Assembly (NCBI RefSeq): GCF_902712875.1
Contig: NZ_LR743509.1
Span: 1,550,001-1,614,000 of the forward strand
DNA from: Hyphomicrobium sp. ghe19
GTDB lineage: Bacteria > Pseudomonadota > Alphaproteobacteria > Rhizobiales > Hyphomicrobiaceae
Direction of reading: 5' to 3'
Length of the DNA stretch: 64,000 bases
Shown: piece after piece, positions 1 through 64,000 of the stretch
How the letters are laid out: each line of letters opens with the position of its first letter
Numbering within the stretch: position 1 is the first letter of the stretch
Program-made: the position numbers and the translations under genes
Notes under the pieces: generated by a model
Databases searched by the model: none
The model's input: only the letters and a program-made list of their open reading frames with translations
Told to the model about the DNA's origin: nothing

Positions 1-1429
1 GCTCTCCCTCACCAACAAATCGAACCCGGCACGGTTCAAGCAGGGCGGCTCGGCTCAGCTTCTGAACTGCTACGTCGAGGAGATCGGCAAGGAAGGCAAA
101 GTCCCGTGGGCGATCTATGCCTCTGATGGCCTGCAGGGTCTTTTGCAGGTGCAGGGAGGTAACGGTGGATGCCGGGCGGGCATCGCCGTCGACGGCGTTC
201 TCTACTTCGTTTGCGGAACCCAGCTGCATACGTTCCAACTGAACGGCACAGACACCCTTATCGGGTCCATGAACATCGATATCGCAGCGCCGGTGTTTAT
301 CCAGCGCAATCGCCGTGTCCCGCCTGATGTCATGGTCGTCTGCGGTGGGCTTGGGTACTATTCGAGGGCTGGTGTTCTCTCGCAGATCACGGATCCGGAT
401 TTTCTCGCCGCCATCACGATGGATTTCTCTGACGGGTATTTCGTCATCTCGAGCGCGCTGTCGCAGTGGGCTATCGGCTCAATAGACGACGCGGCGAACT
501 GGGACGGTCTTGACGTAGCAACGGCGGATTCCAATCCTGACTCTCTCGTCAGGGTCGGCGCCATGCAGGGCAATGTCATGCTGTTCGGTGAGCGCTCAAC
601 GGAAATCTGGTCCGATGTCGGCAATGCGGATTTCGCCTACACACGTGGCCCGGTCCTTGAAATCGGCATGCTGCCAGGCGCTTCGAACTCTCTTGCAACG
701 GTTGAACAATCCCTTTGCTGGGTGGCCCATGACCGGACCGTACGTATGCTCGGACAGGGCTATGACGCACAGAGAATTTCCACGGCGGCAGTCGAGCGGG
801 ACATTCAATCGGTCGAAGACCCCTCGAAGATCAACGCCACGTCCTGGGTTTCAAACGGGCACACGTTCTACAAGATAACCTGCCCGGATTGGACCTGGGT
901 CTACGATACCACGGTGAGCGCTAAATTCGGCGAGCCGGTCTGGCATAAGAGACAGACCAACGGGCGCCCGGACTGGCGGGTGTCGTTCGTGGTGCAGCTC
1001 GGAGAAAAGCTCATCGCAGGCGATGCAGACCGGCCGATCCTCTATGAAATGAGCCCGGCGTTTTTCGACGATGCGGGCGATCCGCTGATCTCGACCGTCG
1101 TTCTGCCGCCGGTCCATGCCTTTCCCTACAAGACGACGCATCACGCGCTTTATATCGATGCAGAACGCAATGTGGGATCGGGTCAGGGACGGCCGCAAGA
1201 CGTCGACCCGGAGATGATTGTCGACTGGTCGGACGACGACGGCAACACGTTCAAGACACCGCGAACGATCAGCCTCGGACAACAGGGCTCGAAGCTCAAA
1301 CGCATTCAGCCGCTGATGCGATTGGGACAAGCGGGTCCGAATGGCCGAGTGTATCGAGCCTCGTGGTCGGCGAAAGTCGCGCGCGCGCTTTATCAGTGTA
1401 GCGCCGATATTGAGAAGAATACAGTCTGA
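1..1429 (+). CDS. P22 gp10-like packaged-DNA stabilization protein (5' partial)
   Basis: The frame is open from base 2 to the stop at 1427-1429, so the gene begins before the window; a TTG at 143 is only an internal codon. The visible 475 residues resemble the phage stabilisation family (P22 gp10, the hub that plugs the portal after packaging). Similarity lies in the early CYV/ALYxxDGLQ-type region, the motif around DGYFVISSAL, the block MLFGERSTEIW followed by GNADF, and QGYDAQRIST near the middle. It is the first gene of an ATGA-overlapping late operon, which fits a head-completion role. The family call comes from remembered alignments, not a search. Confidence 0.75.
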   Translation, partial: LSLTNKSNPARFKQGGSAQLLNCYVEEIGKEGKVPWAIYASDGLQGLLQVQGGNGGCRAGIAVDGVLYFVCGTQLHTFQLNGTDTLIGSMNIDIAAPVFIQRNRRVPPDVMVVCGGLGYYSRAGVLSQITDPDFLAAITMDFSDGYFVISSALSQWAIGSIDDAANWDGLDVATADSNPDSLVRVGAMQGNVMLFGERSTEIWSDVGNADFAYTRGPVLEIGMLPGASNSLATVEQSLCWVAHDRTVRMLGQGYDAQRISTAAVERDIQSVEDPSKINATSWVSNGHTFYKITCPDWTWVYDTTVSAKFGEPVWHKRQTNGRPDWRVSFVVQLGEKLIAGDADRPILYEMSPAFFDDAGDPLISTVVLPPVHAFPYKTTHHALYIDAERNVGSGQGRPQDVDPEMIVDWSDDDGNTFKTPRTISLGQQGSKLKRIQPLMRLGQAGPNGRVYRASWSAKVARALYQCSADIEKNTV

Positions 1430-1884
1430 TGGCTCTGCCAAAGGTCAACCCGCTTCCAACCCCACAAGGGTTTACGACCAAGGAAGGCGGTCTATCGACG
1501 GCAGGTTATCAGTTCCTGCAATCGCTCTATCAAGGTGCCGCGGCCGCTCTGTCGGGCCTCGGTGTCGTTCAGGCCTCGCAAGAAGCCATCGACGTCTCGA
1601 TAGAGTACCCGCAGAACCAAGACTATCCGATCGAGATCAACGCGCCTTATGGTTATACGATCACGCAGGTCGATAGCTATTGCGCCTCGGGTTCCTGCAC
1701 AGCAACCGTCAAGATCGGGACAACGGCGCTCGGCGGCACAGCTAATAGCGTTTCGACCTCTCTGCAAAGCCAGCCGCGAACGTCGGCAAACGTCGTCGCT
1801 GCGGGGAATACGACGAAGGTGACGATCAGTTCCAACAGTGCCTGCAACCGGCTTCGGCTGGTGTTGTGGATTACGCGCACGTGA
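1429..1884 (+). CDS. Small phage tail/virion protein, unknown function
   Basis: 151 residues, starting at the ATG that overlaps the upstream stop (ATGA at 1429), so it is translationally coupled to the gp10-like gene. The second half is rich in Thr, Ser, Ala and Val with alternating hydrophobics, typical of a beta-sandwich structural protein. No signal peptide or membrane segment is visible. Its position between the head-completion gene and the internal virion proteins suggests a tail accessory or head-tail protein, but no family is recognised. Confidence 0.6.
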   Translation: MALPKVNPLPTPQGFTTKEGGLSTAGYQFLQSLYQGAAAALSGLGVVQASQEAIDVSIEYPQNQDYPIEINAPYGYTITQVDSYCASGSCTATVKIGTTALGGTANSVSTSLQSQPRTSANVVAAGNTTKVTISSNSACNRLRLVLWITRT

Positions 1885-2525
1885 GTGTTCGCCGCAGGTC
1901 AATTGTCTACAGCGGGGCGATCCCGAGCATCGTCTATACCGATAACGGTCAAGATGCTGGCGCTGTCACGACGCATACGTTCACAGGCAAGTCGATCGGA
2001 GCGGCGTCGCCGACGCGGACCGTTCTCGTACTCGCACGATATTCTTCGACATCCACCACGTTTAGCTGCACGATCGGCGGTAATGCTGCGACCCTCGTGG
2101 CGTCGTTCAGTCTCGGGACTGCGACCCATCTCCGTTTATTCGCGCTCAACGTTCCGACAGGAACCACGGCGACGATCGTCACCACGTCAAATGCTTCGGG
2201 CGACGTCTTCATCGCAGTCGCAGCAGCCTACGATCTGTTGAGCACGACGCCGACAGCTACCAATGGCGTGTATTCGGGCGCGAGCTCGCCGACAGCAGAT
2301 CTCAGCCTCAACGTCGCTGCGAATGGCGTCGCCTTTGGATACGCAACATTCAATACGTCCGGGACCTTCGTTTGGACCGGCATGACCGAACAGCTCGACA
2401 CTACCATTTCCTCCATCAGCCACACAGTCGCGACGTACACCGCCACGGGAGCGCAGTCGCCGTTGAGCGTCACGGTCACGCGTTCGGCCAACGGCTGCTT
2501 CGGTCTCTCCGCTTCCTTCAGATAG
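1881..2525 (+). CDS. Phage structural protein, Thr/Ser-rich beta protein
   Basis: The preferred start is GTG at 1881, which overlaps the previous stop (GTGA) as in the rest of this operon; a GTG at 1866 in the same frame is the alternative. The roughly 214-residue product is almost entirely small, Thr/Ser/Ala/Val-rich residues in a beta-type pattern without Cys clusters or membrane segments. This composition and its place in the late operon point to a tail or virion surface protein. The exact role is not recognised. Confidence 0.6.
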   Translation: MSVRRRSIVYSGAIPSIVYTDNGQDAGAVTTHTFTGKSIGAASPTRTVLVLARYSSTSTTFSCTIGGNAATLVASFSLGTATHLRLFALNVPTGTTATIVTTSNASGDVFIAVAAAYDLLSTTPTATNGVYSGASSPTADLSLNVAANGVAFGYATFNTSGTFVWTGMTEQLDTTISSISHTVATYTATGAQSPLSVTVTRSANGCFGLSASFR

Positions 2526-2535
2526 GACAATTCAC

Positions 2536-3180
2536 ATGGGCTTTTTCGGGTCATTCATGGGCTCTGATCAGGCACGGGACATCTCCCGCGCTAACAGACA
2601 AGCCACGACCGCTCTCGATAACGGTTACAACCAGTCGCAGGGCTATTACGATCAAGCCGCGGGTTCATACGATCCCTATGTCCAGACTGGCCAGGCCGCG
2701 AACACCTTCTATGGCAACGCGCTCGGGCTCAACGGTGACGAAGCGAGAGCCGGTGCACAGAACACGATAACCTCCGATCCCTTGTGGTCGGGACAGTTCG
2801 CGCAAGATTCAAACAACGTTCTCAAAAGCATGAACGCGCGGGGCCTCAATGGCTCGGGCGCAGCGGCTCTCGCGGGTCAACGCCAGCTCTATGCCAACTA
2901 CGGCAATGCTCTGGATCGTTATGCCGGTCTCGGAGCGCAAGGCCTTCAGGCAACCGGTGCAAAAGCAGGCGTTCTGCAAGGGCAGGGCGACAACGCTTAC
3001 GGCTACGGCGCGACGAAGGCCAATCAGGCCATTCAGTATGGCAATGCACTCGCGGCCAACCGGAACACAGGTCTGAACAACATCCTAGGCGTGCTCGGGA
3101 CAGCGTCAAGGTTCGTCAATCCGATGAACGCACTCTCTGGCGGCTATACCGGTACGACCGCAGCGCAGGGAGGGCGTTAA
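2536..3180 (+). CDS. Probable internal virion / DNA-ejection protein (small)
   Basis: 214 residues, starting with MGFFGSFMGSDQA and rich in Gln, Asn, Ala, Gly and Tyr, predicted largely helical. In P22-like phages the genes after the tail-hub module encode the ejection proteins (gp7, gp20, gp16), and this gene has the matching position and low-complexity character. Sequence similarity to gp7 is not evident to me, so the role is inferred from synteny only. It is followed after one base by the next late gene. Confidence 0.5.
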   Translation: MGFFGSFMGSDQARDISRANRQATTALDNGYNQSQGYYDQAAGSYDPYVQTGQAANTFYGNALGLNGDEARAGAQNTITSDPLWSGQFAQDSNNVLKSMNARGLNGSGAAALAGQRQLYANYGNALDRYAGLGAQGLQATGAKAGVLQGQGDNAYGYGATKANQAIQYGNALAANRNTGLNNILGVLGTASRFVNPMNALSGGYTGTTAAQGGR

Positions 3181-3181
3181 C

Positions 3182-4585
3182 TTGGCCAACTACTTCGCTC
3201 CGCTCGCCGCGCCGCAGATCCGCAACGCGCTCGTCGACTTCTCTCCGGTCAATAATGCGCTCGATGGCTGGCGTGCCCAAGGCAATGCGGACAGGCAGTT
3301 CGGGCTCGAACAAAAGGCGAGCCAGCGCGCGGATGAATCTCTCGGCCTGCAAAAGCAGACGACGGCCGCTCAGCTGAAGAACTCCGGCCTCGAGTACGAG
3401 CAGAACCTAGCCAAGGCCTACGGAGGATGGGCACAGACGATTGCAGGTAATCCAGACCCGACCGCGCGCGCGACGATGGCTAAGGCCATGTTCGACTCCC
3501 ACCCGGAATTCGGGAGCGCCCTGACGAAGCACGGCATCGATCCAAACGATACCGACAACGCCCTGAAGTTCATCACCTCAGAAGCGCAAGGGTATCAGAA
3601 CCCTCAGGATGTCCGGTTGCGCAATGCGCAGATCGCTGGCGCCGAAGGTGAGAACGCCATGCGCGGCAAGCAGTTCACGACCGTCGGACGCGATGTCTAC
3701 GGTCAGCCGACCTACGGCGTGGTCGATCTTACCAAGCCGAACGGCGGCCTACCGCAGCAGCAGGCGGCAACCGGGCAACCCTTGCAGCCAACCCCGCAAG
3801 GCGCGTCGGGAGAGGACTATCTCAAAACCCTACCGAAGCCGATGGCCGATCAGGTCAAGGCGATCGCGGAAGGACGCATTCCGATCCCGGGCGGCTTCGC
3901 GCTGAAAACGCCCTACTGGCAGCAGATGATGACGCACATCAGCCAGTACGACCCAACGTTCGACGCTGTGAACTATAACGCTCGCGCGAAGACGCGGAAC
4001 GATTTCACGTCAGGCAAGAGCGCACAGAACATCACGTCGTTTAACACCGCGATCGGGCATTTGGACGAACTCGACCACGCAATCGATGGCCTCGACAATT
4101 CGGATTATACGGCGGTCAATGCCGCGACCAACGCCACGTCGGGTGTCAATGCAGATCGCGCCAAGAGGCTTGCTGCTTTCAACACCGCCAGAAACGCCGT
4201 CGTCGAGGAACTGACGCGCGCGTTCAAGGGAACAGGCGGCTCTTTGACGGAAGTGCAGGAGTGGGAAAAGCTGATCGACCCGAAGGCCTCGCCGGCCGCT
4301 CTGAAGCAGACAGTAAAAACAGCGGTGAACCTGCTGGCCAGCCGCATCGATTCCGTCGGCGAGCAATACAGCAAGGGGATGGGGACGACGGCCGATCCGG
4401 TGAAGCTGTTGTCGTCGAAGGCGCAGAAGACCTGGAAAAAATGGAACCCCGATGCAGAACCCGAGCAGCCGGCGGCGAGCGGCGCCCCCCGCGCCACGGT
4501 TCCGCAGCCCGGGGAAGTTCGCGACGGCTTTCGCTTCAAGGGTGGCAACCCGGGTGATCGGAACAGTTGGGAGCCCGTGCAATGA
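3182..4585 (+). CDS. Probable internal virion / DNA-transfer protein (467 aa)
   Basis: Starts at TTG 3182, one base after the previous stop. The first 120 residues are Gln/Ala-rich and coiled-coil-like. The central part (about residues 230-400) is helical with a conserved-looking block around NITSFNTAIGHLDEL. The C-terminus ends in a short motif (RFKGGNPGDRNSWE) that I recall from other phage virion proteins. The middle position in a three-gene set suggests the counterpart of an ejection protein such as P22 gp20, by context rather than by alignment. Its stop overlaps the next start (ATGA). Confidence 0.5.
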   Translation: MANYFAPLAAPQIRNALVDFSPVNNALDGWRAQGNADRQFGLEQKASQRADESLGLQKQTTAAQLKNSGLEYEQNLAKAYGGWAQTIAGNPDPTARATMAKAMFDSHPEFGSALTKHGIDPNDTDNALKFITSEAQGYQNPQDVRLRNAQIAGAEGENAMRGKQFTTVGRDVYGQPTYGVVDLTKPNGGLPQQQAATGQPLQPTPQGASGEDYLKTLPKPMADQVKAIAEGRIPIPGGFALKTPYWQQMMTHISQYDPTFDAVNYNARAKTRNDFTSGKSAQNITSFNTAIGHLDELDHAIDGLDNSDYTAVNAATNATSGVNADRAKRLAAFNTARNAVVEELTRAFKGTGGSLTEVQEWEKLIDPKASPAALKQTVKTAVNLLASRIDSVGEQYSKGMGTTADPVKLLSSKAQKTWKKWNPDAEPEQPAASGAPRATVPQPGEVRDGFRFKGGNPGDRNSWEPVQ

Positions 4586-6243
4586 CCGGACCCTGGGAAG
4601 CCTTTCAGGACGCGCCGGCTGCCGATCCCAAAGCCGATGGGCCATGGTCGCAGTTTCATCCCGAGAGCGGCGAGCCCATGTCATGGGGGAGCGTCGCCGG
4701 ACAGGCGATCAGCAACTTGCCTGGCTCAGCCTATAACATGGCGGCCGGGATTGCCCACACCGTCATGCATCCGATCGATACGGCACAGGGCCTCTATGAC
4801 GTCGGCAAGGGCGCGGTTTCGAAAGCTGCCGGCGCCGTCGGTGTTCCACAAGATCCCGAGGCCAAGGCACAGCGCGAGCAAGCCCTGAACGGTGTCATCG
4901 ATTTCTTCAAGGACCGTTACGGCGGGGTGGAGAACTTCAAGCATACGCTGGCGACCGATCCGGCGGGCGTAGCGATGGATCTTTCAACCATCCTGACGGG
5001 CGGGGAAGGCGTGCTCGCACGCCTTCCTGGCGCGACGCGAGCGGCGAATGCGGTGGGGGATGCGGCACGGGTTACGAACCCGGTAAACCTCGCGAGCAAG
5101 GTCGTTTCCAACGTGGGCGACCGGGTGATCGCGCCCGTTATTGGCGAGACGACGGGCGTTGGGGCGGCTCCTATTCGTCAAGCCGCGCGCGCGGGGTACG
5201 AAGGGAACACGACATTCACCGACAACATGCGCGGCAACGTTCCGATGTCGGATACCGTCGATATGGCGCAGAACGCGGTCGGGCAGATGCGCCGTGACCG
5301 AGGAGCGGCGTATCGCAAGAACATGGATGCCATCGATGAAGGCGATAAATACGGGTACATCCTGAGCTACAAACCTATCGATGACGCCGTCACGAAGGCG
5401 CACGATATGGTCTATTTCAACGGCCTCTCGAAAAGCGACGCCGCGGCCGAAACGCTCAACAAAATTAGGTCCAAGATCGACGAATGGGGCGGCGGCTGGG
5501 GCAGTGAAGCGATGCAGGCGAAGGGGCCGGAATGGGTCGAAGCTGCTCGGAAGTACCGATCGGTTGAGGGCGTCGACGCTCTGAAACAAGCCATCGGAGA
5601 AATCCGGCAGACAACCAAGCCGGGAACGTTAGAGAGACGGGTCGCAGATAGCGTCTATAACGCGACCAAATCATCCATTGTAGAACAGGCGCCGGAATAT
5701 GCGGCGGCGATGAAGGGTTATGCGACAGCCTCCGATAAGATCGATGAGCTGACCAAGACCTTCTCGCTCGGGGAGAAGGCCAGCACCGACACGGCTCTCC
5801 GCAAGCTCCAATCTACGACGCGCAACAACGTCAATACCAACTACGGAGAGCGCACCAGGCTGCTGGACGATCTCGCTCAATATGAGCCGGATTTGCCAAA
5901 CGCGTTGGCAGGGCAATCGCTGAGCTCGCCAACGCCGCGCGGGCTAGCGAAACTGGGTGCTATCGGTATCGGAGGGGGCGGCGTAGCGATGCACGGTCTG
6001 CCGGCCCTTGCAAACCCAGGAACGTTAGCCGCTCTTCCGTTCTTTTCGCCACGACTGGTAGGAGAAGCAGCCTACGCCGGCGGCCGCGTGGGAAATGCCC
6101 TGATGCCAGCGGCGCAATACATCCCGGATGCGGTGAAGGCTGGTTACATCGTGAACGCGCTCGCAGGCCGGCCGCAGAACAGCCTGAGAGGCGGCATCGG
6201 TCCCCGTTACGACGAGAACGGCAATCTCCGGCCAGGTCATTGA
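4582..6243 (+). CDS. Probable DNA-ejection/virion protein (553 aa)
   Basis: Start chosen at ATG 4582 because it overlaps the preceding stop (ATGA); an in-frame TTG 15 bases earlier is less likely. The N-terminal half has an amphipathic Gly/Ala-rich stretch (about residues 30-180, including ISNLPGSAYNMAAGIAHTV) that could insert into membranes. The middle is long helical sequence, and a Gly/Ala/Pro hydrophobic stretch lies near residues 450-530. This mix of membrane-active and helical segments, last in the ejection set, fits a P22 gp16-like role. No catalytic motif is visible. Confidence 0.5.
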   Translation: MTGPWEAFQDAPAADPKADGPWSQFHPESGEPMSWGSVAGQAISNLPGSAYNMAAGIAHTVMHPIDTAQGLYDVGKGAVSKAAGAVGVPQDPEAKAQREQALNGVIDFFKDRYGGVENFKHTLATDPAGVAMDLSTILTGGEGVLARLPGATRAANAVGDAARVTNPVNLASKVVSNVGDRVIAPVIGETTGVGAAPIRQAARAGYEGNTTFTDNMRGNVPMSDTVDMAQNAVGQMRRDRGAAYRKNMDAIDEGDKYGYILSYKPIDDAVTKAHDMVYFNGLSKSDAAAETLNKIRSKIDEWGGGWGSEAMQAKGPEWVEAARKYRSVEGVDALKQAIGEIRQTTKPGTLERRVADSVYNATKSSIVEQAPEYAAAMKGYATASDKIDELTKTFSLGEKASTDTALRKLQSTTRNNVNTNYGERTRLLDDLAQYEPDLPNALAGQSLSSPTPRGLAKLGAIGIGGGGVAMHGLPALANPGTLAALPFFSPRLVGEAAYAGGRVGNALMPAAQYIPDAVKAGYIVNALAGRPQNSLRGGIGPRYDENGNLRPGH

Positions 6244-6245
6244 GA

Positions 6246-6416
6246 TCAGGCTTTGAATATCAGTGACGCGACGTAGGCGATCACCAGCCCACTGATCAGG
6301 CCTTTCTGAAACTCTGCCGGCGCCTCAAAGAACGGCGCCAAGGAATACCACGCGAGCCCCGCGAGCACGGCGTACCCCAGAGCCCTTCCGAGAGCCTCTG
6401 CGATTCGATCGAACAT
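6246..6416 (-). CDS. Small two-helix membrane protein, antisense to the phage late operon
   Basis: A 56-residue reading frame fills the only gap in the late operon, on the opposite strand. It starts at ATG 6414-6416 after a GGGGGT ribosome-binding-like run and ends at the TGA read at 6248-6246. It encodes a short charged N-terminus (MFDRIAEALGRA), a hydrophobic helix (about residues 13-29), a Pro-containing turn and a second helix (about residues 39-54). Size and topology resemble small holins or antiholins, but nothing proves that. The clean fit between the two flanking genes argues it is real. Confidence 0.5.
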   Translation of the reverse strand: MFDRIAEALGRALGYAVLAGLAWYSLAPFFEAPAEFQKGLISGLVIAYVASLIFKA

Positions 6417-6432
6417 CTAGGACCCCCATCCC

Positions 6433-7791
6433 ATGGCAGACTCGGTAGCGGTATTTCCCCCTGGTTACAGATTAACCGACTCTGCAACCGGTGCGCCGAT
6501 CTCCGGTGCAACCATAGCATTCTTCGATGCTGGGACAACCAATCCGCAGCCGGTATTTGCGGACAAGGATCTCACCGTCCCGCTCGGAACATCCGTCGTT
6601 ACAGATGCGCTTGGGTGTCCGACCTCGGATGGTTCAGCAAAGACAGATATTTTCGTGGGCACGGCCTCCTATAAGGCTGTGATTACCGATGCCAGCGGTG
6701 TCGTCATCGAAACCAAGGACAATAGGCCGGGCGCCGTTGTTTCCGCGGCGTCGGTCAATGTCGCTGTTACGGCGCTCTTTCCCGTCGTTACCAAGTCCCT
6801 GAACTACACCGTCCTCCAGACCGATCAGAATACGATCTTCCCCGTCAACTGCTCGAGCGGCAACGTCACGATCACCTTGCCATCCGCCGTTCCGGGCACA
6901 GGAACTGGCAACGTTTCGGCGGCGGGCTGGGGGATCAAGATCCAGCACGCCGGGTCGGCAAACCGGGTTATCATCGTCGTCGCGTCAGGGTCAGGCCAGA
7001 CCATTTCGGAAGGATCCAAATCCTTCGGCGGTCAATATGTTCTCTCGCTCAATGGCGAAGACATCGAACTCGAATCCGATGGCGGCAATTGGCGCGTGTC
7101 GTCCCATACGCCGCCATTCCTCGTGAATGCCCAGGGTGTCATTCCGGTCGTTTCTAGGTTGGCGGCGTCGCCCGGCTCACCCTCTGCGGGGCAGATTTAT
7201 CTCCTCACCGGTACGGGCGGATCGTGGTCGTCGTTCGCGACGGGTGATCTCGCGCTTTATACCGGCGCCGCCTGGGTGAACTTCACACCCTATTCAAACT
7301 GCGGGTGGATCGCATGGGTTCAGGGTGAGAACCGCCGGTATACGTACATCACTTCGACTTGGACGATCGACAGCGCAACCGATAGCGCGCCAGGCATCCA
7401 GCAGAATGCCGTCCAGGCGGATATGGAGGCGGCCTCCTCCACCACCACTACCGTCACGCCCAACCGGATGAAATTTCATCCTGGCGTCGCCAAGGCCGGG
7501 GCCAGATTCGGCAACTCAGCCGACATCGTTTCGAATTCGAGCTTTGGCGTGACGAGCGTGACCGACAACGGCACCGGTGATGCGACGGTCAACCTCTCGA
7601 TCACGCTGTCTGCGGCTGGCGTTGCGATTCCTCAGGTGGTTACATTCGACACGACCGGAACCGATCTCGGCCCGTGCCGCGTCACGGCCATCACCACGAC
7701 GTCTGTCCGGGTTGAAAACATGATCGCCTCGAACGGTTCGCATAGAGACCCGTCGACCGGCTACAGCTTCATCCTCTTTGGCGATCTATGA
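6433..7791 (+). CDS. Tail fibre/spike protein with DUF2793-like region
   Basis: 452 residues beginning 17 bases after the small antisense gene, with AGGA about 10 bases before the ATG. Residues 8-100 form a domain common at the N-terminus of tail fibres (GYRLTDSATG, then AFFDAGT). Residues 240-310 match the DUF2793 pattern: GSPSAGQIYLL, then a Trp-rich GAAWVNFTP and a GWIAWV segment. The C-terminus is Thr/Val-rich beta sequence, the likely receptor-binding part. Followed by an ATGA-coupled small gene, as usual for fibre and accessory pairs. Confidence 0.7.
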   Translation: MADSVAVFPPGYRLTDSATGAPISGATIAFFDAGTTNPQPVFADKDLTVPLGTSVVTDALGCPTSDGSAKTDIFVGTASYKAVITDASGVVIETKDNRPGAVVSAASVNVAVTALFPVVTKSLNYTVLQTDQNTIFPVNCSSGNVTITLPSAVPGTGTGNVSAAGWGIKIQHAGSANRVIIVVASGSGQTISEGSKSFGGQYVLSLNGEDIELESDGGNWRVSSHTPPFLVNAQGVIPVVSRLAASPGSPSAGQIYLLTGTGGSWSSFATGDLALYTGAAWVNFTPYSNCGWIAWVQGENRRYTYITSTWTIDSATDSAPGIQQNAVQADMEAASSTTTTVTPNRMKFHPGVAKAGARFGNSADIVSNSSFGVTSVTDNGTGDATVNLSITLSAAGVAIPQVVTFDTTGTDLGPCRVTAITTTSVRVENMIASNGSHRDPSTGYSFILFGDL

Positions 7792-8105
7792 CGCGGGAGA
7801 GGATCTTGACGACGCTTCCGACAGGAGGCGTTGCGATCACGTGCCCGGCTGAGGAATTCATCGGGTTGCTGCTGTTTCACCGTCTCGCAGCGGGGCGGCG
7901 AGAGGCCATCGAATTCATCGCGGAGCGGGATTGTCGCCATCTCGGGACGGCCATCGCGATCGTCGACGTGGATGAGATCCCAACGGATCGCACGCATCGG
8001 AACGCTTGGAGAAGGTCAGCCAACGGCGGTCCGATCTGGATTTGCGAGACTGCCGCACAAGCAATCGACGAACAAAGGATGTGGGACGCCTATGAGAGAA
8101 CCTGA
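7788..8105 (+). CDS. Hypothetical phage protein downstream of tail fibre
   Basis: 105 residues, coupled to the fibre gene by an ATGA overlap. It contains a short block (DEIPTDRTHRNAWR, about residues 62-75) that I recall from conserved small tail-region proteins of alphaproteobacterial phages. It could be a fibre-assembly or connector protein. No catalytic or membrane features are visible, so function is unassigned. Confidence 0.6.
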   Translation: MTRERILTTLPTGGVAITCPAEEFIGLLLFHRLAAGRREAIEFIAERDCRHLGTAIAIVDVDEIPTDRTHRNAWRRSANGGPIWICETAAQAIDEQRMWDAYERT

Positions 8106-8463
8106 AGAGATGGGCTGGTACGCGGAGCTTGGCGAAGACGGTGAGCCCCGTGCGGTGCACGGCATTAAACATCTGATGCCGGAAGGATCTGTAGAGATCA
8201 CGGAAGCCCAGGCGCGGGAGATTTCAGCCCAGGTCCGCGCACGAGAGGTCAAAGAGATCAAGCAGCTCGCAACCGGCCCGATCCCGGAGCACGAGCCCGT
8301 CGATCTGCAACCCGTCCTCGACGACATCGCAAGGGTCAAAGAGCAGATCCTTGAACATGCGGATCTCCACGACAAGCACGAGAAAACCTTTGTCGAGATC
8401 AAACGGAATACCGCAGCAGCCATCGCACAGGTGACTGAAGGCATTGGGGATAAGCAGGGATGA
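8092..8463 (+). CDS. Hypothetical phage protein, helical
   Basis: 123 residues. The start at ATG 8092 gives a 14-base overlap with the upstream gene and drops a meaningless Arg/Ser-rich extension seen if the frame is read from further upstream. The product is acidic and helical, with a coiled-coil-like second half (about residues 65-115, rich in Glu, Lys, His and Ile). It ends at the ATGA junction with the endolysin, so it belongs to the late operon. Function not recognised. Confidence 0.6.
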   Translation: MREPEEMGWYAELGEDGEPRAVHGIKHLMPEGSVEITEAQAREISAQVRAREVKEIKQLATGPIPEHEPVDLQPVLDDIARVKEQILEHADLHDKHEKTFVEIKRNTAAAIAQVTEGIGDKQG

Positions 8464-9266
8464 AGATCAGCGATTCCGGCCGCGAGCGTATCCAGGGATA
8501 CGAGGGCTATCACGATCCTCTTCCTGATGGCTCCTGCAAGGCTTACCAGCGCGTCTATCACGGCAAGCTCGATGTTCCCACAATAGGCTGGGGCTGCACC
8601 GAGGGCGTGAAGATGGGGATGATTTGGTCCCGTCAGCAGGCCGAAGACGCTTTCAGCAAAGAGCTTTCGAAGTTCGAAGACGCGGTGACCCGGCTCGTCA
8701 CGGTGCCGATGACCCAGAACGAATTCGATGCGCTCGTTTCGCTTGCGTACAACATCGGGATTGGTGGGAAGGGGAAGGGTGAGAAGCCGGGGTTCTCGAC
8801 CTCGAGCGTTCTCTCTCGTCTCAACAAGGGTGACCGTGTAGGCGCTGCCAAGGCCTTCCACCTTTGGAACAAGGCTGGTGGTGGAGTCGTCGACGGACTG
8901 GTGCAGCGGCGCGCGTCGGAAGCATCCCTGTTTCAGAAGCCCGTCTCAGCGCCGTCTAAACCGTCGATGCCGCAGACCGTGTCAGAGAGCAAAGAGAAGC
9001 CTTCCCGTTCCAAGGTCGCGGTGCTCGCCGGGTCTGCGGTAGCAGCGGTCTCTCAGGTCGCATCGACCGATCCCGTTGGAACAGCAGAGCAGGCGCTCTC
9101 GACCGGCAACCGCGTCCGTAGCGTCGCCCGCGGCTCTCACGAACTCAGCATGTGGGCGTTCTCGCTTGCTGACTGGCCGTACCTCCTGGGCGGAGCGGTC
9201 GCGGCCGGTGGCCTCTACTGGTTCCTGTGCCATTACCTGCCGAGCAAACAAGGAACCCCATCATGA
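8460..9266 (+). CDS. Phage endolysin, GH24 lysozyme with C-terminal membrane region
   Basis: 268 residues. The N-terminal 160 residues are a glycoside hydrolase family 24 (T4/P1 lysozyme-type) domain: catalytic Glu15 in the QGYEG motif, a TIGWG motif with Thr41 after an unusually long loop, and the NEFDALVSLAYNIG helix-turn-helix typical of the family. It would cut peptidoglycan between MurNAc and GlcNAc. After a Ser/Lys/Pro linker come a small hydrophobic stretch (residues ~180-195) and a strong transmembrane segment (~237-258), so the protein is probably membrane-tethered at its C-terminus. Followed by spanin genes, completing a lysis cassette. Confidence 0.9.
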   Translation: MKISDSGRERIQGYEGYHDPLPDGSCKAYQRVYHGKLDVPTIGWGCTEGVKMGMIWSRQQAEDAFSKELSKFEDAVTRLVTVPMTQNEFDALVSLAYNIGIGGKGKGEKPGFSTSSVLSRLNKGDRVGAAKAFHLWNKAGGGVVDGLVQRRASEASLFQKPVSAPSKPSMPQTVSESKEKPSRSKVAVLAGSAVAAVSQVASTDPVGTAEQALSTGNRVRSVARGSHELSMWAFSLADWPYLLGGAVAAGGLYWFLCHYLPSKQGTPS

Positions 9267-9508
9267 TCGGGCTCATCACGTTCTTTGGCACGCTCTGGGG
9301 CCGTGCTGCGGTTGCGGGCGGCATCTGTGCAGCGCTGGCCGGCGCATGGCTTGGGTTTGCATGGCACTACGAAAAGAAAGGCGAGTCCCGCGTATTGGCG
9401 AAGATCGAACAACGGACCACGCAAAATGTCGAGAAAGCTACTGCCGCACGCAAGTCTGTCGAGAGCGTTCCTGCTGATCGGCTTAATGATCAGTTCCGCC
9501 GGGATTAG
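9263..9508 (+). CDS. Inner-membrane spanin (Rz-like)
   Basis: 81 residues from ATG 9263, overlapping the endolysin stop (ATGA). One N-terminal transmembrane helix (about residues 12-32, AAVAGGICAALAGAWLGFAW) precedes a charged periplasmic coiled-coil-like tail. This is the architecture of an i-spanin, which links inner to outer membrane at the last step of lysis. The gene for the partner lipoprotein overlaps its 3' half in another frame. Family similarity is structural rather than sequence-based. Confidence 0.75.
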   Translation: MIGLITFFGTLWGRAAVAGGICAALAGAWLGFAWHYEKKGESRVLAKIEQRTTQNVEKATAARKSVESVPADRLNDQFRRD

Positions 9509-9671
9509 CGGCTGCGCATCGGTGCCGGTCGATTCCGGGTGCAAGTCATTTGGCCCGATCGGTTGGTCGAAGAAAGACACCGAACCAACGCAGCGCGCGG
9601 TGGTCGCCCACAACAAGGCGTATCTCGCGATATGCCCGGCGCCCAAGCAGACAGCATCCATTTATCCGTGA
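9426..9671 (+). CDS. Outer-membrane spanin lipoprotein (Rz1-like)
   Basis: 81 residues in the +1-type alternative frame. It starts at ATG 9426 inside the i-spanin gene and runs past its end. A signal peptide with lipobox (SAGISGC, Cys at about residue 31) predicts lipid modification. A short tail follows with the block IGWSKKD and the AHNKAYLAIC motif I recall from many alphaproteobacterial prophage o-spanins. Overlapping i-/o-spanin genes after an endolysin are the classic lysis arrangement. Confidence 0.8.
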   Translation: MSRKLLPHASLSRAFLLIGLMISSAGISGCASVPVDSGCKSFGPIGWSKKDTEPTQRAVVAHNKAYLAICPAPKQTASIYP

Positions 9672-9679
9672 GGCGCTAG

Positions 9680-11269
9680 ATGCCAGGAATGATCCCCCGC
9701 CAACTTCTCGACCAATACCACCCTGAAGAAAGTGACCCGACATACCGCATGTCGATGTTGCCCTTCGGGACCTATCCGAACGCAGACGGGCAGGGAGAGC
9801 ATCTCGGCTTCGCCATGCCTGGAATGATTCAGGAGCCCATCAACGCCCTCATGCGGCTTGGTCAAAACTCAAGATTTGACGACGGAAGGCTCGGTATCCC
9901 AAACCCTGAGAACCTCGATAACCAGCATGATACGGCAACGCTGATTGAATCTCTCTTTGGAGGGAATGCAACGCGTGGGGCTGGAGCGACGGTAGAGAGC
10001 GCAGCGGCTCATGCGTTGCCTGAGACGCCAACTGCAATCCGAGCGTATCACGGGACGGGTGCTCCGATCACCGGAGACAAGTTCGACGCTGCGCTTTCAA
10101 AGGATATCGGCCCCCATTTCGGCACTCCTGAGCAGGCAAACAACTTTGCACTACGTCGTTCGGATCGAGAGGGCAATGAAGGGACTGTCTATCCCGCAGA
10201 TCTGCACTTTCAGAACCCGGTGGAATTGCCAGATCAATACACTTGGCAACCGTGGAAGGTGGCGCGAACAATCGAGGGGCTTTATCCGCAATATGCTGGG
10301 CTTGAGGACCGCGTGCTGTCCGCCCCGCATGAGGCTCAGAAGGCGGAATTTCTCCAAGCTCTCAATGATCATGGCATCGACGGCATTAAATACCACAATG
10401 CCATGCTCGGCGAAGGCGTAGGCCCGTCCTACATTGCCACTAAACCCGGCACCGTCACTTCCCCACTCACCGGAGAAACCCTCTTCTCCGACACCGGTAA
10501 GCCTTCAATACTAGGTGCTGCTGTTGCTGGGGCGGAGAGACCGGGCTTTGATGTTTGGCATGGTTCGCCGCATGACTTCGATAAGTTCGATCTGTCTAAG
10601 ATCGGGACCGGAGAGGGCAATCAAGCGTTCGGCCACGGCCTCTACTTCGCGGAGCATCCTAGCGTTGCAAAGGAATATCAGGCCGCGCTATCGGGAGATG
10701 ACCCGGGCTATCTGTATCAGGCGCGCGTCGCTACAAATCCAGATCAATTCATGGATCTCGATAAGGCACTGAGCGAGCAGCCGGAGAGCGTCCGGAATGC
10801 TCTGATGTCGGAGCCGGTCACGGCAGCAATTCGAGATATGTACAGCAGCCACGCCTATCCTAGCGGGGACGGCTTTTATGTCAAAACACCCGGCGGTTCG
10901 AGTGGCGGCTTTAGAACGGAGGCCGACGCCCTTACCTATATGGAAGAAGCTCGAAGTAAAGCGAACGCAGCACGCAGCTTCGCGGATTACAATGCGCCGT
11001 ACCTGATGGCGTCCTTTCGAGATAAACCCGCAATGGCGAGCGCCATGAAGGAGGCGGGCATTCCGGGCGTCCGCTATCTCGACTCGGGGTCGCGGGAGGG
11101 CGGGACCGCCTCTCACAACTACGTCGTCTTCGATGACAACCTTGTGGACACCCTCCACAAGTGGCGCGGAGATCAGCAGCTTTACAGCGGCGGCCCCACG
11201 CCATCCCTCTGGGGCAATGCCCTCTCACAAGATCAAAACGACCCGAGAAATTCTTTCTTCAATTACTAA
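9680..11269 (+). CDS. Phage protein with two tandem ADP-ribosyltransferase-like domains
   Basis: 529 residues. After about 110 variable residues there are two regions that resemble ART domains of phage polyvalent proteins. The first is about residues 115-260 (AYHGTGAPI start, HFGTPEQANNFA, then LHFQNPVELPD). The second is about 290-500 (VWHGSPHDFDKFDLSKIG start, GHGLYFAE, and a closing NYVVFDD). Such domains use NAD to ADP-ribosylate targets or, if inactive, act as binding folds. No signal peptide. It follows the lysis cassette, a position typical of accessory genes or of proteins injected with the genome. Domain identity rests on motif memory. Confidence 0.7.
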   Translation: MPGMIPRQLLDQYHPEESDPTYRMSMLPFGTYPNADGQGEHLGFAMPGMIQEPINALMRLGQNSRFDDGRLGIPNPENLDNQHDTATLIESLFGGNATRGAGATVESAAAHALPETPTAIRAYHGTGAPITGDKFDAALSKDIGPHFGTPEQANNFALRRSDREGNEGTVYPADLHFQNPVELPDQYTWQPWKVARTIEGLYPQYAGLEDRVLSAPHEAQKAEFLQALNDHGIDGIKYHNAMLGEGVGPSYIATKPGTVTSPLTGETLFSDTGKPSILGAAVAGAERPGFDVWHGSPHDFDKFDLSKIGTGEGNQAFGHGLYFAEHPSVAKEYQAALSGDDPGYLYQARVATNPDQFMDLDKALSEQPESVRNALMSEPVTAAIRDMYSSHAYPSGDGFYVKTPGGSSGGFRTEADALTYMEEARSKANAARSFADYNAPYLMASFRDKPAMASAMKEAGIPGVRYLDSGSREGGTASHNYVVFDDNLVDTLHKWRGDQQLYSGGPTPSLWGNALSQDQNDPRNSFFNY

Positions 11270-11311
11270 CCGCGTGCATGCGTCCCCAACCCGGACGAAA
11301 GACCATGAACT

Positions 11312-11575
11312 ATGAAACGAGATTGGACGGGCTCATCGCCCAAGCCGTTCAACGGAACAGAGATGGATGTGCCTGGGGTGCTCCTCAACCACGAGGGGCG
11401 GATTTCGAGCACGGAAACTCTCGTGGAAACCCTTATGGAGCGGAAGCCGGAGCGCCCCCGGTTCGAAGTGAAGGACCTCGCGAGTTTCCTACCTGGCGCG
11501 ATCGCTCTGCTCCTGGCCTTGCTCGGAAAAATAACGTGGCTCCAGTTTCTCGGCGCCACTGGGTCTGGTCACTAG
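11312..11575 (+). CDS. Small phage membrane protein
   Basis: 87 residues with a helical, charged middle (about residues 30-52) and one strong hydrophobic helix near the end (SFLPGAIALLLALLGKITWL). An internal ATG at 11363 is an alternative start and gives a cleaner product. A second frame (from ATG 11305, ending at 11643) overlaps it completely, but its Arg/Pro/Gly-rich content looks non-coding until a late hydrophobic tail. It might be a holin-type or membrane accessory protein; this is undecided. Confidence 0.45.
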   Translation: MKRDWTGSSPKPFNGTEMDVPGVLLNHEGRISSTETLVETLMERKPERPRFEVKDLASFLPGAIALLLALLGKITWLQFLGATGSGH

Positions 11576-11686
11576 GATGGGCGTTCAGCTTTATGACCTG
11601 CGCCTATGTCGGGTGGCAGATCGTTTGGAGCCTGAGCACCTGACATCGCATCCAGCACGTCACTGATAGCCTTTAGCTCTTCTTCT

Positions 11687-12154
11687 TTACGGCCGCCGAA
11701 AGCCCGCTATCGCTAGATTGTGCGCCATCCTCATCTTCTCAACTATATCCGGATCCATCGCCCCGCCACGCCAAGACTTGTCAAAAAGGTACGCCCACTC
11801 CGAAGTTGTCGGCTGACGACCTCCCATCGCGCGCATGATGTCACGCGTTTCTGGTTCAAGGTTCGGATCGATCAGGTAAGCAAAACCGGTCCCGCCGTTG
11901 CCACCACTGGCATTGCGAATGCCGCCCTGTCCCCCACAGATCCCACCGTAAACGACACTTAACTGGCCATTGCCGCCAGGGAGATCGGTTGCTTGGACTA
12001 CCCCAAGCTTGGCCGCCTCTTCCGCCTCCATCCTATAAGCGGCTTCAGACCAAGGCACTTTAGGGTCAAGCGACGACCCGCCACCGCTGCTGACTCTGCC
12101 GCTGCCACCTGCCGGGACATATCCCCAACCGCCTGCTTTATTGGTCATGATCAC
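11687..12154 (-). CDS. Hypothetical Gly-rich prophage protein
   Basis: About 155 residues, read leftward. An AGGAG site precedes two candidate starts, GTG 12154 and ATG 12148, and either is possible. The middle third is dominated by Gly, Ser and Asn runs, while the last 60 residues look like an ordinary helical domain (PETRDIMRAMGG onward). It converges on the rightward late operon and heads a run of leftward genes that may be the other transcription unit of the prophage. No function recognised. Confidence 0.5.
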   Translation of the reverse strand: MIMTNKAGGWGYVPAGGSGRVSSGGGSSLDPKVPWSEAAYRMEAEEAAKLGVVQATDLPGGNGQLSVVYGGICGGQGGIRNASGGNGGTGFAYLIDPNLEPETRDIMRAMGGRQPTTSEWAYLFDKSWRGGAMDPDIVEKMRMAHNLAIAGFRRP

Positions 12155-12224
12155 AATTCTCCTTTTCCATTTTCTAGATAGGGTCGGAGGGTGGTTAGGG
12201 CGGTGAGAAGGTCAGATGTCTGAA

Positions 12225-12389
12225 TTATGCGTACCACTTATCGACCTTCTCCCATTCGGCCACGACGTTCTCATATCCGAGAGAGCGCAACAATTCGCAC
12301 AGGACGTCGTCAGCATCAGCGTGCGCCCTCTCAGTGTCCCCGGTCTCCTGAGCTTGCTTGAGCTTTGCCATTGCTTCCTCTGCCGTCAT
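12225..12389 (-). CDS. Small helical prophage protein (54 aa)
   Basis: ATG at 12389 overlaps the upstream stop (ATGA), with AGGAG 9 bases before it; a GTG at 12410 would swallow that ribosome-binding site. The product is acidic and helical, ending in LGYENVVAEWEKVDKWYA, a type of short conserved tail I recall from rhizobial phage genomes. Role unknown. Confidence 0.6.
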   Translation of the reverse strand: MTAEEAMAKLKQAQETGDTERAHADADDVLCELLRSLGYENVVAEWEKVDKWYA

Positions 12390-12637
12390 CGCCTCAGTCT
12401 CCTTTTCCACTCTCGTTCAATTTCCAAAAACAATCGCACCTTCGTCTTCCCGCATTGCTCACACCGGAACACATACCGATTTGCGATCTCTTCCCAGGGT
12501 AGCTCTCTAGGGAACCCAGAGAGATCAACAACTCGTTTTGGAAGGCACGGGTAATCACGATCTGATTTGCACTCAATGTAGAGGATGCGACCGCTCGTTA
12601 TCAGATCACCGACTGTTTTCTTGGCGTTGAGGTTCAC
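12386..12637 (-). CDS. Small zinc-ribbon-like prophage protein
   Basis: 83 residues from a GTG start. The leader reads MNLNAKKTVGDL, closely matching the leader of the next upstream gene. A CEQC motif (about residue 60) followed by Gly-Lys-Thr-Lys resembles one half of a zinc ribbon; a second Cys pair is not evident, so metal binding is uncertain. Coupled by ATGA overlap to the downstream 54-residue gene. Probably a DNA- or RNA-associated early protein, by analogy only. Confidence 0.6.
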   Translation of the reverse strand: MNLNAKKTVGDLITSGRILYIECKSDRDYPCLPKRVVDLSGFPRELPWEEIANRYVFRCEQCGKTKVRLFLEIEREWKRRLRR

Positions 12638-12640
12638 TGG

Positions 12641-12904
12641 TTATTCCGGTAGGCCGTCGTAACAGCCATCGCAGAGGAAGTGCATTGTGGGCTTGAACAT
12701 GTCAGCCACTCTGCGCGGCTTATCGCGTCCACCGCGCAGAAGCTCGCCGCACTTCCCACAGCACGTCAGCTGTTTAATGCTCCCCCAAAATCCCGGCGCG
12801 TTAATCGCCCAATTCTCGGTGCTTTCCATGGCGACCGTCCTTCTCCAATTCTTAGTCAGCTGATTTTCGAGGTCGCCTATGGTGCGCTTGGCGGTGAGGG
12901 TCAT
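12641..12904 (-). CDS. Small Cys-rich prophage protein sharing a leader with its neighbour
   Basis: 87 residues from ATG 12904. It begins MTLTAKRTIGDL, paralogous to the N-terminus of the following gene, and carries CCGKC (about residues 48-52) and CDGC (about residues 78-81), a plausible four-Cys zinc site. The shared leader suggests duplication or a common docking or regulatory segment. First gene of the leftward trio, close to the attachment-site scar. No specific function recognised. Confidence 0.6.
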   Translation of the reverse strand: MTLTAKRTIGDLENQLTKNWRRTVAMESTENWAINAPGFWGSIKQLTCCGKCGELLRGGRDKPRRVADMFKPTMHFLCDGCYDGLPE

Positions 12905-12941
12905 GGGCCACTTCTAGTGTTTGCAAGTTCCCTAAAGAGTC

Positions 12942-13520
12942 TCAATGCGTTCCGGACCCGGTGCAAACACTTTCTACAAGATTTCCAAGATCATAGGTCC
13001 AATTCATCTGCTTTGGGAGCAGAGGGTCGCGTGTTCGAATCATGTCGCCCCGACCAATCTTTTCAGAGACTTGCTGTTCGGCGCCCGGGTGCGTTGTACA
13101 AGATGAGCGGTCTTGTTGTACAAATTCGGTTCGCTCTGCGTTCTCCCACTTCGCGATCGCAACCACCGCCAGTCTTCTCTGGCTGACCTCTCGGGCGTAG
13201 TGTTCGACCATCTCAAAGCTCTGGCCTGTGATCGATGCTACCTCGGCCGTTGTGCATCCAGCCTCCAGCAGCATCACCACCGCGCTTTTCCGGAGCCCGC
13301 GGAAGGCCAGCCGTTCCGGGAGCGCCATCCTTTCAAGAACTCGGCCCCATGACGTCCTGAAGCCATCCTGGGTCCATGGGGTGCCATGCGAGTTAGTCGC
13401 GATGTAGATCGACCGGCGGGGTACCTCTGCCAGTATCTGGGCAAGCGCACGATGGATCGGAATCCAAACCCGAGCGTCTGTCTTCTCTTGGGTGACCGAC
13501 ACAACTCCATGGCTATGCAA
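12942..13520 (-). pseudogene. Tyrosine recombinase/integrase remnant (C-terminal half)
   Basis: Read leftward, about 150 residues match the catalytic C-terminal part of phage integrases: QEKTDARVWIPIH, then FRGLRKSAVVMLLEAG, ITGQSFEMVEHYARE with the nucleophile Tyr. The N-terminal DNA-binding and core region with the first catalytic Arg is missing, and no proper start codon exists (the earliest is TTG 13520). The HxxR box reads RGLR and the next His/Trp position reads Gln, so key residues are lost. The last ~35 codons are simply the antisense of the tRNA-Pro scar. Probably the debris of a second integrated element. Confidence 0.8.
13006..13056 (+). other. Prophage attachment-site scar: 3' half of tRNA-Pro(TGG)
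   Basis: Bases 13006-13056 reproduce the anticodon arm (loop CTTTGGGAG, anticodon TGG), variable loop, T arm (TTCGAAT loop) and acceptor strand ending GCCCCGACCA of tRNA-Pro. The D-arm half is absent; unrelated sequence lies upstream. The T-stem differs from the usual gene but still pairs. A 3' tRNA half beside an integrase and a phage module is the standard trace of site-specific integration. The intact tRNA-Pro should lie to the left, outside the window, if the prophage is bounded by this repeat. Confidence 0.85.
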
Positions 13521-13602
13521 CCAAGCTCTTCTCTCGCCGGCGCGACGCCGAGATAAAATACAGGATGGAATGAGGACTTCGACGAAGCGCGCCGCTTGCG
13601 GA

Positions 13603-15102
13603 CTAGCCCGACGGTCTTTGTCCGCTAACCTGCTTTCGAATTACTCGCCAGCCGATAACCGTACCCGTAACTGATATGACGAGACCTGCAGAAATAAGAG
13701 ACCACATTATAAGGTCCCACAAGGGACGGTTGTGCAGAAGGATCGGCAAGTCGAAATCATGAAATAGATTGAAGACCCACCGGTACGTTCTCTGGCTGCG
13801 ATCCTGGATCGAGAGGATTTTTCCGTTTGCTGGATCGAGATGCACCCAGGTCGAGCCGGGATCGTCGAAGCCGACGCGGAGAACCGGAAATTGCCGAACG
13901 ATGCGATGCGAATACCAGTAGACGTCTTCCTCTTCCAGTCGCTCGCGAAGAACGATCCGGCTTTCTGGCAGTAGCCGCTGTGCCGCGTGCGCGATCTGAT
14001 TATCGCCAAGAGCGAGCGGTGCGCCGTCTGATCCGCGCGCCACTGTGCGGTGTTTCCCATCGCTCACTACGGCAATGGGCTCATTTCCAAGCCAGCTGAA
14101 CGAAACGTCCTTTGCTCCAGCGGGAAGAAGACCACGAAGTTGCGCGATCGTTAGGCGAAACGGCTCAGGCTGGTCGGCGTAGTACGACGGAATGTTTCCG
14201 AACAACGGCGGCAGCGTGCTGAACAGACCGAATGGACCGACCGACAGCCAACCTGTCGCGATCCAGGTGGTCAAGAAAAGGCCACCGATCAAGCCGGAGA
14301 GATGATGCCATTTCAACCAGCCTCGGAAGGGTGTGATGCGGCCGTGTGCATAACGTTGCAACACGCGGAGACGGACGATACCGAGCCATAATCCAGCGAC
14401 GGCGACGATGATCACCGGGCCTGACAGCCACATGACAACCTGGCGCCAAAGCTCGCCGTTCGAGCGAATGGCTGTGAAGTAAATCCAGTGCGGGATTGAG
14501 CCGAGATAATTCCAGAACCGCGTAGATCGTGTCGTCCTCTGGACGATCTCACCGGTGTGCGAGGAGACGTAAATCTCCGTCCCGGCGCCGTCATCGAGCA
14601 CAAAAAGATAAAGAGGGCGATGGATGTTGAAGGTCGACGTCGTGGTCCACTGATCGCGATCGACAGTGTCCTCGTAGCGAATAGCTTGTCCGGGAAACAT
14701 CTCGGCAAGATGTGATCTTGCGTCTTCGACGCTCACGGCATTGATGAGTTTGCCATCGAGAGCCGAGACAGCGACGGACGTCGTAATGCCCGCAATACGA
14801 TAGACAGGCTCGCTTCCCCACATCTCCAATCGGAAGAGGGCGGGGAGGCTTGGCACATTCGCTGTCTCGAACGCATTGCCGGGCGTCACCGCGATACGCG
14901 AAGCGTCTAATGGATGGAGCGTTGCCACGCGATCGGCATCCGTCCAGGCCGGATAGGGGACGTACATCATCACGAGGCCGGACGTGAACCACATCACGCA
15001 GAGAAGACACGCGGCAACGCCGACCCAGCGGTGCAGGATGCTCAACCAGCGTAGGCCGATTTTGATTACTGGAGATGAAGCGTTGGTGGCTTCTCCGGTC
15101 AT
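13603..15102 (-). CDS. PepSY-associated transmembrane protein
   Basis: 499 residues. One N-terminal helix after LRWLSILHRWVGV (about 20-48), a large periplasmic part with PepSY-like segments (about 55-200), two helices in the middle (about 210-300, with the WHHLSGLIGG motif), another periplasmic region and a final helix (about 455-490). This is the layout of the PepSY_TM family, found beside TonB receptors and often linked to ferric-siderophore or metal reduction. It lies 54 bases downstream of the TonB receptor gene, likely the same riboswitch-controlled transcript. Its stop is about 80 bases from the integrase remnant, marking the prophage-chromosome border. Confidence 0.85.
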   Translation of the reverse strand: MTGEATNASSPVIKIGLRWLSILHRWVGVAACLLCVMWFTSGLVMMYVPYPAWTDADRVATLHPLDASRIAVTPGNAFETANVPSLPALFRLEMWGSEPVYRIAGITTSVAVSALDGKLINAVSVEDARSHLAEMFPGQAIRYEDTVDRDQWTTTSTFNIHRPLYLFVLDDGAGTEIYVSSHTGEIVQRTTRSTRFWNYLGSIPHWIYFTAIRSNGELWRQVVMWLSGPVIIVAVAGLWLGIVRLRVLQRYAHGRITPFRGWLKWHHLSGLIGGLFLTTWIATGWLSVGPFGLFSTLPPLFGNIPSYYADQPEPFRLTIAQLRGLLPAGAKDVSFSWLGNEPIAVVSDGKHRTVARGSDGAPLALGDNQIAHAAQRLLPESRIVLRERLEEEDVYWYSHRIVRQFPVLRVGFDDPGSTWVHLDPANGKILSIQDRSQRTYRWVFNLFHDFDLPILLHNRPLWDLIMWSLISAGLVISVTGTVIGWRVIRKQVSGQRPSG

Positions 15103-15156
15103 GGGGCGACTTCCTCTTGCACCGGAAGTGGGTGGTGGCTCGCGCCACCAGCCAAA

Positions 15157-17514
15157 TCAGAACTTGACGGTCATCGCGCCGGAGAACGTGCGGGGTTGGC
15201 CGAGATAGCCTTGCAGGCCACCGTAACCGCCCGAAGCCGGGTCGTCGTACTTCAGGTATTGTGCGTAGACCTTATCGAACACGTTCTGCACGCGGAAATC
15301 GATTGTCGTCCAATCTGTCGGTTTCCACTGCAGGCCGGCGTTGACGATCGTGTAGGCGGGGCGTTTCACTGTGTTGTCAAAGTTCTCGAACGACGACCCG
15401 ATATACTGCAGGCCGCCGCTGGCCTGCCAGCCACGCGCGAACGCCCAGGTCAGCCAGAGATTGGCTGTTTGTTCAGGGATAAGGATCGGCGTTTTGCCGC
15501 TGTAGTCGGTCACCGCGAACGTTGAGAAATCGATGTACTGGAAATCGTCATACTGAGCTTTCAGCCACGCCGCGTTTGCATCGACTCGCCACCCATACCC
15601 AAGTTCAAGTCCGCCCGATGCTTCGACGCCGTACGACGACTGTTGGCCGATCTGCTGAAACTGATAGGAAGCGTCGAGCACGATAAGATCGTTTTTCTCG
15701 ATACGATATCCAGCGAGCGTCCATTCGCCCCTTCCGTTCCAGAACGATTGCTTCACTCCAACTTCAATCTGGTTGCCCGTTGTGAGGTTGAAATTCGCGA
15801 AGTTCTTCGCCAGATCGAGCAGCGGTACGTTGATCGGGTCTGACGCAACCGAATATTGCCCGTAGATCGCGAAGTTTTTCACCGGCTCAAAGACCGCGCC
15901 GACGCGCCACCCAAGGGCGCCAAAAGTCTTTTCGAAACTCTGGCTAAGGCTGACGTCTTCGCGTTCGATTGTTGGCGCGTCAAAGCGGACACCGCCGACG
16001 ACGGTCAGGTTGTCGAGAAGATGAATGCGGTTTTCCGCGAATACGCCATACTCGGTCAGCTCGGACTTGTATTTCGGGTCGAGCTGATTGGGGTTCGGGA
16101 AGAGACCGCGGTCGAAATGATAGGGATCGAGCGAGTTGGACTCGAACGGAATGTAGTTGGCATATCCGAAGCGCGTTCGCGTCACGTCAACCCCGACCAC
16201 GGATTCATTGGCGAATCCGAGCACACGGGTTCGCAACGTTGCGTCGCTTCGCGATCCGATCTGATCCTGCTGTTGAACGATATGGATATAACCGCTGCGG
16301 TCGACGTCGCCGGTGACCGGATTGAGGAAGTAGTCTTCCGCGTTGCGCCATTCGCGATTGCTGCTCGATATATACGCGATATTGCGGAACGACAGCGCGG
16401 AGCTCGGCGTGTACTCGGTCTTGAACTGGGTGAAATTGTCCTTGAACCGAATGCGGCTGTCGTAGACGTTGTAGTTCTTCTCGCGCAGGCTTTCGTCGAT
16501 TTCGCCGTCCCGGAACGGCGTTCCGAAGTAGCGCATCGGCTTCTGATCGCCGTAGTCCGTTGAAAGAGTGAACACGAGATTCGGCGCGGCCTGCAGCCTC
16601 AACGCGCCGGAAATCCCGAAGTTTTCTGAATGCCCGAGATCGACCCAGCCTTCCGAAGCGTCGCCGCTCACGTCGAAGCGATAGGAGAGCGCTTCGTTCA
16701 ACGGACCCGCGCTGTCGAGTGACAGGCGCCGCGTCATGTTCGAGTCGACGTAGACCTGCGCTTCATTCTCAAAGCCTGTCGTAATCGGCTTTTTCGGAAC
16801 AACGTTGATAACGCCGCCAATCGCGCCTTCACCGTAAAGAACGGAGGCGGGTCCGTGCAACACTTCGATGCGATCGACGGACCACATGTTGAACGGAAAT
16901 GTAACGTTGCCGCGGCCGGGCGATATGCGCGTTCCGTCATACAAGCGCACGACGGACCCGTTGCCCTGATAGCCGCGGCTCGCAAAGGCTTGCCCATAGA
17001 CCGGATTGGCGACACTGCTGAATCCCGGCGCATTATGGGTTATCGCATCCGTCACCGTGTCCTGGCCGCGGTCGCGGGCCATCTCGCCTGAGATCACAGA
17101 AACACTGGCCGGAGTTTCGAGTGGTGTTAGATCAAGCCTGCTGCCGGCAGTTGTCGGCACGTTGAGATTGAGCCCAGGCTTGGTCGGTGTGTTGACGCCG
17201 GTTCGTGCGGGATCCACCACCGGCTCCGCGGGTGTATCCGTGGCGCCCTGTTTCCCTTCACCAGTCTGCTTTTGTTGCGATAAGGTCTTCTTCTTTTTCT
17301 TTGAAGACGTGGTCGACTCTTGTCCACCGAGCACCGTGATGGGCGGCAAATTGCCAGGATTTTGCGAGTTTTCCGAAGGTTTTGCCTCTTGAGCGCACAG
17401 CGCGAGCGAGCTCGAAGTCATCGCTAGGGCGAACAGGCTGACGCGTGTGGAGACGACGAAACGACGTGAATTCGCGGCCCGCTGGGGCGGCAATTCGACA
17501 ATGAGATTTGACAT
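15157..17514 (-). CDS. TonB-dependent outer-membrane receptor (siderophore-type), riboswitch-controlled
   Basis: 785 residues. Signal peptide of about 42 residues, then a Lys-rich linker (a run of five Lys near residue 75). The plug domain spans about 130-260 (ASVSVISGEMARDRG, VDRIEVLHGPASVLYGEGAIGGVINVV) and a 22-strand-type barrel ends in a C-terminal Phe. The overall pattern is that of ferric-siderophore receptors such as FhuA/FpvA rather than BtuB. Yet a cobalamin riboswitch sits upstream, so the ligand may be a corrinoid or a compound related to cobalt or iron. It uses TonB-ExbBD energy for import. Confidence 0.9.
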   Translation of the reverse strand: MSNLIVELPPQRAANSRRFVVSTRVSLFALAMTSSSLALCAQEAKPSENSQNPGNLPPITVLGGQESTTSSKKKKKTLSQQKQTGEGKQGATDTPAEPVVDPARTGVNTPTKPGLNLNVPTTAGSRLDLTPLETPASVSVISGEMARDRGQDTVTDAITHNAPGFSSVANPVYGQAFASRGYQGNGSVVRLYDGTRISPGRGNVTFPFNMWSVDRIEVLHGPASVLYGEGAIGGVINVVPKKPITTGFENEAQVYVDSNMTRRLSLDSAGPLNEALSYRFDVSGDASEGWVDLGHSENFGISGALRLQAAPNLVFTLSTDYGDQKPMRYFGTPFRDGEIDESLREKNYNVYDSRIRFKDNFTQFKTEYTPSSALSFRNIAYISSSNREWRNAEDYFLNPVTGDVDRSGYIHIVQQQDQIGSRSDATLRTRVLGFANESVVGVDVTRTRFGYANYIPFESNSLDPYHFDRGLFPNPNQLDPKYKSELTEYGVFAENRIHLLDNLTVVGGVRFDAPTIEREDVSLSQSFEKTFGALGWRVGAVFEPVKNFAIYGQYSVASDPINVPLLDLAKNFANFNLTTGNQIEVGVKQSFWNGRGEWTLAGYRIEKNDLIVLDASYQFQQIGQQSSYGVEASGGLELGYGWRVDANAAWLKAQYDDFQYIDFSTFAVTDYSGKTPILIPEQTANLWLTWAFARGWQASGGLQYIGSSFENFDNTVKRPAYTIVNAGLQWKPTDWTTIDFRVQNVFDKVYAQYLKYDDPASGGYGGLQGYLGQPRTFSGAMTVKF

Positions 17515-17640
17515 AGATCCTGCGCGGTCGACGGTTGTGGCACGTCACCGCGAACGAAGCCGTCCCGAGTGCTGTTCTGCACTCAAGTCGTCAACGATCA
17601 GAACACCCCGTCTGATGCGTGCTCGCGTGTGACCACGACT

Positions 17641-17815
17641 GTCGGCAGGTCTCCTGGCTCGCGGGTCCTAGCGTCTCGACCAGCCTTCCCGGAAATGGTG
17701 TTCCAGTGGCATTGGGGTCGAGGGCTCGCCGCTTACAGTTGCGGGGGCAGCCGCGGCATTTGGCATTGTGCCAGCACCGCATTCCCTATTGATCCCTTGC
17801 GGGAACCGACACGGT
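17641..17815 (-). promoter_or_regulatory. Cobalamin (AdoCbl) riboswitch upstream of the TonB receptor
   Basis: On the minus strand the leader contains the conserved core: GCCCCCGCAACTGTAAGCGG, a CCACTG element, GGGAAGGC, and the closing CCAGGAGACCTGCC. These match the RF00174-type consensus in order and spacing. It begins near 17815 and ends about 125 bases before the receptor start. In this class, binding of B12 normally lowers expression of downstream genes, so receptor and PepSY protein should be made when cobalamin is scarce. Confidence 0.92.
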
Positions 17816-17931
17816 TTAAATTCTCTACTTGGCTGACCGAGTCAATCGATTGAGTCCGAATTGGAAACATATGTGCTCGCAACGACACAATGTTTGTTGG
17901 TCAGCGCTGATTTGACTCTGTGAGCGGTCGC

Positions 17932-18534
17932 TTAGGCTTTATAGCCCTGAGATATAAAATCCATGAGCTGGTTCAGTTGCCGAGTTACAGCGCCGGAATC
18001 GCCATCGTCGAGCGCATAAAAATCGAAGCGCTCGTTGCTCGCCAAGTTCGGCAATAGCGCTGGCAGCGAACTTTCGAAAAACACGCGACTACCATCGCCT
18101 GTGGCATTCGTTTCGGCTTCGCTTCGCCCATGCGTGACGATGACGGTCATGCGCGTAATGCTCCTGAGCAGCGGCTGAAGGTTTTGGCCGTCGAAGGTGA
18201 ATGCCACATCCGGGCGCCAGACGCGGTCGAAATAGCCCTTCAGCATCGCCGGAATTGCGAACATCCAAATGGGCAAAATGAAAATCAATTCGTGTGCCGA
18301 CTGGAGATCTGTAACGAGCCTACGAATATCTTCAGGAATGCCGCCGGATGGATAAGATGAAAACTCGTGTCCCGAGGTTACGGGGTTGAAGTTCAAACGA
18401 TAGAGATCATTGACGACGGCCGTCGTGTTCCGTGCTGCAAGCGCCGCGATTGCGCGTTCCGCAATCTGCCCGCAAAGACTGTTTGGCTCCGGGTGACACG
18501 TCACAAGAAGGCAGGTGCTTGGGGAACCAGTCAT
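17932..18534 (-). CDS. Flavodoxin-fold NAD(P)H oxidoreductase
   Basis: About 200 residues from ATG 18534 (TTG 18546 in frame is an alternative; neither has a good ribosome-binding site). N-terminal LLVTCHPEPNSLC and the central LIFILPIWMFAIPAMLKGYFDRVW are hallmarks of the flavodoxin_2 / NAD(P)H:quinone oxidoreductase (MdaB/KefF-like) family, which binds FMN or FAD and reduces quinones or similar acceptors by two electrons. Encoded alone between the riboswitch and metE. Confidence 0.85.
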   Translation of the reverse strand: MTGSPSTCLLVTCHPEPNSLCGQIAERAIAALAARNTTAVVNDLYRLNFNPVTSGHEFSSYPSGGIPEDIRRLVTDLQSAHELIFILPIWMFAIPAMLKGYFDRVWRPDVAFTFDGQNLQPLLRSITRMTVIVTHGRSEAETNATGDGSRVFFESSLPALLPNLASNERFDFYALDDGDSGAVTRQLNQLMDFISQGYKA

Positions 18535-18608
18535 AGCGTCCGTCAATTGGAAGCCGTGCGGATAGAGACAGAAGGATCGGTCTCGATCCGCAGGGCATGA
18601 GTTTCTGT

Positions 18609-20969
18609 CTACGCGCTTTCGCGCATCGTCTTGGCTGCTTCAACCATATTCTTGAGCGCAGGCAGCACTTCTTCCCACTTTCGGGTCTTGAGGCCGCAAT
18701 CAGGATTGATCCAAATCTGCTCGGGTACGAGATGAGCGCGCGCTTTGCCGATCAGGTCCGTCATATCGTGGACATGGGGACAGCGGGGTGAGTGGATGTC
18801 GTACACCCCAGGGCCGATCTCGTTCGGATACCGGAAATCCGAGAACGCTTCGAGTAATTCCATCTGCGACCGCGAGGTTTCGATCGAGATGACGTCGGCG
18901 TCGAGTGCAGCGATCGCTGGCATAATGTCATTGAACTCGCAGTAGCACATATGGGTGTGAATTTGCGTCTGGTCGGCCGCGCCGCCTGCTGCCAGTCGAA
19001 AGCACTCGACCGCCCAGCGGAGATAAGCATCCCAATGCGCGCGCCTTAGCGGCAGGCCTTCGCGTAGTGCGGGCTCGTCGATCTGGATAATTCCGATCCC
19101 GACTTTTTCGAGATCGGCAACCTCGTCGCGGATCGCGAGTGCAATTTGCCTGCACGTCACCGAACGAGGTTGATCGTCGCGTACGAACGACCATTGTAGG
19201 ATCGTCACCGGACCTGTCAGCATGCCCTTGACAGGTTTGTTCGTGAGCGACTGGGCGTAAGCCGACCAGCCGACGGTCATTGGCTTCGGGCGGGAGACGT
19301 CGCCAAAAATGACCGGCGGCTTTACATAGCGCGTGCCGTAGGACTGCACCCATGCGTTCTGGGTGAATGCAAATCCGGAAAGTTGCTCGCCGAAATATTC
19401 AACCATATCGTTGCGCTCGAACTCGCCGTGAACGAGCACGTCGATGTCTAGCTCTTCCTGGATGCGGATGGCCTTCTCGGTCGCCTCGCGCAAAAACGTA
19501 TCGTAGGCGGTGTCAACGAGATCGCCGCGCCGATGTGCCGCCCGGGCTTTGCGAACCTCCTCGGTTTGAGGGAATGATCCGATCGTCGTTGTCGGGAATT
19601 TTGGCAGCGAAAGTCGCTTCCGTTGCGTATCGTGCCGTGCGGCATACGGGCTTGATCGCTGCGCATCTCGTGGCGTGACGGCCGCTAGCCGCGCCGCAAC
19701 ATTGGCATCGTGAACGCGAGGCGATGTCGAACGTGACTTCACAGCGGCGTCGCTCGCATCGAAGGCCTCGGCGGCGGCTGACCTGCACTGGCTCGCGGCA
19801 CGCGTCAGCACCTCGATCTCCAAAAGCTTTTGCTTTGCGAAAGCGAGCCAGGATTTCAAGTCGGCGTCGAGTTTGGTTTCGGTAGCGAGATCGACGGGCG
19901 CGTGCAGCAACGAGCATGATGGCGCAATCTGTAGATTGTCGCGGCCGCGTGATGTGATCGCCTTTTCGGCGAGCTTGAATGCCTCGCTGAGATCGGCGCG
20001 CCAGATGTTCCGGCCATCGACGACGCCAAGCGAAAGGACTCGCGTGCGCGGCCAGACGGACAGTACGGTATCGAGTTGCTCGGGCGCGCGTACGAGATCG
20101 ACATGAAGGCCTTGCACAGGCAGCGAGGCCGCGAGTGACAAATTATCGCCGAGCTTTTCGAAATAGGTCGCGAGGAGAATCTTCACGCGGCTGCCGGCGA
20201 GGGCTTGATAGGCCGCGCCGAGTGCGTTGCGCTGTGCATCGGTCAAATCGAGCGCAAGTATCGGCTCGTCGATTTGCACCCAGTCGGCACCCGCATCTGC
20301 GAGAGCTGCAAGTACGTCGCCGTAGACAGGAAGCAGACGATCAAGAAGCGTGAGCGGCTCAAGATCGGGACACTTTGCCTTCCCAAGAGAAAGATAGGTC
20401 ACGGGTCCGATCAAAACCGGACGCGTGTGGATGCCAAGCGCTTTGGCTTCCTTGAATTCATCAATGGGCTTGCGCGATGCAAGACGAAATTCCTGACCCT
20501 CGTAGAACTCGGGCACGATGTAATGATAATTGGTATCGAACCATTTCGTCATTTCCATCGCGGGAGCGACGGCGGACCCTCGCGCCATGGCGAAGTAGGT
20601 ATCGAGATCGACTGAGCCAAGGCTTTCGGCGGCTTCGGCAACATCGGCCATCATCGCGTAGGCATTCGCGGTGCGCACGGACAAGGCAATTCGCCCGCCG
20701 TTCGCAGCGGCGCTGGAGCGATATCGCGGGGGTATGGCTCCGACCATCGCGGTGGTGTCGAGGACTTGGTCGTAGAAGGAGAAATCGTTCGACGGAACAA
20801 TCTCAATTCCGGCGTCCCGTTGCAGACGCCAATGACGCTCACGAAGCTCTGCTCCGGTCTTGCGGAGCGTCACGTAATCGATCTCGCCTTTCCAGTAGGA
20901 TTCCGTCGCCTTTTTCAGCTCGCGCTTGAGGCCAATGCGGGGGAAGCCAAGGTTTGCGGATTGAACCAT
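18609..20969 (-). CDS. metE: Cobalamin-independent methionine synthase
   Basis: 786 residues, the usual MetE length (two similar barrels). It transfers the methyl group of 5-methyltetrahydropteroyl-triglutamate to homocysteine without B12. Zinc ligands are visible in HMCYCEFND (His and Cys), the Glu of SIETSRSQ and the Cys of NPDCGLKTR near the C-terminus. The N-terminal motif NLGFPRIGLKRELKKA and the substrate-binding TTIGSFPQTEEVR at mid-length are also typical. Transcribed after a thioesterase gene 42 bases upstream; no riboswitch directly precedes it. Confidence 0.97.
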   Translation of the reverse strand: MVQSANLGFPRIGLKRELKKATESYWKGEIDYVTLRKTGAELRERHWRLQRDAGIEIVPSNDFSFYDQVLDTTAMVGAIPPRYRSSAAANGGRIALSVRTANAYAMMADVAEAAESLGSVDLDTYFAMARGSAVAPAMEMTKWFDTNYHYIVPEFYEGQEFRLASRKPIDEFKEAKALGIHTRPVLIGPVTYLSLGKAKCPDLEPLTLLDRLLPVYGDVLAALADAGADWVQIDEPILALDLTDAQRNALGAAYQALAGSRVKILLATYFEKLGDNLSLAASLPVQGLHVDLVRAPEQLDTVLSVWPRTRVLSLGVVDGRNIWRADLSEAFKLAEKAITSRGRDNLQIAPSCSLLHAPVDLATETKLDADLKSWLAFAKQKLLEIEVLTRAASQCRSAAAEAFDASDAAVKSRSTSPRVHDANVAARLAAVTPRDAQRSSPYAARHDTQRKRLSLPKFPTTTIGSFPQTEEVRKARAAHRRGDLVDTAYDTFLREATEKAIRIQEELDIDVLVHGEFERNDMVEYFGEQLSGFAFTQNAWVQSYGTRYVKPPVIFGDVSRPKPMTVGWSAYAQSLTNKPVKGMLTGPVTILQWSFVRDDQPRSVTCRQIALAIRDEVADLEKVGIGIIQIDEPALREGLPLRRAHWDAYLRWAVECFRLAAGGAADQTQIHTHMCYCEFNDIMPAIAALDADVISIETSRSQMELLEAFSDFRYPNEIGPGVYDIHSPRCPHVHDMTDLIGKARAHLVPEQIWINPDCGLKTRKWEEVLPALKNMVEAAKTMRESA

Positions 20970-21011
20970 CGTATGCGTGCCTTTCGGGAGTAGGTGAAAT
21001 TCAGCGGCGTT

Positions 21012-21386
21012 TTAGCGGTCGATCGCGATCGGGCGGCCGTCTTCATCAATTGCGACCATCTCGAAGCTGCCTCTCATGGCGAGCTTCCCGTCCGACTTGC
21101 CGAGCGTTTCGGCGATCACGTCGACCTTGACCGTCATCGAAGTGCGGCCGACCCGTTCGACGCGCGCCACTAACTCGACGAGCTGACCGACGGCGACCGG
21201 CATATGGAAATCGACGCGGTCCGATCGCGCCATCACCACGCTGCCGCCGGCGCGCCGGGCGGCGGCGATGGCTGCCGCCTTGCTCATCAGGTTCAAGGCC
21301 GTGCCCCCGAACAGCGTGCCGTAATGGTTGGCCTGCTCGGGAAACACGATCTCGACAAAGCGCGTCTCGGCGGGATCGGGTATCAT
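21012..21386 (-). CDS. Acyl-CoA thioesterase (YciA-like hotdog)
   Basis: 124 residues forming a single hotdog domain: NHYGTLFGGTALNLMSKAA holds the helix-capping motif with the catalytic-type Asn/Gly region, followed by RSDRVDFHMPVAVGQLVELVARV. YciA/BFIT-type enzymes hydrolyse short- to long-chain acyl-CoAs in the cytoplasm. Its start lies 4 bases after the stop of a small conserved gene and its end 42 bases before metE, so it may be co-transcribed with aceA and metE. Confidence 0.9.
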   Translation of the reverse strand: MIPDPAETRFVEIVFPEQANHYGTLFGGTALNLMSKAAAIAAARRAGGSVVMARSDRVDFHMPVAVGQLVELVARVERVGRTSMTVKVDVIAETLGKSDGKLAMRGSFEMVAIDEDGRPIAIDR

Positions 21387-21390
21387 TTGC

Positions 21391-21633
21391 TCAGTCCTTG
21401 GAGCGTTCGACGAGCTTGACGATAGGGATCATCTGATCGCCCCATTGCCCACGACCGTTGTGAACTCGGTGAACTCGCATCAGTTCAATCGACGCTCCCG
21501 CATCCACTGCTTGATGGATTTGCAAGTTGAGGCGATGAACCGTATCGGCCACCTTGCGGATCGCCACGTCGACGTCAGGGGCTTTCGGACCGTTGAATGG
21601 CTCAGGCATATTGATCACTTCTGCGGTTTTCAC
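21391..21633 (-). CDS. Small protein between aceA and the thioesterase gene
   Basis: 80 residues if started at GTG 21633, which has GAGAG about 9 bases upstream; ATG 21609 (72 residues) is the alternative. Residues 20-60 are helical with the pattern DVAIRKVADTVHRLNLQIHQAVDAG. The end carries a compact GRGQWGDQMIPIVKLVE segment. No motif tells the function. Tight spacing on both sides (40 bases after aceA, 4 bases before the thioesterase) argues that it is translated in the aceA operon. Confidence 0.65.
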   Translation of the reverse strand: MKTAEVINMPEPFNGPKAPDVDVAIRKVADTVHRLNLQIHQAVDAGASIELMRVHRVHNGRGQWGDQMIPIVKLVERSKD

Positions 21634-21673
21634 GGGATGGCTCTCTCGGGTTTTGTTGGGGCGAAAGGCTGCG

Positions 21674-22978
21674 CTATTCCGCAGCCGGCAGGATTCGCTC
21701 GGTATGGAATTGCGCCGTTTCGGTCGATTCCGACATCGCGGTCGTCGAAGATTTGCCGCCCGTGATGGCAAGTGAAACGGCATCGAAATAGCCCGTGCCG
21801 ACCTCGCGCTGATGCCGTGTTGCCGTGTAGCCTTCGGCTTCGCTTGCAAATTCCGCCTGCTGGAGTTGGGAATAAGCAGCCATGCCGCGGTCGCGATAGC
21901 CGCGAGCCAATTCGAACATGCCGTAGTTCAGCTGATGGAATCCGGCGAGCGTGACGAACTGGAACTTGTAACCCATGGCGCCGAGTTCGCTCTGGAACTT
22001 TGCGATGGTCGTGGGATCGAGTTTTTTCTGCCAGTTAAAGGATGGCGAGCAGTTATAAGCGAGCTTCTTGCCGGGGAACTTCGCATGAATCGCTTCGGCG
22101 AAACGGCGGGCATCGGCGAGGTTCGGCGTGGACGTCTCCCACCATAACAGATCCGCGTAGGGCGCATATGCCAAGCCGCGCGCAATGCAGGCGTCGACGC
22201 CGTTGCGCAATGTGTAGAAGCCTTCCGGCGTGCGCTCGCCTTTGACGATGAATTCGCGGTCGCGTTCGTCGATGTCGGAGGTGATCAGCTTCGCAGATTC
22301 CGCATCCGTTCGCGCGATGATGAGGGTTGCTACGCCCATGACGTCGGCCGCAAGCCTGGCAGCGACAAGATTGCGAATGTGCGCTGCTGTCGGGATTAAG
22401 ACTTTGCCGCCAAGGTGGCCGCACTTTTTCTCTGACGCGAGCTGATCCTCGAAATGAACGCCGGCGACACCGGCCTCGATATAAGCCTTCATGATCTCAA
22501 AGGAGTTCAGCGGGCCGCCAAAGCCTGCTTCGGCGTCGGCGACGATGGGTGCGAACCAAGTGGCGACGCTGGATTTGCCTTCCATGTGCTCGATCTGATC
22601 GGCGCGCTGAAGCGTCCGATTGATGCGACGGGCCAGCTCCGGCCCAGCGTTCGCCGGATAGAGGCTTTGATCCGGATACATGGCGCTCGCTGTGTTGGCG
22701 TCGGCCGCGACCTGCCATCCGGAGAGGTAAATGGCCTTCAGACCGGCTCGCACCATCTGCATCGCCTGATTGCCGGTGACGGCACCAAGCGCATGGACGT
22801 AGGGCTCCGCATTCAAAAGATGCCACAGGCGCTTGGCGGCGATGTCAGCGAGCGTGTGACGGATCGGAACGGAGCCTCGCAGCTTTTTGACGTCATCAAT
22901 TGAGTATGGACGCTCGATGCCATTGAACCGGTCGGGGGCGGCGTCGATCCCGAGTTGAATCATTTCCGACGTATTCAT
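21674..22978 (-). CDS. aceA: Isocitrate lyase
   Basis: 434 residues from ATG 22978 (GAGG 8 bases upstream); the frame stays open further upstream into the regulator but without coding character. Active-site motif [10 protein letters not shown] with the catalytic Cys is present, as are the preceding [12 protein letters not shown] and the family's WWETSTPNL block. It splits isocitrate to glyoxylate and succinate, opening the glyoxylate shunt for growth on acetate or C2 units. Divergent from a ScfR/RamB-type regulator and sharing its operator-like region. Confidence 0.96.
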
Positions 22979-23010
22979 GGCTTGATCCTCGCTTGCCAAA
23001 TGATCCGATG

Positions 23011-23101
23011 TTCGCAATATCCGCATTCCGGAAGCGCGCGAAACGCCTGAATTTGTGGAGATTTGCAAGGCAATGGATGCGAATTTGCAAATTTTGCGAA
23101 T
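23011..23101. promoter_or_regulatory. Divergent aceA/regulator control region with repeated TTYGCAA motifs
   Basis: Between aceA and the ScfR-like gene there are several related sites: TTCGCAATATCCGCA (23011-23025), TTTGCAAG (23062-23069) and TTTGCAAATTTTGCGAA (23084-23100), the last containing the palindrome ATTTGCAAAT. They resemble the TTTGCAAA half-site known for RamB, the relative that controls glyoxylate genes in Corynebacterium. The regulator probably binds here and controls both itself and aceA. Binding is inferred. Confidence 0.6.
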
Positions 23102-23113
23102 GCGGAGGCTCGC

Positions 23114-24532
23114 ATGAGAAAAGCCTTCATGGGCGTCCGCTTGAAGCGGCTGCGTGAGGAGCGTGGCCTGACGCAGGTCGCGTTGGCGCGGGCGCTGGAA
23201 CTCTCTCCGAGCTATCTCAATCAGCTCGAAAAAAATCAGCGGCCGCTGACGGTTCCGATCCTGCTCAAGATCAACGCCGTGTTCGGCGTCGATGTGCAGC
23301 TTTTCTCGGAAGACGAAGAGGCGCGCTTGATTGCCGACCTGAAAGAGGTGCTGGCAGATCCGGGACTTGGCGAACAGATCGCGTTGACGGAAATTCGCGA
23401 GATTGCATCGAACATGCCGGCTATTGGGCGGGCGCTTGTCGCTCTCCACACGCGCGGCCAGCAGGCATCCGAGCGAGCCGATGCGCTTGCGTCACGTTTT
23501 GGACTTGAGGCGAGCGACATCGAGCCTGCACCTCTGATGCCCTACGAACAGGTGCGTGATTATTTCTACGCTCATCACAATTACATCGCGGAGTTGGACG
23601 AAGCCGCCGAGAAATTGTTTGGTCGGGCGAAGCTTGTCATCGGCGACGTGGCGTCCGGGCTCAAGGATTATCTTCGCGCCAAGCACAGTGTTGACGTCAT
23701 CGTTGCGCCCGCGATGGATGCACTTTCACCACAGCGGCGGTTCCATCGCGCCCAGCGAACGCTCGAACTTGCGGCAAACCTCACACCCGGACAACAGGCT
23801 TTCGAGATGGCAACACAGCTTGCCTTCATCGAGATGGGAGATGTCCTCGATGCGCTCGCCGAGGATGCGGCGTCGGGAAGCGAAGAGACTTTGCGCCTGG
23901 CGCGCATTGGCCTCGCGAACCACTTCGCCGGCGCGCTGTCGATGCCGTACAAGCCGTTTCTCGAAACGGCAGAAACATTGCGATACGATATCGATCTGCT
24001 TGGCCAAAGGTTCGGCGTCGGCTTTGAAACGGTTTGCCATCGTCTCAGTGCATTGCAGCGTCCGGAAGCGCGCGGCGTACCTTTTTTCTTCGTCCGCGTC
24101 GATCGCGCCGGAAACATTTCAAAACGTCAGTCGGCGACCGATTTCCATTTCTCGCGAGTCGGCGGGTCTTGTCCGCTGTGGAATGTCTATGAGGCCTTCT
24201 CGACACCGGGGCGCATTCTGACCCAGCTTGCGCGAATGCCGGACGGGCGGACCTATCTTTGGATTGCCCGCACCGTCTCGCGCGGACACGGCGGTTACGG
24301 GACACCCGTCAAAACCTTTGCGATCGGTCTTGGCTGCGACTTGAGCCACGCGGGCCGCCTTGTTTATGCGAAAGGCCTGGATCTTTCTGATGCGGATGCG
24401 GCAGTTCCGATCGGCGCCGGCTGCAAGGTGTGCGAGCGGCCGAATTGTCCGCAGCGTGCGTTCCCTCCCATCGGGCGTCGAACCGCAGTGGATGAGAATG
24501 AGAGGCCTTTTACGCCATATCCTGTTATCTAG
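23114..24532 (+). CDS. ScfR/RamB-type short-chain acyl-CoA metabolism regulator
   Basis: 472 residues from ATG 23114 with GGAGG 5 bases before it. Residues 4-65 are an XRE-type helix-turn-helix ([37 protein letters not shown]). Residues ~150-280 are ImmA/IrrE-like but lack a clear HExxH metal site. The C-terminus carries the DUF2083 signature with a Cys cluster ([21 protein letters not shown]). Relatives sense short-chain acyl-CoAs and control glyoxylate, propionate or ethylmalonyl-CoA genes. It is divergent from aceA and upstream of prpC, both carrying similar operator-like motifs. Confidence 0.9.
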
Positions 24533-24555
24533 TTCTTGCCCATCGAGAGATTACG

Positions 24556-25053
24556 ATGCTTTCAGCGACGACCGATATCAGTGATCGTTTCGGTGACGAG
24601 GCGCGCGTATTAGGGCCCAATCTCCTCGATTTCGGCAGCAGAACGCGCTTTCGCGGTTCCGCCGTCACGATCAAATGTTTCGAAGATAACTCGCGTATCA
24701 AGGAGACGCTCGCTTCTCCCGGTCACGGCAAGGTTCTTGTCGTCGATGGCGGTGCGAGCAAACGTTGCGCGTTGTTGGGCGACATGATTGCGAGGGATGC
24801 GGTCGCCAACGGCTGGGAAGGTATCGTCATAAGCGGGTGCGTACGCGATATCGCCGTGTTGAAGACATTGAATATTGCCATCAAGGCGCTCGGCGCGACG
24901 CCACGCCGTTCGACCCGCCGTGATGAAGGCACGCGCGACATTCCAATAACCATCGCGGGTACAGCGATAAACGCTGGCGATATGGTCATCGGCGACGAGG
25001 ACGGCGTCGTCATTCTAGCGCCTGAGCAAGGCGAAGAACTGATAGCGAAGTGA
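24556..25053 (+). CDS. rraA: RraA-family protein (RNase E activity regulator)
   Basis: 165 residues starting 23 bases after the regulator gene. It aligns closely from memory with E. coli RraA: FGSRTRFRGSAVTIKCFEDN, GKVLVVDGGASKRCALLGD and WEGIVISGCVRD. RraA forms a ring trimer and inhibits RNase E. The same fold, with the GxxRD motif, serves as 4-hydroxy-4-methyl-2-oxoglutarate/oxaloacetate aldolase in other members, so a metabolic role near aceA and prpC remains possible. Confidence 0.88.
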   Translation: MLSATTDISDRFGDEARVLGPNLLDFGSRTRFRGSAVTIKCFEDNSRIKETLASPGHGKVLVVDGGASKRCALLGDMIARDAVANGWEGIVISGCVRDIAVLKTLNIAIKALGATPRRSTRRDEGTRDIPITIAGTAINAGDMVIGDEDGVVILAPEQGEELIAK

Positions 25054-25093
25054 GCGTTCGCTTTTCTCCCGTTTGCCGATTCACCGAGCCGGC

Positions 25094-25110
25094 TTCGCAA
25101 ATCTTCGCAT
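25094..25110. promoter_or_regulatory. TTCGCAAATCTTCGCAT motif upstream of prpC
   Basis: This 17-base element, about 120 bases before the prpC start, matches the aceA/regulator motif in its first eleven positions (TTYGCAAATYT) and again has a downstream GC-containing half. It suggests that the ScfR-like protein also controls prpC. Based on visual comparison of the few copies in this window. Confidence 0.5.
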
Positions 25111-25226
25111 TTTCAGCGCTTTCGTAAATTGCCGCTGTCCCTTGATACTTCGTGGAACGCAAGCGCCGCGGGGTGCTTGCGGCGGGCAATTTTGCCGAAC
25201 GTCACGACAGCTCTTGGAGAACATCG

Positions 25227-26411
25227 ATGGCTTCTGATCTCGCTAACCTTGAAAGACCGGCTCAGAAAAAGTCGGTTGCGCTCTCGGGGGTCGTTGCCGG
25301 ATCGACCGCCGTATCCTCGGTCATCCCCGGCGGCGATCACCTCAGGTATCGCGGCTATGACGTTCGTGACCTGGCGATGGGCTGCTCGTTCGAAGAGGTG
25401 GCGCACCTTCTCATTTACGGCACGCTGCCATCGGCGGAAGAGCTCGCGACGTACCAGAGGAAATTGCGCGCTCAGCGCAATTTTCCGCTCGCCGCGAGGC
25501 GCGCCCTCGAAGCTCTGCCCGCCGCCGCGCACCCGATGGATGTCTTGCGCACTGGCGTGTCGGCGCTCGGATGCGTCTTTCCGGAATCGCCAGATCAAAA
25601 GGCCGAGAACGCGCGCGCTATCGCTGATCGCCTGATTGCATCGGCGCCCTCGATGCTGCTCTATTGGTATCATTTCTCGGGCAGCGGCCGCAGCATCGAC
25701 GTCGAGACGGATGATGACACCGTCGCCGGGCATTTCCTCACGCTGTTGCACGGACGGGCGTCGCACCACCACCAAGTCCGCGCGCTACAGGCTTCACTGG
25801 TGCTTTACGGCGAACATGAGTTCAACGCATCGACGTTCACCGCGCGCTCGATTGCGGCGACGGGCTCTGATTTCTATTCCGCAATCAGCGGAGCCATCGG
25901 TGCGCTGCGTGGCACCAAGCATGGCGGCGCCAATCAGGCCGCGTATGAGGTCATCACGCGCTATAGAACGGCGGACGAAGCCGAGGTCGATGTGCGCGAG
26001 CGGGTGGCCAACAAGCAGGTCGTGATGGGGTTTGGCCATCCGGTGTATCGGATTTCGGACCCGCGCACTGAAGTCCTGCGTACGTTGGCGAATGAACTGG
26101 CCGATCGCTCGAACGATCACAAAGTGATGTCCATCGCCGAACGGATCGAGGTCGTGATGGCCGACTCCAAGAACATGTTCGCCAATGTGGATTGGTATAG
26201 CGCCGTGCTTTACGATCTTCTGGGTATCCCGGCCTCGATGTTCACGCCGATTTTCGCAATGGCCCGCATAGCCGGCTGGAGCGCTCACATCATCGAGCAG
26301 CGCGAGGACAACAAGATCATTCGTCCGACCGCCGACTACGTCGGCCCGGAAAGCCGTGTCTTCGTCTCGCTTTCCGAGCGCGGGATGCCGGCCCGCTGGC
26401 GCGCCGCCTGA
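25227..26411 (+). CDS. prpC: 2-methylcitrate synthase
   Basis: 394 residues from ATG 25227 with GGAGA upstream. It is very close to E. coli Prp[20 protein letters not shown] at the start, [46 protein letters not shown] with the catalytic His, and [15 protein letters not shown]. It condenses propionyl-CoA with oxaloacetate in the methylcitrate cycle. prpB and prpD are not adjacent. Stands downstream of the ScfR-like gene and rraA. Confidence 0.95.
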
Positions 26412-26550
26412 GTGCGCGACGTCTTGCCATTGGAGAAGCGCAACAACACCTGGGGTAACTTTAGAATTCGCGCCACCACATATTGCGCATGCCCATTGGA
26501 ATCTGTCTTTATGAGGACATCATAGGTCGCTGGATTTCAACATTCAGCGC

Positions 26551-26712
26551 TAAGAGGGAACCCGGTGCGCATCGCTTTTCGAGCGGTGCAATCCCGGGAC
26601 TGCCCCCGCAACTGTGAGCGGCGAGTTCCTGTCGGATAAAGGTCACTGATGCTTCGCGTGTCGGGAAGGCCAGACAGAGAGCAGCGACCCGCGAGTCAGG
26701 AGACCTGCCTGT
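26551..26712 (+). promoter_or_regulatory. Cobalamin (AdoCbl) riboswitch upstream of nrdAB
   Basis: Contains the ordered core elements: AGGGAACCCGGTG at the 5' side, TGCCCCCGCAACTGTGAGCG, GGTCACTG, TCGGGAAGGC and GACCCGCGAGTCAGGAGACC, ending CTGCCTGT. It lies about 115 bases before the nrdA start. With bound B12 it should reduce nrdAB expression, as reported for nrdAB of Streptomyces. The downstream hairpin listed separately could be its expression platform. Confidence 0.93.
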
Positions 26713-26805
26713 GATGGTGTTTTCACGTCCTCGGGCGGGGTGTCCTGATGGATTGGTTCATCCCGCCATTGCGCGCGGATGAATGCGCGTACCATGCGGC
26801 CCAAG

Positions 26806-26822
26806 CCCCCTTTTTTCAGGGG
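26806..26822 (+). promoter_or_regulatory. Ribosome-site-sequestering hairpin before nrdA
   Basis: CCCC(C) at 26806-26810, a TTTTTTC loop and AGGGG at 26818-26822 can pair. The AGGGG is the only good ribosome-binding sequence for the nrdA ATG at 26830, 7 bases away. Such a hairpin next to a cobalamin riboswitch is a plausible translational expression platform. Pairing is read from sequence; no folding was computed. Confidence 0.6.
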
Positions 26823-26829
26823 TTTGCCG

Positions 26830-29688
26830 ATGTCTATCGTACTCCAAGCACGAAGCTCTCAATCCAATCACGTTTCAGGCATCGGCGCACCGAAGGCCTC
26901 GACGGAACAGCTGTTCCAGGTCATCCGGCGCAGCGGCGGCGTCACGCTATTCGACGCCAGCAAGATCACCGTGGCGCTCACCAAGGCATTCCTCGCCGTT
27001 GAAGGGGGGCGCGCGGCTACATCGCGGCGCGTTCACGAGACCGTCGAGGAATTGACTGAGCAGATCGTTTCGGCGTTGACGCGCCGCGGCGCTCAGGGCC
27101 GCACGTTCCATATCGAAGAGATCCAGGATCAGGTCGAGCTTGCGCTGATGCGCAGCGAAAACCACAAAGTTGCGCGAGCTTACGTCCTTTATCGCGAAGA
27201 GCGCGCGCGCGAACGCGCAACGTCTGCTGAACTTGTGAAGGTCGCTGCCGTTTCGCCGATGAACGTCAAGGCAAGGGACGGCCGTCTGTCTCCGCTCAAC
27301 ATAGACCGGCTGCGCCTGCTGATTGTCGAAGCCTGCGATGGCTTGCCGGATGTGACCGCAGAGTCCGTGCTTTCCGAAAGCCAACGCAATCTCTACGACG
27401 GAATTACGGTCGATGAGTTGGCGGAAGCGCCGGTGCTCGCCGCGCGCACCCTCATCGAAACAGAGCCGAACTACACATTCGTCGCGGCGCGATTGCTCAT
27501 GGATCGGTTGCGCAGCGAGGCACTGTCGTTCGTGAGGGGTCGGGAAGACTCGGCGCGTCAATCGGAGATGGGGGCACGCTATCCCGAGTACTTCTCGGCA
27601 TTGGTCGCGAAAGGCATCGTGGCCGAACTGCTCGATCCGGAACTGGCGCGGTTCGATCTGGCGCGTCTTGGGCGCGCGTTGAAGCCAGAGCGCGACGGCA
27701 TCTTCCAGTATCTTGGCCTTCAAACGCTGTACGATCGCTATTTCTTGCAGACGAACGGTATCCGCTTCGAGCTGCCGCAAGCCTTCTTCATGCGCGTCGC
27801 CATGGGCCTCGCGATGCGTGAGATCGACCGCGAGGAGAAGGCCATCGCCTTCTATGATCTCATCTCGTCGTTCGACTTCATGTGCTCCACGCCGACGCTT
27901 TTCAATTCCGGAACCCCGCGTCCGCAATTGTCTTCGTGCTTCCTGACGACGGTGCCGGACGATCTCGACGGCATCTTCAAGTCCATTAAGGACAACGCGC
28001 TTCTCGCCAAATACTCAGGCGGCCTCGGCAATGACTGGACGCGCGTGCGCGGCCTCGGCGCCCACATCAAAGGCACAAACGGCGAAAGCCAGGGAGTCGT
28101 GCCGTTCCTGAAAGTCGCCAACGACACCGCGATCGCGGTCAATCAGGGCGGCAAGCGCAAAGGTGCGGTCTGCGCTTATCTCGAAACGTGGCACATCGAC
28201 ATCGAAGAGTTTCTGGATCTCCGGAAGAATACCGGTGACGACCGCCGGCGAACGCACGACATGAACACGGCTCACTGGATCCCGGATCTCTTCATGAAGC
28301 GCGTCGCAGAAGACGGACCCTGGACGCTGTTCTCGCCCGACGAGGTTCCTGACCTGCACGATCTCTACGGCACAGCGTTCGCGGCGCGTTACGAAGAGTA
28401 TGAGAAGAAGGCCGAACGCATGGAGATGAAGATTGCGCGGCGCGTTCGCGCGGTCGATCTTTGGCGGCGGATGCTGACGATGCTCTTCGAGACGGGCCAC
28501 CCGTGGATCACGTTCAAGGACCCCTGCAACCTACGCTCGCCTCAGCAGCATTGCGGTGTCGTGCACTCGTCGAACCTTTGCACGGAAATCACGCTCAACA
28601 CCTCGAACGACGAGGTCGCAGTCTGCAACCTGGGTTCGATCAACCTCGCCGCGCATGTCACGCCGCAAGGTCTGGATCACGACAAGCTCGCCCGCACCGT
28701 GAAGACGGCGATGCGCATGCTCGACAATGTCATCGACATCAATTTCTACACGATCCCGGAAGCGCGGCGCTCGAACCTTCGTCATCGTCCCGTCGGTCTT
28801 GGGCTCATGGGGTTCCAGGATGCGCTGCATGCGCTTCGCATTCCTTATGGCTCGGATGATGCCGTAGCGTTTGCCGATAGCAGCATGGAGGCGATCAGCT
28901 ATGATGCCATTTCGGCGTCGGTTGATCTCGCCGCGGAACGTGGCAGGTATCCGTCGTTCGAAGGCTCTCTGTGGAGCAGGGCCATTCTGCCGATCGATTC
29001 GATTGGCATTCTCAGCGACGCGCGAGGCGCAGACCTTCGGCTCGACGCGTCCGCTACTCTGGACTGGGCTGCACTGCGCGACCGCGTGAGGACGACTGGA
29101 ATGCGCAATTCCAACGTCATGGCGATCGCGCCGACCGCGACGATCTCGAACATCTGTGGTGTCGCGCAGTCGATCGAACCGACATTCCGCAACCTTTACG
29201 TCAAGTCCAACATGTCGGGCGACTTCACGGTCGTGAATGCGTTCCTGGTTCGCGATCTCAAGGCGCGCGGTCTTTGGGACGAGGTGATGGTGTCGGACCT
29301 CAAGTACTTCGATGGCTCGCTCGGCACTATCGACCGGGTCCCGGACGATCTCAAAGAGCTTTATGCGACAGCCTTCGAAGTCGATGCCCATTGGCTCGTG
29401 GATGCGGCTGCGCGGAGGCAGAAATGGATTGACCAGGGCCAATCGCTCAATCTGTACCTCGCGGCGCCGAATGGGCGTAAACTCGATGCACTTTATCGCC
29501 TTGCATGGGAGCGTGGCCTCAAGACCACCTATTATCTGCGGGCCCAATCGGCCACGCACGTCGAGAAGTCGACGCTCAAGCGTACGGACGGCAAGCTCAA
29601 CGCAGTCGCTAGCCCGGTTTTGCTTTCGTCGCCGGCCGAAGGCAAAGCCTGCTCGATCGACGATCAGACTTGCGAAGCCTGCCAGTAA
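26830..29688 (+). CDS. nrdA: Class I ribonucleotide reductase, large subunit
   Basis: 952 residues from ATG 26830 (AGGGG 7 bases upstream); ATG 26779 is in frame but lacks a site. An ATP-cone at about residues 25-120 (VIRRSGGVTLFDASKI) is followed by a second cone-like region (about 140-230). The catalytic barrel has the expected Cys residues in SSCFL, SSNLCTEI and AVCNLGSIN. The C-terminus ends CSIDDQTCEACQ, the swinging redox Cys tail. It reduces NDPs to dNDPs with NrdB and needs no cobalamin. Controlled by the upstream B12 riboswitch. Confidence 0.96.
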   Translation: MSIVLQARSSQSNHVSGIGAPKASTEQLFQVIRRSGGVTLFDASKITVALTKAFLAVEGGRAATSRRVHETVEELTEQIVSALTRRGAQGRTFHIEEIQDQVELALMRSENHKVARAYVLYREERARERATSAELVKVAAVSPMNVKARDGRLSPLNIDRLRLLIVEACDGLPDVTAESVLSESQRNLYDGITVDELAEAPVLAARTLIETEPNYTFVAARLLMDRLRSEALSFVRGREDSARQSEMGARYPEYFSALVAKGIVAELLDPELARFDLARLGRALKPERDGIFQYLGLQTLYDRYFLQTNGIRFELPQAFFMRVAMGLAMREIDREEKAIAFYDLISSFDFMCSTPTLFNSGTPRPQLSSCFLTTVPDDLDGIFKSIKDNALLAKYSGGLGNDWTRVRGLGAHIKGTNGESQGVVPFLKVANDTAIAVNQGGKRKGAVCAYLETWHIDIEEFLDLRKNTGDDRRRTHDMNTAHWIPDLFMKRVAEDGPWTLFSPDEVPDLHDLYGTAFAARYEEYEKKAERMEMKIARRVRAVDLWRRMLTMLFETGHPWITFKDPCNLRSPQQHCGVVHSSNLCTEITLNTSNDEVAVCNLGSINLAAHVTPQGLDHDKLARTVKTAMRMLDNVIDINFYTIPEARRSNLRHRPVGLGLMGFQDALHALRIPYGSDDAVAFADSSMEAISYDAISASVDLAAERGRYPSFEGSLWSRAILPIDSIGILSDARGADLRLDASATLDWAALRDRVRTTGMRNSNVMAIAPTATISNICGVAQSIEPTFRNLYVKSNMSGDFTVVNAFLVRDLKARGLWDEVMVSDLKYFDGSLGTIDRVPDDLKELYATAFEVDAHWLVDAAARRQKWIDQGQSLNLYLAAPNGRKLDALYRLAWERGLKTTYYLRAQSATHVEKSTLKRTDGKLNAVASPVLLSSPAEGKACSIDDQTCEACQ

Positions 29689-29714
29689 GGAAATTCTAGA
29701 AACGGAGACATCTC

Positions 29715-30839
29715 ATGCTCGACTGGTCAGAGCCAGCCGCCCATTCGCCGTCGGTCCGCAAACCTCACCCGATCATTGATCCGGAAGTTGCGACCGGCCT
29801 CGGCAATATCGATCGTCATGGCGGCCGCGTACGCGTCGATGACAAGGCGATGATCAACGCCCACGCCGACGTCAATCAGCTCCTTCCGCTCAAGTATCGC
29901 TGGGCGTGGGAGAAATATCTGGCTGGCTGCAACAATCATTGGATGCCGACCGAAGTGTCGATGCAGGCCGACATCGCGCTCTGGAAAGCCAAGGATGGCT
30001 TGACGGAGGACGAGCGCCGCATGGTCAAGCGCAACCTCGGTTTCTTCGCGGCATCGGAATCGCTCGTCGCCAACAACATCGTGCTGGCAATCTATCGCCA
30101 CCTCACCAATCCGGAGTGCCGGCAATATCTCTTGCGGCAGTCTTTCGAGGAAGCGGTGCATACCCACACCTTCCAGTACATCGTTGAAAGTCTCGGCCTC
30201 GATGAAGGCGAACTCTTCAATATGTACCGGGAAATTCCTTCGATCACGGACAAGGCCGCCTGGGCGCTGGCGTACACCAAGCATCTGGAAGATCCGGCTT
30301 TCAAGACCGGCACGAAGGAAACGGATCAGGCGTTCCTTCGCGATCTCGTCGCGTTCTACGTCGTCTTCGAAGGGATGTGGTTTTACACTGGCTTTGCTCA
30401 AATCCTGTCGCTGGGACGGCGCAACAAGATGGTGGGCATCGCCGAGCAGTATCAGTACATCCTGCGCGACGAGAGCATTCATCTCAACTTCGGTATCGAC
30501 GTCATCAACCAGATCAAGGCTGAAAATCCCGACCTCTGGACGAAGGCGTTTCAGGATGAAATTCGTCAGATGCTCCACGATGCCGCCGGTCTCGAAGCCG
30601 CTTACGGCCGGGATACGATGCCGACCGGCCTTCTCGGTCTCAACGCCGCGCTGACGGAACAGTATATGGAATTCATCGCCAACCGCCGTTGCGCACAGCT
30701 TGGCCTTATGCCGGTGTTCAAGGAACGGGAAAACCCGTTTCCGTGGATGTCGGAAGCGATGGATCTGAAGAAGGAGAAAAATTTCTTCGAAACACGCGTC
30801 ATCGAATATCAGAACGGCGGAGCGCTGAGCTGGGAATGA
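29715..30839 (+). CDS. nrdB: Class Ic ribonucleotide reductase, small subunit (Mn/Fe type)
   Basis: 374 residues, 26 bases after nrdA. Metal ligands predicted at Glu115, Glu146, His149, Glu219, Glu253 and His256. The position of the radical tyrosine of class Ia (Tyr122 of E. coli) is Phe153, in [10 protein letters not shown]. Loss of that Tyr and use of Glu instead of Asp as first ligand define class Ic, known from Chlamydia trachomatis, where a Mn(IV)/Fe(III) centre stores the oxidizing equivalent. The C-terminal Tyr in RVIEYQNG is kept for radical transfer. Confidence 0.95.
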
Positions 30840-30866
30840 GCTGCCTGGCTCTAGCTGTCTGCAAAA

Positions 30867-30898
30867 CGGTCACTGCGGATGAAAGTTTGCAGTGACCG
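30867..30898 (+). terminator. Hairpin after nrdAB, probable terminator
   Basis: A perfect 10-base stem (CGGTCACTGC pairing with GCAGTGACCG) with a 12-base loop lies 28 bases after the nrdB stop. No U-run follows, so it may act with Rho or only stabilise the mRNA end. Confidence 0.6.
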
Positions 30899-30966
30899 GC
30901 GACTATGCAAAAGTTGCTCGATCGAACAACTGGCTCTTGATTTCACGTACATCTCTGGAGGAGGAC

Positions 30967-31197
30967 TTGTCGGCCATGAGCGTCATACTGCCTAACGGAA
31001 ATCGGACTTACCCGACGCCGATCCCGGACGTTGACGAGATCGATAAGTGCTTGCGACAGCGCAGGTCGATTGTTGTAACGTCGAGAGACTTTCACGGCAT
31101 TGAGGCGACAAGCATCCTTTGGCACTCTGAGGATCCTGTAGTCGCTGAAATTGCGCCGAAAGTTCAACTCAAAACAACACTGCGGATTTACGGGTAG
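30967..31197 (+). CDS. Small hypothetical protein
   Basis: A strong GGAGGAGG at 30957-30964 precedes TTG 30967 (76 residues) and, further, ATG 30976 (73 residues). The frame open from 30892 runs back into the nrdB terminator hairpin and is unlikely. The product has no membrane segment; it contains a Pro-rich start (NGNRTYPTPIPDVDEID) and a short beta-like end. No family is recognised and no neighbour supports a role. Confidence 0.45.
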   Translation: MSAMSVILPNGNRTYPTPIPDVDEIDKCLRQRRSIVVTSRDFHGIEATSILWHSEDPVVAEIAPKVQLKTTLRIYG

Positions 31198-31650
31198 ATG
31201 ATCAAGCGACGTGCGTATCGCAGCGCTTCGACGTCGAGATAAGATCCCAGAACGAAAATATAACAATGCCGCTCGATGGAGCCGTCGTAAGGGTATGAAA
31301 CTGCTGCCGGAATCCTTTAACCAATTTGCTCAGTAATTTCGTTATATGTAAGATCCAACAAGCGACTCGCGATGCGTGTGCGCATGGTTTTGAAGGCATA
31401 CAGTGTGCGCCCTACCGGTGCCCGCCGCTCAACTCTAGGGCGATTCTTTGTGAAATATGCCTAGAAGATTTGATCTGTATACGTTAATCTCGAACTTGCG
31501 TTGCAAGAGACCCTTCCTTCCCGGACGGCGATGCAATTCGCCGAAAATTACAAAACCCTTTCGCTTGCTTTCAGTGCACGAACGCCCTTCATTTGATGAC
31601 GATTGTTTTTAAGTCCCTCACACAATTAATAATCAACCGTGGAGGTTATC
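31198..31650. other. Intergenic, no feature recognised
   Basis: About 450 bases with no convincing reading frame on either strand and a lower GC content toward the right end, where the promoter of the following small membrane protein probably lies. No tRNA, riboswitch core or insertion-sequence end was seen. Confidence 0.5.
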
Positions 31651-31941
31651 TTGAAACCACCCGAGGAAGATCCCCGAATTGAGCGCGAATTCGCTGCAGA
31701 TCGGAATTGGTCCCTAGTCAGTGTCGTTGTGCTGTGGGCGCTTTACGGGTTCATTTTCTACGAAATGCGCGTCTGGGGGTTTTCCGATGAAGTCAATCTC
31801 GCTCTTGCGATTTCAGGCGGGCTTGTGCTGCTCTTCAACACGGCCTCGATGATTGCTCTCATCGCGCAGCTGAACTCGCGCCGAAAAGAGATCTACGGGC
31901 TGGATCTTTATTATCTCGACCTTCGAAAAAAGAAGCGCTGA
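31651..31941 (+). CDS. Small two-helix membrane protein
   Basis: 96 residues from TTG 31651, chosen because GGAGG lies at 31641-31645. An acidic N-terminus (KPPEEDPRIEREFAADRNW) precedes two transmembrane helices (about residues 23-45 and 50-75). A tail follows with LDLYYLDLRKKKR. Convergent with the cytochrome operon to its right. No known family recognised; it might be a membrane accessory protein of the redox locus, but orientation gives no support. Confidence 0.65.
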   Translation: MKPPEEDPRIEREFAADRNWSLVSVVVLWALYGFIFYEMRVWGFSDEVNLALAISGGLVLLFNTASMIALIAQLNSRRKEIYGLDLYYLDLRKKKR

Positions 31942-32084
31942 TCGTCCCAATCTCCGTCTCTGTCTTTCGAAGAGACGCGGTTCGAATTGGACTTCAAGAA
32001 GCTGGGGTTCAAGGGCGGACAGACGATGCTCTTCGATTGGTGCCAGGCGCTGGGCAAGGTTTGCCCGGCGCGCTCGCTCGTCGT

Positions 32085-32981
32085 CTATTCGGTGCCGATG
32101 CCGAGTTCGCGCGCCGCGGAGGTCAGGCGGGTCTTTGCGCCGGCGTCGTTTGCAAAGGCCGCGAGGGCTTTCGTCAGTGCTGCTTTTGCAGCATCCTTCT
32201 CGCCAAGGGTCATGCGCGAACTCATAAGACGCAGCCAGCCGTTCTCGTCGTTTGGATTGGTTTCGAGCCGTGCTGCGAGCTTGTCGACCATGCCGTGGAT
32301 CATGTCGTCACGCTGAGAAGCGGTGTCCCCTGCCACTGGCTCTGATGCTGAAGCGGACGGCGAATTGCTTGCCGCGATCTGTGCCGACTTTGCTTGCTCG
32401 AGGGCCTTCTTGATTTCCTCATTGCCGGGGTCGAGCTTCAGGGCTGTTTCGTAGGCTTTAGCCGCATCGTCTGGCTTATCGGTATTGAGGTAAGACCATC
32501 CGAGCGTTTTCCAACCGTTCACATCGTTCGGATCTTGTTCGAGCCTCGTCACGAGCTTCACGATCATCGTATCGACGTCAGGCAACTCGACCGCGTTGGA
32601 GGCGGGCGACTGAGCTGCCGCCGATTCCGGATTTGCGTCTATCGCGTTCGCATACGCGCGAAGAGAGTCCAATGCTTGCGACGTATCCGAGCCATCATCA
32701 GAGGCGAATGCCGAATGCGGTGCAGACTGCGTATCACTTATGGCTGTTCCAACGCTAGACGAGTTCAACTCATTCTGCGCGACGCTTGCAAAACAGACGG
32801 CGGCGATAGCAGCGAGCGGAAGCAATACGAGACCGGATGAGGGAAGGCTTGTCGCGATCCACCGTCTGACGAGCGCTACTGCCGGCCGGTGACCATGCAG
32901 TCTAACGCGCAAGACAAGTAGCGCCGTCGCCAGCAGCGTTGCGGCTGTCCCAGTGGCGACCATCATGTAGTGCTGTGTCAT
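32085..32981 (-). CDS. CcmI/CycH-like TPR protein (cytochrome c maturation)
   Basis: 298 residues from ATG 32981 with GAGG 7 bases upstream. Two N-terminal helices (about 5-25 and 50-68) lead to a periplasmic region with a TPR pair (about 135-195, NGWKTLGWSYLNTDKPDDAAKAYE). A C-terminal block (about 230-298) reads MVDKLAARLETNPNDENGWLRL, the pattern of CcmI/CycH, which delivers apocytochrome c to the haem ligase. Last gene of an operon encoding 14 c-type haem sites, so it may be a dedicated maturation helper; the other ccm genes are not here. Confidence 0.75.
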   Translation of the reverse strand: MTQHYMMVATGTAATLLATALLVLRVRLHGHRPAVALVRRWIATSLPSSGLVLLPLAAIAAVCFASVAQNELNSSSVGTAISDTQSAPHSAFASDDGSDTSQALDSLRAYANAIDANPESAAAQSPASNAVELPDVDTMIVKLVTRLEQDPNDVNGWKTLGWSYLNTDKPDDAAKAYETALKLDPGNEEIKKALEQAKSAQIAASNSPSASASEPVAGDTASQRDDMIHGMVDKLAARLETNPNDENGWLRLMSSRMTLGEKDAAKAALTKALAAFANDAGAKTRLTSAARELGIGTE

Positions 32982-33124
32982 GTCCCATCCTCGTGAAGTG
33001 CTTTTTCGCCGAGGAATGGGTCGCAAAATGAGGCATCAGCACAATGGTTTTGCGCGACAAAAGATGATGAACCCCGCGCCGATGTTTCATCTTCATCGGC
33101 TTGATCGGAGTAGAACGCTCGGCG

Positions 33125-35521
33125 CTACTGCATCGGGATTTTCGTCTGCATGATCGGGGTGATCACGCCATTCACATGATACTTGTGGCAGGTGAGGCAG
33201 TCTTGGCGCACCTTTTTGGCGGTGTGACAGCTCTGGCAAAGGTCCTTGTTCACGGCCCCAAAGTTGGAGGCAAAGCTATGCGGATTGCCCTGTTCGTAGC
33301 TCTTCAGGTAGGGGCGGCTCTTGTCGAGGCTATGGCAGGTCAGGCAGCCGCGATTTTGCATGACGCCGAGATGCGGCTCATGGATGAAAGTCGTGAAGCG
33401 TCCGAGTTTCGTCTCAGCCGATGACGGTGAGAAGTTGACCACGCGGCCCTTGCCTTGATTGTCGTCCACGCTGTGGCATTTCGTGCAGGACCCTTGAGCG
33501 TCTTTGCTCGTCAGGAAATCGAAGACGGCTGCTGCGGGGCCTCGGTCACCCTTCGGCGCCTGCGGGCCGGTCAGGAAGAGCCATGAGTAGATGAATTTGT
33601 CCTTGTGACCTGCCGGGCGATAGAAAATCGCATAATCCTGCCGGTACCAACCGCCGTATTCGGCCCAGCTTTCCGGATCGATATTGCTTTCTATGCTGAT
33701 CACAGGCGCGGTCTTCGCCGGAGACGCAGAGGCTGTGTCCGGTTGCGACGGAATTGCGCGAGGCTCTGGCGCTCTGCCGCGGTCATTGCCGCGGGACTTC
33801 ATTTCGCGAAGCTCTTCCTCCGTGGGTCGGAGCAGGTCGTCAGATTGGCTCGTCGCTTTGTCGCCGGCGACTTGAGCATTCTCCGCCGGACGTGCGTCCT
33901 GCAAACCTGCTCTCATCGGTTCGGGCAGGCTGCCGGCGGCGCGTTTCTCCTTGCCGCCGTTCGATTTCGCATTTGCGCTGTCGTCCTTTCCGGCGGCTCC
34001 TTGAGCATCGGCCCCCGAAGCTTTCTTCTCCTGTCCTGCGGGCATGAGGCACTGACCAAGAACGCGCATGAGGCATGCGGGCGGATCGTATTTGGTGCCG
34101 CTGGCATTTTCGCTCGGCGCCTCTTTCTCGTCAGTTTTTTCGTCAGCCTCGGTCGATGCCTGAGGTTGGTCCGAAGCCGCCGGCGCGTCCGCGGCAGCAG
34201 GCTCCTCGGTTGTCGCCGCGCTCGAATTGCTTGGTTCGGGATCATTGACGGCGGGTTGCGGGTCGGAGGTCACCGGACCGCCGGTGATTTCTCTCGCAAG
34301 ATTGGGCAGCCATTGCTGCTGGGCACCGACGACGACATCACGCGGTATGCTCGCGGTCAGATCGGCAACGAGAGACGCACTCAGCTTTCCGCCGCTGCCG
34401 ATGTTGAGGTCGCCGAGAACGTCCGAAGCCTTGCCGGAGATAAGCGAATAAAGCAGCCGCTTGATCTCCCAGGTGAGATCCTTCACGGCCGTGATCTGAT
34501 CGTCGCTTGCGTTGGTCAGATCCTGGAGGTTCAATTTGTCAACGGTCTTGATAAGCGCACGGCCCTTCTCGGTCCGGCTGATCATCACCTTCATGAAGGG
34601 TGTTAGCCCGGCTTCGGACGCCTCCGGCCATTCGCCAATTGCGGCGTTGCGCTTCTTCAGGGTTTCCAGGTCGAGGCCAGGGAGCGCGAGGAAGGCAATA
34701 CCTTTCGGGCCTGTCGCCCGTTCCTTCCCTGTGATCTGATCGAGATGGCAGCCGGTGCAGGTCTTCTCGAATGGCGCGACCGCCATGATCCTCCTGTCCT
34801 TCTGGCTGTCGTGACAGGTCGAGCAGGAGTCCGGAATACGCTTCGCCGCATCCTTCTTCGCGACTTCTGGAAAGTGTTTATCGAAATGGCTCGCATGATC
34901 GTAGACGATCCGCGTGCGGCGATCGAACGGATAGTTTTCGAATTGCGGGTGATGGCCGTCGAAGCTATCGAACTTTACGACATGGCACGAGCGACACTGC
35001 TCGTTGGAGATCTTGCCCAGTTTGAAATTGGCGCCTTTGTGCTCCTGGTGGCAGGTTGCGCAAGTGAGGCCGGGTGAGACGACATCGTGGGATGGGAAGG
35101 CGGCGTTTTGTGCGCGAGCCGATAGCGGCTCGGGCGTCGACGCAGCAATCTTGGTCAGCCGTTTGGTGCTGGCTAACAGCACATTGGCCGAAGCGCCGTG
35201 TGGGAAAAAAGCCGTTGCCGGCATCTTGTGGCAGGTGATGCAGGCCTTGCTATCATCAATCGGGTTGCCGGCGACAAGGCCGTGAATCCAACTCAACTTT
35301 CCGTCGCCGCCTTTGCTGTGACACGAAGAGCAATTTTCAATCGAAGCGTGAGCGCTCGTCAGCGGCCCGGGCATGAGCAACTGCGTGCCCTTCGAGAGAA
35401 AGTAGGCGGTGAACGTGGAAGCCGCCGTGATCAGTGCCACGAGCAGCGCGATGCGGTCGCGCCGGAAGCTCGGAGGCTTCGGACTGTGGCTCTCTAGCGG
35501 CCAGAAAAAGCGCCACATCAC
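33125..35521 (-). CDS. Ten-heme membrane-anchored c-type cytochrome
   Basis: 798 residues. One uncleaved N-terminal helix (about residues 24-44) anchors a periplasmic protein. Ten CxxCH haem sites are visible: six in the first 275 residues (CSSCH, CITCH, CATCH, CRSCH, CSTCH, CTGCH) and four in the last 150 (CTKCH, CLTCH, CQSCH, CLTCH). Between them lie a helical domain and a disordered Ala/Glu/Pro/Ser-rich stretch of about 200 residues. Resembles the cytochrome c3/NapC-like multihaem class. Coupled by a 4-base overlap to the cytochrome b-like gene, the likely electron donor or acceptor in the membrane. Confidence 0.9.
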   Translation of the reverse strand: MMWRFFWPLESHSPKPPSFRRDRIALLVALITAASTFTAYFLSKGTQLLMPGPLTSAHASIENCSSCHSKGGDGKLSWIHGLVAGNPIDDSKACITCHKMPATAFFPHGASANVLLASTKRLTKIAASTPEPLSARAQNAAFPSHDVVSPGLTCATCHQEHKGANFKLGKISNEQCRSCHVVKFDSFDGHHPQFENYPFDRRTRIVYDHASHFDKHFPEVAKKDAAKRIPDSCSTCHDSQKDRRIMAVAPFEKTCTGCHLDQITGKERATGPKGIAFLALPGLDLETLKKRNAAIGEWPEASEAGLTPFMKVMISRTEKGRALIKTVDKLNLQDLTNASDDQITAVKDLTWEIKRLLYSLISGKASDVLGDLNIGSGGKLSASLVADLTASIPRDVVVGAQQQWLPNLAREITGGPVTSDPQPAVNDPEPSNSSAATTEEPAAADAPAASDQPQASTEADEKTDEKEAPSENASGTKYDPPACLMRVLGQCLMPAGQEKKASGADAQGAAGKDDSANAKSNGGKEKRAAGSLPEPMRAGLQDARPAENAQVAGDKATSQSDDLLRPTEEELREMKSRGNDRGRAPEPRAIPSQPDTASASPAKTAPVISIESNIDPESWAEYGGWYRQDYAIFYRPAGHKDKFIYSWLFLTGPQAPKGDRGPAAAVFDFLTSKDAQGSCTKCHSVDDNQGKGRVVNFSPSSAETKLGRFTTFIHEPHLGVMQNRGCLTCHSLDKSRPYLKSYEQGNPHSFASNFGAVNKDLCQSCHTAKKVRQDCLTCHKYHVNGVITPIMQTKIPMQ

Positions 35522-36423
35522 AGAGCCCCCGACGCGTATGAGTAGACGACGAGGACGTGCAGCACCGAGAGGACGAGCAGCCCGTAGGTGACGGGCACAT
35601 GTACAAATAGCCAGGCCCTGGTAAGCCCGAAATGGACGCGCGCGAAATCAAGGGCGTCCTTTTCGGCTACGAGGTTCCAGATTCTGGAAAGCCTTTCCTG
35701 GCCCTGGGCGTCAACGTAGGGAGCGAGGTGGTTGAGTTCGTCGATGAGCCGCTTGAGTGGGCGTTGCGAAGCGATCAGGTGGGACGAGAAATTGCGCGGG
35801 CCCTCGAAAAAATCCCGCAAGTGGTTGGTGTAGAGATCGGTTATCCAGGCATCATAAGGCGCCGCGGGCAAGGCGATCGCGTCGGCCGACGGATCGGGCA
35901 TTGCCACGATCGCTTTCACATCGCGCGCGAGTTCAGCGACGCGAACGGGAATGCGATCATAGCCTACGCGCTCGTCGACGCGGCTCTTGGCTTTAAGCGA
36001 CCAAGCCAGATAGGTACCGAAAAGGCCGCTCAGAGTCACGAGCATGAAGCCGGACCACAACGCCCAATCGAAAACAGAGTTCGGAAGGGCGAAATTTGAA
36101 TGGGAAAGGAATGCCGCGACCAGCAGGTAGCCCACAAAAATATGGAACGTCCGCCACCGCATGATGGATTTTGGCGGAAGCCTGCCCGTTTTGGTGGCGA
36201 CGTGAAAGAAGAGCTGCAAGCTCATTCCACCAGCCAGCAGCCAGCCGTCGAGATAGCGTGGATCGCGAAGTGCATCGGTGTAGATTTGGACAAGCCAGAA
36301 TAGGCCGCCGGAGATGGCAACGATCAGTATCGCAGTGATTGTCTGGCCGCTGCCCCCTCGCGTCGGGCCCGGAGAGCGTGCTCCCATCGACACGTTTGCC
36401 GCGCGCCGCGCCAGCAATTTCAA
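35518..36423 (-). CDS. Membrane cytochrome b-like protein
   Basis: 301 residues with about five transmembrane helices. Two lie early (about 28-48 and 60-76, the second holding LQLFFHVATKTG), one holds FHIFVGYLLVAAFLSHSNF and the next is WSGFMLVTLSGLFGTYLAW. The last helix pair carries WLFVHVPVTYGLLVLSVLHVLVVY. The spaced His residues in opposite helices fit b-haem ligation as in ferric-reductase-like or DsbD/YedZ-type membrane cytochromes. A soluble loop of about 100 residues lies between helices 4 and 5. Its gene overlaps the ten-heme cytochrome, so a quinol-to-multihaem or NADH-to-multihaem step is likely. Confidence 0.75.
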   Translation of the reverse strand: MKLLARRAANVSMGARSPGPTRGGSGQTITAILIVAISGGLFWLVQIYTDALRDPRYLDGWLLAGGMSLQLFFHVATKTGRLPPKSIMRWRTFHIFVGYLLVAAFLSHSNFALPNSVFDWALWSGFMLVTLSGLFGTYLAWSLKAKSRVDERVGYDRIPVRVAELARDVKAIVAMPDPSADAIALPAAPYDAWITDLYTNHLRDFFEGPRNFSSHLIASQRPLKRLIDELNHLAPYVDAQGQERLSRIWNLVAEKDALDFARVHFGLTRAWLFVHVPVTYGLLVLSVLHVLVVYSYASGAL

Positions 36424-36499
36424 GGCGGCCCGCCAAGATTATTCATCGTCGTTCCCCCATCGTGCGTGTCAGACAGCTGCTGTCGGCATCGCGACCCGA

Positions 36500-37558
36500 T
36501 CAATTGATTGCACTCGGTGGCCTCACCTTCCCCACGTACTTTTCCGGTCCCGGAATGAGCGCATCGAGCCCGGCCATTGTGCTGCCGTCGTATTTTTCGG
36601 TGAGGCCCGTGAGCAGCTTGGAAACGCTGTCGGCAGCAGCGGTCAGCAGGCGCTCGTTGTTGAGCTTCAGCGATGCCGAATGTGCATATTCGATCAACTT
36701 GGCGATTTCGGGCACGTTCGGCGCAGCTTTCGCCGCAGCGGCAAGTTGCTTTCGTACCCGGTCGACCCGCTCGGCCATGAAGAACGCATAGGGCTTTCTA
36801 ACCGTCGCCTTTGCGACGGCGCGCAATGAAGTCTCGAGTTCAACGCCAAGGCCGATAAGATAGAGCATCCGCTTGCGCGTCGCGTTCGCGGCAGCGTTGT
36901 CCTTGCCCTTGGAATACCAAGTGTTGTGGCGGACCTCACCCTGCGACCAGGACACCAGATCGAAGGCGCTGCCGGCGCGATGGCCGCCTTTATTCACGAG
37001 TTCTTCTTGCGGCACGACGTGGCAGCCGTAGCAGTTCTTCGCCAGCTGATAGATCGCGCTGGTCCCTATCATTCCTTTGGAATTGGCGAGTTTCCAGCGC
37101 GCCGCCGCCTCGGCTTTCGTCTCTGTCTTTGCGGTCTTGCCGCTGTAGCCGCTGTGAACTTTGATCCAATCTTTGCCGGCGCTGTGGCAAGATTCGCAGG
37201 AGATGCCCGCGACCGGCTCTTTGCCATCGTCCTTCTGCTGAACCGTGAAATGACAGGTGACGCACAGCCCTTCCGATTTGATGCGTCTCACTCCCATTTT
37301 GTCCGCGATTTTCTTCGCCTCGGCGTTGCGCGGAAGATCTCGAAACGTTTTGAAATGATGCGTTGTCTTCCAGGCTTCGGTCTCCTGCTTGTGACACTCG
37401 GCGCAGGCATTCGGCCCGACGACCTGGGCGGGATCGGATGCTGCCGCACCGCACGCGACAAAAAACATGATCAGCGAGCCGGAGAGAAAGCAGGCGAGGC
37501 GAGAGAGGCGCCGTGTGCCGAAATGCGAGGGACTGAAACTCAAACGATCTGAAACCAC
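36500..37558 (-). CDS. Tetraheme periplasmic cytochrome c (c554-like)
   Basis: About 352 residues if started at GTG 37558; TTG 37543 is also possible, and the frame upstream overlaps the reductase gene. A signal peptide ends near AACGAAAS-type sequence (CGAAASDPAQ). Four haem sites: CAECH (followed by KQETEAWKTTHH, the c554 pattern), CVTCH, CESCH and CYGCH. The second half is haem-free and helical, with a possible helical bundle. Related to the cytochrome c554/c-prime family, which relays electrons in the periplasm. Second gene of the leftward operon. Confidence 0.85.
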   Translation of the reverse strand: MVSDRLSFSPSHFGTRRLSRLACFLSGSLIMFFVACGAAASDPAQVVGPNACAECHKQETEAWKTTHHFKTFRDLPRNAEAKKIADKMGVRRIKSEGLCVTCHFTVQQKDDGKEPVAGISCESCHSAGKDWIKVHSGYSGKTAKTETKAEAAARWKLANSKGMIGTSAIYQLAKNCYGCHVVPQEELVNKGGHRAGSAFDLVSWSQGEVRHNTWYSKGKDNAAANATRKRMLYLIGLGVELETSLRAVAKATVRKPYAFFMAERVDRVRKQLAAAAKAAPNVPEIAKLIEYAHSASLKLNNERLLTAAADSVSKLLTGLTEKYDGSTMAGLDALIPGPEKYVGKVRPPSAIN

Positions 37559-37586
37559 AGTGCTGTCGAGCCTTGCTTCGGCGAGC

Positions 37587-38663
37587 CTACGCGCTCGTAT
37601 CGAGTGTGATCGCGAGGTCGCGGGAGCGATCGAAATCGGCTTTGCGCAGCGGGCGACCGAGGGGCACAGCAAGCCGTTTCATCGCCCGGGTCAGAACGCC
37701 GCCTTCGCTCGCGCCATCGGCGTTGGGTAGGAAAGGATCTGCATGGCAGGTCGCACCAACGTGCGCGGCGATGGATTTGACTGACTCGACCATCCCCGGC
37801 GCGCCGCAGGCGTAGAGAACATCGGTCGGCAACAGTCGCGGCAGATAGTCGGTCGGCCGGCCGGGCATGATGGCGTTCGGCAAAGCCTGCGGCGCACTAC
37901 AGACGGGCACGACGAGGACATTGGGAAAACGTGCGAGCTTCACGAGGGCTTGGCCCATATATAGAGACTCGACAGTGCGGCCGCCGGCGATGATCATCAT
38001 CCTTCGCTCCGGCTTCTCTCGCAAAGCGGCGACGGCGATGGACCAGATCGGCGCGAAGCCGGTATTGGTGGCGACGAGAATGAGGCGGCCTTCCAGATTG
38101 GGCCGCAGATGTGCCGAGCCGTACGGCCCGGTCAAAGTCACCCGGTGTCCCGGCGTGATGCGCTTGCCGAGCGATGACGTAACGCGGCCGCCGTCCATGC
38201 GCCGGACATGAAACCAGATGGAGCTCTTGTTGGGATCGCCGCAGAGCGGATGCGTAATGCTGAAGGGACGACGCGGATAGCCCCTGAAGCACACCTGCGC
38301 ATATTGACCAGCATGATGCGGCAGCGCGCGATCCGTCTTGATGCCGACCTCGATCACCTCGGCCGACAGAGGGCGCAGTGAACTCAACACGCCTTCGACG
38401 GTTCGAATATTTGTCTGGCGATTGCTCTCCACGACCGCGTTACTGGCGATGCGGCACTGGCACGCATGAACGATGCTTGGCTCGGCGCCTTCTCCGCCCT
38501 CCACGTCGCCGGAAATCAGCCGAACGCAGCATGTGCCGCAGTGTCCGGCGCGGCAATCGTAAGGCAGGTCGATGCCGTTATTCAGAGCTGCGTCGAGCAG
38601 CAACTCACCAGGGCGTGCCTCAAAGCTTTTTCCATCGATCGTAATGTTATGGCTTTTTGCCAT
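37587..38663 (-). CDS. 2Fe-2S ferredoxin / FAD / NAD(P)H oxidoreductase
   Basis: 358 residues from ATG 38663 (AGGACAGGTG just upstream). Residues 1-85 are a plant-type 2Fe-2S domain: CRAGHCGTCCVRL plus a distal Cys (HACQC). Residues ~95-200 form the FAD domain (RRPFSITHP and GRVTSSLG), and residues ~200-300 the NAD(P)H domain (LVATNTGFAPIWSI, then YACGAPGMVES). This is the reductase module of oxygenases and of Nqr-like systems. As first gene of the cytochrome operon it may feed NADH electrons in, or accept them. Confidence 0.9.
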   Translation of the reverse strand: MAKSHNITIDGKSFEARPGELLLDAALNNGIDLPYDCRAGHCGTCCVRLISGDVEGGEGAEPSIVHACQCRIASNAVVESNRQTNIRTVEGVLSSLRPLSAEVIEVGIKTDRALPHHAGQYAQVCFRGYPRRPFSITHPLCGDPNKSSIWFHVRRMDGGRVTSSLGKRITPGHRVTLTGPYGSAHLRPNLEGRLILVATNTGFAPIWSIAVAALREKPERRMMIIAGGRTVESLYMGQALVKLARFPNVLVVPVCSAPQALPNAIMPGRPTDYLPRLLPTDVLYACGAPGMVESVKSIAAHVGATCHADPFLPNADGASEGGVLTRAMKRLAVPLGRPLRKADFDRSRDLAITLDTSA

Positions 38664-39147
38664 CACCTGTCCTGCAATTCGTGCCGTTTCAAGCAATTCG
38701 GAATTGGGAGCTATCCAGCTATTATGGTTAGACAATGACCCACGGCGGATCGAATAAAATGAAACATGGATTGAAGGCGAAATATTTCGCTCCATAAACT
38801 CGAATTATGCATTAAGCATTGCGCCCGCGAATGAGCCTGTTTTGCTCCCCGCGACAACAATCCACTTCTTGGAAAGTTGCTGCCGTTTCCTAGGGTTGTG
38901 TGCGGCGTTCGTAATCATTTAGAAGAGCATAATTCCTTTAATATTTGTATCGAGTGGAATGGAAATGTTTTTTCGATTCCGAATTAACCATAGCCAATTT
39001 GGCTCGCCATTTAATCCGGCCATATCGCTGCCCCGTTTTGTGTATTGATTTGTTTTCGACGGGGGATCGCATAAATCGGACTGCATTTCGCGCGATCATG
39101 CAATTTTGAGTTCTGCCCAGGGGTATGGGCAGTCTGGACTGGGGGCG
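38664..39147. promoter_or_regulatory. Divergent AT-rich control region of the redox locus
   Basis: About 480 bases separating the leftward reductase/cytochrome operon from the rightward pentaheme/barrel genes. It is clearly lower in GC than the flanks, with A/T runs at 38930-39000. A perfect 7-base inverted repeat with a 6-base spacer, CTGCCCA-GGGGTA-TGGGCAG (39113-39132), lies 16 bases before the pentaheme start. No FNR-type TTGAT-N4-ATCAA site was found by eye. Both promoters must lie here, so co-regulation is likely. Confidence 0.6.
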
Positions 39148-41031
39148 ATGGTACAAGTTTCGCGTGTTTCACTGCTTGCCTGCGCATGGGCGGGCACGAT
39201 GCTGGTCTGCGCAATGTTCTCTCGGCAAGATGCCGTCGCAGGATCTCGCGCTTTAGCCGAGACAGCAAGTCAAACTCAACAGAGCCGTTCCGAACAGAAA
39301 TTCGCTCAGAATGGCGAAGCAGCCGGCGGAGGCCAGGCCGCCAAAGCGACGAGCATCGAGATCGTAAAGTCCAAGTCCGATCCGCATAGCGGCCAGGGCG
39401 TCGACGAGTCTCTATATCCCACTGCCGCGCAATGCGGTGGATGTCACAAGCAAATTTATGAAGAGTGGTCGTCGTCGCAGCATGCCTATGCGTCGATATC
39501 TCCGATGTTCCACAAGTTCGAGCAGAAGTTCCAATCGCTCACTCAAGGAACGGTCGGCACCTTTTGCGTTCGATGCCATCAACAGGTCGGCACGCAGCTC
39601 GGCGAAGCCCGCGAAGCGCCACTCTGGAAGCGCAGTCAGATCTCGCGTGAGGGTGTAACCTGCATCACCTGTCACCGGGTCAAGGAACAGTACGGCAAGG
39701 TCAACGGTGAGCGCCGGATCGAGCCCGGAAAAATCTACGAGCCTGTATATGGCAGCGGCGAAAAGAGCGTCATCAAAGACGTTCTCGCCAATAAGGATAC
39801 CTACTCGGTCAAAACGGGTGCCGACGGGCGCGGCAACGACATTCACGCGGGCATGATTACCAACGATCAGATCACCAAGTCGGAGTTCTGCGTCAGCTGC
39901 CACCAGGTTGCAGTCAACCTCGGCATCAAGTTGGAAATCGTCTGGGATCAATATCGCGACAGCCCGGCACGTAAAGCCGGCGTCAGCTGTCAGGATTGCC
40001 ACATGGGCAAGACTCCGGGAAAGCCGGACGGCTATGCGACCGCGCCTTCTGCGATCGTCGGCGGCAAAGAGGTCAACCCCGGGCGCAAGCATGCAAACCA
40101 CCGGTTTATCGGTCCGGGTTATTCTATCGCGCACCCTGGTATTTTCCCGCACAACACGAAGGCGCAGACCACGAGTATCAAGGACTGGCTGGAGTTCGAC
40201 TGGCGCGCCGGTTGGGGTAGCCGCAAGTTCGAAGACAAGGTTGCGGCTGGAAAGATCAAGGTCAATTTTCCAAAGCGATGGGCCGATGCGAGCGATCGCG
40301 AAGATGCCCGTGAGATCATCGATGAAAATCTGAAGAAGCTCGACGAGCGTGACAAGCTCAGGCGTGAGGTGATGGAGAACAGCAGCAAGGTCGACGGTCC
40401 CTACTTCGAAGGCACGCCGCGGATCGGTGCAGAGCTGGCGTTCTCCTACAAGATCAAGAACATCAATACGGGGCACAACCTGCCTTCGGGCTCGCTCGGC
40501 GCGCAACCGCAGCTTTGGGTCAATGTCGCCCTCGTCGATCCCGATGGGAAGAACATCTGGGAGTCGGGTTACGTCGACAGCAACGGGGACATGGCGGATC
40601 TACATAGTCTCGACGTAGCAGCCGGCCGCATCGACACGGATCAAATGCTGGTGAATTTTCAGACCAAGTTTCTCACGACCAATGTCAAGGGCACCGACCG
40701 GGAGATGTACCTGCCGGTAAACTTCGACATCGATCCACTTCCGCAGCTTCGGCCGCCGCAAATCCCGACTACGGTTCTCAATCATCCGCCGCTCGTGCGC
40801 ATGGAGAACCATTCAATGGCGCCGCTAGGGGAGAGGGTGGCCAAATATTCGGTGCCGGGAAAATTGATCAAAAAGTCTGGCAAATACCGCCTTGCCTTCC
40901 GCATGCGTAGCCGTGCCGAGCCTATCTATTTCATGCGCTTCGTCGGAGCCACCAAGGCCATGGAGCAGAGCATGAATGAGCGGATCATGAACTTCCATGA
41001 CTTCGCCGTCGATGTCGACGTGAAAGGATAA
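39148..41031 (+). CDS. Pentaheme periplasmic cytochrome c
   Basis: 627 residues from ATG 39148 with a signal peptide of about 32 residues. Five haem sites: CGGCH (followed by KQIYEEWSSSQHAYAS, the c554 signature), CVRCH, CITCH, CVSCH and CQDCH, all in the first 300 residues. The remaining 300 residues are haem-free and end in a beta-rich domain (SYKIKNINTGHNLPSG, ELAFSYK), like the C-terminal domain of some Geobacter-type multihaem proteins. Followed by an outer-membrane barrel gene 126 bases downstream, so the two likely act together. Substrate unknown. Confidence 0.88.
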   Translation: MVQVSRVSLLACAWAGTMLVCAMFSRQDAVAGSRALAETASQTQQSRSEQKFAQNGEAAGGGQAAKATSIEIVKSKSDPHSGQGVDESLYPTAAQCGGCHKQIYEEWSSSQHAYASISPMFHKFEQKFQSLTQGTVGTFCVRCHQQVGTQLGEAREAPLWKRSQISREGVTCITCHRVKEQYGKVNGERRIEPGKIYEPVYGSGEKSVIKDVLANKDTYSVKTGADGRGNDIHAGMITNDQITKSEFCVSCHQVAVNLGIKLEIVWDQYRDSPARKAGVSCQDCHMGKTPGKPDGYATAPSAIVGGKEVNPGRKHANHRFIGPGYSIAHPGIFPHNTKAQTTSIKDWLEFDWRAGWGSRKFEDKVAAGKIKVNFPKRWADASDREDAREIIDENLKKLDERDKLRREVMENSSKVDGPYFEGTPRIGAELAFSYKIKNINTGHNLPSGSLGAQPQLWVNVALVDPDGKNIWESGYVDSNGDMADLHSLDVAAGRIDTDQMLVNFQTKFLTTNVKGTDREMYLPVNFDIDPLPQLRPPQIPTTVLNHPPLVRMENHSMAPLGERVAKYSVPGKLIKKSGKYRLAFRMRSRAEPIYFMRFVGATKAMEQSMNERIMNFHDFAVDVDVKG

Positions 41032-41157
41032 AAATCAAAGAGCCGAGTGTTTCGGATTTGGTCCCGCCATGGGCACCAAAATAGCGGGTCCGAAGCCTCT
41101 CTGAAGCCTCCTGAAACTCGAACGCACGAGCCAGGGGCATGATGTGGGAGCTTCCAT

Positions 41158-42849
41158 ATGACTTGCGATGCGAAGGGCAACCTTCGATACCGAACGAGTG
41201 TGACGACTGCTGCAATTGTTCTGATGGCCGGAAGCTATCTGACGATGTCAGGCACGACCGCAAAAACCGAACCCCGTGAAAGTGGCGCCGAGGCCGGCAA
41301 AGACGAGAACTGGATTACGGCTTTGTCCAGCGAGTCTGCCGCCGCTTCCCAGTCCGTAGGGAAACGCGAAAACGAGACTGTCGTTCCGAAGCAGTACCTC
41401 GGAGCGAATGTCGACGACGCCGACAAATCGAACGCGGCAAAAGAAGACGGCAAAAAAGCCAAAGCTCGCAAGAAAGAAAAATCGACCGAAGGCGCCTTCC
41501 GCTCCGATCCGCAGTACGCGCACAAGTACGACGCCAAAGAACAGTCCGACATATATGGCGGCAAAACCGCCATCGAGCCGCCGCGCCCGCTGCTCGAATT
41601 AGGCCGCGAGCAATACACCTCGGGAATATACGATGAGAGCAGCACAATCTTCGGGAAATTGAACCCGCTGCTTCCGGGGCTCTCCGTCTACGGGGATTGG
41701 CGGACAGCGATCGCTTACAATCGCAATAACGGCAAGGATATCGCGCAGGTTGCGACGCGGTTGAATCTCGACGTCGATTTCAAGCTTACCGCAACGGAGC
41801 GCATACATGCGTTCTTCACGCCGCTTCAGGATGGCAACGCAAAGTTCACTCGCTTTGAGTTTGGCGGTCGCGATGGCGATCAGAAGTTCAACGGTGAGTT
41901 CGATTTCACTCCACAGGTTCTGTACTTCGAGGGTGATGCGGGCTCCATCTATTCCGGCATGACCGGACAGCATGCCGGGTTCGACCTGCCTTTCACCGTC
42001 GGTCTCTTCCCGCTGTTCCTGCAGAACGGGATCTGGGCGAACGACGCGATCCTCGGCGGTGCGGTGACGCTGCCTGCGCGGAATTCGGCGGCGCTTGGTC
42101 TCTCCAACTTCGACGTCACCTTCTTCGCCGGCTTCGATAACATCGACAACGCGAGCTTCGTCAAAGCCAACGGCAAGGTGGACAACAACAATGCCAACCT
42201 CTTCGGCGTCACGACCTTCGCCGACGCTTTCAACGGCTATGTCGAAGCGGGTTATGGCTTTCTGCAGGGCACCGGTGTTCAGGCCGGCGTCGAGCAACAC
42301 TTCCTGACGGCCGCGTATACCCGGCGCTATGCCAACACGATCTCAAACTCGACCCGCGTGTTCGCGAACTTCGGGGAGGATGGGCACGGAAATGGCGACG
42401 GCGTTGCTTTGATTTCAGAGAACAGTTTGATCACATCTTTGCCGAGCACGCTTCTTCCCTATGCGAACTTCTTTATCGGGGCCGGGAATCCCGAGCCGCT
42501 GGTCGATGGCAACAACGCGGGCATACTGAAGAACGTCGGCATCAACTTCGAGACCGACGCGCTGACGGGCTATCCGAAGCTCGACGACACCGCCTCCAAT
42601 ACCTTTGGTGGCGCGCTCGGCGTGCAGTATCTCTTCAATCTGGATCAGCAGCTCGTCTTCGAGGTGGCGACGGTGCAGCCCTTCGAGAATGACAATATCG
42701 GTGCCAAGGGCGCGCAGTACGGCTTCGGCGCTCGCTATCAGATCCCGCTCACCCGGTCGTGGCTGTTCCGCGCCGATGCGACCTATCAGATCCAAGAAGG
42801 CGCCGAAGATAATTTCGGGTTCCGTACGGAGCTGCGCAGCAAGTTCTGA
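41158..42849 (+). CDS. Large outer-membrane beta-barrel protein (porin-like)
   Basis: 563 residues starting at ATG 41158 after a GGGAG site. A signal peptide (about residues 1-36) is followed by a long charged, Lys/Asp-rich linker (about 60-165). About 390 residues of alternating beta-strand sequence end in a terminal Phe (TELRSKF), the barrel-assembly signal. Aromatic girdle residues are frequent. Together with the pentaheme gene just upstream, this resembles porin-cytochrome pairs (MtrAB, PioAB), although no sequence relation is evident to me. It could equally be a specific porin for the cytochrome's substrate. Confidence 0.8.
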   Translation: MTCDAKGNLRYRTSVTTAAIVLMAGSYLTMSGTTAKTEPRESGAEAGKDENWITALSSESAAASQSVGKRENETVVPKQYLGANVDDADKSNAAKEDGKKAKARKKEKSTEGAFRSDPQYAHKYDAKEQSDIYGGKTAIEPPRPLLELGREQYTSGIYDESSTIFGKLNPLLPGLSVYGDWRTAIAYNRNNGKDIAQVATRLNLDVDFKLTATERIHAFFTPLQDGNAKFTRFEFGGRDGDQKFNGEFDFTPQVLYFEGDAGSIYSGMTGQHAGFDLPFTVGLFPLFLQNGIWANDAILGGAVTLPARNSAALGLSNFDVTFFAGFDNIDNASFVKANGKVDNNNANLFGVTTFADAFNGYVEAGYGFLQGTGVQAGVEQHFLTAAYTRRYANTISNSTRVFANFGEDGHGNGDGVALISENSLITSLPSTLLPYANFFIGAGNPEPLVDGNNAGILKNVGINFETDALTGYPKLDDTASNTFGGALGVQYLFNLDQQLVFEVATVQPFENDNIGAKGAQYGFGARYQIPLTRSWLFRADATYQIQEGAEDNFGFRTELRSKF

Positions 42850-42861
42850 GCAACGGCCAAA

Positions 42862-42893
42862 AGCTTTCGCCGTCGGGGACGACGGCGAAAGCT
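42862..42893. terminator. Strong hairpin between convergent barrel and YceI genes
   Basis: A perfect 13-base stem (AGCTTTCGCCGTC pairing with GACGGCGAAAGCT) with loop GGGGAC lies 12 bases after the barrel stop and about 40 bases from the opposite gene's stop. No long T-run on either strand; a bidirectional stop signal is the simplest reading. Confidence 0.7.
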
Positions 42894-42934
42894 GTTCGGA
42901 TTGTTGCTGAACTGGGGCCGGAACGTCTGCCGTC

Positions 42935-43624
42935 TTATCTCGGCCGGACGATGGCGTCGATCTCGATGTCGACGTCATCGTCGACCATCGCTTGGTAGTT
43001 CGTCATGTTGAATGCGCTGCGTTGAATGCGTGTCTTGGCGATAAATCTGCGTGCGCCGGCGTCGTACTTCAGTGCGGGATCGTCGTGTGACTCGATGCTG
43101 ACTTGGAGTGTTACCGGCTTGGTGATGCCGTTGACCGTGATCTCGCCCAAAACCTCTGCGGCGGTTTGGGAGCCTGTTCGGACGCCGACGCTCTTGAAGG
43201 CGATGACGGGCGAGCGCTCGACGTTGAAAAAATCCGCCCCTCTCAACTCGTTGTCGATGAAGTCTTCGCCGGTCGTGAGGCTCGCAGCGGAGATCGAGGC
43301 GTTGACCTTGCTCTTTCCTGGAGCGGCTTCGTCAAAGTCGAGCGTACCGCTAACCTTGGTGAAGCGGCCGCGGTGTGTCGCGTAAGCCATTTTATAAGCG
43401 AAGCGAACCTCGGTTCGGCGCTGGTCGAATTCAAAGCGACGGGCGTGGGCGGCCGATGCGCCGGCGACTGTCAGCTCTGCAACAAGCAGTGCGAGACATG
43501 CCATTCGCAATGAGGGCGGCGCTTTGAGCGGCTTCTCACCCTCTGAGATTTCGCGGTCGCCCGATTTGTCTTGAATTTCAGCATTTCTTGGGTGACCGTC
43601 ATTGCCGCGACGCGGTTTTTTCAT
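42935..43624 (-). CDS. YceI-family periplasmic protein
   Basis: About 229 residues from ATG 43624; a later ATG at 43504 would give the usual YceI size of about 190. A hydrophobic signal segment (MACLALLVAELTVAGASAAHA) precedes the lipocalin-like YceI domain: FDQRRTEVRFAYKM, GRFTKVSGTLDFD, DNELRGADFFNVERSP and a closing IEIDAIV. YceI proteins bind isoprenoid or other lipid ligands in the periplasm and are often induced by base or osmotic stress. Its start overlaps the upstream small membrane protein gene. Confidence 0.9.
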   Translation of the reverse strand: MKKPRRGNDGHPRNAEIQDKSGDREISEGEKPLKAPPSLRMACLALLVAELTVAGASAAHARRFEFDQRRTEVRFAYKMAYATHRGRFTKVSGTLDFDEAAPGKSKVNASISAASLTTGEDFIDNELRGADFFNVERSPVIAFKSVGVRTGSQTAAEVLGEITVNGITKPVTLQVSIESHDDPALKYDAGARRFIAKTRIQRSAFNMTNYQAMVDDDVDIEIDAIVRPR

Positions 43625-43832
43625 TGAGTGGCCTTTCGCCGTTTGTATTCTGGGAGAAGCCTGTGGCGCGCTTTGCGCGTTCCCCGAGCCCATTTGTATG
43701 GATCAAGGCTTCAACGACTTCAGAAATGCCGTCTCTGCCGGTGATTGCGGCTCTGAAAATAATCCAGGCAATGGCCGACAAGACGAGGGGGTACAGCAAC
43801 ACGACGATCAATCCGATAATTGTAGTCGCCAT
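43599..43832 (-). CDS. Small membrane protein overlapping the YceI gene
   Basis: 77 residues with one strong hydrophobic segment at residues 4-30 (IIGLIVVLLYPLVLSAIAWI) and a basic tail. A GGAAG-type site precedes the ATG. The gene end overlaps the YceI start by 26 bases, so the two are probably translated together. In some bacteria YceI is linked to a cytochrome b561, but this protein is far too short and has no His pair for haem. Function unknown. Confidence 0.55.
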   Translation of the reverse strand: MATTIIGLIVVLLYPLVLSAIAWIIFRAAITGRDGISEVVEALIHTNGLGERAKRATGFSQNTNGERPLNEKTASRQ

Positions 43833-44175
43833 CGTGCTTTCTTCCGGTCTCGTACGCGGCGCGGGACGGCGTCGTGAAGGCGCCGAGGGTCAATATGAGT
43901 CGGCAGTCGGCGCAATTATTCCAAACGGCGAATCCAATAAATAAGGTGCGCCAATCCCGTCCTTCGATTTCCCCAATTGCACAATTCGATTGAGGAATGG
44001 CGAAATTGGGTTCGAGAAATACTCATTCTCTTTGAATCAATGCTTCAATGGGCGCTATTGGCCGCCGGCAAATACCGAATTTATTGGGGTGGCGGAATGA
44101 ATCCGGGGCGCGACACGTGCGAAAGCGGGCGGAGATCACATTTCATGTCATGATTTCCGCGGTGCTTCACATGGA
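43833..44175. other. Intergenic, no gene recognised
   Basis: About 340 bases between the small membrane protein start and the end of the FkbM gene. A rightward frame (44048-44308) is present but its composition looks non-coding and it overlaps the FkbM gene's end. The left part should hold the promoter of the YceI pair. No RNA or repeat seen. Confidence 0.45.
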
Positions 44176-45222
44176 TCATGCTTCTTGCGTGAGGTGCCGC
44201 TTCTTCGCTGCCAAACGAATGCGCGCTGAACGTAGCCGCGCCGTGACCGACGACTGCAACTTGGCTATGCGGGAGCTTTTTTCGTCGGAAGTTATCGGCC
44301 AGAGCTGACCACCATCGTATCCGCAGGCGATGCGCCCGAGAGCGGCACGCATCAGATCTGTTTCAAGGTCGATGACGAGTTGACCAACCTCGACCGGATC
44401 TGTGATCCCACGGCCGCGGGCGAGCAGCGACGCAAGGTGACGCTTATCGATCGAAGGTAGACTGGCCCAAAATCCGTGGGTCAGCTCGCTGGCCAGGTCG
44501 TTGTCGGGATGGCCGGCATACTCAGGAGCGCGGCCCACTTGATAGAGGTGTGGCACGGCATCCCATTGAGCTCGCTCGCGGGGGGCGGCTGCGAGCGCGT
44601 CCTTTGCCTCTTGCGCGACGTAGAAGCGATTTAGAGTGTCGAAAAGGGTGAACACGTAACCTTGCGCCAGGAGTTTGGGCTCCCATTCGAGCCAGGAAGG
44701 TGCGCCATTTGCGGGCGACACCGCCTCGGCTACGATCACCTTGGGACGAAAGCGGTTCCAATCATTGCCGGCCAGAACGTTGGCCTCGGCGCCTTCAACG
44801 TCGATCTTGAGGAAGTCGATCTCTGTAACGCCGTAGCGCTCGCATAACTGGGCCAGAGTTACGACCGGCATCGACACCGTGCGATGGCTCGCGCCAAATT
44901 TTGCTGCAGCTTCTGCGTGAGATTTTACCGTAGTGGAGAGGGCGTGTAGCCGGTTCACGACGTAGAAATCCATTTCGCCGCTGTGGTCGCCAACGAGGGC
45001 CTCCAGTATGGCGTCCCGGGGGCGGATCTGACCATAGAGGGCAGCAAGATGCGGCTGAGGCTCAACGCAGATGCCTCGCCATCCGCGCTCATAAAACCAG
45101 AACGAAACGCTGTCCGCGACAGGGTGTCCTGCGCCGATGTCGATATAGAATCCCGAAGTCTTGCGCCCTAGCGCCTGCCAAAGATGATAATCCTCCATGT
45201 TTTGAGCATAAGTCAGTTCCAT
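44176..45222 (-). CDS. FkbM-family methyltransferase
   Basis: 348 residues from ATG 45222 with GGGGGA upstream. An N-terminal YAQNMEDYHLWQAL and FYIDIGAGHP form the SAM-binding motif I region, and the family hallmark DFLKIDVEGAEANVL is at about residue 150. FkbM-type enzymes methylate sugar or polyketide hydroxyls, and many chromosomal copies modify surface glycans. The C-terminal 130 residues, after the Rossmann domain, are helical and Arg-rich and not part of the family core. No glycan genes flank it, so the substrate is unknown. Confidence 0.88.
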   Translation of the reverse strand: MELTYAQNMEDYHLWQALGRKTSGFYIDIGAGHPVADSVSFWFYERGWRGICVEPQPHLAALYGQIRPRDAILEALVGDHSGEMDFYVVNRLHALSTTVKSHAEAAAKFGASHRTVSMPVVTLAQLCERYGVTEIDFLKIDVEGAEANVLAGNDWNRFRPKVIVAEAVSPANGAPSWLEWEPKLLAQGYVFTLFDTLNRFYVAQEAKDALAAAPRERAQWDAVPHLYQVGRAPEYAGHPDNDLASELTHGFWASLPSIDKRHLASLLARGRGITDPVEVGQLVIDLETDLMRAALGRIACGYDGGQLWPITSDEKSSRIAKLQSSVTARLRSARIRLAAKKRHLTQEA

Positions 45223-45615
45223 TGGTCCCCCGTGCGCGCCGCGGTTGGGCTCGCCAATTGAGTGGCAGCCGGCCAGCGTCGGATTAGCTTTAGACAGGCT
45301 TTGCTTCGCCTGCACCAGCTTCGCTCGTCGAACGCGAGCATTCTGCAACCACGAGCGTAGGTGCGGGCGCAATATTGCGCCGTCTCGATTCCCTCGACGC
45401 GGGACCAGCCGGCCGGCCTATGCCGAGTGCGGAGTAAATCATCCAGTTCGAGACGTCTTGTCGGAGTTTTCGAGAGCTTCCGTCAACGGCCGGCCGGTAG
45501 AACGGTGGTTCGATCCTGACAAAATGTCGACCGGATCGCTTTGAGCGTTCAAAGGGATGCTCGTTTTTGATGTCGCGGAATCCATGAAGATAATTGATTT
45601 TTGGAGGCACATTTC
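45223..45615. other. Intergenic with a 16-base perfect palindrome
   Basis: About 390 bases without a convincing gene. It contains the perfect palindrome GGCGCAATATTGCGCC at 45366-45381, which could be an operator. The promoter of the repeat protein gene must lie in the right part; a GGAGGCA site precedes its ATG at 45616. Confidence 0.5.
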
Positions 45616-45906
45616 ATGACGATCATCAGCAAGCATAGGGTGTTGGCGATGTTGGTCGCCGTTGCACTGCTTGGCGTCTCACCGGTGTACGCGCAGTCCG
45701 TTGAGCAGCAGGAGAAGAACCAGATGAATAATTCGGCGGCTCCTGATGTGCTGCCGGATTCATCGCAGACAGGGCCCAGTCAGTCGATTCCACAACAGGA
45801 AAAGAACCAGATGAACAATTCGGCGTCTCCTGATGTGCTGCCGGATTCTTCGCAGACGGGTCCTAGTCAGTCGATCACCACTGAGGAAAAGAACCAGATC
45901 AAATAA
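45616..45906 (+). CDS. Small secreted protein with tandem 29-residue repeats
   Basis: 96 residues. A clear signal peptide ends at VYAQ (about residue 27). The mature part is two full copies and one partial copy of a 29-residue unit built on QQEKNQMNNSA, then PDVLPDSSQTGPSQS. It is Gln/Asn/Ser-rich and probably unstructured. The GGAG site lies 10 bases before ATG 45616. No family is known to me. It stands alone; role unknown (exported or envelope-associated). Confidence 0.75.
   Translation: MTIISKHRVLAMLVAVALLGVSPVYAQSVEQQEKNQMNNSAAPDVLPDSSQTGPSQSIPQQEKNQMNNSASPDVLPDSSQTGPSQSITTEEKNQIK
45697..45903 (+). repeat. 87-base coding tandem repeat (2.4 copies)
   Basis: Unit one is 45697-45783, unit two 45784-45870, and a partial third is 45871-45903. 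Copies one and two differ mostly at third codon positions, suggesting selection on the protein or an older duplication rather than a recent slippage event. Confidence 0.85.
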
Positions 45907-46149
45907 GCGGGCATCTGAGATCCTCAGCCGAGACGGCTTTTTTCCGGTCCGGGGGCCCTGGAGCGGCAGGATGTCGTCGTCCGAAATTGGGGTCGAAAAC
46001 CTCAATTCAAAATGCTAAATGGCACATCTGACGTTTGCCAGCCGTCGACCTTCCAAGGTGGGTTCGGCAGGCAAGCGGCAGTCTGGGCCTTTCTCACGTG
46101 TTCGTTTGAGGTTGCCCCGGTCAATCGTCGATTTCCATGCGGAGCCACC

Positions 46150-46455
46150 ATGACGGCACGGATCTTCAAGCCCGCCAAGACTGCCATGCAGTCGGGAGAA
46201 GCGCGCACTAAGGAGTGGGTGCTCGAGTTCGGACCGGCGAGCCCGCGCGATATTGATCCGCTGATGGGCTGGACGAGTTCTCGCGATATGCAATCGCAGG
46301 TACGGCTCGAGTTCGACACCAAGGAAGAGGCGATTGCGTATGCGACGCGCGCCGGGCTTGCCTACACGTTGACGGAGCCGAAGCCGCGCAAGCCGATCCG
46401 CAAGGCCTACGCCGATAACTTCCGCTACGGCCGGACGACGAACTGGACGCACTGA
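46150..46455 (+). CDS. NADH dehydrogenase accessory subunit (NDUFS4/ETC complex I subunit family)
   Basis: 101 residues from ATG 46150 with GGAG upstream; the frame open to the left is not coding. It shows the full NDUFS4-like pattern: ARIFKPAKTAMQSG, WVLEFGPASPRDIDPLMGWTSSRDM, VRLEFDTKEEAIAYATRAG and a C-terminal KAYADNFRYGR. In mitochondria this 18-kDa protein stabilises the N module of complex I, and alphaproteobacteria carry it as a lone gene. The rest of the nuo operon is not in the window. Confidence 0.93.
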   Translation: MTARIFKPAKTAMQSGEARTKEWVLEFGPASPRDIDPLMGWTSSRDMQSQVRLEFDTKEEAIAYATRAGLAYTLTEPKPRKPIRKAYADNFRYGRTTNWTH

Positions 46456-46456
46456 T

Positions 46457-46605
46457 GTTTGGCGCCGGCGACTCGCGTTCCGCGAGCCGGCCGCCGGCGC
46501 GGCTTTGTGGCGGCTTCTGAGCTAATCAGATTTTTGGCGTTTTCGACGTTTGGCGCCGGCGATTCCGTTGCGCGGAGTCGGCTGCCTGGCGCGGCTACGT
46601 GGCGG
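46457..46605. repeat. Pair of GC-rich direct repeats with internal hairpins
   Basis: Copy A (46457-46513) and copy B (46548-46605) both start GTTTGGCGCCGGCGA and end GGCGCGGCT-x-x-GTGGCGG, with divergence between. Copy A contains the hairpin CTCGCG-TTC-CGCGAG inside flanking GCGCCGGCG/CGCCGGCGC arms; copy B keeps a weaker version. They fill the space between two convergent genes, so a transcription-stop or REP-like role is possible. Confidence 0.7.
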
Positions 46606-46680
46606 GCGCTCGAACCAATCAACTTTGATGGCGCATGCAACCTGCCTTCGGTGAGCAGGCCGCACGCGCCAACTAAGCTT

Positions 46681-48372
46681 CTAGCCAAATAGTGCGACGG
46701 TTTTCTGCACCGTGATCCAGATTCCCCAGCCGAGCGGGATCAGGACGAGGAGCCAGAACGGCACGGCCTTCGCATCGATGCCGCCCTTGCCGATGCCGAA
46801 CGAGCCGGAGGCTTTGGCGCCGCCCTTCTCATGCAGTTTGGCGCGTTCTTCGGCGATCTCGGCGTCCGTCATGTTCCATTTCGCATTAACCGGACGCACG
46901 AGCAGGTTGGCGATGAAGCCAACGACCAACAGCCCGGCCAGCACGTAGAATATGGGTCCATAGATCTGATCGGCAGGAATGCCCTCAGCTTGCCGGGTGT
47001 CGTGCAGGTAGTTGACGATCACGGGACCCACGATGCCGGCTGTCGACCACGCGGTGAGGAGACGGCCGTGTATGGCGCCGACGAACTGAGTGCCGAACAT
47101 GTCAGCGAGGTAGGCAGGTATCGTCGCAAAGCCGCCGCCGTACATCGACGCAATGATGCAGAAGCAGGCGACGAAGAGCGCCAGCGACTTCCATTCGGCC
47201 GCTTGCGTCGCGAGCGCGTAGAGGGCCGCTCCGAGCACGAAGAAGATGAAGTAAGTCTGCTTCCGGCCGAGCGCGTCCGACGAAGAAGCCCACGCAATTC
47301 GCCCGAAGATGTTGAAGAGCGAGATGAGGCCGACGAATCCGGCCGCGACGCCCGCAGCTTGAGCTGCGAGAGCGGCGTCCTTTTTGACATCGGCGAATGC
47401 AAGTTCGGGGTGACCGATCAAGGCGCCGCCGAAGGTTTCCTGCAACATGGGAGACGCGGCCCCGATGATGCCGATACCGGCCGAAACGTTGAGGCAGAGC
47501 ACCAGCCACAAAAGCCAGAACTGGGGCGTCTTGTGCGCGTTGGCGAGATGGACCTGGTTTGACGTGATCATTGCGTTCGTCGACGCCGGCGGGGCCCAGC
47601 CTTCCGGCTTCCATCCGGCCGGCGGCAGGCGATAGGCAAACGCTCCGATGAGCATGAACACGGCATAGATGGCGGCCATGACGAGGAACGTCTGCCAGAC
47701 GCCGGGATCGCTTGCCGTCTTGAAGTGGCTCATGAGAAGCGTGGCGAGCGGCGAGCCGATCATTGCGCCGCCGCCGAAGCCCATGATGGCGAGGCCAGTT
47801 GCCATGCCGCGACGGTCGGGGAACCATTTGATCAGCGTCGATACCGGCGAGATGTAACCCAGTCCGAGGCCGACGCCGCCGATGACGCCGGCGCCGAGCC
47901 ACATCAGCCACAGCTGATGCTGGTGGACGCCGAAGGCGGAAATGACGAGACCGCCGCACCAGCAGATTGCCGCGACGACGCCTGCTTTGCGCGGGCCCGC
48001 CCGTTCAAGCCACCCGCCCCAGATAGCGGCGGAGACGCCGAGCAGGACGAAGAAGAATGTGAACATCCAGCCGAGATCGAACTGGCTCCAATTGCAGTCG
48101 GTGGCGGAGAGGGCTTTGAGCGTGCCTGCCGCCTTCTCGCTGAAGGTGACTGCACCGGCGGAGCATTCCGGGAGAGGTTTGCCGTCGGCGCCGAGGAGCG
48201 CTGATTGCAGCGGCTTCCAAAAAACCGAGAAGCCGTAGGCCATGCCGATGCAGAGATGGATGGCCAGAGCCGCTGGCGGGACGAGCCAGCGATTGAAGCC
48301 GGCCTTCGCGACGATACGTTCTCGATCAAGCAAACCGGGAGCGGACGCATCCGCCGGGCTCGTTACTGTCAT
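46681..48372 (-). CDS. OFA-family MFS transporter (oxalate/formate antiporter-like)
   Basis: 563 residues from ATG 48372 after GGGGGAA. Twelve hydrophobic segments in the MFS arrangement: NRWLVPPAALAIHLCIGMAYGFSVFWKPL at the start is typical of the OFA group, as are GVGLGLGYISPVSTLIKWFPDRRGMATG and the paired GFGGGAMIGSP. An extra hydrophilic loop lies at residues ~60-90 and another before the last pair of helices. OFA members exchange oxalate, formate or related small carboxylates. No oxalate-degrading genes are adjacent, so the substrate is open. Confidence 0.88.
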   Translation of the reverse strand: MTVTSPADASAPGLLDRERIVAKAGFNRWLVPPAALAIHLCIGMAYGFSVFWKPLQSALLGADGKPLPECSAGAVTFSEKAAGTLKALSATDCNWSQFDLGWMFTFFFVLLGVSAAIWGGWLERAGPRKAGVVAAICWCGGLVISAFGVHQHQLWLMWLGAGVIGGVGLGLGYISPVSTLIKWFPDRRGMATGLAIMGFGGGAMIGSPLATLLMSHFKTASDPGVWQTFLVMAAIYAVFMLIGAFAYRLPPAGWKPEGWAPPASTNAMITSNQVHLANAHKTPQFWLLWLVLCLNVSAGIGIIGAASPMLQETFGGALIGHPELAFADVKKDAALAAQAAGVAAGFVGLISLFNIFGRIAWASSSDALGRKQTYFIFFVLGAALYALATQAAEWKSLALFVACFCIIASMYGGGFATIPAYLADMFGTQFVGAIHGRLLTAWSTAGIVGPVIVNYLHDTRQAEGIPADQIYGPIFYVLAGLLVVGFIANLLVRPVNAKWNMTDAEIAEERAKLHEKGGAKASGSFGIGKGGIDAKAVPFWLLVLIPLGWGIWITVQKTVALFG

Positions 48373-48630
48373 CGTTGTTCCCCCAAAATTATACGGCAGT
48401 TCGTCGCTTCTTTTTTTGCCGCCTTTTTTGCATGGGGGGCGCGACACAATCAACACGGGTCGCGTGCTATTGTGCAAGCCGGAGGCTGAATCTTGTCCGT
48501 TATGACAGCGTTTTGCCGTGGCCCTGATGGTAGAGGGCGGTCGGTCAAGGTGTGGTCAACATCGTGGCCCTCGTCAAAGGCCGTTGCGGATCAGAAAAAA
48601 TTCGCTACAAAACCCGGAATTCGCCGCGGC

Positions 48631-48704
48631 GCGGGTGTAGCTCAATGGTAGAGCAGCAGCCTTCCAAGCTGAATACGTGGGTTCGATTCCCATCACCCGC
48701 TCCA
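48631..48704 (+). tRNA. tRNA-Gly(TCC)
   Basis: 74 bases including an encoded CCA. The acceptor strand GCGGGTG pairs with CACCCGC, the D arm is CTCAATGGTAGAG, the anticodon loop is CTTCCAA with anticodon TCC, and the T arm is GTGGGTTCGATTCCCAT. It reads Gly codons ending in A or G. Confidence 0.96.
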
Positions 48705-48855
48705 ACATCGCCAACATTCTTTCACAAATTCAAAGGCGTATGAGAACCTCAGCTGTTTCGCGGGGCGTCGCGCAAGTGACTACCAAGCTCGCGAAACGCA
48801 GAGTACAAGACTTTGGGTACGCCTGAGACTTGAGGCGCGGCTTTCAGAGGGTGAC

Positions 48856-49173
48856 ATGGCCAAGTGGCGTCGTCGCAGTCAATCCGTCGGTTCGGCCGAG
48901 CGGCGTCCCGTTGCTCTCGACGTTTCCCGCTTCATGAAACTCTGCGCAATGCTCGCCTCTCCCAATGAAGGCGAGCGGTCGTCGGCGGCGTTGAAGGCTT
49001 CGGAAATGTTGCAGGCTGCCGACCTGACCTGGGAAGACGTCATCAAGGATTCGAAAGCACTCGCAGAGCATTTGACGCTCACAAAGAGCGACAACGAGGA
49101 AGCGCGCGCTCACCGGTTCTGGAAGACGAAAGGTTCGCCCGACCACGCACGCGCGCAATCCGACGCCACGTGA
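48856..49173 (+). CDS. Hypothetical protein with DUF2786-like helix
   Basis: 105 residues; ATG preceded by GAGGGTGAC. The central stretch (about residues 25-60, FMKLCAMLASPNEGERSSAALKASEMLQAADLTWEDVI) resembles the DUF2786 core, a short helical motif of unknown biochemical role found in phage and chromosomal proteins. The ends are basic (WRRRSQSV) and hydrophilic. Follows tRNA-Gly by about 150 bases. Function not known. Confidence 0.7.
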   Translation: MAKWRRRSQSVGSAERRPVALDVSRFMKLCAMLASPNEGERSSAALKASEMLQAADLTWEDVIKDSKALAEHLTLTKSDNEEARAHRFWKTKGSPDHARAQSDAT

Positions 49174-49247
49174 TCGCGCCGGCTGGCGCCGGCCAGATTT
49201 CCTAATTCGTTCGTCGCTGCGACGTCGTGGATTGGGCGCCGCGGTTT

Positions 49248-49529
49248 TTATCTCTCGACTTCGAATCCGCGGATCGCCCAGGCGGCGGCCAAGCCGAATA
49301 GCCAAAGCGCAATCGGCGGGGCGAAGAGCAATATCGGGACTTCGATGAAATCGCCCCTCGTGCTCAGGCTGCCTTGGACGCCTTCGAGTATAAGGTAGAT
49401 CGTCCATCCCATGATCCAGCCTGCCGAGATCAGCATCCAGACTCGAAACAGGCCGCGTCTCCAGTTGACGGACACGGATTCGGCCTTGAAATCCGACGCG
49501 ACCCGGCGAGGAATTCCAAAGTTCGGCAT
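49248..49529 (-). CDS. Small two-helix membrane protein
   Basis: 93 residues from ATG 49529, which has a near-perfect AGGAGGG site; reading from further upstream adds meaningless sequence. Two transmembrane segments (about residues 30-50, WMLISAGWIMGWTIYLI, and 62-88, LLFAPPIALWLFGLAAAWAI) with Arg-rich flanks. Similar small proteins are common in Rhizobiales, but none has a clear role. Convergent with its left neighbour. Confidence 0.7.
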   Translation of the reverse strand: MPNFGIPRRVASDFKAESVSVNWRRGLFRVWMLISAGWIMGWTIYLILEGVQGSLSTRGDFIEVPILLFAPPIALWLFGLAAAWAIRGFEVER

Positions 49530-49762
49530 ACCACCCTCCTGGTTTCGAAAGGACGAGCCAGCGGCTTTGTTCTTTCGAAGCAATCCGGCCCATTCAGGCG
49601 CCTGATGTTGTCATCATCTGAGAGAGAACTCGGCCGCCCACGCGAGGCTAGCATGGCGGAGAAAGCGGCGCACGCCCCTTCAGAAGCGAGGAGGTATGTG
49701 GCGGCGGGGGGTGCCCATGTCGCCACTCTCGGCCAATCAAGCCGGGCGATCAATTCGTCCGA

Positions 49763-50530
49763 TCAACTCCTGGCCGGACAGCCGAAATAAGACGCGTCAA
49801 TCGGCGGCCGCTCGGATTTGCCTCGCTCTATGATCGCGGCAAGGTCTTCGACCATCCAGGTGAAAAGCTCGCGTCCCTGTTCGACGTTCGCGAGGCTCGG
49901 TTTTCCCGTGACGCCGTTGAGACTCGTTCTGTTCACCGGGTGTGAAAAGACGAGGCCGTCTGTGCGATCTGGATCATCCGAGCTTGCGATCAAATCGGGC
50001 CTCGCGATTTCGGGAGCCGCCGCGAGCATGAGCGACGTCTCGGCGGCGTTCGCGTGCCAGTCGTCACCGTCAGCAAAATGCGCGGCGCGCACCCGGTCGC
50101 TGATCGTCGCCGTGTTGATGAGCGCGATCATCATATCGTCGTGCTCGGCTCGAAGCATTTCCAGAGCGCATCTGAGCGGCGCGGCGTTCGTCACGTGACT
50201 GTTGACGATGAAGAGCCGCAGCACGCCGCTGTGATAGGCCCAGTCGCCGATCTCCTTCACGATATTGATCAGCGTTATCGGCTGAAGGGCGATCGTACCG
50301 GGCCAGCGGCGGCTATGACCGATGGAGCAACCGTAGGGCAGAACGGGGAGCATCGGAACGCTCGTCCGCTCTGCAACTTTCTGGCAGAGACGGTCCGCCA
50401 AAACGTAGTCCATGCCTGTGCCGAGATGCGGTCCGTGCTGCTCGGTCGCGCCTACGGGTAGAATTGCCGCGTGGCTGGCATTCGCCAAGTCGCCCGGCAA
50501 TTCGGTCCAGGTTCTTTCCGCCCAATTCAT
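49763..50530 (-). CDS. Creatininase-family amidohydrolase
   Basis: 255 residues. The creatininase fold is marked by LPVGATEQHGPHLGTGMDYVLA (Glu-Gln-His-Gly-Pro-His) and a late HANAAETSLML motif with Glu. Between them, the usual NGHGGN reads NSHVTN, and GCSIGHSRRWPG replaces the common metal-loop sequence, so the metal site is modified. Relatives open cyclic amides (creatinine, formamide-type compounds) or act in cofactor maturation. It follows glnT by 10 bases in an operon with an ABC importer, suggesting action on an imported nitrogen compound. Confidence 0.8.
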   Translation of the reverse strand: MNWAERTWTELPGDLANASHAAILPVGATEQHGPHLGTGMDYVLADRLCQKVAERTSVPMLPVLPYGCSIGHSRRWPGTIALQPITLINIVKEIGDWAYHSGVLRLFIVNSHVTNAAPLRCALEMLRAEHDDMMIALINTATISDRVRAAHFADGDDWHANAAETSLMLAAAPEIARPDLIASSDDPDRTDGLVFSHPVNRTSLNGVTGKPSLANVEQGRELFTWMVEDLAAIIERGKSERPPIDASYFGCPARS

Positions 50531-50540
50531 CGGCGCGCCT

Positions 50541-51902
50541 TCAGTAGAACTTCAGGTAGCGGGCGCGTTCCCAGTCGGAGACGTGATTGAGGTAGCTCAG
50601 CCACTCGTCACGCTTGTAGTCGACCCACGTCTTCTTCATCGCGGCGCCGAACACGGCTTCGCTCAATGGATCGGCGTCGAAGGCGGAGACCGCTTCGTCG
50701 AGCGTGCGCGGGAGATGATGGATGCCCATCGCTTTGAGTTCGGCTTCGCTCTTGAGATACATGTTTTCGGTGTGCGGATCGCCCGGATCCATTTCGTTCG
50801 TGATGCCTTCCAGACCCGCAGCGAGGACGAGCGCGGCACCGAGATAGGGATTGCAGGCGCTGTCTGCGGCCCGCAACTCGACGCGGCCGCCGCCCTGCGG
50901 AATGCGCAGCGTGTTGGTGCGGTTGTTGTTGCCGTAGCAGGCCCAAACCGGCGCCCATGTGAAGCCCGACATCGAACCCTTCAAGACGAGGCGCTTGTAG
51001 CTGTTCACGGTCGGCGCAACGACGGCGCAGATCGCGGGGAGATGTTTCATGACGCCGGCGAGGAACTGATAGCCGAGCTTGGAAAGGCCGCAGCCGCGCG
51101 GATCGGCCGGATCTGCGAACAGGTTCTTGCCCGTCTTCTTATCCGAGAGCGACATGTTGAAATGCGCGCCGCTGCCTGCGCGGTCCGCGTAGGGCTTCGG
51201 CATGAAGGTTGCGAAGCCGCCGTGCTTGCGGGCGATCTCGTGGGCCATGAGACGGAAGAACACGAACTTGTCCGCCATCGAGAGCGCATCGAAATAGCGG
51301 AAGTCGATTTCGAACTGTCCGATGCCGTCTTCGTGGTCGAAGCTGTAGACGTCCCAGCCGAGGCCGTTCATGGCGTCGACGAGTTCGCCGATCCAATCCA
51401 TGTTGTCGAGCGTGCGCGTGACGTCGTAGGCGGGCTTTTCGAGATGCTTGCGATCCGATAGCGGCTTGAACCCGAGCGCTGGGTCGTCTTTCAGCACAAA
51501 GAATTCGGCTTCCATGCCGAGGTTCATGCCGTATCCCATGGCGTCGGCTTTTGCGAGCGCGCGCTTCAGGATATTGCGGCTGCACGCTTCGAAGGGTTGG
51601 CCCCGGCACCAGAGGTCGCTTGCGAACCAGGCAATGTCGTCCTTCCAGGGAAGGACGGTGCACGAGGCGGCGTCGGGGTGGGCTGCCACTTCTTCGTCGC
51701 TCACATCCTGCGGGATGCCTTCGAGAGCGGCGCCCGTGCATAGCTCCGATCCGCCGAGCATCCGGTCGAGGTGCGATACCGGCACAGCCTTGCCCTTCGA
51801 CACGCCATGCATGTCGACGTAGCTGGCGAGCAGATATTTCACGCCTTTCGATACGAGCTGATCTTCAAGCGGCGTGCGCCCTTTGTTGACGACGGCGTCC
51901 AT
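50541..51902 (-). CDS. glnT: Type III glutamine synthetase / gamma-glutamylmethylamide synthetase-like
   Basis: 453 residues from ATG 51902 (GGAGACGATAAGAAA upstream); the frame is open further but not coding. All GS motifs are present: YVDMHGVSKGKAVP, GMEAEFFVL, GQFEIDFRY (Mg site), GSGAHFNMS, APTVNSYKRL, GNNNRTNTLRIP and ELRAADSACNPYL. From memory it is close to GMAS of methylotrophs and to GlnT, which use ammonia or methylamine with glutamate and ATP. Neighbouring importer and amidohydrolase genes suggest assimilation of nitrogen from a small amine or amide. Ammonia versus methylamine cannot be decided here. Confidence 0.88.
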   Translation of the reverse strand: MDAVVNKGRTPLEDQLVSKGVKYLLASYVDMHGVSKGKAVPVSHLDRMLGGSELCTGAALEGIPQDVSDEEVAAHPDAASCTVLPWKDDIAWFASDLWCRGQPFEACSRNILKRALAKADAMGYGMNLGMEAEFFVLKDDPALGFKPLSDRKHLEKPAYDVTRTLDNMDWIGELVDAMNGLGWDVYSFDHEDGIGQFEIDFRYFDALSMADKFVFFRLMAHEIARKHGGFATFMPKPYADRAGSGAHFNMSLSDKKTGKNLFADPADPRGCGLSKLGYQFLAGVMKHLPAICAVVAPTVNSYKRLVLKGSMSGFTWAPVWACYGNNNRTNTLRIPQGGGRVELRAADSACNPYLGAALVLAAGLEGITNEMDPGDPHTENMYLKSEAELKAMGIHHLPRTLDEAVSAFDADPLSEAVFGAAMKKTWVDYKRDEWLSYLNHVSDWERARYLKFY

Positions 51903-52011
51903 TTTCTTATCGTCTCCGATGTTCGTTTTGGCTTTGAGGGGCGTGTCGAGCCGGCGCGGCAAAGCCGATGGCCATACGTAAGTCGCGCCGGTTCGTTCGT
52001 TTGATCGTTCG

Positions 52012-53022
52012 TTATTTCGCGGCGACGAGGGCGCTGACGAATTTCGCGTCGAAGGTGTCCTCGACCTTCGGCGCCGCCTTGATCTGGTTGCGCTTGATGA
52101 GCACGTCAGCGATCAACTTGCCCGACGTGAAGAGCGATTTTGCATCGTCGCGCGGAGCGAAGTATCCGGCCATCTCGGCGACCGGAATATTATAAGCGCC
52201 CTTCGCCTGTTCCTTCACGTCATCGACCGATGTCGAGAAGTATTTCGCAACGATCGCGTAGGCTTCGTCGGGATGCTCCTTGAGAAACGCCATTCCGTCG
52301 ATGTAGCCCTTGATCACGGCATCGACGGTCTTCGGATTTTTGTCGATGTAGTCGGCCGAGAAGTAGAGGACGTCGGTGATCAGACCGGGAGCGGACGCCG
52401 ACGTGTAGAGCGCGTGATAGCCGCCGTTGGCGTCGAGCTTCAAAATTTTGCTGACGTTGGGTTCGTAGGTCGCTCCCGCAACCGCGCCGCCGATCAAGGC
52501 CGCGGCAACGCTTTCGGGTGTCGTGTCGAGGCCTTCGACATCGGCTTCGGTCAAGCCCGCCTGCTGCAAGGCATAAGCGACGAGAAGGTTGTCGCACGTT
52601 GCAAATGGGTAGGCGACTTTCTTACCCTTGAGGTCGGCCAACGACTTGATCGACTTCTCGGCGAGGATTGCATCGGCGCCGTTGGAATAGTCGATCGGCA
52701 TCACGACGCGATAGGCGTTGCCGTTGGCGACGAGATTGATCACCTGATCGTAGGTGTACATCGCGCCTTGAATGCCGCCGCTCTGAAGCGCGGCCGGAAT
52801 GAGTGCGGGGTCGGCGAAGTCCTTGAGAGCGACTTTGATGCCGTATTTCTCGAACATGTTCTTTTCGGCGGCGACGTAGAATGGCGCATAGCCGATCCAA
52901 GCGACCGTCGCGAGGTTGACCTCTTCGGCGCGGGCCGAACTCGCGTGCATGGACGCCATTCCGGCCAACGCCAATGCGCTGCCTATTCCAACAGTCCGTA
53001 GCCGTGACAAAAGCCTACGCAT
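52012..53022 (-). CDS. ABC transporter periplasmic binding protein (SsuA/NMT1-like)
   Basis: 336 residues with a signal peptide ending SSARA (about residue 29). The NMT1/THI5-like pattern is visible: VAWIGYAPFYVAAEKNMFEKYGIKV at the start, then SIKSLADLKGKKVAYPFATCDNLLVAYALQQAGL in the middle. Binding proteins of this class pick up taurine, sulfonates, nitrate, pyrimidine precursors or thiamine precursors. It is followed by glnT downstream and preceded by the ATPase and permease, an unbroken leftward operon. Confidence 0.88.
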   Translation of the reverse strand: MRRLLSRLRTVGIGSALALAGMASMHASSARAEEVNLATVAWIGYAPFYVAAEKNMFEKYGIKVALKDFADPALIPAALQSGGIQGAMYTYDQVINLVANGNAYRVVMPIDYSNGADAILAEKSIKSLADLKGKKVAYPFATCDNLLVAYALQQAGLTEADVEGLDTTPESVAAALIGGAVAGATYEPNVSKILKLDANGGYHALYTSASAPGLITDVLYFSADYIDKNPKTVDAVIKGYIDGMAFLKEHPDEAYAIVAKYFSTSVDDVKEQAKGAYNIPVAEMAGYFAPRDDAKSLFTSGKLIADVLIKRNQIKAAPKVEDTFDAKFVSALVAAK

Positions 53023-53057
53023 GGTCTCTGATACTCCTCCGTTAAGGCCGCCGGGCG

Positions 53058-53888
53058 TCATGCACCGGCTTCCACGCTTCGCGATGCAGACCTGTCGAGC
53101 GACAGGCCAACCGTCTCGCGGATCCGGTCCATCACGGTCCGCTTGAGCTTGAGAAACTTGGGGTCGACGCGCATGTCCGCGTCGCGCTTGTCCGGCAGCG
53201 GCACGTCATAGATCGTGTCGATCCGGCCGGGATGCGGTGACATGAGCACCACTTGCGTGCCGAGATAGAGAGCTTCCTCGACGTCGTGGGTCACGAACAT
53301 GATCGTCGTGCCCTCCTGCTCGACGACGTCCAGTACGAGATCCTGCATGACCTCGCGGGTCTGCGCATCGAGCGCACCGAACGGTTCGTCCATCAGTATG
53401 ATCGACGGCTTCGACATGAGCGCGCGCGCGATCGCGATGCGCTGACGCATGCCGCCCGAAAGTTGCGAGGGATAAAGATCCTGGGATGCGGATAGGCCGA
53501 CGAGCGAGATGAGCGACGCCGCGCGCTTTTCTTCAGCGTCGCGCTCGAGCGCGAGATTGTCGTATTTATTGGCGCCGAGACGGCGGCTGAAAAGGACATT
53601 CTGTTCAACCGTCAGCCACGGGAAGAGGCTGTAGTCCTGAAACACCATGGCGCGATCGACGCCCGGGCCGTCAATCTCTTTGCCGCCGACGAGAACGATG
53701 CCGTCATCGGCGGACTCGAGGCCCGCAACGATCCTCAGGAGCGTTGATTTTCCGCAGCCCGACGCGCCGACGATCGTGACGAACGTTCCGGCTGCTATCG
53801 ACAGGCTCACGTCGTCGAGGACGAGGTTGCGGCCTCGCTTTCCGTCGAAGCTTTTGAAGACGTGCTTGATCTCGATGGCGTTGGTCAT
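53058..53888 (-). CDS. ABC transporter ATP-binding protein (SsuB/TauB-like)
   Basis: 276 residues with Walker A GASGCGKSTLL, Q-loop (VFQDYSLFPWLTVEQN), signature LSGGMRQR, Walker B IILMDEPFGALD and the H-loop His in FVTHDVEEAL. Typical of nitrate/sulfonate/taurine importers. It starts 4 bases after the permease stop and is followed by the binding-protein gene after about 35 bases. Confidence 0.95.
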   Translation of the reverse strand: MTNAIEIKHVFKSFDGKRGRNLVLDDVSLSIAAGTFVTIVGASGCGKSTLLRIVAGLESADDGIVLVGGKEIDGPGVDRAMVFQDYSLFPWLTVEQNVLFSRRLGANKYDNLALERDAEEKRAASLISLVGLSASQDLYPSQLSGGMRQRIAIARALMSKPSIILMDEPFGALDAQTREVMQDLVLDVVEQEGTTIMFVTHDVEEALYLGTQVVLMSPHPGRIDTIYDVPLPDKRDADMRVDPKFLKLKRTVMDRIRETVGLSLDRSASRSVEAGA

Positions 53889-53892
53889 TCGC

Positions 53893-54777
53893 CTATTGCC
53901 TCCGCAGGTAAGGGAAGAGAGCGTGGTGGAGGGCGCGGAGAAGCTGATCCTGGATCAGGCCGAGAAAGCCGATGACGATCAGGCCTGCAAAGATCTTGTC
54001 CGTTTGCAGAAAGCGTTGGGCCTTGAGCACCGCGTAGCCGAGGCCGGAGTTGGCGGCGACGATTTCGGCGACCACCAGATACGTCCACGCCCATCCAAGG
54101 GTGATGCGGCAGGTCGTCAGAAGTGCCGGTGCGGCGGAGGGCAAGATGACCTTGTACAGAATTTCCCGCCGCGTGCCGCCCATCGTCTGGGCCGCCTCTA
54201 TCTGCTGCATCGGCACTTTGCGAACGTCATCGGCAAACATCAGCACCATTTGGAAGAAGGTGCCGACGAAGATGATTGCGATTTTCGAATTCTCGCCGAC
54301 GCCGCACCACAGCATCATCAGTGGAACGAATGCGACGGCCGGCATGTACCGGATGAAATCCATGGCCGGTTCGAGGAACGCTTCGGCCGGTTTGAACGTG
54401 CCGGCAACGAGCCCGAGCGGAAGCGCGACAAGGAGAGATGCGAGAAAGCCGAGCGAAACGCGTTGGACACTGATCGTGAGATCGCCGGCGAATCCTTCAT
54501 TCGCGATCCACGACCAGAAGCGCTTGAGAACGTCGAGCGGCCCCGGCATGAACATTTTCGGCACGATGCCGGCTTCGTTGACGAATGCCCATAAAAGGAT
54601 CGGCGTGGCAACGCCGAGGAAAGCGTAAAGCGCATATTGGCGGCTCGTCAGTGTGCCGCGCAGAGACCACTGACGCTTTGCTCTGGAGCGTTCGCTTGCA
54701 ACCTTGGTTGCCGGCTGGGCTTCAAGTTTCAGAGGCGAAGCATCCATCCAAATTGTCCGTGTCGTTGAAACGCTCAT
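53893..54777 (-). CDS. ABC transporter permease (SsuC/TauC-like)
   Basis: 294 residues from ATG 54777 (ATG 54775 region, weak ribosome site; 54816 is the longer alternative). Six helices; the EAA motif is seen in QIEAAQTMGGTRREILYKVILPSAAP. The early WAFVNEAGIVPKMFMPGP and the long first loop are typical of the nitrate/sulfonate permease group. First gene of the leftward transporter operon; the divergent TetR gene is about 225 bases away. Confidence 0.92.
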   Translation of the reverse strand: MSVSTTRTIWMDASPLKLEAQPATKVASERSRAKRQWSLRGTLTSRQYALYAFLGVATPILLWAFVNEAGIVPKMFMPGPLDVLKRFWSWIANEGFAGDLTISVQRVSLGFLASLLVALPLGLVAGTFKPAEAFLEPAMDFIRYMPAVAFVPLMMLWCGVGENSKIAIIFVGTFFQMVLMFADDVRKVPMQQIEAAQTMGGTRREILYKVILPSAAPALLTTCRITLGWAWTYLVVAEIVAANSGLGYAVLKAQRFLQTDKIFAGLIVIGFLGLIQDQLLRALHHALFPYLRRQ

Positions 54778-55002
54778 CAATCGGGGCTCACGGGCAATTG
54801 GTTTGTCTGCTGCCAAAGTTGCGCTTGAGCTTCCCTAATTAAACGTGGGATTAATATCCGGGGGCAAGTGTTTGTGCCGTGTAAAGTGCAGCATTTTCGA
54901 ACAATCTTTGCACCAGCGCGCACATTCTTGAGGCAGGGCTGACACCGGGCGTTTGAGTTTGATAGGAACGTCGGAATAATTGAGATCGAGGGAGACTCGA
55001 CG

Positions 55003-55695
55003 TTGAGCACTGAAAGCAGTTCGCCGGCTACCGCGCGGAAACGTCGGAAACCGGCGTCAAAAGCGCCGAGCCAACAGCGCGTTGTTCGCGCAGGACGTCC
55101 GAGATTCGATGTTGCTTCACCCGATGCGGAGAAGAAGATCTGCGCGGTTGCGCTCGATCTTTTTGCCGATCGCGGGTTTTCATTGGTCACGACGAAGGAC
55201 ATCGCAGATGCGACCGGCTTCAATCCCGCGCTGATCTATTATTATTTCGGAAGCAAGGAAGAGCTGTTCCGCCGTGCCGTAACTCTTGCCGTGGAAAGGG
55301 CGTTCGAGCAGTTTCGCTTGTCGCGGGAAGGCTTGGAGCGTCCTCGCGACATCATCTACGGGTGGCTCGATATTCACGTGAAGGAGTACAGAACGATATC
55401 GAATCTCATCAAGATCGCTATCGACTATGCCAAGATATCGAAACGCAACGTGCGAATCGACGAGGCGATAAGGCGGTTCTATCTTGACGAAAGGGATGTG
55501 TTGAAGGCGGCGCTTGCCGCGGGCATTGCGCGGGGCGATTTCCGCAATGTCGATGTCGAAGAGACGGCGAGCTTCATCTCGACTTTTCTCGACGGCGTTT
55601 GTGCGCGTGCGATGATACTGAAGGATTTCGACCCGATCGTCGCGATTGGAGAGCTCCGGTCGTTCTTGAATACGCATTTGAAGCGGAAAAAGTGA
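55003..55695 (+). CDS. TetR-family regulator
   Basis: 230 residues from TTG 55003 with GGGAGA upstream. After a disordered Arg/Lys/Ala-rich stretch of about 30 residues comes the TetR helix-turn-helix: ALDLFADRGFSLVTTKDIADATGFNPALIYYYFGSKEELF. The C-terminal two thirds is the ligand-binding helical part. It is divergent from the ABC/glnT operon and followed by an MBL hydrolase gene, so it probably represses one or both. Confidence 0.93.
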   Translation: MSTESSSPATARKRRKPASKAPSQQRVVRAGRPRFDVASPDAEKKICAVALDLFADRGFSLVTTKDIADATGFNPALIYYYFGSKEELFRRAVTLAVERAFEQFRLSREGLERPRDIIYGWLDIHVKEYRTISNLIKIAIDYAKISKRNVRIDEAIRRFYLDERDVLKAALAAGIARGDFRNVDVEETASFISTFLDGVCARAMILKDFDPIVAIGELRSFLNTHLKRKK

Positions 55696-55742
55696 GCGTT
55701 CTGCGCATAGGTAACTCGCTGTTGCATGATGGAGAGGGACCG

Positions 55743-56648
55743 ATGGAGACAGTGCCTGAGACGCTGAGGGTACTGCAACTCGGCAAGAATCTGGTTGCCT
55801 TCTATGATGGCCGCGTGCCGGGCAGGCGCTACCATTCGTCTGAGCCGAATTGGCTCGATGACGGCGGTTACGCGCTTGGCATTTGCAGCTATGCGGTTGT
55901 CGATGGCGCGTCGGCGGTTGTTTACGATACGCATCTTTCTCTCGCGCATGCACGGGCCATCAGGCAGGAGCTCGAAGCTCGCGGTGTTCGCGATATCCGA
56001 GTTGTGCTGAGCCATTGGCATCTGGATCACGTCGCGGGCAACGCAGTTTTTGATGACTGTGAAATTATCGCGTGCGAGGAAACCGCGCGTTTGCTGATCG
56101 ATAAGAAGAAAGCGATCGAGGACGGAACGCTCGATGGGTTGCCGGGAATATCACCGCTCGTTCTGCCGACGACGACGTTCTCCGGCGGATTTGATTTGAG
56201 CTGCGGCGATGTCGGAATCGAATTGCGGCCGCTCGATATTCACAGCCGTGACGGCGTCGCGATGTGCTTGCCAGGAGACGGGACATTGCTCGCCGGGGAC
56301 ACGCTCGAAGATACGGTCACGTATGTCGACGAGCCTGACCGTCTGGTGCAGCATCTTGATGGGCTAGCAGAGCTGGCGACTTGGGATTTCTCGCGCATTC
56401 TTCCGAACCACGGTGCGCCCGAACGTATTCTTGGGGCGGGCTACGATGCTGGTTTGATCGACGCGACGCGCATTTATGTCGAACGTCTGATCGCGGCCGG
56501 GGAGGACGACCATCTCGCGGTGCTGCCTCTCAAAGCTTTTCTCGCCGAGCCATTGGCGGATGGTGCGATCAGCTATTTCGAACCTTATGAGGCTGTTCAT
56601 CGGACGAACATTGCGAAGGTTCGGGCGTTAACACGGGCAGGCGGCTGA
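55743..56648 (+). CDS. Metallo-beta-lactamase-fold hydrolase
   Basis: 301 residues from ATG 55743 (GAGAGGGACCG upstream); the frame open further left overlaps the TetR gene. The metal motif is SHWHLDH (HxHxDH), with AGDTLED supplying the bridging Asp and PNHGAPERI the third His. The early VVDGASAVVYDTHLS is typical. Substrate not deducible; by position it may act on the compound handled by the amide/glnT operon. Confidence 0.88.
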   Translation: METVPETLRVLQLGKNLVAFYDGRVPGRRYHSSEPNWLDDGGYALGICSYAVVDGASAVVYDTHLSLAHARAIRQELEARGVRDIRVVLSHWHLDHVAGNAVFDDCEIIACEETARLLIDKKKAIEDGTLDGLPGISPLVLPTTTFSGGFDLSCGDVGIELRPLDIHSRDGVAMCLPGDGTLLAGDTLEDTVTYVDEPDRLVQHLDGLAELATWDFSRILPNHGAPERILGAGYDAGLIDATRIYVERLIAAGEDDHLAVLPLKAFLAEPLADGAISYFEPYEAVHRTNIAKVRALTRAGG

Positions 56649-56821
56649 CGCCGGAAGCAAGGTCGGCCGTCTACTTATGTTTCGCGCGTGGATGATCGTC
56701 GCGTGCGGGGTTGATGTAGAAAAATGCGAGCTTTTGCAGATCTCCGATAATATTGTCATTATAGAGCCGATTGGAGGAATCCTCGAGCTGCTGTTTGCCA
56801 TGCTTTCGTTGGGGACCGTAA

Positions 56822-57271
56822 ATGGAGACTCGCGCCGATCCCTTCGACCTCGAACGGTTCGTCAATGCTCAAGCGGACAGTTTCGCGCGTGCGGTCAGGG
56901 AGCTCGCAGCCGGCAAAAAGCAGTCGCACTGGATGTGGTACGTTTTTCCGCAGCTGCGCGGGCTCGGCTCAAGCGCTATGTCGGAGAAATTCGGCATTGG
57001 AAGTTATGAGGAAGCTTTGGCCTACATTGGCCATCCGGTCCTCGGGCCGCGCCTTGCTCAGGTGACGGCCCTCATGCTCGATCACAGAGACAAATCTCTG
57101 ATCGATATTCTGGGCACGCCCGACAATCTAAAGTTCCATTCGTCGATGACGCTGTTCGCGTCGGTGACGAGTCACGAGAGTATCTACGCGCGTGCGCTCT
57201 ATACGTTCTGCAACGGGCCCGACCGAAAGACACTCGCGCTTCTGGGTAAAATAAGCAGAGACGCAGGATGA
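56822..57271 (+). CDS. DUF1810-family protein
   Basis: 149 residues matching DUF1810 along its length: FDLERFVNAQ, WMWYVFPQLRGLGSSAMSEKFGI, YLGHPVLGPRL-type block (reads YIGHPVLGPRL) and FHSSMTLFASV. E. coli YcfA/CRP-like or clp-associated roles have been suggested for relatives, but no activity is established. Stands alone after the MBL gene. Confidence 0.93.
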   Translation: METRADPFDLERFVNAQADSFARAVRELAAGKKQSHWMWYVFPQLRGLGSSAMSEKFGIGSYEEALAYIGHPVLGPRLAQVTALMLDHRDKSLIDILGTPDNLKFHSSMTLFASVTSHESIYARALYTFCNGPDRKTLALLGKISRDAG

Positions 57272-57309
57272 TGAGCAGGCTGAGTGGCGCGGCATCGCTC
57301 AGACTCTTC

Positions 57310-57584
57310 CTAGGGATTGGATTGGACCTCGACAAAATCGCCTGCGCTGTCTGCCACGTAGACCTTGAGATCGGGTCGCTCCCTCGCGATGCGAAGAGCG
57401 AGAGGCCGCGCCTCGGCCTGATGGGTTCGATGCTGCTCATCCGACCATAGGGATCATTACCGTTCAATGACGAAGTGGAGGCATCCGCCCAGGCGTTGAG
57501 GGATGCCGATAGGTCCGGCGAGAGTTCGAGCTGTTCCGGGGAAAATCTCCGTAAAGGTGCTCGTCCATGGTCGACCAACCCCAA
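57310..57584 (-). pseudogene. Frameshifted conserved hypothetical (two-frame gene)
   Basis: Read leftward, the first part (LVDHGRAPLRRFSPEQLELSP to NDPYGRMSSIEP) and the second part (HQAEARPLALRIARERPDLKV to DFVEVQSNP, stop at 57310) lie in different frames and join near 57421-57430 by one lost base. Joined, they give about 95 residues that resemble a small rhizobial family I cannot name (start DHGxxPL, end ELPxLKV-type). The upstream start is unclear. Probably an inactivated gene, or a sequencing error. Confidence 0.6.
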
Positions 57585-57775
57585 GGCTATTTCGGTCAGG
57601 CTCGTTGATCCTCACGTTGACACTTGGCGATCCGAGACGGCAGTGGGGCACGCGGAGCGCGCTCCAATGTTTGCATCAATAGAGAAAGCCCGCTTTTAGA
57701 TTATCTTTATCACCGCGAGTCTTTCTTGTGTGAAGAGCGATCGTGCGAGAACAGTAGCAAACGCCGGAGGCTGCA

Positions 57776-58222
57776 ATGGGCCGGACCCACCAGCCAGGAC
57801 AGAGCGAATTCAAAGCGACGCTGCCTGAAGATATCGACTGGAAGCCTTTCGCGGCGTTTCCGTTATCGGTCCGGCTTGCTGTCGTCGTTGGGCAGCCTGC
57901 GGAGGCAGCGCCGTACGTGATAAGGGTGAAGGTCCCATCCGGCATAAAGCTGATGCCGCATCGGCATCCGGAGGACCGAGTCTACACGGTCATCTCGGGT
58001 ATTTTTTACATAGGCCTCGGTGACCAATTCGACGACGACAAGTTGCAAGCCTATCCGCCTGGCAGCGTCGTTGTTCTACCCGGTGACACATCTCACTTTC
58101 ATTGGGCAAAATCCGGTGAATACGTCACTCAGGTAACGGCCGTCGGTCCGCTGGGTCTGGAATATTTGGATCCCAACGACGATCCACGTAACAGAAGCGA
58201 TCGTCGAGACGATCGTGATTGA
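57776..58222 (+). CDS. Cupin-domain protein
   Basis: 148 residues; GGAGG 5 bases before ATG 57776. The first cupin motif is PSGIKLMPHRHPEDRVYTVISGIFYIGLG (His-x-His and Glu-like position) and the second is YPPGSVVVLPGDTSHFHWAK with His. A metal-binding jelly-roll fold is expected, of unknown reaction. The last 20 residues are charged (NDDPRNRSDRRDDRD). Isolated gene. Confidence 0.88.
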   Translation: MGRTHQPGQSEFKATLPEDIDWKPFAAFPLSVRLAVVVGQPAEAAPYVIRVKVPSGIKLMPHRHPEDRVYTVISGIFYIGLGDQFDDDKLQAYPPGSVVVLPGDTSHFHWAKSGEYVTQVTAVGPLGLEYLDPNDDPRNRSDRRDDRD

Positions 58223-58436
58223 TCAACTGCACGGTTGAATTCTGTCTGAAGACAGCGGGTTGGGCCTGCACTCCGGCCTCGCTCGCAGGCGGCTGTTGGT
58301 TCCGTTTGCGGCGGAATTTGTGTTTGCCGTGTCACAAGTGCGATCAATCCGTGAGGTGGCGGATCATCCGGAGGCGGCGTCAATTCCGGCCGCCTTATCC
58401 TCGTGCTAATTCTTTCCCGGAGAATTTGGGGGGGGA

Positions 58437-58793
58437 ATGATGCGACGCACGTTGGCTGCTGGTTTAGCCGCGACTGGACTGGTTGTTTTTCTTTCCGCGG
58501 GATGCGCCGGTCTGGCTTCGATCGGTCAAACCGCGGCTGATAAAATTCAGATTGTCGAGGGCAGCCCATCGCGGAAATACAAGGTCATCAAAGCGCTCGC
58601 CGTTTCGATCAAGAAGGGCCATCCACAATACGCCTACGCAGACTCAAACAATGTTCGCTGGGAAATGCAAAAACAGGCGTTGGCCTTGGGCGCCGATGCC
58701 GTAATCAACGTCAAGTACGATGACGCACCAATGGGGCTGTGGGACTGGGGCAGCGTGAGTGGGACGGGCTTGGCCGTGAAGTATCTAGAATAG
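58437..58793 (+). CDS. Lipoprotein with YbjQ/RcsF-like fold
   Basis: 118 residues. A signal peptide with lipobox LSAGC (Cys near residue 23) predicts lipid anchoring. The mature part KYKVIKALAVSIKKG, MQKQALALGADAVINVKYD and SGTGLAVKYLE resembles the YbjQ/UPF0145 heavy-metal-binding fold, used as a sensor domain by RcsF. GGGGGGGAATGATG precedes the start, so ATG 58440 is an alternative. It may sense envelope stress, but no partner gene is near. Confidence 0.75.
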   Translation: MMRRTLAAGLAATGLVVFLSAGCAGLASIGQTAADKIQIVEGSPSRKYKVIKALAVSIKKGHPQYAYADSNNVRWEMQKQALALGADAVINVKYDDAPMGLWDWGSVSGTGLAVKYLE

Positions 58794-59160
58794 GAAACCT
58801 ACCAGCGGGGCGGTTGGTTTGTCTGGAGCTTTCAGATCAGCCAAAAGGGGATATCTAAAAAGATACCCCCTGTCTGCAATATAGACACGTGCCGAAATAT
58901 TAATACAGTATGCTGATTGCTGTAATGCCTCGTGCTGTCACGTTCAACTGACAAACTGTCAACTTCTGTGGATAACTTTGCCGGGTTCGATCCTTCTGCT
59001 GTTAAAGTGGACCAACGGCTTCTCAATTGAGAAACATACACGAAGCAGCGAGGTTGCTCGATAGCGCGGAGCTCGCCGAGTAACCGGCGTCTTTGCTCCG
59101 GTTATCATCCGAGGCTCCGAGATTTAAGCCGGCCACTATCGGGTGGCCGACCTTGATGTC
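58794..59160. other. Intergenic with one hairpin
   Basis: About 370 bases without a gene. A hairpin GGGG(A)TATCT-AAAA-AGATACCCC lies at 58847-58869, 54 bases after the lipoprotein gene, and may end its transcript. The rest is AT-rich and shows no RNA or protein signal. Confidence 0.5.
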
Positions 59161-59415
59161 TCAGTTCGCGGGCGGCGAAGCGTAGACCAACGGTACATTT
59201 AGAGACCGTACGGCTTCGCAGAAATCGACGGTGGCTGTGTCGCGAGCGAACTCAATCACAACGGTATCAATTTTCTTCCGTCGCAGCAGCGTCAATGCAG
59301 CGGCATAGGTGTTGAAGACGTGGGCTGTGGCTCCGTTATCGAGAAGCGCGTTTCTGATGTGGGGAACGCAGCCAGGCGTAGACACGATAATTACGGAGGT
59401 GGTTGGGAGAGACAT
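59161..59415 (-). CDS. Small response-regulator-receiver-like protein
   Basis: 84 residues. The beta-alpha pattern (TSVIIVSTPGCVPHIRNALLDNGATAHVFNTYAAALTLLRRKKIDTVVIEFA) follows a receiver domain through strand 3, but the protein is only about two thirds of one. The phosphoacceptor Asp position reads Glu (VVIEF), so phosphorylation is unlikely. Such short orphan receivers occur in Rhizobiales. Preceded by a region without other genes. Confidence 0.65.
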   Translation of the reverse strand: MSLPTTSVIIVSTPGCVPHIRNALLDNGATAHVFNTYAAALTLLRRKKIDTVVIEFARDTATVDFCEAVRSLNVPLVYASPPAN

Positions 59416-59603
59416 TGAATGGGCTACCTTTAAATCAATTAAACACTAAATATTCTCGCGCCGAACCATCCCCCCTCACGCCACATCAAACGACATTTTC
59501 GTGTAGCATTTGCGACAAGCGAGGTTGTGGTGATGATGCGTCGCACGCTGATTAACTCCTGCGTTGGCCACGCATCACCTTCATCGGAATTCTGGACGCG
59601 ACC

Positions 59604-62187
59604 CTAAAACTTGAGCTTCATGCCGCCGTAAGCCGCGAATGGCATTGCGGGGACGATGGTTCGTGCGTCGGTGAAATCGATCGTGCCGAGAGAGGCTTCG
59701 GAGCCTTCCTCCGTGTCGAAATAGTTTCCGAAAGTTCCGTAGTGGTGGTCGAAGAGATTGTTGATCAACCCATAAATCTGGATGTGATTGGTGATGTCAT
59801 ATGACGTGTGAAGGTTGACCTGCGCATATCCTGCCAGTGGTTTGTTCAGGTTCGACTCGTCACCGAAGAAGACCTGATCGCTTGCCGCGACGAGGTCCGA
59901 ACCGAATTTCCATTTCGGCGTCAGCCAATAATCAAACCCCGCTTTGAAGCGGTGGCGAGGTACGCCAGGGAGCCTGTCGCCCGGACGCACATTGATGCAG
60001 TTCTCGGTCGCATCGCCGGAGCAGGGCACAACGTCGGGTGATGGGTTGTTCGGCGACGCGAGTTCCAGCGACGACTGAAATGTCGGATCGATGAACGCAT
60101 AGTTTGCATAGAGGAACAGTCGCTGCGTCTGGTAGCTGATCGAAGCTTCAATGCCTTGACGCAGCGTGTCGCCGGCATTTTGGAAGAAGCCACGTCCGGA
60201 CGTCGGGGAGGCAACGCTAATGATATCGTCTTGATTGAGCGTTCTGAAGAGTCCGAAGCTCCAGTCGATCTTGTCGGTCCTCAGCGCGTTTGACGTTTCG
60301 CCGCGGAATCCGACTTCGCCCGTACGCGACACCACCTGTTTCAGCGGAGGATCGCCGGTAAGGAAGCTCTCGATGAGGCATGGATTGTCAGGGTCGGCGC
60401 AAGCAAGTTCTGCCGGCGTCGGTGCGCGGTTAGCCTCGGCGTAGCTCGTGTAAAAGGTCAGCCCTTTTGACAGCTGGTAGGTTAGGCCGCCCATTGGGTT
60501 GAAGCGCTGATACGTATGCGACCCGTTCAAGAACGGATCGTCGCCGGTTTTGTCTTCCAAAGTCACTCTTGCGAAATTATAGCGTCCGCCGACAGTCAGG
60601 CTGAGCCGATCAGTGACGTCAAAGGTATCGGTGAAATAGACGCCGTAATAATCGTTGGTCGTCGTCAGACTGCGTGGCGAGATATCATCCGGCCCCGTCA
60701 AGTCGATGCCAAGAGGCGAGATGGTGAAGTCCGGTCCGAATGCGCCAAGGCTACTCCTTGCCCCGTAAGCGACATGACCGTGATCGATGCTGCCGCCGAT
60801 CAGGAACTGGTTGTTGTGGTCGAAAAGCTTTGCTTTTTCGACAGCCTGCAGCGACCCGCCGAAACTGTCGGCATTTTGAGATGTCCGATCCAGCGATCCC
60901 AACGGAGCGCCGCCGCCGACGGACGAAGGCACCGGACCGCTTGTGGAGGTCAACGGTTCGCCATCAAGACAAAGAACGTTGCCGCACGCCTCCAACTCCA
61001 AAATATTGCCGTCGGTATGGGCCTGCTGGAAATGGCGGTAATACGGCGACGCCGGAGAACGTGAGCGTATTCGTTGCCTTCACGGACCCATTGATCGAGA
61101 CCATCTCCATGTCGTTCTGGGTGGTCTGCGGATTGGTATAGACGCGATTCCAGCCCTCATCGAGCAATTCAACGGGCGCAGCTGTTACAGCGCCAACGAA
61201 GTTATCGGCGCCAGTGAAATTGACATGGAACTCGGCCTCACGATTCTTGAATCCGAGGTCGGCGTACATGCGGTGAACTTCGGCGGGTGAAAATTGGCGC
61301 CAGCCGTTGTCATTGATGTCCTCGGCCGCAATGAACATGGCCCAGTTGCCGCTTTGCGCGCCGGCCGCTCCCGAGCCTTGGATGCGCCCGAACGAACCGC
61401 CGCGAACGTCGAATTCCGCGCCCTGGAAATTGAAGCCGTCTCGCATGTCGACGCTGATCGCACCGCCGATGGCGTTCAATCCGAACACCGGGTTGCTGCC
61501 CATCACCGTCATGCTGGAAACGGCGTTCGATGGCAGGAAATCCCAATTGACGATGTCGCCGAACGCCTCGTTGATGCGGACGCCGTTTTGATAGACGGCT
61601 AAGCCTTGCGGCACACCGTTGACAGGCGAGGATGAAAATCCACGATATTGCACATCGGTTTGAAACTCATTGCCCTGCAGGTCGCTGACGATCACGCCAG
61701 GCACGCGTGCTTGCAAAACGTCCTGAGCGGTCACCGCGCCAGTGCGTTGAATATCCGCTGCCGTCGTGCTGGCGACGCCGTTCGGAACTTTTTCGAGAGG
61801 AATTTCGCTTCCCACGACAGGGGACATCTTTATCTGAGATGGCTCAGCCGCTTCGATCGCGGCTGGGCTTGGCGGAGGCAGTGGCGTGGTCGGCTCGCTC
61901 TTTGGTTTGGCGGCCTGCTTGACGGGCTTGGGTTGGGCTTTGGGTTGTTGCTGAATCACTTCCACATCCGGCAACGTCGTGCCCGGAGCGGCGGCTTGTC
62001 CTGGCGTTGTCGATTGCGAAGCCGGTGATCCGGCCGATGGCGCTTGTGCGGGGGGCGTCTGGCTGCTCGGAGGATTGGCGGTCGTCGTTGCCCCGCCAGT
62101 GTCTTGAGCCAGAACGGCGGATGATCCGAACATCACGCATGCGAGCGCCACTGCTGGCGCCATGGTGACCATGCGCGTTGACATCAA
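59604..62187 (-). pseudogene. TonB-dependent receptor interrupted by a frameshift
   Basis: The N-terminal part (62187 to about 61045) has a signal peptide, a long Pro/Gln/Ala-rich linker, a TonB-box-like DVEVIQQQ and a plug domain (YRGFSSSPVNGVPQGLAVYQNGVRINEAF, NPVFGLNAIGGAISV). The C-terminal part (to 59604) is a barrel ending in KLKF. A one-base insertion near 61041-61050 switches frame: read without it, GVAYYRHFQQAH continues smoothly into the second part. The joined product would be about 860 residues, normal for the family. Either inactivated or a base-calling error; ligand not recognised. Confidence 0.85.
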
Positions 62188-62507
62188 CGACCCCCTGCTC
62201 CAGGAGCCGTATCACTGGACCATTGCCTCGGCAGTGACCCGGCAATCGCGACTCTTGTTCCCAGTATCAGGAAAAGTTCTTGAGCATATTAGGTCAATCT
62301 TCCCGGCACCCTGCAGAACTTGTTCCGATTGAAGGTGTTGCGGAATTGCTACTTTCGAGCCGATGCAGGAAAACGGCTGATGTTAATCGGGAAAAAATCC
62401 CGACAGAACGAACGTCAGCCGTTCAGCGTACGACGACGCAAATCGCACTCGTCGGTTCAAAGCCATTTTCGGCAATTTCGGAGAGCAGCCTGAATTATTG
62501 AAATCAC

Positions 62508-62582
62508 TGGTGCCGGCTGTAGGATTTGAACCTACGACCCCCTGATTACAAATCAGGTGCACTACCACTGTGCTAAGCCGGC
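62508..62582 (-). tRNA. tRNA-Thr(TGT)
   Basis: 75 bases including encoded CCA. The acceptor GCCGGCT pairs with AGCCGGC, the anticodon stem CCTGA/TCAGG encloses the loop TTTGTAA with anticodon TGT, and the T loop is TTCAAAT. It reads Thr ACA codons. Confidence 0.96.
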
Positions 62583-62733
62583 TTGCCAACGTTACGGCGT
62601 CGCCCGGGCGGGCGCGTCATTTTGGCTGCGTCGTGTCAGGAGATGTCTGACGTCGCGCAGGCGCTTGATACTCGACGGGGAGGGTGGTGTGCAAGCGCCC
62701 TGCCGCATCTCCGGTGACGCGGGCCGATCGGAC

Positions 62734-62764
62734 AAAAAAAGAAGCAGAGATCGCTCTCTGCTTC
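62734..62764 (-). terminator. Rho-independent terminator of the His-rich protein gene
   Basis: On the minus strand, GAAGCAGAGA-GCGA-TCTCTGCTTC (a 10-base perfect stem, 62741-62764) is followed by a run of seven T (62740-62734). It lies 27 bases after the stop at 62791. Confidence 0.9.
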
Positions 62765-62790
62765 CTCTGCTTACCGTTGGAAGCGAGCCC

Positions 62791-63087
62791 TCACGGGCAC
62801 CACCAGACCGGTCCGATCGCCATGCAACCACGACGGCTCCAGTCGCCAGGGCGCTTGTTATAGCGATGCCACCCATGGGGAGGACCCTTGCGGTGCCGCT
62901 TATGATAGTAGGGCTTTTTCCCGTAATTTTTGCCGTGAACGTTTCCGTGATCGTTCCGGTAGTCGACGTGCTGGATCGCAGTTGAAGCTGCGACATGTGC
63001 AGGTGCACCTACTGTGATTGCCGATGCAGATGTCGCCGAAATTATCGACGCAGCCACCGCCGACAGCGCGATGCTTTTGATACCCAA
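62791..63087 (-). CDS. Small secreted His-rich protein
   Basis: 98 residues from TTG 63087, chosen because GGGAGAAC lies 7 bases before it. A signal peptide ends near SATSASA (about residue 23). The mature part is rich in His, Gly, Lys and Tyr (HGNVHGKNYGKKPYYHKRHRKG) and ends with RRGCMAIGPVWWCP, a two-Cys C-terminal motif I recall from short rhizobial secreted proteins. Metal binding is plausible. It has its own terminator, so it is likely a single-gene transcript. Confidence 0.75.
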   Translation of the reverse strand: MGIKSIALSAVAASIISATSASAITVGAPAHVAASTAIQHVDYRNDHGNVHGKNYGKKPYYHKRHRKGPPHGWHRYNKRPGDWSRRGCMAIGPVWWCP

Positions 63088-63152
63088 GGTTGTTCTCCCG
63101 ATTTCCACATAACGAACCTGCCTCAACGCGCTAGGTTCTCTTTGGTTCCGTT

Positions 63153-63377
63153 ATGAACCTGACTGACGCCATACGGGATACGTGCGCGGAATATCAACTC
63201 ATTCCGAATTGGACACTGACGCAGAGCATCATTCTTGGCGTCGACTATGAGCACATCGATTTCAACAGCATCGAATCGAACCCATCGCTGTCGGCAATCG
63301 CCCCATTCGACCGAAGAAGAATTTTGCCGCGAACCAGATCGATCAGTTCGGCGAAATCGGCACAGCCGCGCTTTTAG
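63153..63377 (+). pseudogene. Possible outer-membrane-protein fragment
   Basis: A 74-residue frame whose first half (AEYQLIPNWTLTQSIILGVDYEHIDFNSIESN) looks like the late strands of an Omp25-type barrel, but with no barrel gene before it and a non-barrel tail. It is probably debris of a lost gene. The opposite-strand frame (63123-63401) is not more convincing. Confidence 0.3.
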
Positions 63378-63526
63378 AGCGGCAAAGCAGGCGGATTGCA
63401 ATTGCGGAGGGGCCGCTTGCCGAAGAAAATCAAGCGGTTGTGCGATGCTTTGCTTCCTGTTCAGACCGGCAGTGCGAAGCTAGTTCGGAACGTGGTACAA
63501 TCAAGCTGACGAGAGGAGGTAAGGGC

Positions 63527-63715
63527 ATGCAGTTCACCGTGGGTTTCAAGTCGGAAGGAAAGCTCGGGCATGTCCTCATCGACGGTGACGATGCCCTCGT
63601 GGCCGCGCTCAAACTGAAGGCCAAGTGTCCAGCGGCGACCATCATGTATGTACGGCCGCGAAACCGGCGCGGGGACAATCGTCATCCGCCGTTGCCAGCT
63701 CTTTCGCCGAACTGA
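63527..63715 (+). CDS. Small conserved hypothetical protein
   Basis: 62 residues from ATG 63527 with AGGAGG 8 bases before it; the longer frame to the left lacks a site. The sequence VGFKSEGKLGHVLIDGDDALVAALKLKAKCPAATIMYV, then RPRNRRGDNRHPP, is like a short protein I recall from Rhizobiales genomes, of unknown function. No membrane segment. Confidence 0.7.
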   Translation: MQFTVGFKSEGKLGHVLIDGDDALVAALKLKAKCPAATIMYVRPRNRRGDNRHPPLPALSPN

Positions 63716-63726
63716 TTTAGATCAGA

Positions 63727-64000
63727 TCACGCTCCGGATCTCTGCCGCGGAAGGCGCCGTCCGGCGATGACGAGGCCCGCGAGCACGATTGCGCATTCGA
63801 TGTATCGCTTCGCAAGGCGGCGCGGGTTCGTCGCTAGCCTCCAGATCCATTCGAAGCCGAGTTTGCGGAACAGTTTTGGCGCCCGTACTTGCGCGCCAGC
63901 AAGGAAGTCGAGGGACGCTCCTGCGCAGACCATGCCGCACGCCAATCCTTTGGCGCGGGCGCGTGCGGAAAAGATTTCCTGCTTCGGCGCGCCGAGGGCG
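63727..64000 (-). CDS. WecG/TagA/CpsF-family glycosyltransferase, C-terminal end (partial)
   Basis: The frame is open from the window edge to the stop at 63727 (about 90 codons visible). GAPKQEIFSARARA at the very start, then VCAGASLDFLAGAQVRAPKLFRKLGFEWIWRLATNPRRLAKRY, are the C-terminal hallmarks of this family, which adds ManNAc or similar sugars to lipid-linked intermediates of surface polysaccharides. After the family core the visible tail has a short hydrophobic helix and basic end. The N-terminus lies outside the window. Confidence 0.85.
   Translation of the reverse strand, partial: ALGAPKQEIFSARARAKGLACGMVCAGASLDFLAGAQVRAPKLFRKLGFEWIWRLATNPRRLAKRYIECAIVLAGLVIAGRRLPRQRSGA

Follow-up and report, generated by a model that had tools for sequence, protein, structure and literature searches.

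The window analysed, the whole stretch of 64,000 nucleotides of Hyphomicrobium sp. ghe19 DNA, contains a locus of multihaem cytochromes in which two divergent transcription units can be recognised, followed by a convergent neighbour:

32085..33026, minus strand: CcmI/CycH-like TPR protein (PF23914, E 6.9e-16) with two predicted TM segments
33125..35521, minus strand: MHC10, an N-terminally anchored decahaem cytochrome (10 CXXCH; TM 24-42)
35518..36423, minus strand: inner-membrane cytochrome b (the PCC4 'IMP') with five hydrophobic segments and two His pairs for b haems
36500..37672, minus strand: tetrahaem cytochrome of the c554 family (PF13435, E 1.8e-17), probable start near 37558
37587..38795, minus strand: cytoplasmic NAD(P)H-type reductase (Fer2, FAD_binding_6, NAD_binding_1), the 2Fe-2S domain N-terminal and followed by the FAD and NAD domains
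38796..39105, no strand: divergent intergenic region, which by its position separates the two transcription units
39106..41031, plus strand: MHC5, an exported pentahaem cytochrome with a C-terminal Ig-like domain, probable start 39148
41158..42849, plus strand: outer-membrane barrel; a signal helix at the N-terminus and a disordered stretch precede the folded barrel, which runs from about residue 168 (41659) to the C-terminus
42935..43693, minus strand: YceI-family protein (PF04264, E 6.4e-36), convergent and not counted as a member of the system

An earlier note on this DNA had described a locus of seven genes with 19 CXXCH sites that includes a membrane cytochrome b, a flavin/2Fe-2S reductase and a barrel; all of this was found in place. 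Translation gives ten CXXCH motifs for 33125-35521(-), four for 36500-37672(-) and five for 39106-41031(+), the sum being 19, and none for the six further ORFs checked in the locus. The number is far above chance, since all six frames of the window hold 25 such motifs, 19 of them inside the three cytochrome ORFs, compared with a mean of 3.06 after mononucleotide shuffling. Haem counts are kept among the sequences of the family and order (the window counted once each), with four haems in 47/47, ten in 44/46 and five in 42/43. Profile searches detect CcmH/CycH TPR, c7/paired-CXXCH haem and cytochrome c554 domains together with the Fer2, FAD and NAD domains of the reductase.

The ten sites of MHC10 bear out its earlier description as a ten-haem anchored cytochrome, although the protein is better described as a hexahaem region (residues 64-259) and a tetrahaem region (679-779) with 424 residues between haems 6 and 7, a spacing that ranges from 294 to 520 residues (median 424) in 44 ten-haem sequences. 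The adjoining cytochrome b ORF shares 4 bases with that of MHC10, and its product has five hydrophobic segments at a threshold of 1.0 and four at 1.4. The motifs WRTFH-x13-H (90-108), SGLFG (132-136) and WLFVH-x13-H (271-289) supply H94, H108, H275 and H289, which are invariant in 18/18 aligned sequences from several phyla; the three motifs (SGXXG and two WX3HX13H) are all complete in 38 of 48 sequences including that of the window, the other ten deviating in at least one. A Pfam profile search of this protein gave no match to PF01794. From its first start the c554 ORF overlaps the reductase ORF, and two close homologues of 352 aa suggest the start near 37558. The reductase carries the motifs CX4CX2C..C, RPFS and NTGFAP; its best NCBIfam model is BenC (109.5 bits, cut-off 430), with the Fre-type PRK08051 fourth (76.3 bits, cut-off 230). 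The CcmI/CycH-like protein is a probable helper in haem c attachment. It is matched in 28/35 family loci and has weak paralogues in the genome (G000:C1:2052030, 38.7 bits; 3179842, 25.8 bits); the YceI-family protein is matched in 16/35.

The earlier note had found no match to a familiar system; the locus is in fact a PCC4 Subgroup I cluster, judged on all testable features described in the text of He et al. (2017; PMC5566968), who published PCC4 from genomes under a name that has been tentative since. Both have a porin, multihaem cytochromes with 4, 5 and 10 haems, a five-TM protein with SGXXG and two WX3HX13H motifs and a redox gene upstream of the tetrahaem gene (here 37587-38795), lack a PF13247 gene and occur in Hyphomicrobium, a bacterium of soil and water; no Fer4 domain was matched in a Pfam search of the nine proteins of the locus, and no distinguishing feature was found. 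Subgroup I is limited to Hyphomicrobium in that account (He et al., 2017; PMC5566968); Subgroup-I-type loci are also present under the names Rhodomicrobium (L184), Filomicrobium (L188) and Aestuariivirga (L164). Among 35 such family loci, the reductase, c554, cytochrome b, decahaem and MHC5 genes are present in 35/35 and the barrel in 34/35, the sole locus without it being interrupted by a contig end. Subgroup II-type loci, assigned by the text of He et al., have five homologous core genes (about 23-64% identity by gene and lineage) and differ in adding a cNMP-binding/4Fe-4S protein and a reductase with a C-terminal 2Fe-2S domain. The cNMP/4Fe-4S protein occurs in 0/32 loci with the Subgroup I reductase and in 33/35 with the other type, and the two reductase types substitute for each other across loci. 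No experiment on PCC4 was found in the literature searched, which covered few subscription papers.

MHC5 probably starts at 39148, 14 codons downstream of the first start, as does an identical database protein of 627 aa. Its homologues include the Thermochromatium tepidum pentahaem cytochrome c552 (PDB 5ze8), with which both its pentahaem and its Ig-like domain are colinear, placing it in the c552-type family. With 5ze8 and the ExtKL/Gsu2801 pentahaem family it shares colinear haem motifs and a C-terminal domain with H-x2-P-[ST]-G; it differs from them in being longer and accompanied by a barrel gene, and scores 35.6 bits against the NCBI ExtKL model (cut-off 250). Profile searches also gave weak matches to MccA (E 1.3e-3) and to the selenoprotein cytochromes MccSep (E about 5e-4). 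The pentahaem region was modelled with low confidence (block pLDDT 38-71), and Foldseek alone returned nothing for this model at E 0.001, the best hits (E 3.3e-3) being unrelated enzymes. Seven non-proximal His are conserved, a number sufficient to make bis-His ligation possible for all five haems; full bis-His ligation would suit a pure electron carrier no less than a reductase.

Neither Pfam nor NCBIfam has a family that matches the barrel up to E 0.1. Its predicted structure is an OprD/AlgE-type fold of ∼18 strands, and the barrel domain measures 384-405 aa in 42/42 sequences. MtrB has 26 strands. Ideal backbone diameters are 32-34 Å for 18 strands and 46-48 Å for 26, against ∼39 Å for the pentahaem core taken as a sphere, so that with ∼18-strand geometry the barrel is too narrow for the MtrA-in-MtrB arrangement. 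The comparison suggests a small channel and not a sleeve round a haem wire, and conserved charged residues in the strands suggest that the pore may be water-filled. MtrB-like structures are absent from the listed fold matches of the barrel, an absence that in itself proves nothing.

As in MtrAB, MtoAB and PioAB, a periplasmic multihaem cytochrome and an outer-membrane barrel are encoded by adjacent genes, the barrel here being smaller. The comparison with MtrAB/PioAB drawn in the earlier note holds in so far as both are trans-envelope redox systems of multihaem proteins and a barrel, but the likeness is superficial: in addition to its ∼18 strands, the barrel has no match to PF11854 (MtrB/PioB) in a Pfam search up to E 0.1, and against the MtrA/DmsE-type decahaem model TIGR03508 (cut-off 192.2 bits) MHC5 scores 31.5 and MHC10 18.7. 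PF11854 is also without a match elsewhere in the genome, in a weak search that gave only one below-cut-off match in 14 control genomes. With Fre-MsrQ-type electron export and ferric reductase/NOX the locus has in common a cytochrome b with two HX13H pairs and a flavoprotein for NAD(P)H that faces the cytoplasm, and the likeness to FRE/NOX was remarked by He et al. (PMC5566968); the differences are that PF01794 is missing here and that electrons would continue to multihaem cytochromes. In another porin-decahaem group, ferredoxin-NADP reductase genes lie near 7/11 clusters (PMC13264449), so a link to a reductase is in itself not entirely new.

A gene for an NAD(P)H-type flavo-iron-sulphur reductase is present in 48 of 51 complete named loci, the other three (L206-L208) having none within the stretch examined. 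Among 20 loci of the class sample that carry the MHC5/barrel pair, 14 have the reductase, two more have Pyr_redox domains fused to the cNMP/4Fe-4S protein and four (L240, L241, L242 and L245) are without such an enzyme nearby. The potential of NAD(P)H is about -0.32 V, and transfer of its electrons to the outside is downhill and along the membrane potential, whereas the opposite direction is not. The prevalence of the reductase agrees better with outward flow than with the inward direction of the published model and suggests that the system drives electrons out of the cell. The reductase could also work with another partner.

The best explanation, to which we assign a probability of about 0.5, is that the PCC4 Subgroup I chain carries NAD(P)H electrons outward with MHC5 and the ∼18-strand channel as its terminal module. 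In the mechanism that we infer as to direction, acceptor and route across the outer membrane, the reductase would draw electrons from NAD(P)H, and its FAD and then its 2Fe-2S centre would relay them to the inner-membrane protein with its two b haems. In the periplasm the anchored decahaem and tetrahaem c554 would take over and deliver them to MHC5, the outer-membrane pentahaem. This protein would then reduce an acceptor derived from outside, most likely a soluble one such as a chelated metal, a quinone or a humic shuttle, which would reach it at or through the channel; a haem wire threaded in the barrel appears unlikely. In a methylotroph, such a chain could act as an outlet for NADH electrons. 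This reading departs from He et al. in direction, outward from NAD(P)H, and in the barrel. If it is right, many methylotrophs, planctomycetes and other non-model bacteria possess an overlooked electron outlet, and taking the cluster as a mark of iron oxidation would get the direction wrong.

In the published model, flow is inward: MHC5 and the barrel take electrons from extracellular Fe(II) or a different donor, and the quinone pool receives them by way of the haems in the periplasm and then the inner-membrane protein (He et al., 2017; PMC5566968). PCC4 was first seen in a pyrite-oxidising enrichment and in iron-oxidising Zetaproteobacteria, and also in a drinking-water filter (PMC5566968), and relatives come from a subsea tunnel (OFTM genomes) and a Fe-Mn crust, in keeping with such a role. 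It is nevertheless distinctly improbable in our estimation, as it leaves the reductase without a role; the main text of He et al. (PMC5566968) contains none of the terms 'ferredoxin', 'FAD' and 'NAD-binding' and uses 'NADPH' once, on autotrophic metabolism. The host genome has no match to the RuBisCO profile, which was positive in 5/14 control genomes, making the Calvin cycle unlikely and speaking against inward flow. Autotrophic iron oxidation is disfavoured on the same ground, although the result leaves room for Fe(II) or Mn(II) to be used in some other way.

That the pair instead forms an MtrAB-like wire, part of MHC5 lying inside the barrel and conducting outward directly through the outer membrane, we regard as unlikely: the two genes are adjacent wherever the locus is complete and follow one phylogenetic pattern, and the family of MHC5 takes in cytochromes of the ExtKL type as well as, on structural grounds, a subunit of an archaeal cytochrome nanowire (PMC11976967), but the dimensions of the barrel and the hint of a water-filled pore oppose it. 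A somewhat better, still minor, chance is given to an enzyme of the periplasm or outer membrane devoted to reducing one specific compound, which would be taken up through the barrel, with no extracellular electron transfer; the substrate-channel fold, the resemblance of MHC5 to a globular cytochrome and its MccSep and MccA matches lend some support to the alternative raised in the earlier note, that a compound is reduced at or behind the outer membrane. A general acceptor agrees better with the spread of the system, which takes in at least five phyla and a variety of habitats, and the conserved His would be enough for bis-His ligation at every haem. An ordinary porin adjoining the operon by chance, as the fold of ordinary 18-strand porins might suggest, is highly improbable. 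Among 337 genomes of the class the barrel accompanies MHC5 on the same contig in 27/27 MHC5-positive genomes, contradicting the idea of an unrelated porin, which the earlier note had named as a refuting outcome; the barrel profile is found in 29, the other two being interrupted at the contig start, and MHC5 and barrel trees are alike in pattern. The note had also held that operons in relatives without the pair would tell against the conduit. Such operons exist, 21 of 80 named loci having neither gene within the stretch examined (<15 kb long in 15 of the 21), but MHC5 is mostly elsewhere in the genome: of nine such genomes searched, seven have a strong match, one has a partial match that is weak, and one lacks any.

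In 36 orthologous divergent intergenic regions, each scanned with 150 bases of flanking gene per side, neither a palindrome of the FNR/FixK, Fur or NnrR type nor a sigma-54 pattern was detected, and a RegR-type pattern was not above shuffled expectation. A mobile origin was considered and set aside: a search of plasmids gave nothing close to the locus at the DNA level, and a search of phage records gave no protein match to MHC5.

The outer-membrane pair and the inner-membrane module have conflicting trees (AU tests, p 3e-10, 3e-46, 3e-71 and 7e-5; the p-values are not strict, the groups having been named after the trees were viewed, but the gaps in log-likelihood, 180 to 471, are large). By these trees the cluster in Hyphomicrobium looks chimeric, made up of two modules that can be exchanged. 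Against the best explanation, the inner-membrane protein is strongly matched in genome G352, which has no MHC5/barrel pair, an Oleiharenicola genome (L174) has the inner module without MHC5, and in 7 of the 27 pair genomes the inner-membrane protein profile matches weakly or not at all. More broadly, and tentatively enough that we consider it doubtful, PCC4, which occurs in at least five phyla, could be a two-module, NAD(P)H-driven exporter and not a porin-cytochrome wire, with an inner module (reductase, di-haem b protein and 10+4 haem relay) and exchangeable terminal modules, each a pentahaem reductase on an 18-strand substrate channel. It would then constitute a third principle for extracellular acceptors beside haem-in-barrel conduits and fused Cyc2-type proteins. 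Module exchange provides a natural experiment on which half determines the acceptor, and the presence of the system in named strains, among them Hyphomicrobium facile DSM 1565 and H. zavarzinii ATCC 27496, makes direction, acceptor and outer-membrane route accessible to experiment.

The locus lies in a one-contig genome of 4,616,147 bases and is made up of two units:

Minus strand, leftward unit: reductase, tetrahaem c554, cytochrome b, decahaem cytochrome, CcmI-like TPR protein
Plus strand, rightward unit, divergent from the leftward one: pentahaem cytochrome MHC5 (39106-41031), barrel (41158-42849)

The 19 CXXCH sites counted in the earlier note are present in the window. MHC5 shares 96% identity with its H. 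facile counterpart. Cytochrome b contains five hydrophobic segments; by the positive-inside rule, its charge pattern would place the 140 residues linking segments 4 and 5 in the cytoplasm. That note found no match to a known system; in gene content and motifs, however, the set corresponds to PCC4 as published: a porin, three multihaem cytochromes in the periplasm (4, 5 and 10 haems), a conserved protein of the inner membrane and further redox proteins (He et al., 2017; PMC5566968). The window cytochrome b carries exact copies of the published inner-membrane motifs (residues 90-108, 132-136 and 271-289), all three of which are complete in 38 of 48 cytochrome b sequences, and its four haem-b histidines are invariant in 18/18 aligned sequences across phyla. 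The system is real, conserved and of a kind already published, and what is new here is the barrel fold, the pentahaem kinship, the near-constant reductase and the exchange of modules. Subgroup I of PCC4 is described as confined to Hyphomicrobium (He et al., 2017; PMC5566968); loci whose reductase is of the Hyphomicrobium type are also recorded as Rhodomicrobium, Filomicrobium and Aestuariivirga, and the subgroup is therefore wider than that description states. No experiment on PCC4 was found in the literature searched.

Within the stretches compared, an NAD(P)H-type flavo-2Fe-2S reductase is encoded in 48 of the 51 loci where the five core genes are all present; none was found in the stretches of L206-L208 (two of them recorded as Gimesia), where the barrel lies at most 0.4 kb from the stretch edge. 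A cNMP-binding 4Fe-4S protein is encoded in 0/32 loci with the Hyphomicrobium-type reductase, which has an N-terminal 2Fe-2S domain, and in 33/35 loci with the other type, in which that domain is C-terminal. Among 20 class-sample loci carrying MHC5 and barrel (19 genomes), 14 have a reductase; in two the cNMP/4Fe-4S protein carries fused pyridine-nucleotide oxidoreductase domains, and in the remaining four neither is seen. Since NAD(P)H is strongly reducing and is found on the membrane's negative side, electron export, as with NOX and ferric reductases, would be the simplest reading, and for the outward direction taken alone we put the probability at roughly two in three; outward flow combined with a terminal pentahaem at an 18-strand channel would have about even odds. 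He et al. (2017; PMC5566968) liken the inner-membrane protein to NOX and ferric reductases and mention redox-active proteins, and a term search of their main text finds the reductase nowhere used to set direction.

MHC5 (E 1e-20) was detected in 43 of the 103 genomes of the family survey and cytochrome b (E 1e-10) in 45, with both in 42; MHC5 occurs without cytochrome b in G203 (69% complete) and the reverse in G142, G149 and G211 (67-88% complete). Comparison covered 36 loci, from the 41 other genomes with both, in which the two genes share a contig (G179 was left out). Of these, 35 encode the reductase together with c554, cytochrome b, decahaem and MHC5, and in L108 the core genes stand beside a reductase of the other type. 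The barrel accompanies 34 of these 35, the last stopping at a contig end, the TPR protein 28 and a YceI protein 16.

In the class survey (337 genomes; MHC5 E 1e-50, barrel E 1e-8), all 27 genomes with MHC5 also have the barrel on the same contig, and in the other two of the 29 genomes with barrel the barrel begins at a contig start. Strong cytochrome b matches (at least 200 bits) were found in 21 genomes, all but G352 with the pair, and weak ones (at most 81 bits) in 28 more; 7/27 pair genomes have a weak match or none. On these co-occurrence counts, the pair is constant and its inner-membrane partner more variable. In L240 and L241 of this sample only a distant tetrahaem c554-like gene precedes MHC5 and barrel, the usual inner-membrane module not being nearby.

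The 80 loci of named relatives retained from 126 found belong, as named in their records, to Pseudomonadota, Planctomycetota, Nitrospinota, Poribacteria and Verrucomicrobiota. Cytochrome b is present in 77 and c554 in 69; MHC5 and barrel occur together in 54, singly in 5 and not at all in 21; stretches shorter than 15 kb account for 15 of the latter. A genome-wide MHC5 search of ten genomes was positive, as expected, in the control L170, whose pair adjoins the operon, and gave strong matches elsewhere (at least 793 bits) in seven of the nine genomes without an adjacent pair; the Methylomonas genome gave no more than a partial match of 44 bits, and in the Oleiharenicola genome searched there was no MHC5 match. 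Two tandem c554-like tetrahaem genes replace one in L198, L199, L200, L201 and L209 (mostly Planctomycetota). In L114 (13018-14394) and L118 (15952-17319), a gene for a Glu/Leu-type amino acid dehydrogenase (PF00208) separates the reductase gene from the barrel gene, and the alignment consensus of L114 and relatives has a repeated Cys-rich stretch (CxxGPxxxGxC type) N-terminal to the decahaem membrane anchor.

Sequence identities and trees place the Hyphomicrobiaceae MHC5 and barrel with those of an Opitutaceae bacterium (identity 59% and 48%) and of other class members such as G310 (64% and 48%), and cytochrome b and decahaem with those of Hyphomicrobiales such as L133 and the alphaproteobacterium L143, whose MHC5 and barrel share only 37-39% and 28-30% identity with their window counterparts. 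With groups picked after the first trees were inspected, the cost of constraining Hyphomicrobiaceae with the L133 group was 446 (MHC5) and 387 (barrel) log units, and with the L170/L250 group 180 (cytochrome b) and 471 (decahaem). From these conflicting identities and tree costs, the Hyphomicrobiaceae cluster appears to have been assembled from two sources, which suggests that MHC5 and barrel belong together as one unit and that each half of the cluster can work with different partners.

Elsewhere in the window, a prophage-like stretch (143-11266, plus strand; head closure protein, endolysin, weak tail-fibre-like matches) is accompanied by an integrase-like ORF (12945-13520, minus strand). Judged by eye, the stretch 13603-17514 (minus strand) encodes a TonB-dependent receptor and, after it, a PepSY-type membrane protein, perhaps a metal-uptake pair, and two minus-strand ORFs overlapping in different frames (59604-61001 and 60964-62187) look like separate parts of a single TonB-dependent receptor gene.
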